Virus record (IMG/VR): IMGVR_UViG_3300030104_006801
Location: 13,785-55,558 of that record
Direction: 5' to 3' (one strand)
Length of the DNA: 41,774 bases
DNA from: a virus
Under the pieces are notes generated by a model. That model saw only the letters and a list, made by a program, of their open reading frames with translations. It was not told the DNA's origin and did no database searches. Every line of letters begins with the position of its first letter. Positions within the stretch are counted from its first letter, which is position 1. Below are positions 1-41,774 of this stretch, in pieces. The position numbers were made by a program, and so were the translations under genes.

Positions 1-1564
1 AGTTTTGTAATCTATGCCATCTAGCAAGAGTTTTGTCTTTTGCCCAAAAATTAACATAAGTTGGAATAAAATTACGATCTGTTGATCTAAGTTCTATTCG
101 TTCGATACGCGAATTTGTATGATTTTCTGGAGCTATTATTCTTAAGTAAAATGTTCCTTTAAGGAATGCACCTTGATTTCCTCCTTCTGCCAAAACATTA
201 TTGTTTCTTTGATGCCAATCATAACTTGCACTTGTATGATAAACTGATGCATATGTGTTAGGATTTCCATCAAATAAATTATTTGGATTTTCTAATACTA
301 AACTTCCTGATTCGAATGTTTCATCTTCATTTAATATTCTAGTATTAACACCTATCATATCATCAGGAACCCAAAATGCACTAATACTTGCTGTTGCCAT
401 TGAGGCTGTAACAGTTGCGTGAAGTAATCCAGTATCTGCTGCATCCAACCAACATTGAATATCTCCTATATCTTCTACAAATTCTCGTCTTAGTTCTACT
501 GCTTTTGAATGTGGTATATCTACAAGTTTTCCAGAAGCTGCTATAGCTTTTTTCCTGTCCAATGTTAAATTTCTTCCTGCAAAATTTTGAAACATATGAT
601 CATGATATCGTTGTGCTCGTTGATTATCCTGTTCAAATAATAATCTTGCTCTTTTAAAATCTTGTTCAATTAATATATTATTTGCAGGAACTTGTTTCCA
701 TTCTTCCCATGTTAAAATAGATTTTGGTTGAGCTCTTTCTGTCCAAATATCTTTTTCTTGATTAGGATTAAGTCTATAAATGTAATCATGTAGATTTGAA
801 AGAACTTGTTTTTCACGAGTATTCTTTTGTGAATCTAAAATATATTGTGCTTCTTTTAATATTGCATTAACTGCTTCTCTTTTTTCTTTTTGTTGTTTTG
901 CAATTTCTTGCTGTCTTAATTCATATATTTTACGACTACTAATTATTTCTTGAAGTTCAGCTGCTTCTTTGGCCTTTTTTTCTTGTTCTTGAGCTTCACG
1001 CAATTCTTTCATGCGTTGTTTTTCTTCTTGTTCTATTTTTTCATTTTCTTTCCAACGAGCTAATTTTTCTTGTTCTGCAATTTCATCTAATCTTTCTTGT
1101 TCTTGTTTAACCTTTTCTTCAGCTAGTTGTTGTTCTAACAACTTTTCTGCCTCTTCTATTTTTTGTAATTGATATTGGTCATATTTATCTATTTCATCTT
1201 GTCTAGTAACCGATGATATATTATCACGAAGTTTATCTTCTCCTGATAATATATCTTTTATCATATTTTTTTGTTTATTACGATTTTTTAATTCTTTTTG
1301 TCTTATTTCTGACTGTAACGTAATTTTGGTAGGTTTGGATTTTTTTGTATTATGATTTGCAATTTCTTGTAGTCGTTGAGATTCTTCTTGCAGTGCTTGA
1401 TCATGAAGATATTGAACATTTTTGCGCACTTGGTCTTCTTCTAGTTTTAAAAGTTCATCTCTTTCTTTTAAATACGCAAGTCTTTTTGCTTTTTCTTTTG
1501 CAACTTTCTTTTCAGCTTCTAATCGTATTGCCTTTTCTGCATCTTTTTGTCTAAATGACTTCAT
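1..1564 (-). CDS. Long coiled-coil protein, partial (C-terminus beyond window)
   Basis: An open frame runs from an ATG at 1564 to the window edge without a stop, giving at least 521 residues; the stop lies outside. Roughly residues 1-260 are very rich in E, K and Q, in runs typical of a long helical coiled coil. After about residue 270 the composition becomes that of a globular protein. Near residues 440-500 there is a stretch including NLFDGNPNTYAS and FYLRIIAPEN that resembles a discoidin/F5-8C-like beta-sandwich opening, which in phages often means a glycan- or surface-binding module. It follows the gene ending at 1567 by only 2 nt, so it is probably co-transcribed with the head-protein cluster. 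A virion structural or fibre-like role is inferred from composition and neighbours only. No specific family was recognised. Confidence 0.8.
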   Translation of the reverse strand, partial: MKSFRQKDAEKAIRLEAEKKVAKEKAKRLAYLKERDELLKLEEDQVRKNVQYLHDQALQEESQRLQEIANHNTKKSKPTKITLQSEIRQKELKNRNKQKNMIKDILSGEDKLRDNISSVTRQDEIDKYDQYQLQKIEEAEKLLEQQLAEEKVKQEQERLDEIAEQEKLARWKENEKIEQEEKQRMKELREAQEQEKKAKEAAELQEIISSRKIYELRQQEIAKQQKEKREAVNAILKEAQYILDSQKNTREKQVLSNLHDYIYRLNPNQEKDIWTERAQPKSILTWEEWKQVPANNILIEQDFKRARLLFEQDNQRAQRYHDHMFQNFAGRNLTLDRKKAIAASGKLVDIPHSKAVELRREFVEDIGDIQCWLDAADTGLLHATVTASMATASISAFWVPDDMIGVNTRILNEDETFESGSLVLENPNNLFDGNPNTYASVYHTSASYDWHQRNNNVLAEGGNQGAFLKGTFYLRIIAPENHTNSRIERIELRSTDRNFIPTYVNFWAKDKTLARWHRLQN

Positions 1565-1566
1565 AA

Positions 1567-2013
1567 CTATATTAATTGTTTAATTGTATCTAATTCATTT
1601 TGAGATATTTTTAATTCTTGATCACCTATTTCTGGTTTACGATCTGGTATTTCTTCTGCCATAACAGGATCTCCTGACATTTCCCAAGGTCCCCAATGTC
1701 CTTCATCAACCATAAACTTTGCTGCTTCTTCTGGAGTATAATATTTACATTCTTTTGGATCAATTCTACCTAATGCATAATATACTTGTTTTGGTATTTC
1801 TAATTTTCTACCGTTGGAATGATCTAATACTGTATCTCTAGATTCTACCCAACAATGCCCATATCTCATACCTTCTAATTGACCTTGTCCATTAACCATA
1901 CCATGTACAAGTTTATGATCTTTATCGCCAAAGAATTCCATAATAAGTCTTCCTCCAGCTGGATAACAATCGCCCATCTTGCCTTCTAATAATATGTCTT
2001 TTAGTTTAATCAT
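1567..2013 (-). CDS. Hypothetical protein with capsid-targeting-like N-terminus
   Basis: 148 residues. It starts MIKLKDILLEG, nearly identical to two genes just upstream in transcription; the rest of the protein is unrelated to them. The peptide ends L-L-E before G, which fits the T4 prohead protease gp21 rule (I/L-x-E before A/G/S) and resembles the capsid-targeting sequence of T4 internal proteins. The body after residue 12 (about 136 residues) has Cys16 and Cys54, many aromatic residues and segments such as MRYGHCWVES and YYALGRIDP. It looks like a compact folded domain, but I recognise no family. The ATG overlaps the stop of the 36-aa lipoprotein gene (ATGA). A packaged head protein is the best guess; its function once released is unknown. 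Confidence 0.85.
   Translation of the reverse strand: MIKLKDILLEGKMGDCYPAGGRLIMEFFGDKDHKLVHGMVNGQGQLEGMRYGHCWVESRDTVLDHSNGRKLEIPKQVYYALGRIDPKECKYYTPEEAAKFMVDEGHWGPWEMSGDPVMAEEIPDRKPEIGDQELKISQNELDTIKQLI
1982..2013 (-). repeat. Capsid-targeting leader repeat, copy 1
   Basis: The first 32 nt of the gene starting at 2013 match the first 32 nt of the gene starting at 2536 with one substitution (A/G in the second codon's wobble position). They encode MIKLKDILLE plus the start of G. The DNA identity ends where the shared peptide ends. Confidence 0.85.
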
Positions 2014-2120
2014 TTTTTAGAACAACATTCTTTTTTTTCTTTATCACATTTTTCTGTTGTATGTGTTGTTGTAGCACATCCTGCACATAGTAGCAATAAT
2101 ATCAATAATAATTTTTTCAT
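2010..2120 (-). CDS. Small lipoprotein, 36 aa
   Basis: A short gene in what otherwise looks like a 103-nt gap. The protein begins MKKLLLILLLLCAGCATTT, a bacterial lipoprotein signal: two lysines, a hydrophobic stretch of leucine and isoleucine, and a lipobox-like L-C-A-G-C ending at Cys15. The mature part would be about 22 residues, hydrophilic and cysteine-containing (Cys25, Cys32, Cys33), ending in KK. Both ends show ATGA overlaps: its start overlaps the stop of the gene at 2117, and its stop overlaps the start at 2013. This argues strongly that it is real. Tiny phage lipoproteins include Rz1-type spanins and superinfection-exclusion proteins. No overlapping i-spanin gene is visible, so its job is open. 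Confidence 0.8.
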   Translation of the reverse strand: MKKLLLILLLLCAGCATTTHTTEKCDKEKKECCSKK

Positions 2121-2536
2121 ATGTATTTCTTCCAATTACGTTCTGCTTGTTCTGCAGCTTTTTCATATTTGTTATTTTCATATCCAGCTGCTCTTGCAGC
2201 TTTCACTTTTTTCTCATCTTGTGTTGCATGAGTATATTCATGTAACAAAGCTTGGATAACTAACTTTTCGTTTACAAGTGCTATACTAAATAAATATATT
2301 GTATTTGTGCCCCAATCATATTCTGCATGTTCATTCTCACCTCCCATATCTGGAGATACTGGATGGTCTGGTATCTTACTATGAAGTGCCAATACATTGT
2401 TATGTATTTCTATGTTAGGTAATCCTTTTTTAGTTGGTCCTAATGTTTTAGCTATCTGTGGAAGAACCCTATCTGCAATAGATTGTATTTCGTTTTTGGA
2501 TAATCCTTCTAATAATATGTCTTTTAGTTTGATCAT
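2117..2536 (-). CDS. Putative zinc metallopeptidase (HExxH) with capsid-targeting-like N-terminus
   Basis: 139 residues. The N-terminus MIKLKDILLEG is shared with neighbours and matches the gp21-type cleavage rule between E10 and G11. The body carries HEYTH at residues 99-103, inside a hydrophobic helix (VIQALLHEYTH), the usual form of the zincin zinc-binding and catalytic helix. A downstream stretch, NKYEKAAEQAE at about 122-132, offers a third glutamate ligand, as in SprT-like and related small peptidases. Removing the leader would leave about 129 residues, a minimal zincin. If packaged, the peptidase could act in the host soon after DNA entry, or on head proteins during maturation. The metallopeptidase fold is well supported; the exact family and target are not known. 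Confidence 0.82.
   Translation of the reverse strand: MIKLKDILLEGLSKNEIQSIADRVLPQIAKTLGPTKKGLPNIEIHNNVLALHSKIPDHPVSPDMGGENEHAEYDWGTNTIYLFSIALVNEKLVIQALLHEYTHATQDEKKVKAARAAGYENNKYEKAAEQAERNWKKYI
2505..2536 (-). repeat. Capsid-targeting leader repeat, copy 2
   Basis: 31 of 32 nt match the copy at 1982-2013, covering the first ten codons and the start of the eleventh. The sequence after it is unrelated to the other gene's. Confidence 0.85.
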
Positions 2537-3069
2537 TTGAATAGTATTTCCATTTTATCACCAAATACTTTTTTAATTGTTGCTCCTGGTAGATTTTTTT
2601 TAATATATGCTGCATATAATTTATTTCGCTGATTTGATTTGGTATCCTCGGCTTTAGCTCCTTCATATTCAACTGATTTAAGTCCCCATTCACTTTTTTC
2701 TGCTTCTTTCATAAAGTCCTTAAAGGCCTCTACAATTGTTGCCATTATATTAAATAGTTCACCTCTATTTGTTTCAGTTTCATAATCTACTTGCTTTTGT
2801 GGACCACGTATTTGTCTACCAGATAAATCATGTATACTACTACCCATTTTATATGGTCCAAATGCTGCATGCCAATATCCTTTTCCTTCAACTGGTACTG
2901 TCTCAATTGTTAAAACATATTGTAATCCTGAATCAGTTTTCCATACATATTCATAATCAGTTACATCCATACCGAACGCCTTTTTTGTTTTGTGATCGGC
3001 TTTCCATTTGTATGGTTTGGCTGAACCTTCTCCTATTTCTAATAATATGTCTTTTAATTTTATCGCCAT
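2533..3069 (-). CDS. Hypothetical protein with capsid-targeting-like N-terminus
   Basis: 178 residues. It starts MAIKLKDILLEIGEG, the shared leader with one extra residue. I-G-E before G at 12-15 fits the prohead-protease rule, as does L-L-E less well (the next residue is I). The body has a beta-rich first half (segments such as YVWKTDSGLQYVLTIETV) and a helical part near GELFNIMATIVEAFKDFMKEAE. The end, SNQRNKLYAAYIKKNLPGA onward, is the R-x-K-L-Y type of motif I associate with conserved hypothetical proteins of marine T4-like phages. It overlaps the next gene by 4 nt (ATGA) and the previous one by 10 nt. No enzymatic motif was seen. Confidence 0.85.
   Translation of the reverse strand: MAIKLKDILLEIGEGSAKPYKWKADHKTKKAFGMDVTDYEYVWKTDSGLQYVLTIETVPVEGKGYWHAAFGPYKMGSSIHDLSGRQIRGPQKQVDYETETNRGELFNIMATIVEAFKDFMKEAEKSEWGLKSVEYEGAKAEDTKSNQRNKLYAAYIKKNLPGATIKKVFGDKMEILFK
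3038..3069 (-). repeat. Capsid-targeting leader repeat, divergent copy 3
   Basis: The start of the gene at 3069 keeps the core of the leader (CTAATAATATGTCTTTTA on the plus strand), with an inserted codon after ATG. It is recognisably the same repeat as the copies at 1982 and 2505, but more diverged. Confidence 0.7.
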
Positions 3070-3296
3070 GGTAACATTGTCATTCCAATTTTATTTAATA
3101 TGAATTCCATTATAATTACAAATGATATTCCACCTACTATTTGCCAAGCCCAAAACTTCCAACCAGTTAATCCTTCTTGCCATTTACGAAATTTGCTTTT
3201 CTTTGTCCATTCATATACTCCTAACTTAGAATTGATTTTATCTGCCCACCAACTGGTGTCAAATATATTTCCTAATAGTTTTAAGAGTTTAATCAT
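3060..3296 (-). CDS. Small single-pass membrane protein
   Basis: 78 residues, rich in tryptophan. Residues 1-45 are amphipathic and basic (KKSKFRKW). Residues about 47-70 (WAWQIVGGISFVIIMEFILN) form one predicted membrane-spanning helix, followed by a short tail ending PWR. It begins MIKLLKLLGN, reminiscent of the neighbouring leaders, but without the glutamate needed for prohead-protease cleavage. I therefore do not count it as a tagged protein. It overlaps both neighbours (10 nt at its 3' end, 4 nt at its 5' end), so it belongs to the operon. An inner-membrane role in the host is likely. No family recognised. Confidence 0.75.
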   Translation of the reverse strand: MIKLLKLLGNIFDTSWWADKINSKLGVYEWTKKSKFRKWQEGLTGWKFWAWQIVGGISFVIIMEFILNKIGMTMLPWR

Positions 3297-4384
3297 TTCT
3301 TTTTCTTTTTACCACGTCTCATATTCAATTGCCATCTTGCCATTCTGCCTTTCTCACCTTTTGCTTTTGCTAATTTAGCTAATTGAGTTAATGTAGCTCC
3401 TTTTGGAATACCAACTCTTTTGGATATACCTTTTCTACCTGGTTTCTTTCCATCTGCAAAGTTTTCTTCAACATCATCATCCTTTGATTTATCAAATGGT
3501 TTGAATTCTGAAGTTCCTAACTGATAATAATCTGGCTTATGACCTCTAGATAACTTAGAATGATAATCTATTTCATTTATATCTTTTATTTTTGATAATA
3601 TTGTTTTCAATTTAGGATTTTTGATATCTGATAATATTGTTTTTATTACAGTAAAATCAGCTTTGAAACCTTTTCCAAAAACATGATCAGCTTCTGGCCA
3701 ATGCATTTGTGTATAATCACCTCCTTCAAACCATGGCTCAGGCTTACCTGCTAATTTTCCTAATTTTCTTGTATTCCCTCCATGTATAAATCCTGTATCT
3801 GGTTCTCCTGAATCTGCACCATATACTGCATTAGAACTTGTTTCTTTTATTAATTTAGTAATTGATTTTACATTTGGATACTTATTCAACATATTATTTA
3901 CAGCTGCAATATTTTTATTTGAATCATCCATAAAATAAATTGTGTCATATCCTTTTTTAATTTGTTTTTCTATCCAATCTGCTTTTTTTTGTGGATCTGC
4001 AGATCCTAATGGAACTACATATGCATCAATACCAACTGATTTCAAAAAACTTGTTACAGGTTGTCCTAACCTTCTTGCAGTTAATATAGTAACCTTTCTA
4101 GCTCCTTTTGAAGCTTTTCTTGCTTTATCTAATTGTTTTTTTAGTAATTCAGCATTACGTTTTATTAATCTTGGATTTCTAATTTTTCTATCAAAATCTT
4201 TAAAGTTAAAATCTTCGCCTGGTCTTGGTCTGTAAACTGCAAATTGTGCTGGGTCTAATTTTTTAATTGTACGACCTTGTCGCGTAACATATATCCATGC
4301 ATCTGATTTTGCAATTGTATCATCAAAATCAAACACAGATAGTACTTTACCTTCTTTGAATATATTTTTTAAATTTATTCCCAT
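3293..4384 (-). CDS. HAD-superfamily hydrolase-like protein with basic C-terminal tail
   Basis: 363 residues. An HAD phosphatase core fills about residues 14-185: motif I FDFDDT with the Asp nucleophile, motif II TILTAR, a lysine segment KKADWIEKQ and motif III FMDDS. All four are present, so it may be active, acting like a nucleotide or polynucleotide 3'-phosphatase. The middle region includes an HGGNTRKLGK stretch. The C-terminus, from about residue 310, is strongly basic and ends in six lysines; its GRKGISKRVGIPKGATLTQL segment resembles a module I know from marine phage proteins. The N-terminus MGINLKNIFKEG is a diverged form of the cluster's leader (F-K-E before G, not a perfect match to the protease rule). 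A DNA-associated head protein carrying an enzyme is the inference. Confidence 0.85.
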   Translation of the reverse strand: MGINLKNIFKEGKVLSVFDFDDTIAKSDAWIYVTRQGRTIKKLDPAQFAVYRPRPGEDFNFKDFDRKIRNPRLIKRNAELLKKQLDKARKASKGARKVTILTARRLGQPVTSFLKSVGIDAYVVPLGSADPQKKADWIEKQIKKGYDTIYFMDDSNKNIAAVNNMLNKYPNVKSITKLIKETSSNAVYGADSGEPDTGFIHGGNTRKLGKLAGKPEPWFEGGDYTQMHWPEADHVFGKGFKADFTVIKTILSDIKNPKLKTILSKIKDINEIDYHSKLSRGHKPDYYQLGTSEFKPFDKSKDDDVEENFADGKKPGRKGISKRVGIPKGATLTQLAKLAKAKGEKGRMARWQLNMRRGKKKKK

Positions 4385-4563
4385 TTTCTATTATATTTTT
4401 CTCTCTGGTCTACAAGTACATATTCAACCGAATCATATTCTCCACAATGCGGACATCTTAATTTTTCTATATGGTCAGCCTCATTTATCTTCCATTCACC
4501 ATCACATTTCTTATTACTACATTTGTAAATATATGTATGTCTAATAAATACTTTATGTCCCAA
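4375..4563 (-). CDS. Small zinc-ribbon protein with TTG start
   Basis: 62 residues. Two cysteine pairs, CSNKKC at 15-20 and CPHC at 37-40, make a zinc ribbon with 16 residues between them; the C-terminus is charged. The start is unusual. The frame has no ATG, but a TTG at 4561-4563 lies 7 nt behind a strong Shine-Dalgarno sequence, AAGGAG, so I accept TTG. It overlaps the HAD gene by 10 nt and follows the upstream gene by 11 nt. Small zinc ribbons in phages often bind nucleic acid or host polymerase. Nothing here tells which. Confidence 0.75.
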   Translation of the reverse strand: MGHKVFIRHTYIYKCSNKKCDGEWKINEADHIEKLRCPHCGEYDSVEYVLVDQREKYNRKWE

Positions 4564-4570
4564 TGGTTGT

Positions 4571-4576
4571 CTCCTT
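4571..4576 (-). promoter_or_regulatory. Ribosome binding site deciding a TTG start
   Basis: AAGGAG on the minus strand, 7 nt before the TTG at 4563. It overlaps the stop codon of the upstream gene and is the reason for accepting the non-ATG start of the 62-aa zinc ribbon. Confidence 0.65.
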
Positions 4577-4778
4577 AATGTTCACAATGTTCGCAATAAC
4601 ATGGTGGCCTTGCTTCTGTATTGTTTACCTCTTCACCTTTACTATTTTTTATAATTAAATCTGTATCTTTTTTTACTAATATATCATCTGTAGTAAGATT
4701 ACGAACGTGACATTTACATGTATCACATATTTCAGTTAATGTCTGAGTTCCTTCTTTTGATATAGTTAATTGTATCAT
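4575..4778 (-). CDS. Small cysteine-rich protein, likely zinc-binding
   Basis: 67 residues from an ATG at 4778, one base after the stop of the upstream gene. A longer reading of the frame would overlap that gene by about 160 nt and is rejected. Six cysteines cluster at the two ends: C18-x2-C21-x-C23 and C60-x-C62-x2-C65. They form a mirrored pair of knuckles that could hold one zinc site and bring the ends together. The middle (residues 28-55) is polar and probably beta-stranded. Function unknown; it is the second of two adjacent small metal-binding proteins. Confidence 0.7.
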   Translation of the reverse strand: MIQLTISKEGTQTLTEICDTCKCHVRNLTTDDILVKKDTDLIIKNSKGEEVNNTEARPPCYCEHCEH

Positions 4779-4779
4779 C

Positions 4780-5148
4780 TTACCACTTTCTACAAGACCA
4801 ATATCTTGCTTTTGTTTTAGGTCCTGGATTATCACAATTATGTCTTGCACGGAATGATCTTCTTCTTGCAGGATCACTTTTTTTGATACGCATAGTTTTT
4901 TGTCCAGCTTTCTTAGCAGACGTACCACCATGACCAAAGTTTACTTTTTTAACTTTTATAGTACCATCTTTATTCTTTTTACCAGTATTAACATATACTT
5001 TAAATTTTTTAGTATCACCACGCATTGGTTTATTTAATTTAACTTTACGACCTTGATATTCAGCTTCTTGGAATATTACTGGACCTGAATGTTCAATTAT
5101 TTCTAATCTTAGATATTCATTTCTATATATTACTTTTTCTTTGTTCAT
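4780..5148 (-). CDS. Basic conserved phage protein with ARHNC...YWSC motif
   Basis: 122 residues, strongly basic. From about residue 46 it contains a module: KKFKVYVNTG, KKVNFGHGG, then SDPARRRSFRARHNCDNP and ARYWSCRKW, with cysteines at 105 and 119. I recognise this module as recurring in T4-like marine phages, where it appears alone or joined to other domains. Its role there is not established. Residues 1-45 are a separate, less basic part. It overlaps the 5145-6101 gene by 4 nt. Arginine richness suggests nucleic acid binding; packaging with DNA in the head is an inference from neighbours. It has no capsid-targeting leader of its own. Confidence 0.8.
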   Translation of the reverse strand: MNKEKVIYRNEYLRLEIIEHSGPVIFQEAEYQGRKVKLNKPMRGDTKKFKVYVNTGKKNKDGTIKVKKVNFGHGGTSAKKAGQKTMRIKKSDPARRRSFRARHNCDNPGPKTKARYWSCRKW

Positions 5149-6101
5149 TTCTTTTTCCCTTTAGATGTTGTCTTACCCCAATTAGCAGCTCCTACCTTAC
5201 GACATTTGGATAATGATAATGAACCATATGCTGATGGCCATACATCATATCTTGATTTTACTTTATAATAACACTTATCTCTTTTAGCTGCTTCATTTAA
5301 TTCTTGCATAAATCGAATAAATCTTTCTTTTAAAAAAGATTCTACTTTAGTTTTTACATTTTTAGCTTTTTTTGGTGGCTTACCTTTTTTACCTTTATAC
5401 ACAGCTCTTTTTCTTCTAGTAGCAGATGATTTATCTTTTTTACTCATACTAGCAGCTTTACTTGCCGGTACACATTTAGGATAAGCTCTTTTTCCACCAG
5501 CTCTAGATTTCTTTCCAGCTGATGCTCCACATGCAGGATGACCTCCTCCTTTCTTTTTTCTAGAGATATCTACCCATCTTTGTTTAACCCATTTTCTTAA
5601 ATCTTCTACAACTTCTTCATATCCTGAACCATATGGCGCAGCTAAACCTGTTTCTTCTGAAACAATATCAATAATTTCGTCTAAAGATATTTCTTCTTTT
5701 TTAACACAATTAGGAACTCGTTTGCCGAATAAAGTTTTCATACCCTTTTTTTCATATCCTTTCCAACATCTTGTGCCTTCTTCTAACGGATCTTCATCAT
5801 CTGCAGATGATTTTGATGGTTCTGGTAGTCCTGCGGAGACTGTATCTGAATCATCTTTTGTTTCATCTGGTGTTTGGCCTACTACTTGATATCCTGTTGA
5901 CACATCATCATCTGGGTTAAAATCTGTTAGTAATGTATCTGATTCCACTCCAGCCATTGGTGACGGAGAACCAGAACCATCTTCTAATCCATGTTGATCA
6001 GCAAATACCTTGTCTAAGTCTGTATCATTAATATCAATTGTACTTTCTAAGTCTTTCAATTTAACTGGCAGATTTTCTAATATGTGTCCAAGTTTTATCA
6101 T
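5145..6101 (-). CDS. Multidomain phage protein: acidic N-part and basic cysteine modules
   Basis: 318 residues in distinct segments. It opens MIKLGHILEN, a diverged cluster leader. Residues 20-108 are acidic and low-complexity. At 106-109 the sequence L-E-E before G fits the prohead-protease rule and marks a sharp switch to basic sequence. Then come a CWKGYEKKG...VPNCV module (112-133), a basic GGGHPACG...YPKCVPASKAA module (187-215) resembling DUF5872, a lysine-rich linker, a second leader-like stretch (FIRFMQELNEAA, 261-272, with L-N-E before A), and a final KCYYKVKSRYDVWPSAY module (276-310). All three modules are familiar from marine phage and large-virus proteins. Removing the acidic part could yield a basic, DNA-associated head protein. 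Function unknown. Confidence 0.82.
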   Translation of the reverse strand: MIKLGHILENLPVKLKDLESTIDINDTDLDKVFADQHGLEDGSGSPSPMAGVESDTLLTDFNPDDDVSTGYQVVGQTPDETKDDSDTVSAGLPEPSKSSADDEDPLEEGTRCWKGYEKKGMKTLFGKRVPNCVKKEEISLDEIIDIVSEETGLAAPYGSGYEEVVEDLRKWVKQRWVDISRKKKGGGHPACGASAGKKSRAGGKRAYPKCVPASKAASMSKKDKSSATRRKRAVYKGKKGKPPKKAKNVKTKVESFLKERFIRFMQELNEAAKRDKCYYKVKSRYDVWPSAYGSLSLSKCRKVGAANWGKTTSKGKKK

Positions 6102-6716
6102 TTAGATAATATCTTTACTTTCAATTAATGTATATGAAAATGAATTACCATGAATTTCTCTAGCTGCTTGACAAATATCTAAAAATTCATGCCAATCATC
6201 ATTATCAGCAATTACTTGACATCCTGCAGACCATTTATCTACTCTTGTAGATGTTCCACCTTTCCTACCAGTTGCTCTATGGATATTAATTCCAAATAAA
6301 CCTGTGTCTGTTTTAGATTCATCTAAATCATAATTTGCATCTCTATCATTGTCTCTATAAACTGTTACATTTTTCTTTTGACCTAATGCAAGATACTTAC
6401 CAGCATGTAATCTTAATTTATGAGATCCTCTATATTGGCCTGGCTTTAATATAGCAGTTCCTTTGCTTTCTACTATTGGATTATTCATGTATGCAGAACC
6501 TGGATCTGTTGTGCATTTGAATTCATGGTATTTCCAATTACCGTCAACTTTATAAGCTATTGTTAAAATATCATCAAAAGCATTTGTAACTCTTCCTTTT
6601 GTTTCTGAATTTCTAACACCTATGATATTGACATCATATCCTTTTTCGTTAGTATCATGGAAATATTTGTAACCCATTCCTTCTACTGTTGATTGAATTT
6701 TTTCTCTTGTGTACAT
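6102..6716 (-). CDS. L,D-transpeptidase-like (YkuD-type) putative cell-wall enzyme
   Basis: 204 residues. The C-terminal half has the outline of an L,D-transpeptidase active site: FGINIHRATG with His146, followed about 17 residues later by DKWSAGCQV with Ser163, Gly165 and Cys166. The family pattern is H...S-x-G-C with cysteine as nucleophile. The usual histidine just before the glycine is alanine here. The N-terminal half (1-100) is not recognised. There is no signal peptide, so it would need a holin, ejection or release at lysis to reach the wall. A role as endolysin or wall-remodelling enzyme is a reasonable guess. It has its own 68-nt upstream gap with a good AGGAG ribosome site and a possible promoter. 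Family assignment is moderate. Confidence 0.72.
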   Translation of the reverse strand: MYTREKIQSTVEGMGYKYFHDTNEKGYDVNIIGVRNSETKGRVTNAFDDILTIAYKVDGNWKYHEFKCTTDPGSAYMNNPIVESKGTAILKPGQYRGSHKLRLHAGKYLALGQKKNVTVYRDNDRDANYDLDESKTDTGLFGINIHRATGRKGGTSTRVDKWSAGCQVIADNDDWHEFLDICQAAREIHGNSFSYTLIESKDII

Positions 6717-6722
6717 ATTTTT

Positions 6723-6727
6723 CTCCT
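6723..6727 (-). promoter_or_regulatory. Ribosome binding site AGGAG
   Basis: AGGAG on the minus strand, 6 nt before the ATG at 6716. It supports that start. Confidence 0.7.
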
Positions 6728-6738
6728 GTTATTTATGT

Positions 6739-6758
6739 TTAATATAAATATTAGGCAA
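6739..6758 (-). promoter_or_regulatory. Possible promoter, shortened version of the shared motif
   Basis: TATATTAA lies at 6739-6746 in the 68-nt gap before the L,D-transpeptidase-like gene, as in other gaps. The TTG is only 9 nt upstream instead of 12, so this is a weaker match to TTG-N12-TATATTAA. Confidence 0.4.
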
Positions 6759-6784
6759 TAGGACAAAGAAGAAAATTTATATAT

Positions 6785-7030
6785 CTAATCTTGTAGTCTT
6801 ATTTTTAGTTTTTTAATTTTATCTAAAAATGCTTCAACAGTATAATCATTTCCTTTGTCATCTAATATGACAATATGTTCTAATACATCAGGAGCTTCTT
6901 GTATAATACGCTGAAATCTATTAAATCCTGATCCTGCCCAAAATACTTTGAAAGATTGTTCTCCTAACAAATAATTTTCATTCATTAGATCATGTTGCTT
7001 ATATTCTGATGGTAAAATAAAATATTGCAT
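6785..7030 (-). CDS. Small hypothetical protein
   Basis: 81 residues, charged, mixed alpha/beta by appearance; no membrane segment, signal or metal motif. A stretch near 52-60 (EHIVILDDKG) looks like a beta-strand and turn; the C-terminus is a lysine-rich helix. Its start overlaps the stop of the sugar dehydrogenase gene by one base (TAATG). It is thus translated at the end of the glycan operon but may not belong to it functionally. Not recognised. Confidence 0.75.
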   Translation of the reverse strand: MQYFILPSEYKQHDLMNENYLLGEQSFKVFWAGSGFNRFQRIIQEAPDVLEHIVILDDKGNDYTVEAFLDKIKKLKIRLQD

Positions 7031-7899
7031 TAGAACATTTCATCGAATGGATCGTTAGTAACAGCTCTTCCTTTAAGGTTTTCCCAATCTCTTTCTGGTC
7101 TTACTTTTAGATTTGTAGACCATACACCTACTAATGTATTTGGATGAATTCCATTTTCTTCAGCAAAGACAATCATTGCTTGTACGTCTTTTGGAAAACA
7201 TGACCCTCCAAATCCAAATTTGCCATCAGGTCCTGGCACGTTAAGATGAGTATGTCCTATTCTTCCATCTCTTACAAATCCTTCTACAGCCATATTCCAA
7301 TCAACACCACATTTATCTGCAATAAGTTTCATTTCATTCATAAAAGATACTTTTGTTGCAAAGAAACAATTATTCATATATTTAATCATTTCAGCTGTTG
7401 CAAAATTAGTTTCTATACATGGAACCGAATCTCCAAACCTCCATTTATATAATGCTGCTACTCTAGATGTATCTTTTGGATCTCCTCCTAATATAAATCT
7501 AGCTTGATTTATAAAATCAAATTTTGCAGATCTTTCAGTTAAGAATTCTGGATTAAATACTAATGGTAGTTTAGGAAATTTATTTTGTAACTTTTGAGTT
7601 GTACCTGGAGTTACTGTTGATCGTATTAATATAATAGCATCATTTCTATATACATTATTAATATTATCTAATGCTGTTTCTAATATACCTAAATGCATAC
7701 TTCCGTCAGGATTGGAAGGTGTTGGTACAGATACAAATATTACATCTGAATTATTAACTGTTTCTTCTAATGTATGAGTGCTTTTTTTAGGATCTACATC
7801 GTAACTTCTTACTTCTGCATCACATCCTACATTTGGCGAAAATCCAAATTCTACCGCAGAACCTACAAATCCTTTTCCTATTATTCCTATTTTTTTCAT
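7030..7899 (-). CDS. UDP-glucose/GDP-mannose dehydrogenase family, short form
   Basis: 289 residues. The N-terminal Rossmann fold has GIIGKGFVGSAV (G-x-G-x-x-G, residues 5-16), followed by VSVPTPSNPDG and an RSTVTPGTT segment. The central domain has the conserved Lys173 (MIKYMNN) and the catalytic cysteine Cys234 in GGSCFPKD. These enzymes oxidise C6 of a nucleotide hexose to a uronic acid with two NAD+. Family members are usually about 390-450 residues. This protein stops about 50 residues after the cysteine and lacks the C-terminal substrate-binding domain, so its activity or substrate may differ. The frame ends cleanly with overlapping neighbours; there is no sign of a frameshift. It overlaps the epimerase gene by 4 nt. 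Confidence 0.85.
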   Translation of the reverse strand: MKKIGIIGKGFVGSAVEFGFSPNVGCDAEVRSYDVDPKKSTHTLEETVNNSDVIFVSVPTPSNPDGSMHLGILETALDNINNVYRNDAIILIRSTVTPGTTQKLQNKFPKLPLVFNPEFLTERSAKFDFINQARFILGGDPKDTSRVAALYKWRFGDSVPCIETNFATAEMIKYMNNCFFATKVSFMNEMKLIADKCGVDWNMAVEGFVRDGRIGHTHLNVPGPDGKFGFGGSCFPKDVQAMIVFAEENGIHPNTLVGVWSTNLKVRPERDWENLKGRAVTNDPFDEMF

Positions 7900-8801
7900 T
7901 TATTAAATTCTTTCATATAATTTGTAATCCATTTTTTTAGATTTCCACTAGGCTTCCAATCTAATTCTAAATCTATTTTAGCTGTACAAGCTAAAGTTTC
8001 AAATGGTTCTATCACTTTATTACCATAACTTTTCTCACCACCCATCATATCAACTAATTCATTAACAGATACATTTTCACCATTACCTACATTATAAACT
8101 TCACCATTAAATTCTTTTAAGGATTTCGCACATGTTATATTGGCTTTAACTACATCTCCTACATATGTATAATCTCTTCGCTGATTTCCATCATTGTTAA
8201 TAGTACATGGTCTACCTTCTTTAATTTGAGTTGCAAATATTGGAATAGCTAATCTATATGCTCCATCTAATGCCATTCTATCTCCATATACATTAAAGTA
8301 TCTTAAACATACAGTATCAATATCATATAATGTACTAAATAACTTACAATATTGTTCTCCAATTAATTTATGTAATGCATAAGGAGATATAGGATTCAAT
8401 TTATGTTCTTCTGAAGTAGGAACTTTTGCGTCTCCATATACTGAACTTGATGAACTGAACACAAACTTTTTAACTCCTGCATCAGATGCTGCTACTAATA
8501 AATTATGAGTTCCTGTCACATTCGCGTCATGATAAGGAAGCGGCTGTTCAATTGATGGTTGTACTCTTGCTAATGCAGCTAAATGGAATACCGCATCAAC
8601 TCCTTTCATGAAATCAGTAAGTTCATCTACATCTACTGTTGATATATCTTGTTTCCAACAGTATGCTGCTGGATTAACATTTTCTACTTTACCTGTTGAG
8701 AAATCGTCTATGATAGTTACTTGAACTCCCATATTAATTAATTCATTTACTATGTGAGAGCCTATAAATCCTGCTCCTCCTGTTACTATTGCTTTTTGCA
8801 T
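7896..8801 (-). CDS. NAD-dependent sugar epimerase (GalE/uronate epimerase type)
   Basis: 301 residues, an extended short-chain dehydrogenase. It shows the NAD-binding GGAGFIGSH (8-16), the acidic IIDDFSTG, the HLAAL strand, the serine cluster SSSSSVYG near 116-123 and the catalytic pair Y141-x3-K145 (YALHK). The length and motifs fit UDP-glucose 4-epimerase and UDP-glucuronate epimerase relatives. Directly downstream is the short UDP-glucose-dehydrogenase homologue, so the pair could make a uronic acid and its C4 epimer. The exact substrate cannot be read from the sequence. It overlaps the preceding glycosyltransferase gene by 16 nt. Confidence 0.87.
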   Translation of the reverse strand: MQKAIVTGGAGFIGSHIVNELINMGVQVTIIDDFSTGKVENVNPAAYCWKQDISTVDVDELTDFMKGVDAVFHLAALARVQPSIEQPLPYHDANVTGTHNLLVAASDAGVKKFVFSSSSSVYGDAKVPTSEEHKLNPISPYALHKLIGEQYCKLFSTLYDIDTVCLRYFNVYGDRMALDGAYRLAIPIFATQIKEGRPCTINNDGNQRRDYTYVGDVVKANITCAKSLKEFNGEVYNVGNGENVSVNELVDMMGGEKSYGNKVIEPFETLACTAKIDLELDWKPSGNLKKWITNYMKEFNK

Positions 8802-10042
8802 ATTATTAATTCCTTTTCTGTTGTTATTAAATTATTTATTGTTACTGTTAAATTACCCAGTTCAAAACTACCTACTTCTCCACTATCTTTTAATATTTCA
8901 GATAATTTTTGTATATATTCAAAATCTGTATTATTAAATTTATATTTATCAACTTCAATCAGTATACTATTTTGTTTTTCATTATTAAATGGTAATACTC
9001 TTTCTGATAGATTAAATGATGTTGTTCTTTGATCTGTCGAAATATAATGTTTTCTTAAGTTACTATCACAATATATGTTACTACACCATGGTTCTAGTAT
9101 TCTTAACATCTTAATATCATTATGTACTAAAATAATACCAACATCATATTTTGGTGGAATGATTGGTTTTAAATATTCATCATGGTTACAAAAATGTCCC
9201 CATTTTCTAATAAACTCTCTTGTTGATTTTTGATTTTGTTTTAACCATTCATCTGTTTCTCGATTCTTCATAAACACCTGGCCATCTGGATTTCTTTTTG
9301 CTCCGTCTGCAAACCTAGAACCTCTACATGTCATGTGATAAACACAACCTTTCCATGTTTGAATAAACTTTACTCCGTTTAGCTGAAACCTATTAAATAT
9401 ATCTGTATCTTCCTTTGATTGTGGAGCAAATAAAGAGTCATGGCCTCCTATTTCTTGAAAATCTTTTTTCCAAAATGCCCATGGAGCAAATATACCTTCT
9501 GTAGTTTTAGTTGATTGTTTTGGAATTTCTCTTGTAACCCATTCTAATAAACTCTCTTCATCAAATTCTTCAGGTTCTATACCAAAATCCATTATTATTT
9601 TTTCAGGACCTGGTGGATGTAATGGTGGTTCTATTCTTGTTAATGAAACAATTGTTTTGGCTTTTCCAATATTGTTATATATTGTATCTCCAGTAATAAC
9701 ATTTTTCATATACATATGTTCTTCAATTGAATCTAGAGCTCCTGGGCATAGATACATATCAGCATGATATATCATACATAAATCATGACTAGCTAATTCA
9801 TTTACTAACCTGTCATACAATATTGTATGTCCTAACCTTGTTGGTCCATTGTTTCTAATTGCTTTAAAATTAGAATCTTCTTTCATCATTTTTTGGCACC
9901 AATCCCAAGTACCATCATTTGAATAATCATCAGCAACGCATATCTCTACTTCATGTTCTCCTTGATTTTTTCTTATAGAATTATAAGACCATTTAAGATA
10001 CTTAAGATTATTTCTTCCTGGTTGTATTAAACTTATTTTCAT
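8786..10042 (-). CDS. GT2-family (GT-A) glycosyltransferase
   Basis: 418 residues. The N-terminal GT-A domain starts SLIQPGRNN and contains EICVADDYSNDGT (33-45), the nucleotide-binding part of family 2. HADM at 93-96 takes the place of the metal-binding D-x-D (H-A-D). Residues to about 270 complete the domain, with an FWKKDFQEIGGHD acceptor-side segment. Residues 280-418 are an additional domain, ending in a beta-rich stretch, that I do not recognise. The gene lies between a cytidylyltransferase and an epimerase (4- and 16-nt overlaps). Donor and acceptor are unknown. Cytoplasmic; no membrane segments. Confidence 0.82.
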   Translation of the reverse strand: MKISLIQPGRNNLKYLKWSYNSIRKNQGEHEVEICVADDYSNDGTWDWCQKMMKEDSNFKAIRNNGPTRLGHTILYDRLVNELASHDLCMIYHADMYLCPGALDSIEEHMYMKNVITGDTIYNNIGKAKTIVSLTRIEPPLHPPGPEKIIMDFGIEPEEFDEESLLEWVTREIPKQSTKTTEGIFAPWAFWKKDFQEIGGHDSLFAPQSKEDTDIFNRFQLNGVKFIQTWKGCVYHMTCRGSRFADGAKRNPDGQVFMKNRETDEWLKQNQKSTREFIRKWGHFCNHDEYLKPIIPPKYDVGIILVHNDIKMLRILEPWCSNIYCDSNLRKHYISTDQRTTSFNLSERVLPFNNEKQNSILIEVDKYKFNNTDFEYIQKLSEILKDSGEVGSFELGNLTVTINNLITTEKELIICKKQ

Positions 10043-10470
10043 ATTTGTTTTAGTATATCTGGGTTTTGTTTTATAGTTTGCTTAGTGATTAAATCTTTCA
10101 AACGAGTTGTTGACCAATCATGAGATCTAGTTGTATATATAACTTTAGGTGGAAGGTCATCTCCTGTAAATGGTTTACCTATATAATCTTCACCTAAAAT
10201 TCTAATATCTGGTTTGAGCCATTCAATTAATTTGTATAATTCTTCTTCTGTTTGATATACATATACCTCATCTACATATTTTATAGACGTTAGTGTTTTA
10301 TATCTTTCATGTAATGAAATAACAGGTTTATATTTTGTGAATCTTGTTAATGATGGATCTCTTTGTAAAAATACTACAAATTTATCACAATGTCTTTTTG
10401 CTTCTTCAAATGTGTAAATATAACCTGGATGTAACAAATCAAAATTTCCTGCTGTAAATCCTACTTTCAT
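10039..10470 (-). CDS. Cytidylyltransferase-like nucleotidyltransferase with altered HxGH motif
   Basis: 143 residues, the length of TagD/GCT-type glycerol-3-phosphate cytidylyltransferases and of the adenylyltransferase domain of HldE. It starts VGFTAGNFDLLHPGYIYT, the right place for the HxGH signature. The residues are H14-P-G-Y17, so tyrosine replaces the second histidine, which normally stabilises the transition state. The second signature, R-x-x-x-x-STT, is present as RSHDWSTTRLKD (115-126), and ILGEDY is the usual central strand. The enzyme would couple CTP or ATP to a phosphorylated sugar or polyol for the glycan pathway, if the tyrosine is tolerated. It overlaps the GT2 gene by 4 nt and follows the previous gene by 9 nt. 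Confidence 0.82.
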   Translation of the reverse strand: MKVGFTAGNFDLLHPGYIYTFEEAKRHCDKFVVFLQRDPSLTRFTKYKPVISLHERYKTLTSIKYVDEVYVYQTEEELYKLIEWLKPDIRILGEDYIGKPFTGDDLPPKVIYTTRSHDWSTTRLKDLITKQTIKQNPDILKQI

Positions 10471-10479
10471 AATTTCTTC

Positions 10480-11454
10480 CTATTTTAATACTTGTTTTAT
10501 TTTATTTAAAAAATTCTTATAACCATTATTCATATCAATACTATCTTTATCTACTACTGGATGCAAATTAGGATTAATCATAAAATGATAATTTTTTATA
10601 TTTTTATTTCCTTTTGAATCTTTCCAAAAACATTTCCTATTAATTTCTGTCAATGTTCCGCCATAATATGCAACTGTTGGTTTTCTAAAAAAACATGGAA
10701 ATAATGTAGACCCTCCTCCCATAGTTATAAATCCAAATGCATTTGTAAATAAATTCAACTGTACTTCATTGTATGTCATGTCTGCATGTTCTGTGACTAT
10801 ATCATTTAGTAAATATACATTTTTATAATGTGTTGTTAAGTCATAATCATCCATTATACCTATACCATCTATATTAGCAACTAAATTTTCTTTACGGTTA
10901 AGAGTATTTACTTCATTTTGATCTAATGGAAATTCTGTATTATTTGGTCTTTTATAAACAACTATATAACCTTTATCTGTTGCCCAATTAAAAATATTAT
11001 ATAAACACTGGATATCAAAATATCCAACAGGTGGCTTTCCATGTTCCCAATTATATCGATTTGAAACAACAATAAATGGTTTTTCAAATTTAAAAACATC
11101 ATTTTTAAATTGCATATTATAGTCAGGCAATTTCCATTTGGTATAATCTAATATTCCACAACCTCTTTCTACAGATGCAAATTCTTCCCATTCAGGCCAT
11201 TCTTCTTTATATAATTCTGCATTTCCTTTAAAGCCATATATCCAGTTGTTAGGTATTGCATCCATTCCTGCTGCTGAATTATCTACTGTACGATACTCAT
11301 ATTTTTCTTCTACATTATCACAAAAATAATAAAATGGTTTCATGCCTTTTGTAGTAACAACCTTTTCTAATTTTCCTTGTTGATGTAGCCAGTATGCATA
11401 TGGAACTACCAATGTTAATTCAATTCCAAATTCTGGGTTTGTATCTACTATCAT
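10480..11454 (-). CDS. Putative GT-B-like glycosyltransferase, family unclear
   Basis: 324 residues. The C-terminal half includes NAFGFITMGGGSTLFPCFF and RKPTVAYYGG (about 240-272). A glycine-rich loop with a conserved serine, followed by 'pick a sugar donor' type strands, is seen in GT-B enzymes such as fucosyltransferase- and heptosyltransferase-like proteins. The middle has a FIVVSNRYNWEHG strand-loop at the likely domain start. The 617-aa protein at 22486 has a similar second half. The assignment rests on this resemblance and on neighbours. It starts 3 nt after the CapF-like gene. Confidence 0.6.
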   Translation of the reverse strand: MIVDTNPEFGIELTLVVPYAYWLHQQGKLEKVVTTKGMKPFYYFCDNVEEKYEYRTVDNSAAGMDAIPNNWIYGFKGNAELYKEEWPEWEEFASVERGCGILDYTKWKLPDYNMQFKNDVFKFEKPFIVVSNRYNWEHGKPPVGYFDIQCLYNIFNWATDKGYIVVYKRPNNTEFPLDQNEVNTLNRKENLVANIDGIGIMDDYDLTTHYKNVYLLNDIVTEHADMTYNEVQLNLFTNAFGFITMGGGSTLFPCFFRKPTVAYYGGTLTEINRKCFWKDSKGNKNIKNYHFMINPNLHPVVDKDSIDMNNGYKNFLNKIKQVLK

Positions 11455-11457
11455 AAT

Positions 11458-12525
11458 CTAAACTTTCTCAAAATATGTATCAGGGTTGCTAATATCAAAT
11501 ATTTCATTTACCCAAAATACACATATTAAATCTTCATCGCCTATATTTGTAATGTTATGAGTATATAGTATTGGCATATCTACTACTTCATTATCATGTA
11601 TAATATAATGAATTTTCTCCAAATCTCCAACCTTTCTCATAGATATTTTAGCTTTTCCTTTTAACACGCAAAATCGTTCTACCTTACCAAAATGAAAATG
11701 ATCTCCTCTGGTAATACCAGGCTTAGTCGTTGAATAAAATACTTGAGTTTCACTTCCTTTTCCTTTAACTAATTCAACTAAATCACCACGATCGTCTGAA
11801 TGTTTTTTAAACTTAAAATTAGGTGTTGTGAATCCTCTGTATGTATTAAATAAATTTTTCTCGAATTCGGTATTTAACTTAGGTATTATTCCTTGAGAAT
11901 AATCATTATGAAATCTTTTTAATAAATAATATGTGTCACTGACAATAACATTTGTAATATTATAGTCTGTAGTTTGATTATCTAATACTTTTGCAACATC
12001 GTATACATAACTTAATGGCACTGTGGCATTATTATAATTACATTTAATATCATTTACTATATTATAGCAAAACGTATTTATGAATGAATTATAATTTGGT
12101 TTTCCAAATGGTCCAAATATATTTGGTATCTTATATGATTCAAATTTAGTATTTTTTTCTTTACAATAGTTTTTAAGGATCTTACCTGCTTCAATTTTTG
12201 AATCTCCATAATCATTATTATTGTCTTCTTGAGTAGATGATGTAAATTTTATATCAATTGATATACCATGTACATGCAATGCAGATACTAATTCTTCTGC
12301 TAATGTTACATTACCATGGTATGCATTGTTCTGTAACAGCATATTTTTGCTCATATCTTTATTTATACCAGCACAATGAATTAATAAATCACAATCCTTA
12401 AGCAAAGATATGTTATCTAAATAATTTCTTCCTAATTTAATTACATCATGTTCTTTAATCCATCTGTAGTATTGAGTTAGATGATATCCTAAAAATCCTG
12501 TTTCTCCTGTTATAGCTATTTTCAT
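11458..12525 (-). CDS. capF: CapF-like bifunctional reductase/epimerase (SDR plus cupin)
   Basis: 355 residues when started at the ATG at 12525, two bases past the end of the CapE-like gene. A longer frame adds nine residues but overlaps that gene, and the Rossmann start MKIAITGETGFLG argues for the shorter form. Residues 1-230 are a short-chain dehydrogenase (G-x-x-G-x-x-G at 7-13, Y106-x3-K110). Residues about 240-355 are a cupin with metal ligands H276, H278 and E283 in GDHFHFGKVERF. This two-domain order and the length (Staphylococcus CapF is about 370) identify the CapF/WbjC family. It epimerises and reduces the CapE product to UDP-N-acetyl-6-deoxy-L-talosamine on the way to UDP-L-FucNAc. 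Confidence 0.85.
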   Translation of the reverse strand: MKIAITGETGFLGYHLTQYYRWIKEHDVIKLGRNYLDNISLLKDCDLLIHCAGINKDMSKNMLLQNNAYHGNVTLAEELVSALHVHGISIDIKFTSSTQEDNNNDYGDSKIEAGKILKNYCKEKNTKFESYKIPNIFGPFGKPNYNSFINTFCYNIVNDIKCNYNNATVPLSYVYDVAKVLDNQTTDYNITNVIVSDTYYLLKRFHNDYSQGIIPKLNTEFEKNLFNTYRGFTTPNFKFKKHSDDRGDLVELVKGKGSETQVFYSTTKPGITRGDHFHFGKVERFCVLKGKAKISMRKVGDLEKIHYIIHDNEVVDMPILYTHNITNIGDEDLICVFWVNEIFDISNPDTYFEKV

Positions 12526-12526
12526 A

Positions 12527-13510
12527 TTATTTCTTATTAAGAACACCTGCATTAGTTAAAAATTGATCTGTTTCTTCTGACTTCATTAAGCTTTTATCTG
12601 AACTAAAAGTCCAACTTTTATCTGATATTATTTTATCTGTAATCATATAATATCCTTCTATATCAAGATCAGCTGTAATTTTTGTTACCTGTTCAGTTCG
12701 AAATGATTCTGGTTCACTTATCATAGCTTCATGAAGTTTTTCTCCTGGACGGATTCCTATATATTTTAATTTTATGTCTTTATGTCCATATGATTTACCC
12801 AATGATTTAGCTATATCAGTTACTTTTAATGCTTTGATTATTGGTATTACAATTTTTCCGTGTGATGTCGGATGACTATAACTCCATTCTATTAAATTGA
12901 CTGCATCTTCTAATGTTAAAAGAAATCTTGTCATATCTTTATGTGTAATTGGAAGTTCTGTAGCGCCGTTTTCTAATAATTGTTTGAAGAATGGAATGAC
13001 AGATCCTGTTGATTCTAATACATTTCCATACCTACATAAACATACTTTAATATCTGTTTGCTTATTTGCAAAATCTACATACAATCTTTCTGAAATTGCT
13101 TTACATTGGCCATATACATTAATAGGCGCACATGCTTTATCAGTTGATATAAACATCAATGTTTCTATTTGATGATTACATACTGTGATGCAATCAATTA
13201 AATTTTTATGTCCTATAATATTTGTTTTTACACTTTCATATGGATTAGATTCACATACTGGAACATGTTTTAATGCGGCTGTATTGATAACAACTTCAGG
13301 TTTATATTCGTTTAAAGCTTGTAGTAATGAATCTTTATCTTTTACGTCTCCGATATCATACTCTACATCTGGAAATTCTCTTTGCATGTTAACATGTTTA
13401 TGCTCATCACGCGATAATATAATAATTTTGTTATTTTGATGATACCTATGAGTTAATGTCCTACCCAAAGCTCCTGTTCCGCCTATAATTAATATTGTTT
13501 TATTTATCAT
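12527..13510 (-). CDS. capE: CapE-like UDP-GlcNAc 4,6-dehydratase/5-epimerase
   Basis: 327 residues, an extended SDR of the CapD/CapE/FlaA1 group. It shows GGTGALGR at 10-17, NTAALKHVPVCE (76-87), a family hallmark, STDKA at 122-126, Y133-x3-K137 (YGQCK) and RPGEKLHE near 255. These enzymes convert UDP-GlcNAc to a 4-keto-6-deoxy sugar; the CapE/WbjB branch also inverts C5 to the L-arabino form. The CapF-like gene immediately downstream makes the CapE reading the most likely one. The third enzyme of that pathway (CapG, a UDP-GlcNAc-2-epimerase relative) is not in this window. Confidence 0.86.
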   Translation of the reverse strand: MINKTILIIGGTGALGRTLTHRYHQNNKIIILSRDEHKHVNMQREFPDVEYDIGDVKDKDSLLQALNEYKPEVVINTAALKHVPVCESNPYESVKTNIIGHKNLIDCITVCNHQIETLMFISTDKACAPINVYGQCKAISERLYVDFANKQTDIKVCLCRYGNVLESTGSVIPFFKQLLENGATELPITHKDMTRFLLTLEDAVNLIEWSYSHPTSHGKIVIPIIKALKVTDIAKSLGKSYGHKDIKLKYIGIRPGEKLHEAMISEPESFRTEQVTKITADLDIEGYYMITDKIISDKSWTFSSDKSLMKSEETDQFLTNAGVLNKK

Positions 13511-13511
13511 A

Positions 13512-14477
13512 CTAATATGTCTTTTTAATTGTTTTTAAAAATTCTTCTTTTGAAAAATGTACATCAATCATCTGTTTAGCATATTCTGATGTATGATTAT
13601 AGAATTCTTTATCTGATGATAACTGTTTAGTTAGCTTTAGTGCTTTCTCTAAATCTAAATATTCTACACATAAATCAGGATACAAAAGAGATTGCGTTTC
13701 TGCTCTACCATCACCAATGCATGGAATTCCATGATATGCACAATTTAATGGAAATGTTCCTGCTCCAATTATTGGTACTAAAAAATATGCATATCGGTAT
13801 TGAGAAAGATTTTCCATCCATTCTTTCCACATCATATAATCTAAATAATTTACTCCAACATTGTCAGCCATGTCCCAAGAATCTTTTGGCATTCTACTAT
13901 TACCCATAGGAGGTATATCAATTGTACAATTTGTATGATGAGCGATACAAGTTTGTACAAATCCATGATATTCAATTGTATATGGTCCTGGTAGTATAAC
14001 TTTATCCTGTTTAGATTTAAAATTATTTTTATCTAACACAGAATCATCTAATACAGAACGTAAGATTCCAAAATTATTATCTGGAAATAGGCCTTTTAAA
14101 TATTTGATATCATATGTATTCTGTGTATATATTTTATCAGATGCTTGAAATTGTAAATATATCCATACCTGTATTGCAACACTATAATGATTCCAGAATG
14201 TTGTTTCTCCTTCCTGTATACAGTAAACTTTATCAAATTTAGTTTTTAGATTTGAAATAAGATCTTGATGATGTTGCATTAAAAAATGTACAGCTTTTAA
14301 TCCTTTTGGAATTATCAACCAACATGTTCCTCGATAAACTTTATCTTCTTTCAATACTTTAAAAAGATTTATATGGTATGAGTCTAAATATTTTATCCAA
14401 GTTTCAGCTGCACGTAGATTTGTATGTTCTTTTGGAACCTTACCTTCAAAACCTAATTCTGTTATAAAATAATTCAT
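13512..14477 (-). CDS. Putative GT-B-like glycosyltransferase
   Basis: 321 residues. The C-terminal third reads AYFLVPIIGAGTFPLNCAY, then GIPCIGDGRAETQSLLYPDL and a VEYLDLEKALKL tail. This is the layout of the GT-B donor-binding half: a strand, a conserved 'choose the right site' loop, then a boundary helix with surveillance of sequential residues. The N-terminal part contains the WLIIPKGLKAVHFLMQHH region. I cannot place it in a CAZy family. It lies between CapE and WbqC (one-base gap and 4-nt overlap), so a role in the same glycan is likely. Confidence 0.6.
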   Translation of the reverse strand: MNYFITELGFEGKVPKEHTNLRAAETWIKYLDSYHINLFKVLKEDKVYRGTCWLIIPKGLKAVHFLMQHHQDLISNLKTKFDKVYCIQEGETTFWNHYSVAIQVWIYLQFQASDKIYTQNTYDIKYLKGLFPDNNFGILRSVLDDSVLDKNNFKSKQDKVILPGPYTIEYHGFVQTCIAHHTNCTIDIPPMGNSRMPKDSWDMADNVGVNYLDYMMWKEWMENLSQYRYAYFLVPIIGAGTFPLNCAYHGIPCIGDGRAETQSLLYPDLCVEYLDLEKALKLTKQLSSDKEFYNHTSEYAKQMIDVHFSKEEFLKTIKKTY

Positions 14478-15040
14478 TGTGCTATTACTGATTCATAGTT
14501 TGTAATTGGTGCATTAAAATATTCTAATTTAATGTCTGTAAATAAATCTTCTTCTAAATAATCTTTTCCGCCATTACCACTTATATATGTGTCTGCATTT
14601 AAAAATTTACATATATCAATCAATCGAGTAGTTCCTTTTGAATGAATATACATTGCACTACTATATATTAACGGCGTTTTAATATTTAATTTATCCATTC
14701 CCCATTTTATAGAATCCATGTTAACTTTTATTAAATTTGAATGGTTATATATGTTAGATAAATCAATAGAAAAATTTTGTTTTATTTTCTTTAATGTTTT
14801 CTTTTTCCATGCACCATCAGTTATTTTTACATCACATATAAGTTTTTTATGAGCATCTTTTTCTACTTGAACTCCAAAAAATTCTTCAACTCCATTTTTA
14901 TTTACAAATTTATTTCTATTTTGCCAATTATTTTTTTTGTACTGTACATCATCTAATATAACAAATACGTCAGCTGCTTTCATTTTTTCAAAAAATCCCA
15001 TGTATGGAAAATGTTCTGGTTGATGTATTGCTACTTTCAT
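14474..15040 (-). CDS. WbqC-like family protein
   Basis: 188 residues. It starts with the family signature IHQPEHFPYMGFF, followed by the MKAADVFVILDDVQYKKNNW segment and QNRNKF, all typical of WbqC-like proteins of O-antigen and capsule clusters. Their biochemical role is not settled. Family members are usually around 220-240 residues. This one ends at NAPITNYESVIAQ and lacks the usual final segment, so it is slightly short, though the frame is intact. It overlaps both neighbours by 4 nt. Confidence 0.85.
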   Translation of the reverse strand: MKVAIHQPEHFPYMGFFEKMKAADVFVILDDVQYKKNNWQNRNKFVNKNGVEEFFGVQVEKDAHKKLICDVKITDGAWKKKTLKKIKQNFSIDLSNIYNHSNLIKVNMDSIKWGMDKLNIKTPLIYSSAMYIHSKGTTRLIDICKFLNADTYISGNGGKDYLEEDLFTDIKLEYFNAPITNYESVIAQ

Positions 15041-15630
15041 TTTCTTTCTAACTCCATTCCTATATAATAAAGATAATCAACATCGTTATGATATTCTCTA
15101 CATATTGTATGATAATTAATTGTTTTAAATCCTACATCATGAAATAAATTTATATAAAAATGTTTAACAAATGCTTTACTTAACTCACTAGTTTCTTGTA
15201 ATCCATAAAATTTATTTCTGCGGTCTGACCAATTTTTAAAATTGCTGTAATTAAATGGTTTTAATACCACATTAAAAATAATAAAACTTTTATCTTTTAA
15301 TACATTTCCAACATTATGTATAAAATCAAAATGTTCGCAATATTGATTATCTTTTCCATAACAATTTAACCCATTATCCACTACTAGTAAATCAAACTTA
15401 GTATAATCAGTTGTGTTTATAAATTCAATCGAATCTCTGCAATGTACTGTGGCATTAGGTAATGTTTCTTTTAACTTTTTTATAAAGTTAGGTTCTATAT
15501 CCCAAGCTTCAATAGACTTTACTTTTGAATCTAATTCATATGATTGCCAATCACCTTCGCGTGCAAATATATCTAATGCATCACATTCATTTAAATTAGG
15601 AACTTTGGTTAAGATGTATTCAAAATTCAT
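15037..15630 (-). CDS. Class I SAM-dependent methyltransferase-like protein
   Basis: 197 residues. The pattern fits a class I methyltransferase: motif I region ALDIFAREGDWQSYEL (18-33), an acidic strand end IEAWDIEP (40-47), a CRDSIEFI motif (68-75), and the motif IV strand FDLLVVDNGLNCYG (79-92). Motif I has A-R-E-G-D in place of a glycine-rich loop, so cofactor binding is less certain than in textbook cases. It lies between PIG-L deacetylase and WbqC with 4-nt overlaps. Sugar O- or N-methylation is the likely job. Confidence 0.7.
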   Translation of the reverse strand: MNFEYILTKVPNLNECDALDIFAREGDWQSYELDSKVKSIEAWDIEPNFIKKLKETLPNATVHCRDSIEFINTTDYTKFDLLVVDNGLNCYGKDNQYCEHFDFIHNVGNVLKDKSFIIFNVVLKPFNYSNFKNWSDRRNKFYGLQETSELSKAFVKHFYINLFHDVGFKTINYHTICREYHNDVDYLYYIGMELERK

Positions 15631-16277
15631 TTTTTTACTATTTTTAAAATATTGAATGCTTCTGCATATTTCACATTACATTGAGTACCTCTAAATTTGG
15701 CTAATGTTTTTAAATTATCAGTTATATTAATACCCATTTTTTTATATTTTGTTATTTGACTAGTATGACAAAGACATCCTTGTATTTTATCATTAATTAC
15801 AGATGTAATATCAACATAATAGTTTGCAACTGGATATGTGGTACATACTCTAGGCAATGGAACTTGTTCATAACATAAAACATTACTAACCATTCTACTT
15901 GCAGCTAATGTTGTATTCAAAGTATTAACATGGTCTTGATGAGTATCACCTGCCCAATGTGTATATACTATATCAATCTTTTTATCTGCTAATATTCTTT
16001 CAACCTTTTTAACAGAATCGCTATTAAATGGAACTTCTGTATCTTGATAATCTAACATTATTAGTTCAGCTCCTATAGATTGTGCAGCTGTTTGTGCTTC
16101 AGAAATACTTTCAGTTTCAGTTCTAGTAAAATTTCCAGTTACCGCATCTTTAACTGTACTATTAGACATTAAACATATAGTTACATTATCGCCTTCTAAT
16201 ACATGTCGCTTTAACGTACCAAAACATCCAAATTCAACATCATCAGGATGAGCTCCTATAGCTAATATATTTTTCAT
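15627..16277 (-). CDS. PIG-L/LmbE family deacetylase
   Basis: 216 residues. The zinc site motif AHPDD is at 9-13 and the second cluster THWAGDTHQDH at 106-116 (H113, D115, H116), both hallmarks of PIG-L/LmbE N-deacetylases. These act on GlcNAc- or bacillithiol-type substrates. In a cluster with CapE/CapF chemistry it may remove an acetyl group from an N-acetyl sugar. It is preceded by a promoter-like motif ending only a few bases before the ATG, and starts a run of overlapping genes (methyltransferase, WbqC). Confidence 0.86.
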   Translation of the reverse strand: MKNILAIGAHPDDVEFGCFGTLKRHVLEGDNVTICLMSNSTVKDAVTGNFTRTETESISEAQTAAQSIGAELIMLDYQDTEVPFNSDSVKKVERILADKKIDIVYTHWAGDTHQDHVNTLNTTLAASRMVSNVLCYEQVPLPRVCTTYPVANYYVDITSVINDKIQGCLCHTSQITKYKKMGINITDNLKTLAKFRGTQCNVKYAEAFNILKIVKK

Positions 16278-16284
16278 AATTACT

Positions 16285-16307
16285 TTAATATAATGAAATT
16301 ATTTCAA
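16285..16307 (-). promoter_or_regulatory. Putative promoter, TTG-N12-TATATTAA
   Basis: Minus strand: TTG, 12 nt, TATATTAA, matching the motif in the other gaps. The last A is 8 nt from the ATG of the PIG-L gene, so transcription would start at about the ATG, giving an almost leaderless message. The TTG overlaps the stop of the upstream gene. Confidence 0.55.
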
Positions 16308-17251
16308 TTATCAAAGACATTTGTCCATGAAAATGATTTATAATTTGGATTAAATAGATTATAACAGTTTTGTTCTGACATACTATGTGCTTTCATATAC
16401 CAATCATTGCTTTCTCGTTGTGCTTGCATAGTATCGCCTTCTTCTCCTTTAACATGCATACGCTTTAGAGGATGTTTTCTATTATGTACTAATAATATAT
16501 TCTTAATAACATATTGTGGTATATTACCTAACACTTTATTTGTCATATGCATAAATGCAGTATCTTCATGTACAAAAAATACAGATTTTGGAATATTAAC
16601 ACCAGCTTTAATTATTTCTGATGAAATAACTAATCCACAACCATTAAATTTATGTTGAGGTAATACTCTAACATCTAATTCTTCTGTTTTGTTGTTTATA
16701 TTATTCATCTCATCTTTATTCATTGTATACCGCAAACTCCACCAATCATCTTTATCATCTACTCCATCTACAAATGGTTTATCTGTAAAGTCTGGATGTT
16801 CTAAAATTTTCCAACTTTTGTCCCACATTTTACATGTACCAAAAAATGCTAAATATTTTGGATTGTTATTTTGTAATGACATTTGATGTAAATTATCTAA
16901 TATTGTAAACATTTGTTTAGGTAAAATGGCATCGGATTCACCCCATACGAGAACGTCTGCTTGTTCACAATAGTCATCATTAAATCCTTTCCTATAACTA
17001 GATATTGTAACTAAATCATCCGTATATCGAACGTTTCCATAATTACAAATCAATTCAATTTTTGTAATACATTCATCCATTTGTTTGTCTGATACACATT
17101 TTTCCAAATCTTGATTACCAACAATTGTAAAATCACAAATTACTTGTCCGTCATATGCATCCATGGCCTCACGCAGTGATTCTATATACTCTCCAATGAT
17201 ATCACATTCATACCATTGTACTAAACATCCTATTGCAAATTTAGTTTTCAT
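16304..17251 (-). CDS. Putative GT-A-like glycosyltransferase
   Basis: 315 residues from the ATG at 17251. A longer frame to 17305 would overlap the upstream gene by 65 nt, and the protein's first strand (KFAIGCLVQWYECD) begins right after this ATG. The ADVLVWGESDAILP stretch (about 101-114) looks like the end of a nucleotide-binding fold, with E-S-D in place of D-x-D. The GCGLVISSEIIKAG region and HEDTAFMH, with an acidic pair in the place of the catalytic base, also fit a GT-A fold. No family assigned. It follows the GT8-like gene with an 11-nt overlap. Confidence 0.6.
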   Translation of the reverse strand: MKTKFAIGCLVQWYECDIIGEYIESLREAMDAYDGQVICDFTIVGNQDLEKCVSDKQMDECITKIELICNYGNVRYTDDLVTISSYRKGFNDDYCEQADVLVWGESDAILPKQMFTILDNLHQMSLQNNNPKYLAFFGTCKMWDKSWKILEHPDFTDKPFVDGVDDKDDWWSLRYTMNKDEMNNINNKTEELDVRVLPQHKFNGCGLVISSEIIKAGVNIPKSVFFVHEDTAFMHMTNKVLGNIPQYVIKNILLVHNRKHPLKRMHVKGEEGDTMQAQRESNDWYMKAHSMSEQNCYNLFNPNYKSFSWTNVFDN

Positions 17252-18008
17252 ATAAGTATTTGTATGTTTTTTCCATCCATTGAAAAGTAGCTGTATCATT
17301 TTCATTATTTGGAATACAATTAAAATGATAAATCCAACCTACATTTGTCATAGTTAAGTCTGGAGTTAATATTTCTTTACGTGCCATATCTGTCATATTA
17401 TATTCATACGGAAATATTTTAGTATCAATTTCATTTATCTGTAACATAAAATTTAAAGGTGTTTGATCTGTTCCTGTATGGAATCTATTCTGCATTTGAA
17501 TAAAATTATCTTTGTTGTTAGTATATAATTCAATCATAGCTGTGAAAAATTCTTTATGTTTTTTATTTACTATCTGGAATCCTCCGTTAATATAATTCCA
17601 CCATTTTAATGCACGGCCTTGGAAAATATACTTTGAATAATTTTCTATACTTCGCAATATCCAATCATAACTTCCTTCATTATGGACACCCACATATTTA
17701 TGCTCTGACATTTCAAAAATGTTAGGACATTCTGGATGTACTATGGTATCAGAATCTACCATTAATATTTGATCATATTCTATTCCATTAGATTCTAATA
17801 TATCAAACAAATAATATCTTTGCCAACATATTGACATTTCATCTTTTGGTAATAATAAATCTTCTAACACAAATAATTCTGCATTATTTTTTTTACACCA
17901 ATGCTTCCAACTTTTAATAGAAAATTGATAAGGTAAACATCTATTTGGAGTATATCTACCTTGTTCGTCATCCAATTGGATGTTCATTATAAATACTATA
18001 TTTTTCAT
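17241..18008 (-). CDS. GT8-like glycosyltransferase
   Basis: 255 residues. A GT-A fold with the metal-binding D85-S-D87 inside YDQILMVDSDTIV, followed by NGGFQIVNKKHKEF and a GTDQTPLNF segment, in the order found in GT8-type enzymes. The neighbour at 18011 has a homologous N-terminal domain sharing YDQI...VDS, 'NxGF' and 'GTxQTPxN', so the two are tandem paralogues. This copy keeps the complete D-x-D; the other does not. It starts 2 nt after the neighbouring gene. Donor and acceptor not known. Confidence 0.78.
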   Translation of the reverse strand: MKNIVFIMNIQLDDEQGRYTPNRCLPYQFSIKSWKHWCKKNNAELFVLEDLLLPKDEMSICWQRYYLFDILESNGIEYDQILMVDSDTIVHPECPNIFEMSEHKYVGVHNEGSYDWILRSIENYSKYIFQGRALKWWNYINGGFQIVNKKHKEFFTAMIELYTNNKDNFIQMQNRFHTGTDQTPLNFMLQINEIDTKIFPYEYNMTDMARKEILTPDLTMTNVGWIYHFNCIPNNENDTATFQWMEKTYKYLYEN

Positions 18009-18010
18009 AT

Positions 18011-19399
18011 CTAGAAATTTTTTAAATTACAAATACAACCTTCTTTGTCCATGAACTTAGTTCCACCTGCATGAACTAAATCAGCTGGTAGTTCTCCTAT
18101 AAATTTATTTAACTGAAGGGTATAATCTTCTACTTTTTCATCAATTGCTTTTTTTACTTCTCCTGGTGGTAATCCATAATCATCAAATATAAAAATAGGA
18201 TCGTCAAAATGTTTAACTGAATTTTCTATATCTGATATTACATCATCATATGTATGTCCTGCATCGATAAATACTACATCTGCATTTGCAGGTAAATTAT
18301 CTTTCCATGATGTATTATATAAATCCATTTGTACAAATTCTACATTGTCTCTATCATGGCATCGTTTTCTTGCTTGTTCTAAATTCCAATCATCCCATTC
18401 TACTGCTACCACTCGTTTAAAAATATAACTTAACATACGAGTAGATTGTCCTTGAGATGCGCCTATTTCTACAATTGTTAAATCTTTTGATTTTATGTTA
18501 TAGAATATATCCAATAAATCTTTTTTAAATTTTCTACTAGTAGTATATTTTGCTGTATCTTTATGGTCTATTTCGTCTAATATATCTAAAACATTTGCAA
18601 ATTGGTCATCATAATTATCTTTAATTAAATCCCAAGTTTGTTTCATTATATTTGATCTTGAATCTTTTGGTAATCCATTAAAGAACCAAACAAATCCATA
18701 TTTTAGAAAAAATGGAGTTGGATCTTCTTTGAGTTGCCAATTATGACTAAGCATATCTTTTCTATGAAGATGTGTTAATTTAAAAGGTAAAGGTAAATCT
18801 GTTTTTATATCAACATTCTTCATTTGTAACCAATAATTTATTGGAGTTTGTTCAGTTCCTTTTTGTACTATATTATCTTGAAGATTTACGAGCGCATCTA
18901 CTTTTCTATAATAAAATTCTTTAAATGATGTGAATACTTCTTTATGAGATTCATTGAATATCATAAATCCTGAATTAATATATTTTGTTGTATCTAATTT
19001 ATATCCAAAGAATTGTTCATATCCTTTTATACTTTGGTATGTCCAATTCATATTATCTAGATCTCTTAATGCACAAAATTTATTTTCTGTTAATTCAAAA
19101 AAGTTTGGAGCATTCCATTTAACAATCGATGAACTATCAACCAAACATATTTGATCATAATTTATTCCTCTTTTTTCTAGTTCATCAAAAACAAAAATAG
19201 CTTTTTGCCAATTTACTCGAAATTTTTTAAGGTCTGGTTCCACTGGGTCTGTAAATGCTACAAATTCACATCCATTACGTTTACACCAAAATTCCCAAGA
19301 TTTTCTTGAATATTCAAAAAATTCAAAATTACCATATTTTTCTGCATGGTCAGGATTAATTATACCAGTCCACCATATTACATTTTTCTTTACTTCCAT
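18011..19399 (-). CDS. Fusion: degenerate GT8-like domain plus SAM methyltransferase
   Basis: 462 residues. Residues 1-250 are homologous to the neighbouring 255-aa glycosyltransferase. The metal motif reads D88-S-S90 (YDQICLVDSSSIV), so the second aspartate is lost, while GTEQTPINY is kept. Residues about 290-462 are a class I methyltransferase: motif I VEIGASQG (310-317), an acidic strand end VAVEWDD, DADVVFIDAGHTYDD-type motif IV and FDDYGLPPG. The two domains are joined by a helical linker. A bifunctional enzyme adding and methylating a sugar is one reading. A lectin-like non-catalytic GT domain guiding the methyltransferase is another. It overlaps the upstream gene by 10 nt. Confidence 0.78.
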   Translation of the reverse strand: MEVKKNVIWWTGIINPDHAEKYGNFEFFEYSRKSWEFWCKRNGCEFVAFTDPVEPDLKKFRVNWQKAIFVFDELEKRGINYDQICLVDSSSIVKWNAPNFFELTENKFCALRDLDNMNWTYQSIKGYEQFFGYKLDTTKYINSGFMIFNESHKEVFTSFKEFYYRKVDALVNLQDNIVQKGTEQTPINYWLQMKNVDIKTDLPLPFKLTHLHRKDMLSHNWQLKEDPTPFFLKYGFVWFFNGLPKDSRSNIMKQTWDLIKDNYDDQFANVLDILDEIDHKDTAKYTTSRKFKKDLLDIFYNIKSKDLTIVEIGASQGQSTRMLSYIFKRVVAVEWDDWNLEQARKRCHDRDNVEFVQMDLYNTSWKDNLPANADVVFIDAGHTYDDVISDIENSVKHFDDPIFIFDDYGLPPGEVKKAIDEKVEDYTLQLNKFIGELPADLVHAGGTKFMDKEGCICNLKNF

Positions 19400-20244
19400 A
19401 ATATTTTTTCTTTACCTTCTCCAGAATATCTTAAATAGTCTATATCTGAATAATCATAATCTTTAATTCTATAATTTGTCCAATCACCTGCATATGGACG
19501 TCTAATATTAATACACCCAGCTATCATATCTATTCCTGCGCCTACATCAAGATATACTGCATTTTTATATTTTTTAAATGCATGTAAAACTCCTGACTTT
19601 GCATGTCCTATACCTAATAAGAATATATCTGATTTAGATTCTTGTAATTGTTTACCTACAAAATCTTCTACTAAATCAATATCATCAGCTGCATATTTTT
19701 GTGGAAAGTGAATATAATCTGTAAATGATTCTAATCCCAAATATTCTTGGTATTCTTTATATTGCATTAACTCTTCAATTAAATATAATTTTTCACTTGC
19801 ACCTAATAATCCAATACGGCCGTTAAAGGTTTCAAAAAGCCATTTGTTTGCAACTAATCCATAACCATATTCTGCAGGATAATCTATTTCTCTATCAATG
19901 ACTGATTTAAACATAGTTCTATTTTCTGGATATATTTCGCATGTATAATAATCACATTTAGACGCGTTATCAATAAATCTTTCATGACCAATTTCATCAT
20001 AATTTTTGCTCAAAGCACGATTTCCTGGAGCTGCTGATCCTACTGCATCTTTCTTTAAAAATCGATAATCACCGTCACCAAATTTGTAAAACGTTGCTGA
20101 TTCTTTGTTATCTACTAATCGTCTTATATGCGTTCTAAAGTTTTGTAGATGATTTTGAAAATTAGGATATACATTTGAATCATGAAAACAATGATGACCA
20201 TCCAAATTAATCGTATTAGGTATTTTATATTGATCTAGATACAT
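19390..20244 (-). CDS. Putative GT-D-fold glycosyltransferase (DUF1792-like)
   Basis: 284 residues. Two features recall the GT-D (DUF1792) enzymes. An N-terminal KFGDGDYRF segment (54-62) corresponds to the family's F-G-D-G-E metal motif, with aspartate for glutamate. A C-terminal strand-loop, IFLLGIGHAKSGVLHAF then AVYLDVGAGIDM, matches the family's 'G-x-x-A-K-x-L ... x-D-x-G' end. The family transfers glucose and other sugars in cytoplasmic glycan assembly. The call is from motif memory only. The gene lies between a radical SAM gene and the GT/methyltransferase fusion with 1- and 10-nt overlaps. Confidence 0.6.
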   Translation of the reverse strand: MYLDQYKIPNTINLDGHHCFHDSNVYPNFQNHLQNFRTHIRRLVDNKESATFYKFGDGDYRFLKKDAVGSAAPGNRALSKNYDEIGHERFIDNASKCDYYTCEIYPENRTMFKSVIDREIDYPAEYGYGLVANKWLFETFNGRIGLLGASEKLYLIEELMQYKEYQEYLGLESFTDYIHFPQKYAADDIDLVEDFVGKQLQESKSDIFLLGIGHAKSGVLHAFKKYKNAVYLDVGAGIDMIAGCINIRRPYAGDWTNYRIKDYDYSDIDYLRYSGEGKEKILWK

Positions 20245-21257
20245 TATTTTTTAATTCTCCAAGATTCCTCATCAAATTCCATTCTCCGTAATCTCATTTT
20301 TTCGCTATTGGGTACTGCAACTCCATCATCACATCGTTGGCATATAGATGCCTTGCCACTCATTATTTCTTTAAATCTATTAGTTTCAAATAAAGTATGA
20401 TATGGCATATGTAATAAATTTCCTATAGGTTCTTCTAACCCATAATCTTGACAACATAATTGAACTCCTCCGTCTGGTAATAATACGTTATGGATAATTC
20501 TTTGACACCAATTATTTTCCCATAAAGCTTCTCCTACCAATTTACCTATATTACCAGCTCTAGAATTAAGTCCTCTATTTTTATATCCTATTTTACGCAT
20601 CCTTTCACCACAACGTTCTTCTATTTCAGGATGTAATGAATGGCCTGGTGCGCTATGAGTATGAAATACTGCATTTACTGGACCTGCATTGTCTATCATA
20701 TATTCTAACAAATCAAAATATTTTTCTGATATTTCTTTACCTGATTTTTCTGCATCTCTTGGGTCATTTCTTAAGAAACTTGTTTTTCCTATTCTTCCAA
20801 TTGTTTCAAAGTATGTAGCAGATGGAGTATGTACACTAAAATGTTTAAAACTTCCTATTTTAACTAATCTATCTATAATTTCTTTAGTAACAAACATTAA
20901 TGTTGTGTTAATTCCTACTAAGTGTCCTTTTTGTACAGCATGTTCTACCATATCTATAGCTAATGGATTTTCAAATGCTTCTACATACCCTGAAAAGTGT
21001 ATATCTACAGATGGATCGATAGTAGATAAACATTTCTTGAAAGTTTCGAGTGACATCATTCTTTCGCGATTTTTATCTTTTTTAAGGTATTCTTCCATAA
21101 ACGCTAGATGAATATTATCTCCTGCTGAATTGAAATAATCGTTCATTGTATGCATATGTTTATTTTTCATATATCGCCTAACTAATTTAGTTTGTGGGCA
21201 ATATTCACACATATTTGAACATCCAATTTTTGTAGTTATTTCTAAAATATATTTCAT
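20244..21257 (-). CDS. Radical SAM protein with SPASM-like C-terminus
   Basis: 337 residues. The radical SAM cluster C13-x3-C17-x2-C20 (GCSNMCEYCPQ) comes right after the first strand. Later strands include SVHTPSATYFETIG. The C-terminal third has NNWCQRIIHNVLLPDGG, QLCCQDYG and ASICQRCDDG, a cysteine pattern like the SPASM/twitch auxiliary iron-sulfur domains. Such enzymes modify peptides, or in glycan clusters epimerise, dehydrogenate or deaminate sugars. It stands between a DegT aminotransferase and a GT-D-like protein, which favours sugar chemistry. No short precursor peptide gene was seen beside it. Confidence 0.82.
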   Translation of the reverse strand: MKYILEITTKIGCSNMCEYCPQTKLVRRYMKNKHMHTMNDYFNSAGDNIHLAFMEEYLKKDKNRERMMSLETFKKCLSTIDPSVDIHFSGYVEAFENPLAIDMVEHAVQKGHLVGINTTLMFVTKEIIDRLVKIGSFKHFSVHTPSATYFETIGRIGKTSFLRNDPRDAEKSGKEISEKYFDLLEYMIDNAGPVNAVFHTHSAPGHSLHPEIEERCGERMRKIGYKNRGLNSRAGNIGKLVGEALWENNWCQRIIHNVLLPDGGVQLCCQDYGLEEPIGNLLHMPYHTLFETNRFKEIMSGKASICQRCDDGVAVPNSEKMRLRRMEFDEESWRIKK

Positions 21258-21259
21258 TA

Positions 21260-22426
21260 TTAACTTTGTAATTTCTTTAATTCTTCAGGATTCATTGCGT
21301 TTTCTTTAAAATATTGATTAACCCAATAAATTACATAGTCAATATCTTCTTCTGTCATAGCTGGATGTACTGGTAATGATACTAATTTTAACCATTCTTT
21401 ATCAGCTGCAGGAAATTCTCTATTTTTATGAGTCATATGTTTTTGAATAATTTCATACTTATGTAATGGCTTGAAATGTACTGATGTATGTACATTTTTT
21501 GATGCCAAATAATCAATTAAATCTGCTCTATGTTCGGCTGGAACTTTTGCACAGTAGTACTGAACTGTTTCTGTATGTGGAGGCCTTTCTACCTCGCTAC
21601 ATAGTTCTGCATTATACCTTTTTTGTACATGTCTTCTCCATTCTAACATTTGAGGTAATTTTTTCATTTGTTCTAAACATAATGTAGCTGTTAGATCTAT
21701 CATATAACATTTATAGCCTATCTTATCAACTTCATAATCCCAAGTATATCCAGGTTTACCAGTTACTGTATCTTCTTTTGCTACTCGTGAGAATGTAGAT
21801 GATACACCAAACCAAGTCATTTCTTTTAATTTATGATATAATTTTTCATCATTCAAAGTAATCATTCCTCCATCTCCACATGGCATTGTTTTAACTGCCT
21901 GGAACGACCAAACTGCTATATCACTAGCTTGTCCTGCTCCTGGAGTGTAACAGCTATGAGCACAATCTTCGATGATTAGTCCATCATAAAATTTTCTTAT
22001 TTCTTTGATAGGTGCTGGAACTCCTGCTTGATTAACTGCTATAATTGCTTTTGTATTTGGAGTAAGTGACTTACGTACATCTTCAGGATCTATACACATT
22101 GTATACGGATCAACATCTACTATATTTGTAGTTACATTTTCCTGCCATAATGGAATCATAGCAGTGGCCATAAATGATATAGTAGGATTAATTACATCTC
22201 CATCTTTAATATCTAATGCTTTCATCACTAAGTCTTGTCCATGAGAATTACTAGTAACAGCTACAGCATATTTTGCTCCAACCATCTCTGCAAATTCTTT
22301 TTCGAATTGATCAACTTTTGGTCCTTTTCCCCACCACCCACTATCGATGACTTCTTTTAATGCTTCTATTTCTTCCTTACCACCATATGGTCTAAGTACT
22401 GGTAACATATTTTTTCTAATTTTCAT
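21260..22426 (-). CDS. DegT/DnrJ/EryC1/StrS family sugar aminotransferase
   Basis: 388 residues, full length. It shows the PLP lysine K179 in WSFQAVKTMPCGDGG, the EDCAHS segment (153-158) with Asp154, and the N-terminal VTSNSHGQD and C-terminal VHFKPLHKY regions typical of nucleotide-sugar aminotransferases. These convert a keto-sugar to an amino-sugar with glutamate as the amino donor. A keto-substrate could come from CapE or a host dehydratase. It is the first gene of a segment behind a 59-nt gap with a promoter-like motif and an AAAGGA ribosome site. Confidence 0.87.
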   Translation of the reverse strand: MKIRKNMLPVLRPYGGKEEIEALKEVIDSGWWGKGPKVDQFEKEFAEMVGAKYAVAVTSNSHGQDLVMKALDIKDGDVINPTISFMATAMIPLWQENVTTNIVDVDPYTMCIDPEDVRKSLTPNTKAIIAVNQAGVPAPIKEIRKFYDGLIIEDCAHSCYTPGAGQASDIAVWSFQAVKTMPCGDGGMITLNDEKLYHKLKEMTWFGVSSTFSRVAKEDTVTGKPGYTWDYEVDKIGYKCYMIDLTATLCLEQMKKLPQMLEWRRHVQKRYNAELCSEVERPPHTETVQYYCAKVPAEHRADLIDYLASKNVHTSVHFKPLHKYEIIQKHMTHKNREFPAADKEWLKLVSLPVHPAMTEEDIDYVIYWVNQYFKENAMNPEELKKLQS

Positions 22427-22459
22427 ATATTCCTTTCTTTTAAAACTTTTTATTATTAC

Positions 22460-22482
22460 TTAATATATAAAATTTTTTTCAT
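22460..22482 (-). promoter_or_regulatory. Putative promoter, near match to TTG-N12-TATATTAA
   Basis: TATATTAA at 22460-22467 on the minus strand, with ATG instead of TTG exactly 12 nt upstream. It lies in the 59-nt gap before the aminotransferase gene, about 30 nt from its ATG. Confidence 0.45.
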
Positions 22483-22485
22483 ATA

Positions 22486-24339
22486 TCAAATTAATTTTTG
22501 GTAAAACTTCTTAAACACCTCATATAATTCTTCTGGTGGAGAATCATAAATTTCATTGTTTTTATATTTATCAAATATTTCTACTTTTTCTAAATTATTA
22601 GTTAAATCTCTTTCCCATTGAAATTTAAGTCTAAAACCTTCTGTATCTGTTTGTTGAGTGAATGTGGCTGCTCCTTTAATAAAAAATGGAAAACATGCAG
22701 TACCTGATGCTCCGTATATACTACATTTTGTTAATTGTAATAATGCAATTTGTCGTTCAACTGAATCTTTTCCTTTAAATATAATTCCTTTCAAATTTTC
22801 TGAGTTTTCAAATGTAAGAGATGCACCTGCACTACTACCTTCTTTTTGTTCGATTCCAATCATTACAACATTTACTTTCAAATCATTGATAAGATAATTT
22901 ATAAACGTTTTCCAATGTTCTGGGTTCCAGTCTAAATAACATGTTTTTCCAACTCTATTACGTATACGAGCCATTAACGCAACTGTTTCTCTATCATTAT
23001 CAAATTTTATTTCTTCTTTAACAGAACACATTATTTCATATGATGCGTTATAATGTTTATATTCTCCAAATGGTTGTTCTGATAATGTACGCTCTGATCC
23101 AAATGGAATATTTCCTGGAACATATAAGCTTATATCTTCATATTTATCTAAATAAGGCTGTCCTACCTCATTAACATATTCTAACAAATTTTCAGGAATA
23201 ATATCTTGATATTTTTCTACATCATGTTGGCCACATGTTGCTGGATATAATAATGTATCTTCTAATTCTTGAGTGTATGGTATATAGTTATCTATAAAAT
23301 CATCATATAATATTTTTCTGCCATTATAACCTACCATAAATGCATCGTAATCTTTAAAATTTTCGTTACGTAATTTACGTATCTCTGGTATCCACCAACT
23401 TAATTCATAACAAAATTCTCCACACCATGGTCCAAATATAACTAATTTTTTTAAACTAGATGTTTTAAACTCAATTGGTATATTTTTAGATGATAAATAA
23501 TTTGTTAAACTTTGTTCACTATCAGGTGACCATATAAACCCTCGTTCGCCTTCAATAAAATATGGTGTAACTCTATATGTATCAGATAATCTTACAGATT
23601 TATTTTCATAACCATTTTCATGACACCATTTCCAAAAATTTCTTCCTGGCGCGTTCCATGTTCCTAATATTGAAGTATTAATTTTATTTCCTGAAATTTC
23701 ATACGGTGTATTAACTTCATCTGTACGATTTAAATCAGTTCCTTCAGTTGTGATTGTTTTAAATACAGGTGCTAATTTATCTAACAACTCTCTACTTACA
23801 ACAGTAAATGATGTTCTTGGACACGTCGTACCTTGATGTACACCTGATGCTAGATGATGCCAATCATAATCTGGGTTTACTGAATTCATTACACTAGGAG
23901 ATGGATTTGTAATTAATGGTGCCTTTTTTTCTAATATATCTAAAAATAATCTATCATTCAGCATAAATGTGTCATCATGTGTATACATTATATAATCGTA
24001 TTGACTTTTATAATGTCGCTGAACCCATTGATTAAATAAATTTAAATCTCCTACATCATTAGGTTCTTCATTATACGTAAATCCAAAATCTTTTATTTCT
24101 TTTTTTGTAATAATTCGACCATATAATTGTTTATCAATATCTTGCAAGATACCTGTACCAAATTGTTGCATTAGTGGTTGTTTTTCTTCGTACACAATTT
24201 CTAATTCTGGGTCACGGTGAGATACTACAAATACATCAATATTCCAATTTTTTGGTATTTGTTGATTTTTTATCTGCTGATAAAATGAGTATGGATAATG
24301 CCATCCACTTATTACTACTGCTAATTTTTTATTTGTCAT
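22486..24339 (-). CDS. Two-domain putative glycosyltransferase
   Basis: 617 residues, the largest protein of the island. The N-terminal part (about 1-290) has a YDYIMYTHDDTFM segment (115-126) with the D-D metal pair of GT-A enzymes. From about residue 305 a new domain begins (LVIFGPWCGEFCYELSWW). It contains ETVALMARIRNRVGK near 465 and ends with KCSIYGASGTACFPFFIKG, similar to the C-terminal loop of the protein at 10480. It may add two sugars in sequence. The 24329 gene overlaps its start by 11 nt. Each half is only recognised at fold level. Confidence 0.62.
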   Translation of the reverse strand: MTNKKLAVVISGWHYPYSFYQQIKNQQIPKNWNIDVFVVSHRDPELEIVYEEKQPLMQQFGTGILQDIDKQLYGRIITKKEIKDFGFTYNEEPNDVGDLNLFNQWVQRHYKSQYDYIMYTHDDTFMLNDRLFLDILEKKAPLITNPSPSVMNSVNPDYDWHHLASGVHQGTTCPRTSFTVVSRELLDKLAPVFKTITTEGTDLNRTDEVNTPYEISGNKINTSILGTWNAPGRNFWKWCHENGYENKSVRLSDTYRVTPYFIEGERGFIWSPDSEQSLTNYLSSKNIPIEFKTSSLKKLVIFGPWCGEFCYELSWWIPEIRKLRNENFKDYDAFMVGYNGRKILYDDFIDNYIPYTQELEDTLLYPATCGQHDVEKYQDIIPENLLEYVNEVGQPYLDKYEDISLYVPGNIPFGSERTLSEQPFGEYKHYNASYEIMCSVKEEIKFDNDRETVALMARIRNRVGKTCYLDWNPEHWKTFINYLINDLKVNVVMIGIEQKEGSSAGASLTFENSENLKGIIFKGKDSVERQIALLQLTKCSIYGASGTACFPFFIKGAATFTQQTDTEGFRLKFQWERDLTNNLEKVEIFDKYKNNEIYDSPPEELYEVFKKFYQKLI

Positions 24340-24544
24340 ATTTAAAAACCTCTATACATAAAACATTTTTATCATTTATTAGAATATATCGCCCATCTGA
24401 TGATATTAATTTTGTAAATTGTCCTTGTTTTATAGTTTTAGTATCAACTCCTTCAAATGTTCGCTTTTCACCGCCAACAAAATGAATTATTTGAGTAACC
24501 CACTCTCCTTGTCGTTTTATTGATGATTGTAAATCAGTTACCAT
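24329..24544 (-). CDS. Small hypothetical protein
   Basis: 71 residues. A short beta-rich protein (QGEWVTQIIHFVGGEKRTFEG, then RYILINDKNVLCIEVF), with no membrane segment. The ATG at 24544 follows an AAGGA ribosome site at suitable distance; it overlaps its neighbours by 11 nt on each side. It is reminiscent of small conserved proteins of T4-like phages, but I cannot name a family. It may be unrelated to sugar metabolism and simply carried in the operon. Confidence 0.7.
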   Translation of the reverse strand: MVTDLQSSIKRQGEWVTQIIHFVGGEKRTFEGVDTKTIKQGQFTKLISSDGRYILINDKNVLCIEVFKYDK

Positions 24545-25457
24545 TTGTTAATTCCTTATATAAATTTAAAATTTGTAATCTTACTGCATTATAAGAAAAT
24601 GTATTCATACATGTTTCATATGCATATGATTGTACCTGATTTCTGTATTCTGAGTCAGATTCTAATTGTTTAATTTTTGCAACTAATTGATTTACATCTG
24701 TACCTGTTAATTCTGGAAATAATATTTTATGATTATCATTGTTTCCTCCTACCATAATAGTATTTAATACTGCACATTGCACACTTTGTATTCCTCCCAT
24801 GGTAGCTTTATCAGTACTTAGTAAGTATTTACATCTAGACCAACTTTTTATAAATGGTTGCAACCCTTTTTCTCCATTATGGTTAACTACTTCTAAATCT
24901 ATTTGTTTTAAAATTTCATCATTATTAGTTGAATGTCTACCTGCAACTTTTCTATTGTAATTAAAAATTGTTTCGTCCTTTTTAGTACCATATTTTTCTT
25001 GTAACAATTTATGATTAATAGGATGTGTAATCACATAAGCATTTTTTGGTTGTTCAAGTCCATGTAGATGATAAAAATCTATAGTTGGATATGGCTGAAT
25101 ATAAGCTTCTGTATTTCTGATAATATAATTACGTACAGATTCGTTATTATTCCAAATTTCTTTGTACATTCCTACAATAACTGCATTTGGATATAATTTT
25201 TTTAATACATGGAGATATTCAGGATTACATTCTATTGCTGCAAATATAAGATCAAATTGTTCGTCAGGATACACATTATTTGTTAGATTAATAAAATGTC
25301 CATCAAATAATGCTGGGTATGTCCAAAATGCGCTATACGGTAAATCTGTTGTTGTAACATCTTGGTTAGTTTCAGATCTATAAAATTTATTATCTTTACA
25401 ATAATATGATGGCTCAGCTGAATTATCTGTTGCAACTGCAAATTTTATGTTATTCAT
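24534..25457 (-). CDS. Putative GT-B-like glycosyltransferase
   Basis: 307 residues. The C-terminal half runs SWSRCKYLLSTDKATMGG, QSVQCAVLNTIMVGGNNDNH, ILFPELTG, then a helical TDVNQLVAKIKQLESDSEY tail. This is the order of strands and loops of the donor-binding half of GT-B enzymes, with a 'choose the target, boost the caller' loop and a final helix bundle. The N-terminal half has a FDLIFAAIECNPEYLHVLKK segment. No recognised family. It overlaps both neighbours by 8-11 nt. Confidence 0.55.
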   Translation of the reverse strand: MNNIKFAVATDNSAEPSYYCKDNKFYRSETNQDVTTTDLPYSAFWTYPALFDGHFINLTNNVYPDEQFDLIFAAIECNPEYLHVLKKLYPNAVIVGMYKEIWNNNESVRNYIIRNTEAYIQPYPTIDFYHLHGLEQPKNAYVITHPINHKLLQEKYGTKKDETIFNYNRKVAGRHSTNNDEILKQIDLEVVNHNGEKGLQPFIKSWSRCKYLLSTDKATMGGIQSVQCAVLNTIMVGGNNDNHKILFPELTGTDVNQLVAKIKQLESDSEYRNQVQSYAYETCMNTFSYNAVRLQILNLYKELTNGN

Positions 25458-26472
25458 TTGTAACTCCTTGTAAATTATTAAACATGTTGTAATAATACAT
25501 ACATAATTTTTCAGATGTAAATTCTTCTGAGTATTTTTTTCTTATATTGTATATAATTCTTTCATTTAATTCATTAAAATTACTATAAATATAATCAAGT
25601 TTTTCTTCTAGGTCTGACCAATCATATTTACATGGTATAAATGTTTCATTATCTATCATTAGATTTGGTAATGTATCAACTAATTCATGACTTGGTTTTA
25701 AAATTATTGTACCAAATACCATTGCTTCTAAATCACGAAAACAAAATTCACCCATACCATATGGAGATATACAAACTTTTGAACTCCATAATTGTTTAAC
25801 ATATTCTTGATATGGTAATTTTTCAGTTATCATAGAATATTGATTTTTCAAAGGTTGCAATTTATCCCATAATCCTGCTCTATGTTCAGTATACAATAAA
25901 TCATTACGTACGCTATGATCATAATTTTCTTTATGGTATGCTTGAAATATTGCACAAAGATCTATAGTTTTATTTGTATTAACTGGTTGCATTTGATGGT
26001 AGTTATTCCAATATCCTAAATTATTATGTGAAAATTTTATTCGGTTCCATTTATCTTTAGGAATATCATATGATAAATCTAAATCACTTCCTTTTCCAAA
26101 AAAGAATTTATTAAAAGCATATGGTATTTTATAATCTTCGCGATTTGGTAATAATTGATTTTTTAACAAATAGATTGCATTGCTTTGTTCAAATACTTCA
26201 TATGCTCCCATTAATGATGTAGAATCTGAACCATCGAATAAAAAATAATCTCCTGTTATTTTAGATAGATTATCTAAACCTTTATTTATACTATCTTGTA
26301 ATGGTATTGACTTGTCTATAAAATCATTCATTCCTACAAACAAATAATCATAATCATTCGATTCTGTTATATCAATGCTATAGTTACGCAACATATCTTT
26401 TACAACATAGAAAGGATTAAATGTAGGTCGATTTCTAGCAATAGTAGGATTTTGAATTTTTACCTTTATCAT
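25450..26472 (-). CDS. Putative GT-B glycosyltransferase (exostosin/GT4-like)
   Basis: 340 residues. The C-terminal region has LWSSKVCISPYGMGEFCFRD, then LEAMVFGTIILKP and DNETFIPCKYDWSDLEEKLDYI. This matches the usual end of exostosin/GT47- and GT4-like enzymes (serine-proline-G loop, then the E-A-x-x-x-G-x-x-x-x segment). The first strand is VKIQNPTIARN. The gene lies among other glycosyltransferases with 8- and 4-nt overlaps. Activity is inferred, not proven by a named motif. Confidence 0.65.
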   Translation of the reverse strand: MIKVKIQNPTIARNRPTFNPFYVVKDMLRNYSIDITESNDYDYLFVGMNDFIDKSIPLQDSINKGLDNLSKITGDYFLFDGSDSTSLMGAYEVFEQSNAIYLLKNQLLPNREDYKIPYAFNKFFFGKGSDLDLSYDIPKDKWNRIKFSHNNLGYWNNYHQMQPVNTNKTIDLCAIFQAYHKENYDHSVRNDLLYTEHRAGLWDKLQPLKNQYSMITEKLPYQEYVKQLWSSKVCISPYGMGEFCFRDLEAMVFGTIILKPSHELVDTLPNLMIDNETFIPCKYDWSDLEEKLDYIYSNFNELNERIIYNIRKKYSEEFTSEKLCMYYYNMFNNLQGVTNE

Positions 26473-27413
26473 AGTATTGTTTTATATTGTATAATTGATT
26501 TATCTAATCCATCTGACAATGTAGTATTTGGTTTCCAATTGGTAGTATCCTTAATTTTACTTGAATCAAGATATTGATGATTAATTTCTGGAAAATCTTT
26601 TTCTTTATAATTAATTAGTAATTTATTATTAATTTTAGATAATATCATAACAACTAGATCTCCAATAGAAATTATTTCGCCACTACCAATATTAAATGCT
26701 TCTCCTGCTGTTTTGTCTATATTTTTAACTAAAGACAAATACCCATCAACTGCATCTTCTATATATAAAAACTCTCTAATAGATTCTTCACTACCTTTCC
26801 ATATCATAGGAGACTTTCCTTGTAATGCTAATCTAATTGTATTTGGAATAATTCTAGACATATTCATATCGGCTCCACCATATAAATTAGAACATCTTGT
26901 AACAACAACAGGTAAATTATAGTTATAAAAATATGATCTTGCAATTAAATCTGTACATGATTTTGATACTTCATATACCCCTTGGCCATCCATAGGCGTA
27001 TTTTCAAGATATGGTAACTTACCTGAACCGTATGCTTTATCTGAACTACTCACTGCTATTGCTTTTACATTACCAAATATTCTTGCAGCTTCTAATATGT
27101 TTATAGTTCCTACTATATTTGTATCAAATGCTAATTTAGGATCTGGTTGACATTTCTTTACTTCTGATAAAGCTCCTAAATGAAATACCGTATCAAATTC
27201 ATATTCATTAAATAATAATTTGATGAATTCAAAATCTCTAATATCGCCTTGAACTATATTAATCTTACTAGTATCAATTCCTAAAGCTTTTAATGTAGTT
27301 TTTTGTTTAATATTTAATGTAACAATTGTTACACTTTCTGCATTAGGTAATACTCGCTTAGCAATATATGAACCTAAAAATCCTGTTCCTCCTGTAATTA
27401 ATATATTTTTCAT
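26469..27413 (-). CDS. NAD-dependent sugar epimerase/dehydratase
   Basis: 314 residues from the ATG at 27413. A longer frame adds 24 residues but overlaps the upstream gene, and the Rossmann motif MKNILITGGTGFLGSY argues for the shorter form. GGTGFLGS is at 8-15, SSSDKAYGSG at 122-131, and the catalytic Y147-x3-K151 (YEVSK) follows. The length and SSSDKAYG are like dTDP/CDP-glucose 4,6-dehydratase or epimerase branches (RfbB/RfbG-like). The product would be a keto-deoxy or epimerised nucleotide sugar for the island. Confidence 0.83.
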   Translation of the reverse strand: MKNILITGGTGFLGSYIAKRVLPNAESVTIVTLNIKQKTTLKALGIDTSKINIVQGDIRDFEFIKLLFNEYEFDTVFHLGALSEVKKCQPDPKLAFDTNIVGTINILEAARIFGNVKAIAVSSSDKAYGSGKLPYLENTPMDGQGVYEVSKSCTDLIARSYFYNYNLPVVVTRCSNLYGGADMNMSRIIPNTIRLALQGKSPMIWKGSEESIREFLYIEDAVDGYLSLVKNIDKTAGEAFNIGSGEIISIGDLVVMILSKINNKLLINYKEKDFPEINHQYLDSSKIKDTTNWKPNTTLSDGLDKSIIQYKTIL

Positions 27414-27418
27414 TTTGT

Positions 27419-28045
27419 TTAAATTGTTTCGTAAAATGCATTTTGAGCTTCTTGTCTTCCAATATTTTTTGGATGATATATGCAATAATTTTCTTCTGCA
27501 GGTAAATTTGCAAATTTAGTATAACCTTTTAATTGTTCATGTACTGGCTTTATCCAGTAAATATTTTCATCATTTCTATATATTCTCATTTGCCAGTCTG
27601 GAAAGTTTACCCAACCTTGGTCATCTACTCTCCATCCCCATTTTGCAATATGAGCTTCTGTTATTCCTGCTACTGTATTTACTCTAGGAACCCAATAAGC
27701 TTCTGTCTCTGCATTAGCTTCTAAAATAAACGGTAATGCTTCAATTAGATATTCATTAGGTATTTCATCTGCATCTATTTGAAATATCCAATTACCGTTA
27801 CAACTTTTGTTTAATTTATTTTTATATGCTGCAAAATTCTTATCCAATGCAAATTGATTAAGAGAATATTCTGATGCAGGTTTACTTTCAAACCTTTCAC
27901 ATACATCTATAACTTTTTGAGTTGCATTCATGTCCATTTGAACAACAACTTCATCTTCTCGTCGTTTATGTTCGAATAAAAATGTTAATAATTTTTCTAT
28001 TTCTTTATGCTCATTGCATACTGTAATTGCGTAACTAATTTTCAT
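27419..28045 (-). CDS. GT2-family glycosyltransferase
   Basis: 208 residues. The first strand SYAITVCNEHKEIEKLL is a standard family 2 opening; the donor metal motif D91-A-D93 sits in WIFQIDADEIPNEYL; the acceptor part has WVPRVNTVAG and a WGWRVDDQG stretch. It is shorter than many GT2 enzymes but contains the full catalytic fold. A conserved aspartate as catalytic base would be expected near 142-152. It overlaps the gene at 28035 by 11 nt. Confidence 0.82.
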   Translation of the reverse strand: MKISYAITVCNEHKEIEKLLTFLFEHKRREDEVVVQMDMNATQKVIDVCERFESKPASEYSLNQFALDKNFAAYKNKLNKSCNGNWIFQIDADEIPNEYLIEALPFILEANAETEAYWVPRVNTVAGITEAHIAKWGWRVDDQGWVNFPDWQMRIYRNDENIYWIKPVHEQLKGYTKFANLPAEENYCIYHPKNIGRQEAQNAFYETI

Positions 28046-28559
28046 TTTGCTTCTCCTGTGCTATTGTATAAAATGCATCTAATGCATTTTGGAAATCATA
28101 TCCTTCAAATTTTATTGCATTGTCAACATCTAATTTTGTAGTATAATATTCATCATCTCTACCTGGTATCGGATACTTTAATCTTTCATCTCCTTCTATA
28201 GGTATTACTTTTGATATACTCCAATTATAATCAGTTGGAGCTCCTCCTTTTCCTTCTGCATACATCATTACACCTGGCATTTGCATAAAAGTTGGATACC
28301 AAACCGTATTTAATACATTATCTATTAGTTTTAATTTAACCATCAATTCAGAACATCCTTGTTCAAATTGTTTACATGCATCTGAATTAAATACTAATGA
28401 TGTACGAGTAATGTATCCTGACTCCATACACATTCTATGCTCATCTCCTGTATTTGTATCCGCTTCAACTATTACGCATTTATTTTTTGTAATAGGTGAT
28501 ACTTCGTCATACTCTAAATTTATACCTGATTCGTTTTTTATTATTTCTATATCGCTCAT
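28035..28559 (-). CDS. Conserved hypothetical protein
   Basis: 174 residues, soluble, methionine- and aspartate-rich, with three cysteines at about 28, 44 and 62 and one further on. Segments such as WYPTFMQMPGVMMYAEGKGGAP and DERLKYPIPGRDDEYYTTKLD suggest a folded domain. It overlaps the GT4 gene (4 nt) and the GT2 gene (11 nt). I do not recognise it. It could be a partner of a glycosyltransferase or a cargo gene. Confidence 0.72.
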   Translation of the reverse strand: MSDIEIIKNESGINLEYDEVSPITKNKCVIVEADTNTGDEHRMCMESGYITRTSLVFNSDACKQFEQGCSELMVKLKLIDNVLNTVWYPTFMQMPGVMMYAEGKGGAPTDYNWSISKVIPIEGDERLKYPIPGRDDEYYTTKLDVDNAIKFEGYDFQNALDAFYTIAQEKQNEN

Positions 28560-29893
28560 GATTCAACCTTTTTTAATTTTGGTAATTTTAGCTTAGGTGC
28601 TTCTGATGTTTTATTGCTTCCTATTTTCTTTAACTTAGGTAATTGCAATGACATTTGTTGTGGTACATTTTTAATACCGTTATCTACATATTCACAGAAT
28701 AACTCTTTCATTTTATCTAAGCTAAAATTAGTTTTTATATGATGTGACTGTTTTCTACTTTTTTCTAAATATTTTTTATAGTTATCTTTTACATCAACAA
28801 GTATCTTTGATGCATATGAATAATTAACTGTAAACCATTGTGCTTCTTTTAATATAAATCTATCTGTTGCTGATGGATGCACTTGTGTCAATGTTCCAGG
28901 TAACATTATTCCATATTTTAGAAAATCTTTTTGTCCACTCCAATCGGATGCAATAATAGGTTTACCTGTCATACCAAATTCTGCTAATGGCCTACCAAAT
29001 CCTTCACCTTTTGTAAATGATACCATTGCTTTTACTTTAGGATGATTATACAATGAATTCATTTCATTATCAGTTAGATCGCCATGAAGTAAATATATAT
29101 TTGGTGCACGATCTCCATATGGATGAATTACTTCTTGAATTTTATTTGTTATATGATCGCGATCAATAATTGAGAATGTTGCATGAGATGTTTTAAGAAT
29201 TAGGCCTGGTCGATTCTTTTTTGCTTTATTTTTAAATGTTTCACAAAATGTTTTAATCATCATACCCGTATCTTTTCTATCCTGTCCTAACTGTCCATTC
29301 AACCAATGTCCTACATACAAATAACAAAAATCTTCTTTTATTTCATTTATTTCATCAAGTACTGGTTTTGCAATTGTTGATGTTTTTTTGTATATATTAA
29401 GATCAACACCTTCAAATAGTACTTCAATAGGCTTTTCTAATTTTAAATCGCCAACTTTTTGTTTTGTTTTTTCATCCATTTTATCAAAAACACTATGAAC
29501 AAATCCATTCTTTGAATGTTCGCTGGTAGTTAAAATTAAATCCATTTTATTACATCCTTGAAGAAATTCATGAGAAACTAATGTTGTTTCTATTCCAGCT
29601 GTAACACCTATGTTAAACTTGCCTCTAGCTTGGAATTCATTTGGAACTGAAATTTGAATAAATATGTCTGGTTGCTGATTTATATTTTGTCTTGCAATCT
29701 TTTCTTGTATTAATTTATGATCTTCATTATCTGCCTCTAAAGCATTCATAGGACATGAACCCCATGGTAATGATACTATTTTTATTTCATATTTATCTGC
29801 TTTAATTAATGATAATGCTAGATCTCTTGTATGGTTTCCATATCCTGATCTTGTTGCAACTGGTCCTTGTATTACTATAAATGGTTTTGTCAT
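28556..29893 (-). CDS. GT4-like glycosyltransferase with repeated LPKLKK tail
   Basis: 445 residues, GT-B. The first strand is followed by a GYGNHTRDLALSLI loop; the C-terminal half has YVGHWLNGQ, the KGEGFGRPLAEFG stretch with the E-x7-E glutamates, and GTLTQVHPS. This is a standard family 4 layout. The last ~35 residues are unusual: LQLPKLKKIGS and KLKLPKLKKVES, two copies of a short basic motif. The next upstream gene starts with a third copy (KLPKLKKINS). The motif may be a docking tag or a remnant of gene duplication. It overlaps both neighbours by 4 nt. Confidence 0.82.
   Translation of the reverse strand: MTKPFIVIQGPVATRSGYGNHTRDLALSLIKADKYEIKIVSLPWGSCPMNALEADNEDHKLIQEKIARQNINQQPDIFIQISVPNEFQARGKFNIGVTAGIETTLVSHEFLQGCNKMDLILTTSEHSKNGFVHSVFDKMDEKTKQKVGDLKLEKPIEVLFEGVDLNIYKKTSTIAKPVLDEINEIKEDFCYLYVGHWLNGQLGQDRKDTGMMIKTFCETFKNKAKKNRPGLILKTSHATFSIIDRDHITNKIQEVIHPYGDRAPNIYLLHGDLTDNEMNSLYNHPKVKAMVSFTKGEGFGRPLAEFGMTGKPIIASDWSGQKDFLKYGIMLPGTLTQVHPSATDRFILKEAQWFTVNYSYASKILVDVKDNYKKYLEKSRKQSHHIKTNFSLDKMKELFCEYVDNGIKNVPQQMSLQLPKLKKIGSNKTSEAPKLKLPKLKKVES
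28569..28586 (-). repeat. 18-nt repeat encoding LPKLKK, copy A
   Basis: TTACCAAAATTAAAAAAG on the minus strand near the end of the GT4-like gene. It is identical to a stretch at the start of the gene 29890-31347, in the same reading frame. Confidence 0.75.
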
Positions 29894-31347
29894 AATATAA
29901 CTCCTGGTTTTTCAATTTGTTTTCTTTGTTCAATTTTATATGTCGTGAATTTTTTTCTAGGTGTCCATTTTTCAAAACATTCACTAATACATTTTTCCAT
30001 CAATTCGCTCATTCCTTTTGCTGACATATAAGATTCAGTTCCATTAACCCATTCATGTCCAGCTAGGCCACATTCTTCTCTTTCTTCACTAGGCATGTTA
30101 TACCAATACATTATTGCATCTGCTATGTCTCTAAAATCTGCTCTATCATCAAATATGTATGGTGTTTGTGGCGAACCTTGCATTGATCTATTTGATGGAA
30201 ATACTGGTTTTACCCATTTTGCATGTTTCTTATATGTTCCATCATGGTTACTTGGAAAATCTGTCGTAAATTCTATCCAATCTCCATTTTCATCTTCAAA
30301 TCTACAACCATCTTGCAATCCTCCTGTTACATTATTAATAATTGGCGTTCCTGTATGTAATGATTCATTCCATGAAATACCAAATCCTTCATTGGATGCG
30401 ATGTTTATAGTTACATCTGCATTGTTGTAAAAATGATTTAATTGTTTTGTATCAACAGCTGTTGTAGAAAATATTACTTTATACTCTGGACATAATGCAT
30501 TCTTAACTGCTATTAAATCTGTTCCGTTATCATCCGATGCTTGTGTATGCATAAATAAAACACATTTTTCAGCTTTTTCTTTTGGAAGTTTATCACAAAA
30601 CGCTTTATATGATAAAATTAAATCACCTGGTTGTTTTCTTCTAATATTTCTATTATTCCAAAATACAACAAATTCAGCGTTATTTTGTGCTCTAAAATTT
30701 GTACGGAATTGTTCATATTCTGCCCAATCAGGTGACAATGGCGTTATTGGAAAAAAGTGCTTTGCATTTGCTCCATGCGGAACCCATTGAACTGCCCAAT
30801 CAGGTTTTGGATATTTTTGTAATACATTTTTTACAATATTATTTGTTTGTCTTGATATATTCATTAATAAATCACAAGATTCATAAAATGGTTCATTCCA
30901 ATGCGGATAAGGTAAATCATCCCATATGTTATAATACATTAATGGCATAGTTTGTCTAAGTTCATGCTCCATTGAATATAACCATCCCCAGAATCTTGGG
31001 TCTGTAAAATGTAAAATTGCATCTGGCTTTTCAATGTTTAATAATTCTTGTAATACTTGTGGATTACCATATCCGTTATGTGGATATACTTTAACATATG
31101 CATCTTCTACACCTGTTTCTTTTTGTACATCAGCTGAAATATCGATTATTTTTCCATGATCTGGATGTTTTACTGCTGCACCTAACTGTACCCAATCATA
31201 TTTGTCTACAGTTCCTAATACAAATTCTTTTGACATTGTTCCTATACCAGAAAACATTCTTAAATCGTCAGATAATAGTAAAATTTTCTTTTTAGTACGC
31301 CTGTTTGAATTGATCTTTTTTAATTTTGGTAACTTTATTGGTTCCAT
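29890..31347 (-). CDS. GT4-like glycosyltransferase starting with LPKLKK motif
   Basis: 485 residues. It begins MEPIKLPKLKKINSNRRTKKK, a basic segment holding the LPKLKK motif shared with the tail of the next gene. The GT-B body starts KILLLSDDLRMFSGIGTMS. The donor half includes VFWNNRNIRRKQPGDLI, CVLFMHTQASDDNG and INIASNEGFGISWNESLHTG, where the E-x7-E pair of GT4 enzymes is seen. The N-terminal half has YYNIWDDLPYPHWNEPFYES. It is the first gene of the glycan island, behind a 55-nt gap with a good promoter-like motif and an AGAGGAA ribosome site. Confidence 0.82.
   Translation of the reverse strand: MEPIKLPKLKKINSNRRTKKKILLLSDDLRMFSGIGTMSKEFVLGTVDKYDWVQLGAAVKHPDHGKIIDISADVQKETGVEDAYVKVYPHNGYGNPQVLQELLNIEKPDAILHFTDPRFWGWLYSMEHELRQTMPLMYYNIWDDLPYPHWNEPFYESCDLLMNISRQTNNIVKNVLQKYPKPDWAVQWVPHGANAKHFFPITPLSPDWAEYEQFRTNFRAQNNAEFVVFWNNRNIRRKQPGDLILSYKAFCDKLPKEKAEKCVLFMHTQASDDNGTDLIAVKNALCPEYKVIFSTTAVDTKQLNHFYNNADVTINIASNEGFGISWNESLHTGTPIINNVTGGLQDGCRFEDENGDWIEFTTDFPSNHDGTYKKHAKWVKPVFPSNRSMQGSPQTPYIFDDRADFRDIADAIMYWYNMPSEEREECGLAGHEWVNGTESYMSAKGMSELMEKCISECFEKWTPRKKFTTYKIEQRKQIEKPGVIL
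31315..31332 (-). repeat. 18-nt repeat encoding LPKLKK, copy B
   Basis: TTACCAAAATTAAAAAAG, identical to copy A near 28569 and in the same frame, at codons 6-11 of the gene starting at 31347. Confidence 0.75.
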
Positions 31348-31376
31348 ATATTTCCTCTTATAACCGTTCTTTTAAT

Positions 31377-31399
31377 TTAATATAAATATGCTTTTGCAA
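31377..31399 (-). promoter_or_regulatory. Putative promoter, TTG-N12-TATATTAA
   Basis: TTGCAAAA, 7 nt, TATATTAA on the minus strand in the 55-nt gap before the first glycosyltransferase of the island, about 30 nt from its ATG. The TTGCAAAA and the spacing equal those at 40392-40414. This would start the island's main transcript. Confidence 0.6.
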
Positions 31400-31402
31400 G
31401 CT

Positions 31403-31588
31403 TTAACCTTTCATTTTTTTGAAAATAAATTTGTCAATTGGCCAAAATATACATGCTCCTACAAATTGAAATCCAATTACTGTTGCAAGGTTTGACCAAC
31501 CTAAAATATCTGAAAACAGATACATGCATGGCCATGATACAATTATACCTAATTGCCATTTGGCATGATATGTTAAATATTTCTTCAT
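31403..31588 (-). CDS. Small two-helix membrane protein
   Basis: 61 residues. Two hydrophobic stretches, about 12-30 (QLGIIVSWPCMYLFSDILG) and 36-53 (ATVIGFQFVGACIFWPID), with basic residues at both ends (MKKY, KFIFKKMKG), predict a hairpin with both ends on the cytoplasmic side. I associate this type of small protein with T4-like marine phages, but no function is known to me. It overlaps the SLOG gene by 4 nt and ends the transcription block before the glycan-island promoter. Confidence 0.78.
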   Translation of the reverse strand: MKKYLTYHAKWQLGIIVSWPCMYLFSDILGWSNLATVIGFQFVGACIFWPIDKFIFKKMKG

Positions 31589-31986
31589 GTTATTATTGTT
31601 ACTGGTTTATTTAATTTTTTAGCCGATTTGATTGCACTTTCACTTCCATTTGCAGTTAATCCATTTGGTATAAATGCCATCATAACATCACATGCTTTTG
31701 CTATCAACATATTTCTATGATGAAATTGTGATACATGATACGGCTTGTCATAATAATTATCTGACATTGCAGAATATAAATTTTTAGTTGTATGAGCTGG
31801 ATTAAATTCTTGATATTTTATTCCAAACTCTAATGCATACTTTCTTACAAATTTATCTGCTCCATATTGAGCTCCGCCTGATATAACAATTAGATCAGTT
31901 CCAAATTTTTGCTTAAGTTGAAATAACGCATCTTTTATCTTACGCGTATTTTCATACTCTCTACTGCCTATTATTGCTACTCTCAT
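31585..31986 (-). CDS. SLOG/DUF2493-like Rossmann nucleotide-binding protein
   Basis: 133 residues. MRVAIIGSREYENTRKIK is the characteristic opening of DUF2493/YAcAr proteins of the SLOG superfamily. VISGGAQYGADKFVRKYA (35-52) is the G-G-A-x-x-G-A-D loop that binds a nucleotide or nucleotide sugar derivative. FIPNGLTANGSESAI near the end matches the family's G-T-x-x-S/T loop. These proteins sense or process nucleotide-derived ligands. The role in phages is unclear; some sit near defence or counter-defence genes. It overlaps the upstream gene by 26 nt, but the motif starts right at this ATG. Confidence 0.8.
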   Translation of the reverse strand: MRVAIIGSREYENTRKIKDALFQLKQKFGTDLIVISGGAQYGADKFVRKYALEFGIKYQEFNPAHTTKNLYSAMSDNYYDKPYHVSQFHHRNMLIAKACDVMMAFIPNGLTANGSESAIKSAKKLNKPVTIIT

Positions 31987-32191
31987 CTGATTCTGATATT
32001 AAACTTTTTACTGTTTCAGATAATTCTCTTGCTTCTGCAATATCTTTAACTAATTTTTTACATTCAGCTACTATATCTGGATGTTCACCAATTCCTGCTG
32101 AATTTGACATATAGTTTTGTAGATTGGCAATTGCCTTTGCTTCTTGTGCTTTTGCATCTAACATTAATGCATTTGTAATTAAGTTACTCAT
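31961..32191 (-). CDS. Small hypothetical helical protein
   Basis: 76 residues, mostly helical, with many A, E, K and S; no cysteine-based site and no membrane segment. The N-terminal part (MSNLITNALMLDAKAQEAKAI) and the tail after residue 50 could form a coiled coil. It overlaps both its neighbours (26 nt with the SLOG gene and 4 nt with the nuclease gene), supporting translation. Not recognised. Confidence 0.68.
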   Translation of the reverse strand: MSNLITNALMLDAKAQEAKAIANLQNYMSNSAGIGEHPDIVAECKKLVKDIAEARELSETVKSLISESDESSNNRQ

Positions 32192-33120
32192 AATTTTACT
32201 CTATTTTCTTTTGGGCATAAATCTATTTGATCTTTAAATTCACACCATTTACAATTTTTATTATTTTTACCAGCTACTGCGGTAAATTCTTTTGTTTTAT
32301 ATGAACCATCTGTATTAAAATTTAAATCTACAAATGATTCTATTGATCGAGTTAATTTATTTCTAGTTGGCTTACCGCTTGCTGGCATAAACTCTGTTAT
32401 CCTTTTTTGCGGAAACATTGCTCCTTCAATTAATTTTCTCTTTACAATCATATATTTTATATCAATATTTTCAACATCAAATCCATATTGTTCTGCAAAA
32501 TACTTTTTATATAATACTAATTGAGATGTTTTTGTTTTATCTGCTTTTTGATATTTATTCCAACCTCTTGTACTAGTTTTAATATCTATAATAGTTATCT
32601 TACCATCTCTTTTATCTCTAATAACAACATCTAAATAACCCAACATCATTACTTTATCATTTGTATTATTTACTGGATGGTATATTGGAATTTCTATTCC
32701 TAGTAATTCTTCATTCTTAGCAGAAAAATAAGCTCCTCTTTTCTTTTTGAACCAATCTAAAATTGCAACACCATCAGAATAAAATTCGTTCATTTCTCTT
32801 TTAGTTGAAAAATGTTCTCCCATCTTGTTTACAGCTTCTTTATATAAACTATGCATTTGATCTGCTAAATATTTATTAAGATCAATTTGATTAGCTTTTG
32901 TAACAGATTGTTCAAACATTACAGTTAAATAATTTTGTAATGTTTCATGAAAAGCTGTTCCAAATATAGTATGGATAGATTGGCTAAATGTTCTTAAATT
33001 TTTCACATAAGCTAATTCCCAATGTTTAGGACATGTTGAATACATTGCATATTGTGAATATGATATTTTTCTTTCTGCCTTATTAGGCTCTCTCTGGTTA
33101 AACTTTAGGAACTTATTCAT
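32188..33120 (-). CDS. PD-(D/E)XK nuclease, Cas4/AddB/RecB-like, with Fe-S cysteines
   Basis: 310 residues. SQYAMYSTCPKHWELAYV (22-39) contains Cys30, the first cluster ligand. GTAFHETL (54-61) has the motif His58; GYLDVVI (161-167) has Asp164; TIIDIKTS (176-183) has the D179-x-K181 catalytic pair; SQLVLYKKYF has Q200-x3-Y204. The C-terminus has C290-x2-C293 and C302, completing a probable 4Fe-4S site as in Cas4 and AddB. The likely job is DNA end processing during recombination or host DNA breakdown. Its ATG lies right beneath a promoter-like motif. The protein is full length for a stand-alone member. Confidence 0.86.
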   Translation of the reverse strand: MNKFLKFNQREPNKAERKISYSQYAMYSTCPKHWELAYVKNLRTFSQSIHTIFGTAFHETLQNYLTVMFEQSVTKANQIDLNKYLADQMHSLYKEAVNKMGEHFSTKREMNEFYSDGVAILDWFKKKRGAYFSAKNEELLGIEIPIYHPVNNTNDKVMMLGYLDVVIRDKRDGKITIIDIKTSTRGWNKYQKADKTKTSQLVLYKKYFAEQYGFDVENIDIKYMIVKRKLIEGAMFPQKRITEFMPASGKPTRNKLTRSIESFVDLNFNTDGSYKTKEFTAVAGKNNKNCKWCEFKDQIDLCPKENRVKL

Positions 33121-33123
33121 ATA

Positions 33124-33147
33124 TTAAATATAAGAAAAATATTTCAA
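33124..33147 (-). promoter_or_regulatory. Putative promoter, TTG-N12-TATATTTAA
   Basis: TTG, 12 nt, TATATTTAA on the minus strand in the 36-nt gap before the nuclease gene. The box ends 4 nt from the ATG, so the transcript would start at or near the first codon. Confidence 0.5.
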
Positions 33148-33156
33148 AGTACCAAA

Positions 33157-33555
33157 TCATTTACCCCATTTTTTTGCAGAAACTATCTGTGCAATAATAC
33201 CATATATAGATAGATCTTGAAACGTATCTTGTTCAGATTCTCCAACTTCATCTTTATGACCTAATACAATTAATTGTTTTAATCTTTGAATTTTATCATT
33301 TAATCTAAACCATAAACCTGTTAGTGATAATTTTATATCATCTGGAGTTTCTAAATTAGTTCCTACTGATATATTACCTGGGCCATAATTTTTTTGCTTT
33401 TTACAAAACATCTCGTATTGTTCTTGCATTATCTTTTTAAATTCATTACATGTTTCTGGAAAATGTTCTTCACAATAATTAATTGCATGATGTGATGCTG
33501 TGGTATTATCTACTTCTTGAAACTTGACTCTAGGTTGATCTTTTATTGTTTTCAT
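33157..33555 (-). CDS. DUF1599 / Nmad1-like protein
   Basis: 132 residues. A helical protein with FKKIMQEQYEMFCKKQKNYGPGN (38-60), LTGLWFRLNDKIQRLKQL and GESEQDTFQDLSIYGIIAQI. This is the pattern of DUF1599, also called nucleotide modification associated domain 1, known from phages and linked by context to modified-base metabolism. In this operon a TGT/DpdA-like enzyme lies seven genes upstream, which fits that link. Conserved acidic and aromatic residues are in place. The substrate is unknown. It overlaps gp62 by 4 nt. Confidence 0.8.
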   Translation of the reverse strand: MKTIKDQPRVKFQEVDNTTASHHAINYCEEHFPETCNEFKKIMQEQYEMFCKKQKNYGPGNISVGTNLETPDDIKLSLTGLWFRLNDKIQRLKQLIVLGHKDEVGESEQDTFQDLSIYGIIAQIVSAKKWGK

Positions 33556-33998
33556 TTTAATAACTTTTTTATTTCTTTTTCTGTTTTACCGTACATTGTT
33601 AATAACTTATTCAAATGGTTTGGACCGCCGCTTGTATTCTTAAATAAATCAACATATTCTTCAGCTTCTCGAGAATTAACATTATAATGATTTGCAATAA
33701 GTTTTACAAGGTCTTTATTATATTTATTCATTTTTTTTCCTTTAATGTACTTTGCTCTAACATTAGCATTTGGTAGTATATCATAATACAATTGATATAC
33801 ATGTTTTTTACTTAAAGGTCCAATTGTATATCGTTGTAGTAAATCAATTGTTTCAATTAAGTCAGGATGCATCGACAGCCATCTATTAATAATATATGGA
33901 GTAAACGATTTTTGATCAGTTTCTGATAACTGATTCCATTCTTTTTTCTTATGAGTTATACCTGCTATATGATCAAATATTGTTGCTGGTTTTTTCAT
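33552..33998 (-). CDS. gp62: Clamp loader small subunit gp62-like
   Basis: 148 residues. The MKKPATIFDHIAGITHKKKEWNQL opening, PYIINRWLSMHPDLIETIDLLQ and a PLSKKHVYQLYYDILP segment match gp62-type subunits of T4-like marine phages. In the clamp-loader complex gp62 is the single partner of four gp44 ATPases that load gp45. It is shorter than T4's (187). It is separated from gp44 here by GroEL and a zinc ribbon gene, whereas in T4 44 and 62 are adjacent. It starts one base after groEL ends. Confidence 0.8.
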   Translation of the reverse strand: MKKPATIFDHIAGITHKKKEWNQLSETDQKSFTPYIINRWLSMHPDLIETIDLLQRYTIGPLSKKHVYQLYYDILPNANVRAKYIKGKKMNKYNKDLVKLIANHYNVNSREAEEYVDLFKNTSGGPNHLNKLLTMYGKTEKEIKKLLK

Positions 33999-33999
33999 A

Positions 34000-35637
<1,638 letters not shown>

Positions 35638-35880
35638 TTATTTCTTTTTTGATTTAGGTAAAAATTCATTATTAATATGTCCACAGTCATCACATCTAAA
35701 TACTGGTATTGGAACTATTTGTTCTTTACCTGTAGGTGATACTAATGCTGATAATCTTTTAAACATGGAAACTTGTCTAAATACTTTACCTCCACATTCT
35801 TCACAACAAATGTCATCTAAATCAGATGCATCAATTTTTAATCCTGCTTCTGGCCTTCCCATTTTTATTTCTTTTCCCAT
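35638..35880 (-). CDS. Small zinc-ribbon protein
   Basis: 80 residues. Two cysteine pairs, CCEEC (about 25-29) and CDDC (about 63-66), form a zinc ribbon around a central stretch, MFKRLSALVSPTGKEQIVPI. The end is basic (KSKKK). It is preceded by an AAGGAG ribosome site and lies 10 nt after gp44 and 3 nt before groEL. Small zinc ribbons near replication genes may act in transcription or in loading of proteins on DNA. I recall similar proteins in marine T4-like phages without an established role. Confidence 0.8.
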   Translation of the reverse strand: MGKEIKMGRPEAGLKIDASDLDDICCEECGGKVFRQVSMFKRLSALVSPTGKEQIVPIPVFRCDDCGHINNEFLPKSKKK

Positions 35881-35890
35881 AATGTTCTCC

Positions 35891-36820
35891 TTATTTTAAT
35901 TCGTTGATTAACTTTACCATTGTAGCCATTATATGTAATTCTTTATCAACTGCAAATGCATCTTGATATTGTGATTCAGCTAATATCAATATAACACTTG
36001 CTATATGCCCTTTAGCATATTCATCAATTTCATCAAATAAAAATTTATATAATGCAGTAAAATCTTTTACTTTACTATCGTTAATTAATTGTCTTACATT
36101 TTGAAAACAAGTTTTTTTATCATTAGTATTTTGTAAAATATCTAATAACTTAGTCATATAATTTGCTTGGACTAAACTTTCTTTATCAATTTGTAATTTA
36201 CCATCAATAACTTGACGTTGAGCAGAATTAAGTACTCTTCTAATATCTGGGTATCCATTATTTATTAATGTTACCAAATCTTCCATTTCAAATTGAATAT
36301 CTTGTTCTTTTAATATATCAACAATCCTTTTTGCAACTTCTTTTTTATTAGGCGGAGTTATTCCAAATACTTGACATCTAGATTGAATTGGGTCAATAAT
36401 TTTCTCAACATAATTACATGTTAAAATAAATCTAGTTGTCTTTGAAAATGTTTCCATTAAATTTCTTAATGCAGCTTGTCCGTTTGGAGTCATATAATCT
36501 GCCTCATCTAATATAACAATCTTCCATCTTTTGAATCCAATTGTACTTGCAAAATTCTTTACTTTAGTTCTAACTGTTTCGACATTGTTTTCATCGGATG
36601 CATTTATATACATAATATCTGCATCTACATTGCCTGCAATAATTTTTGCTAAAGTTGTTTTACCAGTTCCTGCACCACCATAAAATAACAAATGCGGAAC
36701 ATCTCCATTTTCAAGGTATAATTTTACTTTGCTGATAATTAATTCATTACCAACATATCCATCTAATGTTCCAGGCCTAAACTTTTCTACCCATAATGTA
36801 TTTTCTACGTTTCCAAACAT
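35891..36820 (-). CDS. gp44: Clamp loader large subunit gp44 (AAA+ ATPase)
   Basis: 309 residues, close to T4 gp44 (319). It begins LWVEKFRPGTLDGYVG, the usual clamp loader opening. Walker A GGAGTGKTT is at 48-56, Walker B ILDEAD at 103-108, sensor 1 at FILTCN (131-136), and the SRC arginine finger motif at 147-149. The C-terminal collar domain is present. Four copies with gp62 load the clamp onto primer-template. It starts one base after the stop of gp45. Confidence 0.95.
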   Translation of the reverse strand: MFGNVENTLWVEKFRPGTLDGYVGNELIISKVKLYLENGDVPHLLFYGGAGTGKTTLAKIIAGNVDADIMYINASDENNVETVRTKVKNFASTIGFKRWKIVILDEADYMTPNGQAALRNLMETFSKTTRFILTCNYVEKIIDPIQSRCQVFGITPPNKKEVAKRIVDILKEQDIQFEMEDLVTLINNGYPDIRRVLNSAQRQVIDGKLQIDKESLVQANYMTKLLDILQNTNDKKTCFQNVRQLINDSKVKDFTALYKFLFDEIDEYAKGHIASVILILAESQYQDAFAVDKELHIMATMVKLINELK

Positions 36821-36821
36821 A

Positions 36822-37541
36822 TTATGCTGCTTGTAATTGTACTAAATAGTACGTTGATGAATAATCTTTTCCTGTAAATGTAACTCTTGCTAATCCTGCA
36901 CCAGATACTTCAATATAACCTGCTTCTGCATCTTTGTTTGCAACTAATATTTCTTTAAATAAGTTAGCTGAAAAACAAGTAGCTTTTAAGTCTGTAGATT
37001 CTCCTTCAGGTTTAGTTGGCCATGTAATTCTATTTGTATTCAAAGTTGAATAATTTAAAATCATATTAGTTCCTAATGCATCACTTTCAATTGCAAAATT
37101 CTCTGTTTCTGGTAATGCATTTTTAGATTTAACAAATTTATCTGCAAAATCTTTTGTTAAATTAATCTTAACATTAAAGTCTGGTAATTGTTTCATTGCC
37201 GGAACTTGTCTGATTACTGATAAATCAGCTAGCATAAATGTTACATCTGTTGTTGAATCAGATAAATTAATTGAAAATGCAGTTCCGTCTGCATTATTTA
37301 CTCTTAATTTAATATCATTATCTAATGCAGTTAATAACTTTGTTAATTGAGATGTTGCATAAACACCTAATGTTACATCTTCGATATCAAAATTATCCAT
37401 TGATACCGTACCTACTACGTTTTGGTCATCTGTAATAAAATTACATGACATTTTTTTATCTTTAATATCTAACCTAACAGAATTTGCATTACCTGCTAAA
37501 TGATACTTATCGATAAAACTTGTTAATTGTTTCTTTTCCAT
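36822..37541 (-). CDS. gp45: Sliding clamp gp45
   Basis: 239 residues (T4 gp45 is 228). Position before gp44, size and the two-part beta-rich layout fit the clamp: LTSFIDKYHLAG, SMDNFDIEDVTLGVY, MLADLSVIRQVPAM, then a second half ending LARVTFTGKDYSSTYYLVQ. It forms a trimeric ring that tethers the polymerase and in T4 also activates late transcription. It is placed 12 nt after the TGT-like gene, so it is likely co-transcribed with it. Confidence 0.9.
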   Translation of the reverse strand: MEKKQLTSFIDKYHLAGNANSVRLDIKDKKMSCNFITDDQNVVGTVSMDNFDIEDVTLGVYATSQLTKLLTALDNDIKLRVNNADGTAFSINLSDSTTDVTFMLADLSVIRQVPAMKQLPDFNVKINLTKDFADKFVKSKNALPETENFAIESDALGTNMILNYSTLNTNRITWPTKPEGESTDLKATCFSANLFKEILVANKDAEAGYIEVSGAGLARVTFTGKDYSSTYYLVQLQAA

Positions 37542-37553
37542 TGTTTACCTTTT

Positions 37554-38738
37554 TTATTCGAAAAATTGATTAAATACTTCATTGTTTACTAAATCTCTTG
37601 TACTACCACCAAACTTATCATACAATTGTCTATTCTTGTTATAGATATGAATTGCTTTGTCTGGGTCCTGAAACATTTCTTCCATACTCATTAGTATTGC
37701 ATAGAAGTCTCTAGGAACTACTGTTTGTAATAATTCATTATGACATTTTACTATTTCTTCTACTTGTTTAACAGTTTCATTAAATACAAATAAATTATTT
37801 AATGTCATTTTCATTGTTACTGGACCTTTATAATTTGATACTTCACCAAATGTCATTCCTTCTGATACAGGATGTCCTAATGGATTAGGAACTAAATCAT
37901 CTGCGTTATACGGAAGATTTTCTCCTTTTGGAAAATATAAATCTGTAAAAGTCATTTTACTTAATTGAGGTGAATGTAAATAAGTTCCATATACTGGATA
38001 TAACCCAGGAGAACTTGAATCTGTTGATATTTGTATTCTACCTCCATGATATTTGTTTACCATCTTTTGAAAGAAGCTTAACATAAAGAAATCTGATATT
38101 TTAGAAATACCCAGAACATGTACAAATTGATTTCTAGCTTTTTCAAATTCTCTATTCTTTATCATTGGTACTAATGCAGACATAAACATAGTTACTCTTT
38201 TTTGAGCTCCACCAATACACCAACCATTAAATTCAAAGTCTTTCATTTTCTGATACCATGCTTCGTATTCTTCAACATTATTACCTTGAATGACATTTAA
38301 GAACTTACATTTACCAGATTGATTATCTGCAAAATATTTGAAGTTGTCATAACTAATATCCATACATTCAAAAAACTTTCCATCATATTTTGCTCTAGGT
38401 GGGATATCTAAATTAACTCCTAAATCACAATTTGTTTCTAACCAATCAAATATAGTTTTCTTAAATGACGGATCCCATTTAATTGCTCCAGTAGCTAACT
38501 GGAATCCTCCAGAATCTCCTAATACTAAAACATCATCTTCTAATCCATATCTTTGTCTTGCATCTGCCCATTTATAATGATGGCCAGCTGTAATTAAGAA
38601 GTATGGATGTCTCCATCTTTCAGGAAAATCTTTATCATAAAATCTACATGATAGGCCTGGCTTAACTTCTTTGTTTTTCTTAAAGTCTCCGGCACATCCT
38701 CCTGCAGATAATGATGGGTAATAAATTAAATCTTTCAT
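37554..38738 (-). CDS. TGT/DpdA-like DNA or tRNA base transglycosylase
   Basis: 394 residues from the ATG at 38738, which has a GGAG site 6 nt upstream; a TTG four codons earlier is less likely. Motifs of the queuine tRNA-ribosyltransferase fold appear in order: VLGDSGGFQ (first Asp at about 75), NVIQGN (about 149-154), WCIGGAQ (about 173-179), VLGISKISD, then QISTDSSS with a probable nucleophile Asp240. The family swaps guanine for a 7-deazaguanine. Phage members of this type (DpdA) act on DNA and give dPreQ0, dG+ and related bases. No preQ0 synthesis genes are in the window; they may lie elsewhere or be supplied by the host. The preceding glycosyltransferase gene ends one base before this ATG, suggesting linked roles. 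Confidence 0.8.
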   Translation of the reverse strand: MKDLIYYPSLSAGGCAGDFKKNKEVKPGLSCRFYDKDFPERWRHPYFLITAGHHYKWADARQRYGLEDDVLVLGDSGGFQLATGAIKWDPSFKKTIFDWLETNCDLGVNLDIPPRAKYDGKFFECMDISYDNFKYFADNQSGKCKFLNVIQGNNVEEYEAWYQKMKDFEFNGWCIGGAQKRVTMFMSALVPMIKNREFEKARNQFVHVLGISKISDFFMLSFFQKMVNKYHGGRIQISTDSSSPGLYPVYGTYLHSPQLSKMTFTDLYFPKGENLPYNADDLVPNPLGHPVSEGMTFGEVSNYKGPVTMKMTLNNLFVFNETVKQVEEIVKCHNELLQTVVPRDFYAILMSMEEMFQDPDKAIHIYNKNRQLYDKFGGSTRDLVNNEVFNQFFE

Positions 38739-38739
38739 T

Positions 38740-39951
38740 CTAATCTCCAAATAATTCTAATTGTCTTCTTTCTATTTCTTTTTTATGATCTTCTTGTGCT
38801 AATAATGATTCACATAATTCTTTTTCATGCCATATGCATAATTCATTTTCATAATCATTGGCAATAATATAACCTTCCATTTGTCTTCCTAAATCAGATC
38901 TATTAACTATATGTGGATGTACTTTAGGAGATTCTAATGCTTCTTCAATAGTTTCTAATGCATCTTTAACATCAAATGGTTTATACATTCTATCTACATC
39001 TATAAACTCTGGAAAACTTCTAAAGAATGGAAATACTATATCTGCTCCAAATGCTGTCGATTCAATAACCGTCCATGATACATAATCTTGTAATGCTGAA
39101 TTGAATTGTATTTTACAAGTTGCTAGTTCTGTATAATATTCTTCTTTTGTTAATCCTGTCAATAATTTAAATCTTGGTTGTTCTTCAGCTAATTTTTCTA
39201 ACGCATCTATAACACCTGGTAACATACTTTTGAATGCTTTACCTGATGTAGTTACATGCCATTCATAATTTGGATGATTTTGTAGAAATGCTTCTGCTAC
39301 TTTCATCATAAAGAAAGGATTTTTTTCTTTATCTAATCTAGATGAATATACTATTGTATTTTTCTTTTTATATTCACCATATGGTAGTTTTGATAATGTA
39401 GCTTCTTTATGTATTGGTAACGATACAACATGTATAGGAGCTTCAAATCCAGCTGCTCTTAATTGTTCTTTATGAATAGAACTACCTACAAATATACCAG
39501 TTAATCTTTTATCTAAACCTAATTCATATGGCCTCATCCAATCTTTCATAGGATATGTAAAATCATATTCATCAACTGATTGGGCATGTAACATTGTATA
39601 TACCTTTACATTCTTATAACCATACAGGTCTAATGCATACCATATGGCTTCGACTCCTGGTGTCCAAAAGTCTTGCAAGAATATTATATCACCATCTTGA
39701 ACTTTATCATTATACAGCATCTGTAAGAAGTTTTGACATTGAGATAAACTATACTTACCTCTACCAATAGCATCTAATACTGCTCCAACTTTAATTTCAC
39801 AATCAGGATCAAAATCACCTTCTACATCAATAAAGTTTAATGTATCTGAATATTTTTCAAATGTTTTAGGCATCCATTCTTTACATAATTGATATGTATA
39901 CCTTGCTTTTAATGGCTCTAGGCCAAAGTAAAATAAATTTCTTTTTTCCAT
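38740..39951 (-). CDS. GT-B glycosyltransferase beside the TGT-like gene
   Basis: 403 residues. A GT-B protein with VYSSRLDKEKNPFFMMKVAE at the start of the donor domain (about 207-226), HVTTSGKAFKSM, LTKEEYYTELATCKIQFN, then SALQDYVSWTVIESTAFGAD with the expected glutamate. It resembles GT4 enzymes. Unlike the island glycosyltransferases, it lies in the replication operon, between a hypothetical gene (one-base gap) and the TGT-like gene (one-base gap). A DNA-base glycosyltransferase is a plausible role, as with T4 alpha- and beta-glucosyltransferase, but a cell-surface role cannot be excluded. There is no signal or membrane segment. Confidence 0.78.
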   Translation of the reverse strand: MEKRNLFYFGLEPLKARYTYQLCKEWMPKTFEKYSDTLNFIDVEGDFDPDCEIKVGAVLDAIGRGKYSLSQCQNFLQMLYNDKVQDGDIIFLQDFWTPGVEAIWYALDLYGYKNVKVYTMLHAQSVDEYDFTYPMKDWMRPYELGLDKRLTGIFVGSSIHKEQLRAAGFEAPIHVVSLPIHKEATLSKLPYGEYKKKNTIVYSSRLDKEKNPFFMMKVAEAFLQNHPNYEWHVTTSGKAFKSMLPGVIDALEKLAEEQPRFKLLTGLTKEEYYTELATCKIQFNSALQDYVSWTVIESTAFGADIVFPFFRSFPEFIDVDRMYKPFDVKDALETIEEALESPKVHPHIVNRSDLGRQMEGYIIANDYENELCIWHEKELCESLLAQEDHKKEIERRQLELFGD

Positions 39952-39952
39952 A

Positions 39953-40372
39953 TTATTCTTTTATTCTATCAAATTTATAATCATCTGGATTAATTTCCAT
40001 CATATTACATTTGGTAATTTGATGTACTCTATACCATCCAGCATCTATAGACAATGTATCTGTTTGTTTAAGTTTTGCAACATGAGAATCTTCAATCCTA
40101 TATATTACATGAGCTCTATTAAATATAGACATTGGAATTTTATCCATTGTCTTTGCATTTGCTTCAACTGTAACATATTGTTTAGTTTCTAAGATATTAT
40201 GAATTTCGTCCCAATTACCATGAACACATGCCATTTCTATATATTCTATTGTAAAGTAGATATGCGGATAATCTTTATAATTTTTAGGAACAGATCCTCT
40301 TACAAATACTGTTTCAATATCAGATAATCTACCTTCTACTTCTTTTCCATACCAATAACTTTTTCCGTACAT
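39953..40372 (-). CDS. Conserved hypothetical, first gene of the TGT/clamp operon
   Basis: 139 residues, soluble, rich in aromatic residues (YGKSYWYGKEVEGRLSD at the start), with a central FTIEYIEMACVHGNWDE helix and a KTMDKIPMSIFNRAHVIYRIED part. The single 62-nt gap before it holds the clearest promoter-like motif of the window, so it is the first gene of this operon. It is followed by a glycosyltransferase after one base. No known motif. A role with the base-modification genes is possible by position. Confidence 0.75.
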   Translation of the reverse strand: MYGKSYWYGKEVEGRLSDIETVFVRGSVPKNYKDYPHIYFTIEYIEMACVHGNWDEIHNILETKQYVTVEANAKTMDKIPMSIFNRAHVIYRIEDSHVAKLKQTDTLSIDAGWYRVHQITKCNMMEINPDDYKFDRIKE

Positions 40373-40391
40373 AACTTTTTTTTATTTTAAA

Positions 40392-40414
40392 TTAATATAA
40401 TAAATTTTTTGCAA
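40392..40414 (-). promoter_or_regulatory. Putative promoter, TTG-N12-TATATTAA
   Basis: TTGCAAAA, 7 nt, TATATTAA on the minus strand, in the 62-nt gap before the gene starting at 40372 and about 20 nt from its ATG. TTGCAAAA and the spacing are identical to the copy at 31377-31399. It would drive the operon to gp45, gp44, GroEL, gp62 and DUF1599. Confidence 0.6.
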
Positions 40415-40434
40415 ACGACCAAATTATTTGTTAA

Positions 40435-40755
40435 TTATTTTATTAAATCCTTATTTGGATTAACTATTTGATCTAATTTTTGAATTTCATTATAAGTTTT
40501 ATCAAACCTTCTGTCGGTTGATGCCACCCACCTTTCAATTCGGTCAAGCATATCTCTATGCAATTCTTCATCATTTTGACGTAAATCTTTTTCAAGATCT
40601 TCAATCATTCGATTAATACTATCATTAATATCAATCATATCTAACTTTAATGTATCAAGCTCATCAGCTTTTCGGTTCAACCTAACCAAATTAATGCCTG
40701 CACCTACTAGAGCCACAACCAATAATGTAATTAGCACTGTTAATAATGTTTCCAT
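40435..40755 (-). CDS. Small membrane-anchored coiled-coil protein
   Basis: 106 residues. Residues about 4-25 (LLTVLITLLVVALVGAGINLV) form one membrane helix; the rest is charged and helical with leucine spacing typical of a coiled coil (IEDLEKDLRQNDEELHRDML). This is like the layout of small phage proteins on the inner membrane, possibly linking replication or packaging to the membrane. AGGAG precedes the ATG. It sits 24 nt after gp43 ends and before the promoter gap. No family assignment. Confidence 0.78.
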   Translation of the reverse strand: METLLTVLITLLVVALVGAGINLVRLNRKADELDTLKLDMIDINDSINRMIEDLEKDLRQNDEELHRDMLDRIERWVASTDRRFDKTYNEIQKLDQIVNPNKDLIK

Positions 40756-40779
40756 AATTTTTCTCCTTTATTTTATTAT

Positions 40780-41774
40780 TTAGCCGAATGCAAAAAACTT
40801 ACCTAAATTATTATTTTCGGGTATTCTACCCCACTTCATTGCTCCATAAAAGTCATTTAATTTATTTGCAAATGCTGATTTGAAGACTTTTTCGTAATTA
40901 ATATGACCTTGTACAAATTTAACAATTGGTTCTGGATCTTCAAATCCTTTCATTGCCATTGTATCTAATCCCATATTATTTGTTTTAAGATATGTCCATT
41001 TAATTTTTTCACCGTTAATAATTTCTCTAACAGTTTTAACTTTCAAATGTTTTAACATATCATTATAATTTAAAGCAGACTTTACATGTACAGGCGTTCC
41101 TTTCATACGTACTGCAAATATGCCATCTCCTTTTCTTGTATACTTTTTAACATTTTTAACTCCAATTGGAAACATTACATCAATTAATGGCAATGTTTTC
41201 ATATGTTCTTTAAAGTTAAGAATTTTTTCATCAAGATCTTCTTTTGTAATATCATTAAGAATATCTTCTAACACTTCAGCCATAAATTTTCTAAAGGCTG
41301 GAGGAAATGATGACCTTACAACATCAAGTCCTTTCACATCTAATTTTGATACTGTATGACCTTCTATATTAATAATCCATTGCGCATATCTTTTCTTGGC
41401 AATCCATAAACCAGCTTTTGCAACATTTTCTTGTTTGATATCAAATCTATGATTATCTACATTATGAAATCGTTTACCGTAAATATCATATGATCTATTA
41501 ATAAAATCTTGCACCTCATCTGCAATTTCAATTGTTTTATCTGCCATCCATTTTTCGTCTGTTATATCATAATCTGGATAACGGCTTTCAATTAATGGTA
41601 ATGATGAAAAGAAAGTTGAATCTGTATCAGTATAAATACAATAATCTTTATCTTTCTTTAATTCTTTTGTATAGAATTTATTACCTATATCAGCTGTAAA
41701 TTTAATCAATTGTTGACCTGTACTAGTAATAGCAACAGCATTATCTGGGTCATTAAATCTAAATGTCGGATTAC
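40780..41774 (-). CDS. gp43: DNA polymerase gp43, C-terminal part (5' end beyond window)
   Basis: 331 codons are visible and the frame stays open to the window edge, so the start lies outside; internal TTG codons are not true starts. The upstream end reads NAVAITSTGQQLIKFTADI, the conserved family B palm segment. Motif C, YTDTDS, is at about residues 47-52 of the visible part, then come the thumb region (AKAGLWIAKKRYAQW) and the exit part. The protein ends LGKFFAFG, similar to the clamp-binding tail of T4-like polymerases. Replicative DNA polymerase of the phage. Unlike T4, where 43 follows regA downstream of 62, here it precedes the clamp genes. Confidence 0.93.
   Translation of the reverse strand, partial: NPTFRFNDPDNAVAITSTGQQLIKFTADIGNKFYTKELKKDKDYCIYTDTDSTFFSSLPLIESRYPDYDITDEKWMADKTIEIADEVQDFINRSYDIYGKRFHNVDNHRFDIKQENVAKAGLWIAKKRYAQWIINIEGHTVSKLDVKGLDVVRSSFPPAFRKFMAEVLEDILNDITKEDLDEKILNFKEHMKTLPLIDVMFPIGVKNVKKYTRKGDGIFAVRMKGTPVHVKSALNYNDMLKHLKVKTVREIINGEKIKWTYLKTNNMGLDTMAMKGFEDPEPIVKFVQGHINYEKVFKSAFANKLNDFYGAMKWGRIPENNNLGKFFAFG

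What the first reader, a model, noticed from the sequence alone, without database searches (positions are those of the whole stretch)
1567..6101. Cluster of genes sharing a capsid-targeting-like N-terminal peptide: a possible head-packaged, ejected protein set
Three unrelated proteins begin with MIKLKDILLE or MAIKLKDILLE; two continue with G (starts at 2013 and 2536) and the third with IGEG (3069). Two more have diverged forms (starts 4384, 6101). The peptide ends in I/L-x-E before G, the rule for cleavage by the T4 prohead protease, and resembles the roughly 10-residue capsid-targeting sequences of T4 internal proteins. Such proteins are packed in the head and ejected with DNA. Here the tag precedes an HExxH peptidase, a HAD hydrolase and basic multidomain proteins, so the cluster may be a set of injected effectors.
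Basis: partly seen in the sequence, partly recalled or inferred. Interest (0 to 1): 0.78.

Follow-up and report, generated by a model that had tools for sequence, protein, structure and literature searches.

The report
Phage head-loading tag on injected enzymes
A group of T4-related phages, probably infecting Bacteroidota, puts the same removable 10-residue tag on the front of dozens of unrelated enzymes; the tag looks like the T4 signal that loads proteins into the virus head so they can be shot into the host with the DNA.

Summary
MIKLKDILLE (or a close form) opens five window genes and at least four more in the same 55.6-kb record. It also opens about 80 unrelated protein families in other viral contigs; the reversed peptide gives none. 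Conservation stops at Glu10. Among ORFs chosen only for starting MIKL, 45 of 55 have E10, position 8 is nearly always L, position 9 is free, and nothing after 10 is shared. This is the T4 prohead-protease rule ([L/I]-x-E|). It also matches the T4 capsid-targeting sequence, where residues 4 and 7 target and 8 and 10 control processing. Every record of at least 115 kb with this leader encodes gp21 (11/11). Their major capsid proteins carry the same L-[VIL]-x-E| motif where T4 gp23 is cut. In several phages the leader sits on proteins encoded between gp21 and gp23. The same HAD and papain-like bodies occur elsewhere without a leader or with other leaders ending [L/I]xE. Cargo includes ADP-ribosyltransferase-like, Zn-peptidase-like, HAD, Zeta-toxin, RimK, NUDIX, SOD and 2H (Acb1-like) domains. 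Best reading: a T4-type capsid-targeting propeptide used as a general tag for head-packaged, ejected enzymes. Packaging, cleavage and ejection are inferred; no virion data exist here.

The parts
1984..2013 (-). Leader MIKLKDILLE (predicted propeptide, cut after E10)
   Evidence: AF2 model gives residues 1-12 pLDDT below 50 and the body 13-112 mostly 75-96
1567..1983 (-). Cargo body 1: GDCYxAGGR...HGMVNGQG...GHxWVE...D, cysteine-protease-like C/H/D pattern
   Evidence: 53-member alignment with invariant C16, H37, H53, D64; homologues elsewhere start directly at GDCY with no leader; PDB fold search not significant, weak papain-like hits only
2507..2536 (-). Leader MIKLKDILLE
2117..2506 (-). Cargo body 2: HEYTH (HExxH) zinc-peptidase-like protein
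   Evidence: DUF3920 E 9e-5, below the curated cut-off; a leader-bearing relative hits MPTase-PolyVal weakly, also below cut-off
3037..3069 (-). Leader MAIKLKDILLE
2533..3036 (-). Cargo body 3: IGEGSAKPYKWK family, function unknown, also fused behind body 1 in a relative (G005)
   Evidence: homologues in G002 (two adjacent copies), G005, G007, all behind MIKL leaders
4352..4384 (-). Diverged leader MGINLKNIFKE
   Evidence: homologous HADs carry MAIKLIDILFE, MIKLKTILQE, MIKFKGILEE at the same place
3293..4351 (-). Cargo body 4: HAD phosphatase (DFDDT...TILTAR...DDS) with a basic C-terminal extension
   Evidence: polynucleotide-kinase-like PHROG E 4e-4; at least 511 relatives in viral contigs
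6075..6101 (-). Diverged leader-like start MIKLGHILE (weakest of the five)
   Evidence: one of 10 MIKL starts without E at position 10
5145..6074 (-). Basic multidomain protein, modules shared with phage proteins of unknown function
   Evidence: PHROG hits 727, 23735, 38880 and others, all unknown function
4780..5148 (-). Neighbouring small basic protein without leader
   Evidence: phrog_7595, unknown function

Best explanation
The shared N-terminus is a T4-type capsid-targeting propeptide. During head assembly the amphipathic M-x-K-L-K-D-[IL]-L part binds the prohead core and pulls the tagged protein inside (inferred). The prohead protease gp21 then cuts after [IL]-L-x-E (inferred from motif and from the gp23 site), freeing the enzyme inside the head. 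It leaves with the DNA at the next infection and acts in the host (inferred from T4 and from domain content). Because the tag is short and modular, unrelated genes acquire it readily, giving each phage its own battery of about 3-11 tagged enzymes, often adjacent. Shown: the tag, its modularity, its abrupt end at the protease motif, gp21 and the matching gp23 site in relatives, and its presence on proteins of the head gene cluster. Not shown: packaging, cleavage, ejection, enzyme activity.
For: (1) Enrichment and control. (2) 190 unique leader proteins form 80 body clusters; an alignment of 115 gives the consensus MIKLKDILxE and then nothing. (3) ORFs selected only for MIKL: E10 in 45/55 against 8.5% background, L8 in 47/55, hydrophobic residue 7 in 53/55, free residue 9. 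T4 work found residues 4 and 7 needed for targeting and 8 and 10 for processing (PMC9026906); T4 IPII/IPIII read MKTYQEFIAE|A. (4) gp21 (PF03420) in 11/11 MIKL-leader records of at least 115 kb and gp23 in the eight of them searched. gp23 carries L-[VIL]-x-E at the position aligned with the T4 cut FLTE|A in 13/13, one of them with I in place of the first L. (5) Leader on proteins encoded between gp21 and gp23 in G006 (two), G019 and G027, and next to gp21 in G015; a conserved head-cluster protein has this leader in G019 and other leader-like N-termini in G023 and Mel-JY01. (6) One HAD body occurs leaderless (13 loci), with MIKL leaders, or with unrelated extensions; 41 of 43 extension types have phi-x-E within 8 residues of the fold, null 19%. 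The papain-like body shows leaderless against tagged too. (7) Cargo domains; ART family with H, S..R, ExEE motifs, Tox-ART-HYD1 above cut-off, fold hits Tpt1/KptA, DarT, TreTu.
Against: No virion proteomics was found for any phage with this leader. The window's own 55.6-kb record lacks gp21 and gp23. Some cargo (lysozyme, SOD, NUDIX, CCA-like nucleotidyltransferase) could work in the producing cell. Leader clusters can lie far from head genes (G005, about 75-90 kb). The scaffold gp22 N-terminus (DLLKEAIADAK) resembles the leader core, but G003, G005, Mel-JY01 and immuto lack the Glu, so identity with the scaffold end is not established. gp21-positive phages with leaderless bodies exist, so gp21 alone does not predict the tag. 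ART fold E-values are not significant on their own (0.13).
Confidence: 0.75

Rival explanations
1. The tag brings the proteins to the prohead core and is cut, but most cargo acts inside the head or during assembly (core filler, maturation factors) rather than being ejected as effectors.
For: Leader on conserved head-cluster proteins of unknown function; many bodies have no recognisable enzyme domain.
Against: Bodies include Zeta toxin, ART-like, NUDIX, SOD, RimK, 2H/Acb1-like and peptidase-like folds, which are not structural; T4 precedents Alt and IPI are ejected and act in the host (PMC9026906).
Confidence: 0.13
2. The leader is a docking or sorting peptide for something other than the head (a cytoplasmic complex or membrane site), and the LxE ending is incidental.
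For: Some tagged enzymes are usually cytoplasmic; no packaging data.
Against: Conservation stops exactly at the protease motif with a free P2 residue; unrelated leaders on the same HAD also end phi-x-E; leader on gp21-gp23 cluster proteins.
Confidence: 0.08
3. The shared start is a nucleic-acid feature, such as a translational operator (RegA-like) or a recombination hot spot at gene starts, read as peptide.
For: The three best window copies share the bases AAAGACATATTATTAGAA.
Against: 24 different nucleotide versions in 29 unrelated genes with varied synonymous codons; upstream bases unrelated; variation follows amino-acid classes.
Confidence: 0.02
4. Common ancestry of the tagged proteins or chance.
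For: A few clusters (HAD, ART) are true families.
Against: About 80 body clusters by BLAST at E 1e-3; reversed-peptide control 0; 58 against 2.35 expected.
Confidence: 0.01

Closest known systems
Phage T4 capsid-targeting sequence of internal proteins IPI, IPII, IPIII (Mullaney and Black 1996, via PMC9026906)
   Same: 10-residue N-terminal peptide shared by otherwise different proteins; hydrophobic residues 4 and 7, aliphatic 8, Glu 10; ends at gp21 motif; phages carry gp21, gp22 and gp23.
   Different: Different sequence (MIKLKDILLE against MKTYQEFIAE); T4 tags three small basic proteins, here about 80 body families including enzymes, often in runs of adjacent genes; cleavage and packaging proven in T4 only.
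T4 Alt, head-packaged ADP-ribosyltransferase
   Same: ART-like cargo predicted to be head-packaged and ejected.
   Different: Cargo ARTs here are small H-Y-H/ExE type (Tox-ART-HYD1, Tpt1-like fold hits), not Alt relatives by the searches run.
Giant-phage ejection-protein propeptides (SPN3US, phiKZ; PMC5694885)
   Same: Prohead-protease-removed N-terminal propeptides on ejected head proteins; SPN3US gp53/gp54 share an identical N-terminus.
   Different: Motif A/S-x-E and propeptides mostly over 100 residues; here 10 residues and [IL]-L-x-E.
Polyvalent proteins of phages and plasmids (PMC5512222)
   Same: Overlapping domain repertoire (ART, zincin, NUDIX, GNAT), predicted injection with DNA.
   Different: Polyvalent proteins fuse 2-15 domains in one chain; here mostly single domains, each with its own tag.

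Membership tests
T4-type capsid-targeting propeptide | Short N-terminal peptide shared by unrelated proteins | tested here: met
T4-type capsid-targeting propeptide | Ends at gp21 consensus [L/I]-x-E with free P2 | tested here: met
   same motif at the gp23 site
T4-type capsid-targeting propeptide | Hydrophobic residues at targeting positions 4 and 7 | tested here: met
   Residue 7 hydrophobic in 53/55; L4 was a selection criterion there, so only 7 is an unbiased test; positions from PMC9026906
T4-type capsid-targeting propeptide | gp21-type protease and T4-type scaffold and capsid in the same genome | tested here: met
   11/11 leader records of at least 115 kb carry gp21; not found in the window's own fragmentary record
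T4-type capsid-targeting propeptide | Common descent with the T4 IP leader | tested here: inconclusive
   Same 10-residue pattern but too short and too different to prove homology
T4-type capsid-targeting propeptide | Protein found in the virion with the leader removed | not testable with these tools
   needs virion mass spectrometry
T4-type capsid-targeting propeptide | Ejection into the host | not testable with these tools
   needs infection experiments
Polyvalent proteins | Several disparate domains in one polypeptide | tested here: not met
   Window cargo genes are separate, mostly single-domain ORFs; a few fusions exist in relatives
ADP-ribosyltransferase superfamily (one cargo family) | Catalytic H/R, S, E motif set and ART fold | tested here: inconclusive
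   Motifs present, Tox-ART-HYD1 just above cut-off for one member, fold hits all ART superfamily at the top but E 0.13

The most novel reading that the evidence does not exclude
A general head-loading address system. In this T4-related group several interchangeable leader classes coexist, some within one genome (MIKLKDILxE; MKKSELxxIIKEEIxxVLxE; FDLKKFLVENKLTxNSxLLxE; MKKQILSEQFxRMQxLAGIITE). Most end in [IL]xE. At least one resembles an end of the scaffold gp22 (RMQxLAGI equals its C-terminal motif). Any enzyme that picks up a tag becomes head cargo, and different tags might set position, copy number or order of ejection.
Probability: 0.35. Interest if true: 0.85.

Novelty: new variant of a known kind. 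Interest (0 to 1): 0.68.

Why it matters
If right, a 10-residue sequence rule predicts which of the many unknown proteins in T4-related phages of Bacteroidota are carried in the head and shot into the host. That would turn hypothetical proteins into a testable list of first-minute effectors and anti-defence candidates, and would offer new tags for loading foreign proteins into phage heads. The library searched holds no paper that prints this leader.

Tried and rejected
IGE as the cleavage site (it is body sequence). Chance or common ancestry. RNA or DNA operator. Using gp21 presence as a two-way discriminator: leaderless bodies also occur in gp21 phages. gp22 N-terminus as the same leader: suggestive only, since four of 13 lack the Glu. 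tblastn of window cargo bodies against cultured phages: no hits for bodies 1, 3 and 4. Fold search of the papain-like body: nothing significant. Cyanophage Syn9 as a proteomics-backed comparison: no repeated leader class found in the stretches read. PADLOC on the cargo: scattered weak hits only.

Full report
What is there. Three are MIKLKDILLE or MAIKLKDILLE, two are diverged. The window is bases 13785-55558 of a 55,558-base virus record, and the unseen left part holds four more leader starts. The record looks like a T4-related phage of a Bacteroidota host: family B DNA polymerase, GroEL, a large protein with a T9SS type A sorting domain above cut-off, and relatives of one neighbour gene mainly in Bacteroides and crAss-like phages.

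Not chance. In 12 records the looser leader occurs at 58 of 1,686 N-termini against 2.35 expected. The nucleotide sequences vary synonymously: 24 versions in 29 unrelated genes, so the selected thing is the peptide.

Shape of the signal. Collected proteins fall into 80 body clusters; aligned, they share MIKLKDILxE and nothing after. To avoid circularity, ORFs were selected only on MIKL in 14 sequences: residue 10 is Glu in 45/55, residue 8 Leu in 47/55, residue 7 hydrophobic in 53/55, residue 9 free, residue 11 onward random. In T4 the IPIII leader MKTYQEFIAE is cut after E10, residues 4 and 7 matter for targeting, 8 and 10 for processing (PMC9026906). The two peptides match position by position in character, not in letters.

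The protease. gp21 (PF03420) is present in all 11 MIKL-leader records of at least 115 kb, and gp23 in the eight of these that were searched for it. In 13 gp23 proteins (11 metagenomic records and two cultured relatives) aligned with T4 gp23, whose cut is FLTE|A, [LI]-[VIL]-x-E stands at that place. In G006, G019 and G027 a leader protein is encoded between gp21 and gp23, and in G015 next to gp21. One conserved protein of that cluster has MIKLKDILFE in G019 and different leader-like N-termini in G023 and Mel-JY01.

Modularity. The HAD body has at least 511 viral relatives. Among 80, some start directly (MGKVLRVFDFDDT, 13 loci), others carry MIKL leaders, others unrelated extensions such as LFTED, SINEG, QLREG, PINEAE. 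In 41 of 43 extension types a phi-x-E lies within 8 residues of the fold, null 19%; these types are not all independent. The papain-like body behaves alike: tagged in this group, leaderless elsewhere. AlphaFold leaves the leader of window gene 1 at low confidence and the body confident.

Cargo. Pfam finds lysozyme, RimK ATP-grasp, NUDIX, Zeta toxin, SOD, poly(A) polymerase/CCA type, HAD, HExxH and 2H/Acb1-like domains, some of them below curated cut-offs as stated in the parts list. An ART-like family has H, S..R and ExEE motifs, Tox-ART-HYD1 above cut-off in one member, and fold hits led by Tpt1/KptA with DarT and TreTu further down, E 0.13, probability 0.96. These overlap the domain list of polyvalent proteins thought to be injected (PMC5512222).

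Cultured relatives. gp22 searches found Microcystis phage Mel-JY01 and Flavobacterium phage immuto. Mel-JY01 has MIKLKSLLQE/KE and MIKLMSLVTE on three ART-like genes. A search for N-termini shared within a genome recovers T4 IPII/IPIII as a positive control and finds further classes: MKKSELxxIIKEEIxxVLxE (six in G002) and FDLKKFLVENKLTxNSxLLxE (four in immuto).

Mechanism. Most likely a T4-type capsid-targeting propeptide: core binding, gp21 cut after LxE, ejection. The sequence evidence reaches as far as a gp21-type propeptide on many enzymes; incorporation, cleavage and ejection are inferred from T4. Weak points: no virion data, no gp21 in the window's own fragment, possibly cytoplasmic cargo, and gp22 ends that only partly match.

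Verdict. Confirmed observation, well-supported but unproven interpretation; a new and much expanded variant of a known kind.

Noticed in passing
L166/L169 and other stretches of G002; immuto MW353175 1803-2318, 103806-104354, 117631-118931: Other N-terminal leader classes repeated on unrelated proteins, also ending [IL]xE: MKKSELxxIIKEEIxxVLxE and FDLKKFLVENKLTxNSxLLxE. The first 306 bases of the window's record encode MKQELFRKLVKEEIKTVLKE, which looks like the first class.
   Followed up: partly
immuto MW353175 25061-25456 and 111675-112139; gp22 C-termini of 13 phages: Two proteins begin MKKQILSEQFxRMQxLAGIITES; RMQxLAGI matches the C-terminal motif of the scaffold gp22 in the same group (RMQKLAGIK, RWQKLAGIIK), possible scaffold mimicry.
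   Followed up: partly
L122:3029-7153 (record, left of window): 1374-aa phage protein with many GCTDxxAxNY repeats and a T9SS type A sorting domain (37.3 bits, cut-off 23): a phage protein apparently built for secretion by the host's type IX system.
   Followed up: partly
L196:18124-18996 (G005 158124-158996): Leader MIKLRNLLHELNE followed at once by C in a weak AAT/C45 Ntn-hydrolase match (20.4 bits, below cut-off): a cut after LNE would expose a candidate catalytic N-terminal cysteine.
   Followed up: no
L262, L267, L270, L287: HAD fused behind nucleotidyltransferase-like domains with [LI]xE-type linkers (ISEG, LSEG, INEGG, FTEL), as if head cargo were made as cleavable polyproteins.
   Followed up: partly
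L122:8803-9753 and 9755-10729: A leader-like string NIKLGSLLEA occurs inside one protein, and another (leader MFKLKSLLLE) ends with IIKLKSLLGK; internal or C-terminal tags may exist.
   Followed up: no
window 6102-6716: Protein related to crAss-like and Bacteroides phage genes, with an endolysin PHROG as second hit; supports a Bacteroidota host.
   Followed up: partly
window 7030-31347: Long block of sugar-nucleotide, glycosyltransferase and epimerase genes, similar to a block in phage immuto.
   Followed up: no
L021:8704-9258: Leader-bearing 2H phosphoesterase (2_5_RNA_ligase2 above cut-off, Acb1 below cut-off), a possible head-delivered anti-CBASS enzyme.
   Followed up: no

Follow-up and report, generated by a model that had tools for sequence, protein, structure and literature searches.

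A glycosyltransferase (GT) and a tRNA-guanine-transglycosylase-like enzyme (TGT), encoded side by side in this virus, are likely to carry out the final steps of a phage pathway for glycosylated 7-deazaguanine in DNA. Computation gave both folds, the catalytic residues, the operon, the co-occurrence of genes, the absence of QueC and, in this phage group, the lack of a hydroxymethylcytosine pathway; that DNA would be the substrate, and which acceptor atom and linkage, sugar, order of steps and protection would be involved, we infer. The window, that is, the whole stretch of 41,774 nucleotides analysed here, covers positions 13785-55558 of a 55,558-base virus record.

The gene pair and its two enzymes

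At the high end of the window, the minus strand carries the DNA polymerase gene, truncated where the contig stops, then genes for proteins of 106 and 139 aa, then GT and TGT (Table 1), followed by a gene in the sliding-clamp position, the clamp loader large subunit, a Zn-ribbon gene, GroEL and the clamp loader small subunit. FolE, QueD, QueE and HGPRT are encoded just past the polymerase in relatives, and they are missing from the window only because its contig breaks off within that gene. According to the original prediction, the GT-B gene ends one base before the transglycosylase gene in the same operon. Re-reading of the junction (...GGA GAT TAG A ATG...) bore this out, with exactly one base between the GT stop and the TGT start codon. 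This ATG, at 38738, is also where the proteins of relatives begin; a TTG at 38750 was rejected as the start, since it would overlap the GT gene. The four motifs on which the prediction drew are all present in the TGT protein: GDSGGFQ (aa 74-80), NVIQGN (148-153), CIGGA (174-178) and TDSSS (239-243).

Table 1. Features of the replication operon surrounding the GT and TGT genes (window coordinates)
Feature	Coordinates	Strand	Remarks
TGT/DpdA-type base transglycosylase, 394 aa	37554..38738	-	catalytic Asp75 (DSGGFQ), Asp240 (TDSSS)
GT-B / GT4-type glycosyltransferase, 403 aa	38740..39951	-	R205, K210, D289, E297 invariant in family
139-aa protein directly upstream of GT	39953..40372	-	hhalign to 174-aa protein
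Protein in sliding-clamp position adjoining TGT	36822..37541	-	lies close to gp44/gp62; profile match
Clamp loader large subunit (gp44-like)	35891..36820	-	PHROG 168, E 4e-81
Clamp loader small subunit (gp62-like)	33552..33998	-	Pfam/PHROG search
Family-B DNA polymerase, C-terminal part, cut by contig end	40780..41772	-	

The gene following the TGT had been named gp45. Its position beside a gp44-type clamp loader agrees with that name, but the protein has no Pfam or PHROG match and no profile match to T4-type gp45, so that a direct assignment failed. What remains is the position, together with a match, by profile comparison (E 1e-5), to the protein that holds the clamp position in a second phage clade. 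The 139-aa protein upstream of the GT, which matched nothing in the family libraries searched, gave a suggestive hhalign score (E 1e-4) against a 174-aa protein encoded beside the TGT in that second clade, and the two are probably homologous judging from their sequences. Members of this 139- to 174-aa family occur alongside the two enzymes in the window's own marine clade (39953-40372), the second clade (L176, 6430-6948) and Acidovorax phage ACP17 (L156, 6248-6733), and may be a third component of the modification machinery. Within the replication operon, the phage also encodes a bacterial-type GroEL (34000-35634), and in a relative a GroES-like gene lies beside FolE (L021, 4098-4400). The same operon region holds, at 33157-33555 and 31585-31986, a DUF1599 'nucleotide modification associated' protein (sub-threshold Pfam match) and a SLOG/YspA-type protein.

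The matches of the TGT sequence are weak, but all are to families of TGTs, with NCBIfam TgtA at E 1e-3 and DpdA at E 1.6e-3, and 19 searched members of its family matched TgtA, DpdA and tgt_general only. PDB sequence searches with single proteins and family profiles returned nothing beyond chance for either TGT or GT, which made a comparison of folds necessary. The AlphaFold model of the TGT (pTM 0.84) adopts the TIM-barrel TGT fold, and its Foldseek matches were archaeosine TGT (1j2b, E 3.5e-10), DpdA (7ui4, E 1.8e-8) and the Z. mobilis TGT (E 1e-7), with a Cap10-CdnD structure ranked lower (E 2e-3). Asp75, in the motif DSGG(F/L)Q, and Asp240 are the counterparts of the catalytic aspartate pair of TGTs; they are invariant in 14 sequences across subfamilies and are kept even in the alignment with DpdA2 of KVP40, pf16 and Moby. 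The fold, the motifs and the aspartate pair are thus in line with the DpdA-type enzyme originally predicted, but at 17.3 bits the protein falls short of the curated DpdA cut-off (NF041059, 200 bits). Because it misses this cut-off and, by sequence, constitutes a separate, remote TGT/DpdA subfamily, the name 'DpdA' stands here as a functional inference.

The GT model (pTM 0.78) has a GT4-type GT-B fold, whose best PDB matches were BshA (3mbo, E 4e-11) and SenB, with MshA also among them; T4 AGT and BGT were not among the 50 best. These nearest solved relatives use small-molecule acceptors, not DNA. In a comparison with predicted structures of viral proteins, the GT matched best an unnamed viral protein and its counterpart in ACP17 (E 1e-18), the next match reaching only E 2e-9. 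The sequence scores 22.4 bits against a Pfam PF00534 gathering score of 26.4. The Arg/Lys donor-binding pair (R205, K210) and E297 are invariant in the GT family, whereas the first Glu of the EX7E motif is replaced by an invariant D289 in the window's clade and is kept in X1, ACP17, PA5oct and Phosso.

Conservation of the pairing across phage lineages

The window's clade comprises 81 distinct GT sequences. The TGT is the next neighbour of the GT in all 77 clade contigs with room downstream, an adjacency that partly reflects common descent inside one clade. A search for folE, queD, queE and queC had been proposed with the original prediction. The window's contig stops before the region concerned, and the FolE-QueD-QueE set that goes with DpdA was found through relatives with longer contigs: among the 18 reaching 7 kb upstream, FolE and QueE are present in 18, QueD in 17, HGPRT in 12 and QueC in none. 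These 18 include L004, which has the upstream genes and whose TGT is 99% identical to the window's. Two short contigs of the window's phage group (L258 and L259, GTs 96% and 73% identical) come from metagenome-assembled genomes labelled Candidatus Nitrosopelagicus. Since both have a GC content of 29%, like the window, composition-driven misbinning is the likely source of the archaeal label; the phage GroEL is of bacterial type.

A second large environmental clade was defined by the GT type of Synechococcus phage BUCT-ZZ01, with at least 599 contigs in IMG/VR. Gene content was surveyed in the best 80 of these. In 74, there is a TGT that belongs to the same subfamily as the window's (33-54% identical), the rest being cut off upstream; QueD-like proteins were found in 75, FolE in 59, a phosphoribosyltransferase in 46 and QueC in none. 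A sugar epimerase/dehydratase directly follows the GT in 75 of the same 80, and a cytidylyltransferase and a UDP-glucose-dehydrogenase-like protein are encoded in 45 and 40, respectively. The gene order (clamp-position gene, TGT, 174-aa gene, QueD-like, GT, epimerase ... FolE) is unlike that of the window. Moreover, one and the same GT clade occurs with two TGT subfamilies, DpdA2-type in BUCT-ZZ01 and window-type in the second-clade contigs. The pairing has therefore been kept through rearrangement and enzyme replacement, as a shared pathway predicts.

Six further lineages of cultured phages have relatives of the GT in their 7-deazaguanine gene clusters. A search of 50,697 phage records with the window's GT protein matched nine, and all nine also encode a TGT. 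Because DpdA-type records number only 226, 70 or 28 out of the 50,697, according to which of three query enzymes is used, this coincidence is far above chance; the GT-TGT pairing is not a chance one. BUCT-ZZ01 encodes QueE, a guanine phosphoribosyltransferase, QueD, FolE, a second GT, a DpdA2-type TGT, a small protein and the GT. The small protein, which has no Pfam match, can be read as QueD-like from its HxH-type T-fold sequence. The order is FolE, GT, TGT, QueD-like and QueE in X1, and QueD, FolE, TGT, GT, QueD-like and QueE in ACP17. The partner transglycosylases of X1, BUCT-ZZ01 and ACP17 group with DpdA2 of KVP40 and nt-1, and the A3 profile matched nt-1 DpdA2, with no match to the transglycosylases of CP220 and 9g. 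In the PA5oct group (11 records including phi30-3, reached with the X1 and PA5oct-group GTs as queries), the TGT overlaps the GT by one base; over viral contigs, the X1 and PA5oct GTs retrieved no close relatives. In Phosso, the GT sits together with FolE and QueE, and the TGT lies 170 kb away.

PhiXhv and Ep032 carry a remote GT, which in PhiXhv-12 adjoins Gat-QueC and a PIG-L deacetylase. The PhiXhv cluster was considered as an amino-sugar cluster and rejected as such when a family search identified its 'GlmS-like' gene as a Gat-QueC fusion. The row of Gat-QueC fusion, PIG-L-type deacetylase and remote GT4 in Xanthomonas phage PhiXhv-12 (L163, 3654-6888) looks like GlcNAc transfer followed by de-N-acetylation in a deazaguanine cluster.

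A reading in which the two enzymes act apart is unlikely. The TGT would place an unglycosylated 7-deazaguanine in DNA (dCDG, or dPreQ0 by way of host QueC), and the GT would merely share the early operon, its own targets being, say, glycans of the host, proteins of the virion or a different base in DNA. That GT4 enzymes are common in phages, that several GTs are encoded in a glycan island elsewhere in the window and that the closest solved GT folds belong to small-molecule enzymes all fit such a separation. It accounts poorly, however, for the TGT in nine out of nine GenBank phage records with the GT, for the Phosso GT staying with FolE/QueE rather than with the TGT, and for one GT clade keeping company with two TGT subfamilies in differing gene orders; nor does the window's group have a T4-type hydroxymethyl-pyrimidine synthase to provide another acceptor.

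The probable modified base and its polymer

No QueC above the cut-off was found in 20 records retrieved through the window's group, in BUCT-ZZ01, ACP17, phi30-3, Phosso and X1 (a 16-bit sub-threshold match in the last), or in 12 second-clade records, one of which gave a partial 23-bit match. In contrast, QueC is present in the DpdA phages Moby, pf16, KVP40, GR7B and Voja, all of which lack the GT. PhiXhv, with its remote GT and Gat-QueC fusion, is the exception to this split. Counted by lineage, QueC occurs in one out of seven with the GT versus four out of four without it (p about 0.015). The GT phages of the main family thus lack a complete preQ0 pathway of their own, and for this reason the last base made by the phage is probably 7-carboxy-7-deazaguanine, not preQ0. 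The preQ0-derived base of the original prediction is accordingly disfavoured, although host QueC could possibly supply preQ0. Hutinet et al. (PMC6884629) considered that a phage lacking QueC alone might carry 7-carboxy-7-deazaguanine.

Glucosylation of hydroxymethylcytosine was considered as another route. PF00303 (thymidylate synthase/dCMP hydroxymethylase) was matched in none of the 20 records of the window's group, which include incomplete contigs; within that limit, the route is ruled out for this group. Among 13 other GT-bearing records, three have a PF00303 match and ten have none. A common 7-deazaguanine DNA pathway for the DpdA-type enzyme and the GT, as first proposed, is thus strongly supported by their conserved adjacency, the co-occurrence of FolE, QueD and QueE in unrelated phages and the lack of a hydroxymethylcytosine route in the window's group, but its base is probably not derived from preQ0.

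DNA would be the target of the pair, as suggested by the location of the TGT between the polymerase and clamp-position genes; DpdA adjoins the clamp in phage 9g too. The DNA of nt-1, a DpdA2 phage, contains dPreQ0/dADG/dG+ (PMC6884629), and in a related Vibrio phage, dPreQ1 makes up 15% of dG in DNA (PMC12028318). The window's TGT could instead act on tRNA or protein. In the first case, 7-deazaguanine would be put into tRNA and glycosylated there, as in the mannosyl- and galactosyl-queuosine of animals. The top structural match of the TGT is indeed a tRNA enzyme, archaeosine TGT 1j2b, and animal tRNA is known to contain queuosine with an attached sugar (PMC12518689). We nevertheless regard this as highly improbable, given that in three clades the gene lies in a replisome operon and adjoins the one in the clamp position, an arrangement shared by DpdA of 9g, that the DpdA2-type partners of the GT family have relatives proven to act on DNA (PMC6884629, PMC12028318), and that the queuosine-specific QueA, QueG and QueH were absent from the viruses analysed by Hutinet et al. 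(PMC6884629).

It is also very unlikely that the genes serve counter-defence through a glycosylated free 7-deazaguanine, comparable with huimycin, or through transfer by the TGT to a protein, comparable with CBASS Cap9/Cap10. A huimycin GT does reside in a FolE-QueD-QueE-QueC cluster, where it is proposed to add GlcNAc to a preQ0-derived base (PMC7439116), and the Cap10-CdnD structure appears among the lower-ranked fold matches of the TGT (E 2e-3). A free sugar-bearing metabolite, however, would need neither the two catalytic aspartates nor the base-exchange fold, both of which are kept, and the replisome linkage and the proven DNA role of DpdA2 relatives weigh against both variants.

Proposed pathway and its closest known counterparts

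In the glycosylated-DNA pathway that we favour, the phage FolE, QueD and QueE would convert GTP to 7-carboxy-7-deazaguanine. Working alongside the replication machinery, the transglycosylase would form a covalent intermediate through Asp240 and replace guanines of the DNA with the deaza base; the guanine set free may be salvaged by a co-encoded guanine phosphoribosyltransferase. The GT4 enzyme would then transfer a sugar from a nucleotide sugar to the deaza base. With no phage QueC to convert it, the exposed 7-carboxylate would be the likeliest acceptor, giving a glycosyl ester; in the second clade, the donor would come from the sugar epimerase encoded beside the GT. Being bulky, the sugar would block host nucleases, as glucose on T4 hydroxymethylcytosine does. 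That many phages exchange guanine for 7-carboxy-7-deazaguanine and esterify its carboxylate with a sugar, the GT replacing QueC, is a tentative extension and, on balance, doubtful.

If true, this would be both the first glycosyl-ester DNA base and the first glycosylated 7-deazaguanine DNA base. Full-text searches of the open literature, as distinct from subscription papers and preprints, found no report of glycosylated 7-deazaguanine in DNA, which falls short of proving novelty. The known 7-deazaguanine bases of phages carry small groups (cyano, amido, aminomethyl and formamidino). A sugar on this base would unite base exchange with DNA glycosylation, which are separate strategies, and should protect the DNA strongly from restriction and perhaps from Cas nucleases too. 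The gene set is very common, one clade alone accounting for at least 599 environmental contigs, and can be recognised by a simple genome marker, a transglycosylase and a window-type GT without QueC. Since it is present in isolates (the PA5oct group, ACP17, X1, BUCT-ZZ01 and Phosso), the claim is testable on existing virions.

Phages with DpdA or DpdA2 (9g, CAjan, nt-1 and KVP40) resemble the present system in combining FolE, QueD and QueE with a TGT-fold enzyme in the replication region. The GT phages differ from them in lacking QueC and having a dedicated glycosyltransferase, and the window's TGT in belonging to a separate, remote subfamily. The glucosyl-hydroxymethylcytosine system of T4 (AGT, BGT) likewise has a modified base that receives a sugar from a nucleotide sugar through a phage GT-B enzyme, whereas here the deazaguanine would enter by exchange after replication, the window's group has no dCMP hydroxymethylase and the GT is nearest to BshA/SenB. 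Huimycin (Kutzneria albida) shares FolE-QueD-QueE, a glycosyltransferase and a sugar on a pyrrolopyrimidine base, but it is a free metabolite, whose pathway has QueC and a methyltransferase and no transglycosylase. Carboxymethylcytosine, made by CmoX/CmoY in Synechococcus phage S-B43, offers a precedent for a DNA-base carboxylate as the handle for hypermodification (PMC12783734), although the base is cytosine and the decoration an amide ligation to glycine, not a glycosyl transfer.

Several further genes touch on supply and decoration. Guanine/hypoxanthine-type phosphoribosyltransferases recur (L021, 5060-5566; L154, 3090-3551; L158, 11769-12203) in the marine clade, BUCT-ZZ01, the PA5oct group and the second clade (46 of the best 80), perhaps to recycle the guanine that base exchange sets free. 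In BUCT-ZZ01, another GT4 gene, different from the first, is found between FolE and the transglycosylase (L154, 5007-6350), so two sugars may be added there. Stenotrophomonas phage Moby has an annotated myo-inositol-3-phosphate synthase between FolE and QueC (L164, 9454-10704), which makes inositol decoration possible in its deazaguanine cluster. The glycan island of the window (14474-31347) encodes WbqC, a PIG-L deacetylase, a methyltransferase, a radical SAM/SPASM protein, a DegT aminotransferase, a dTDP-glucose-4,6-dehydratase-like protein, a GT2 and several GT4 enzymes, and could be either the source of an unusual nucleotide sugar or a means of surface-glycan remodelling.
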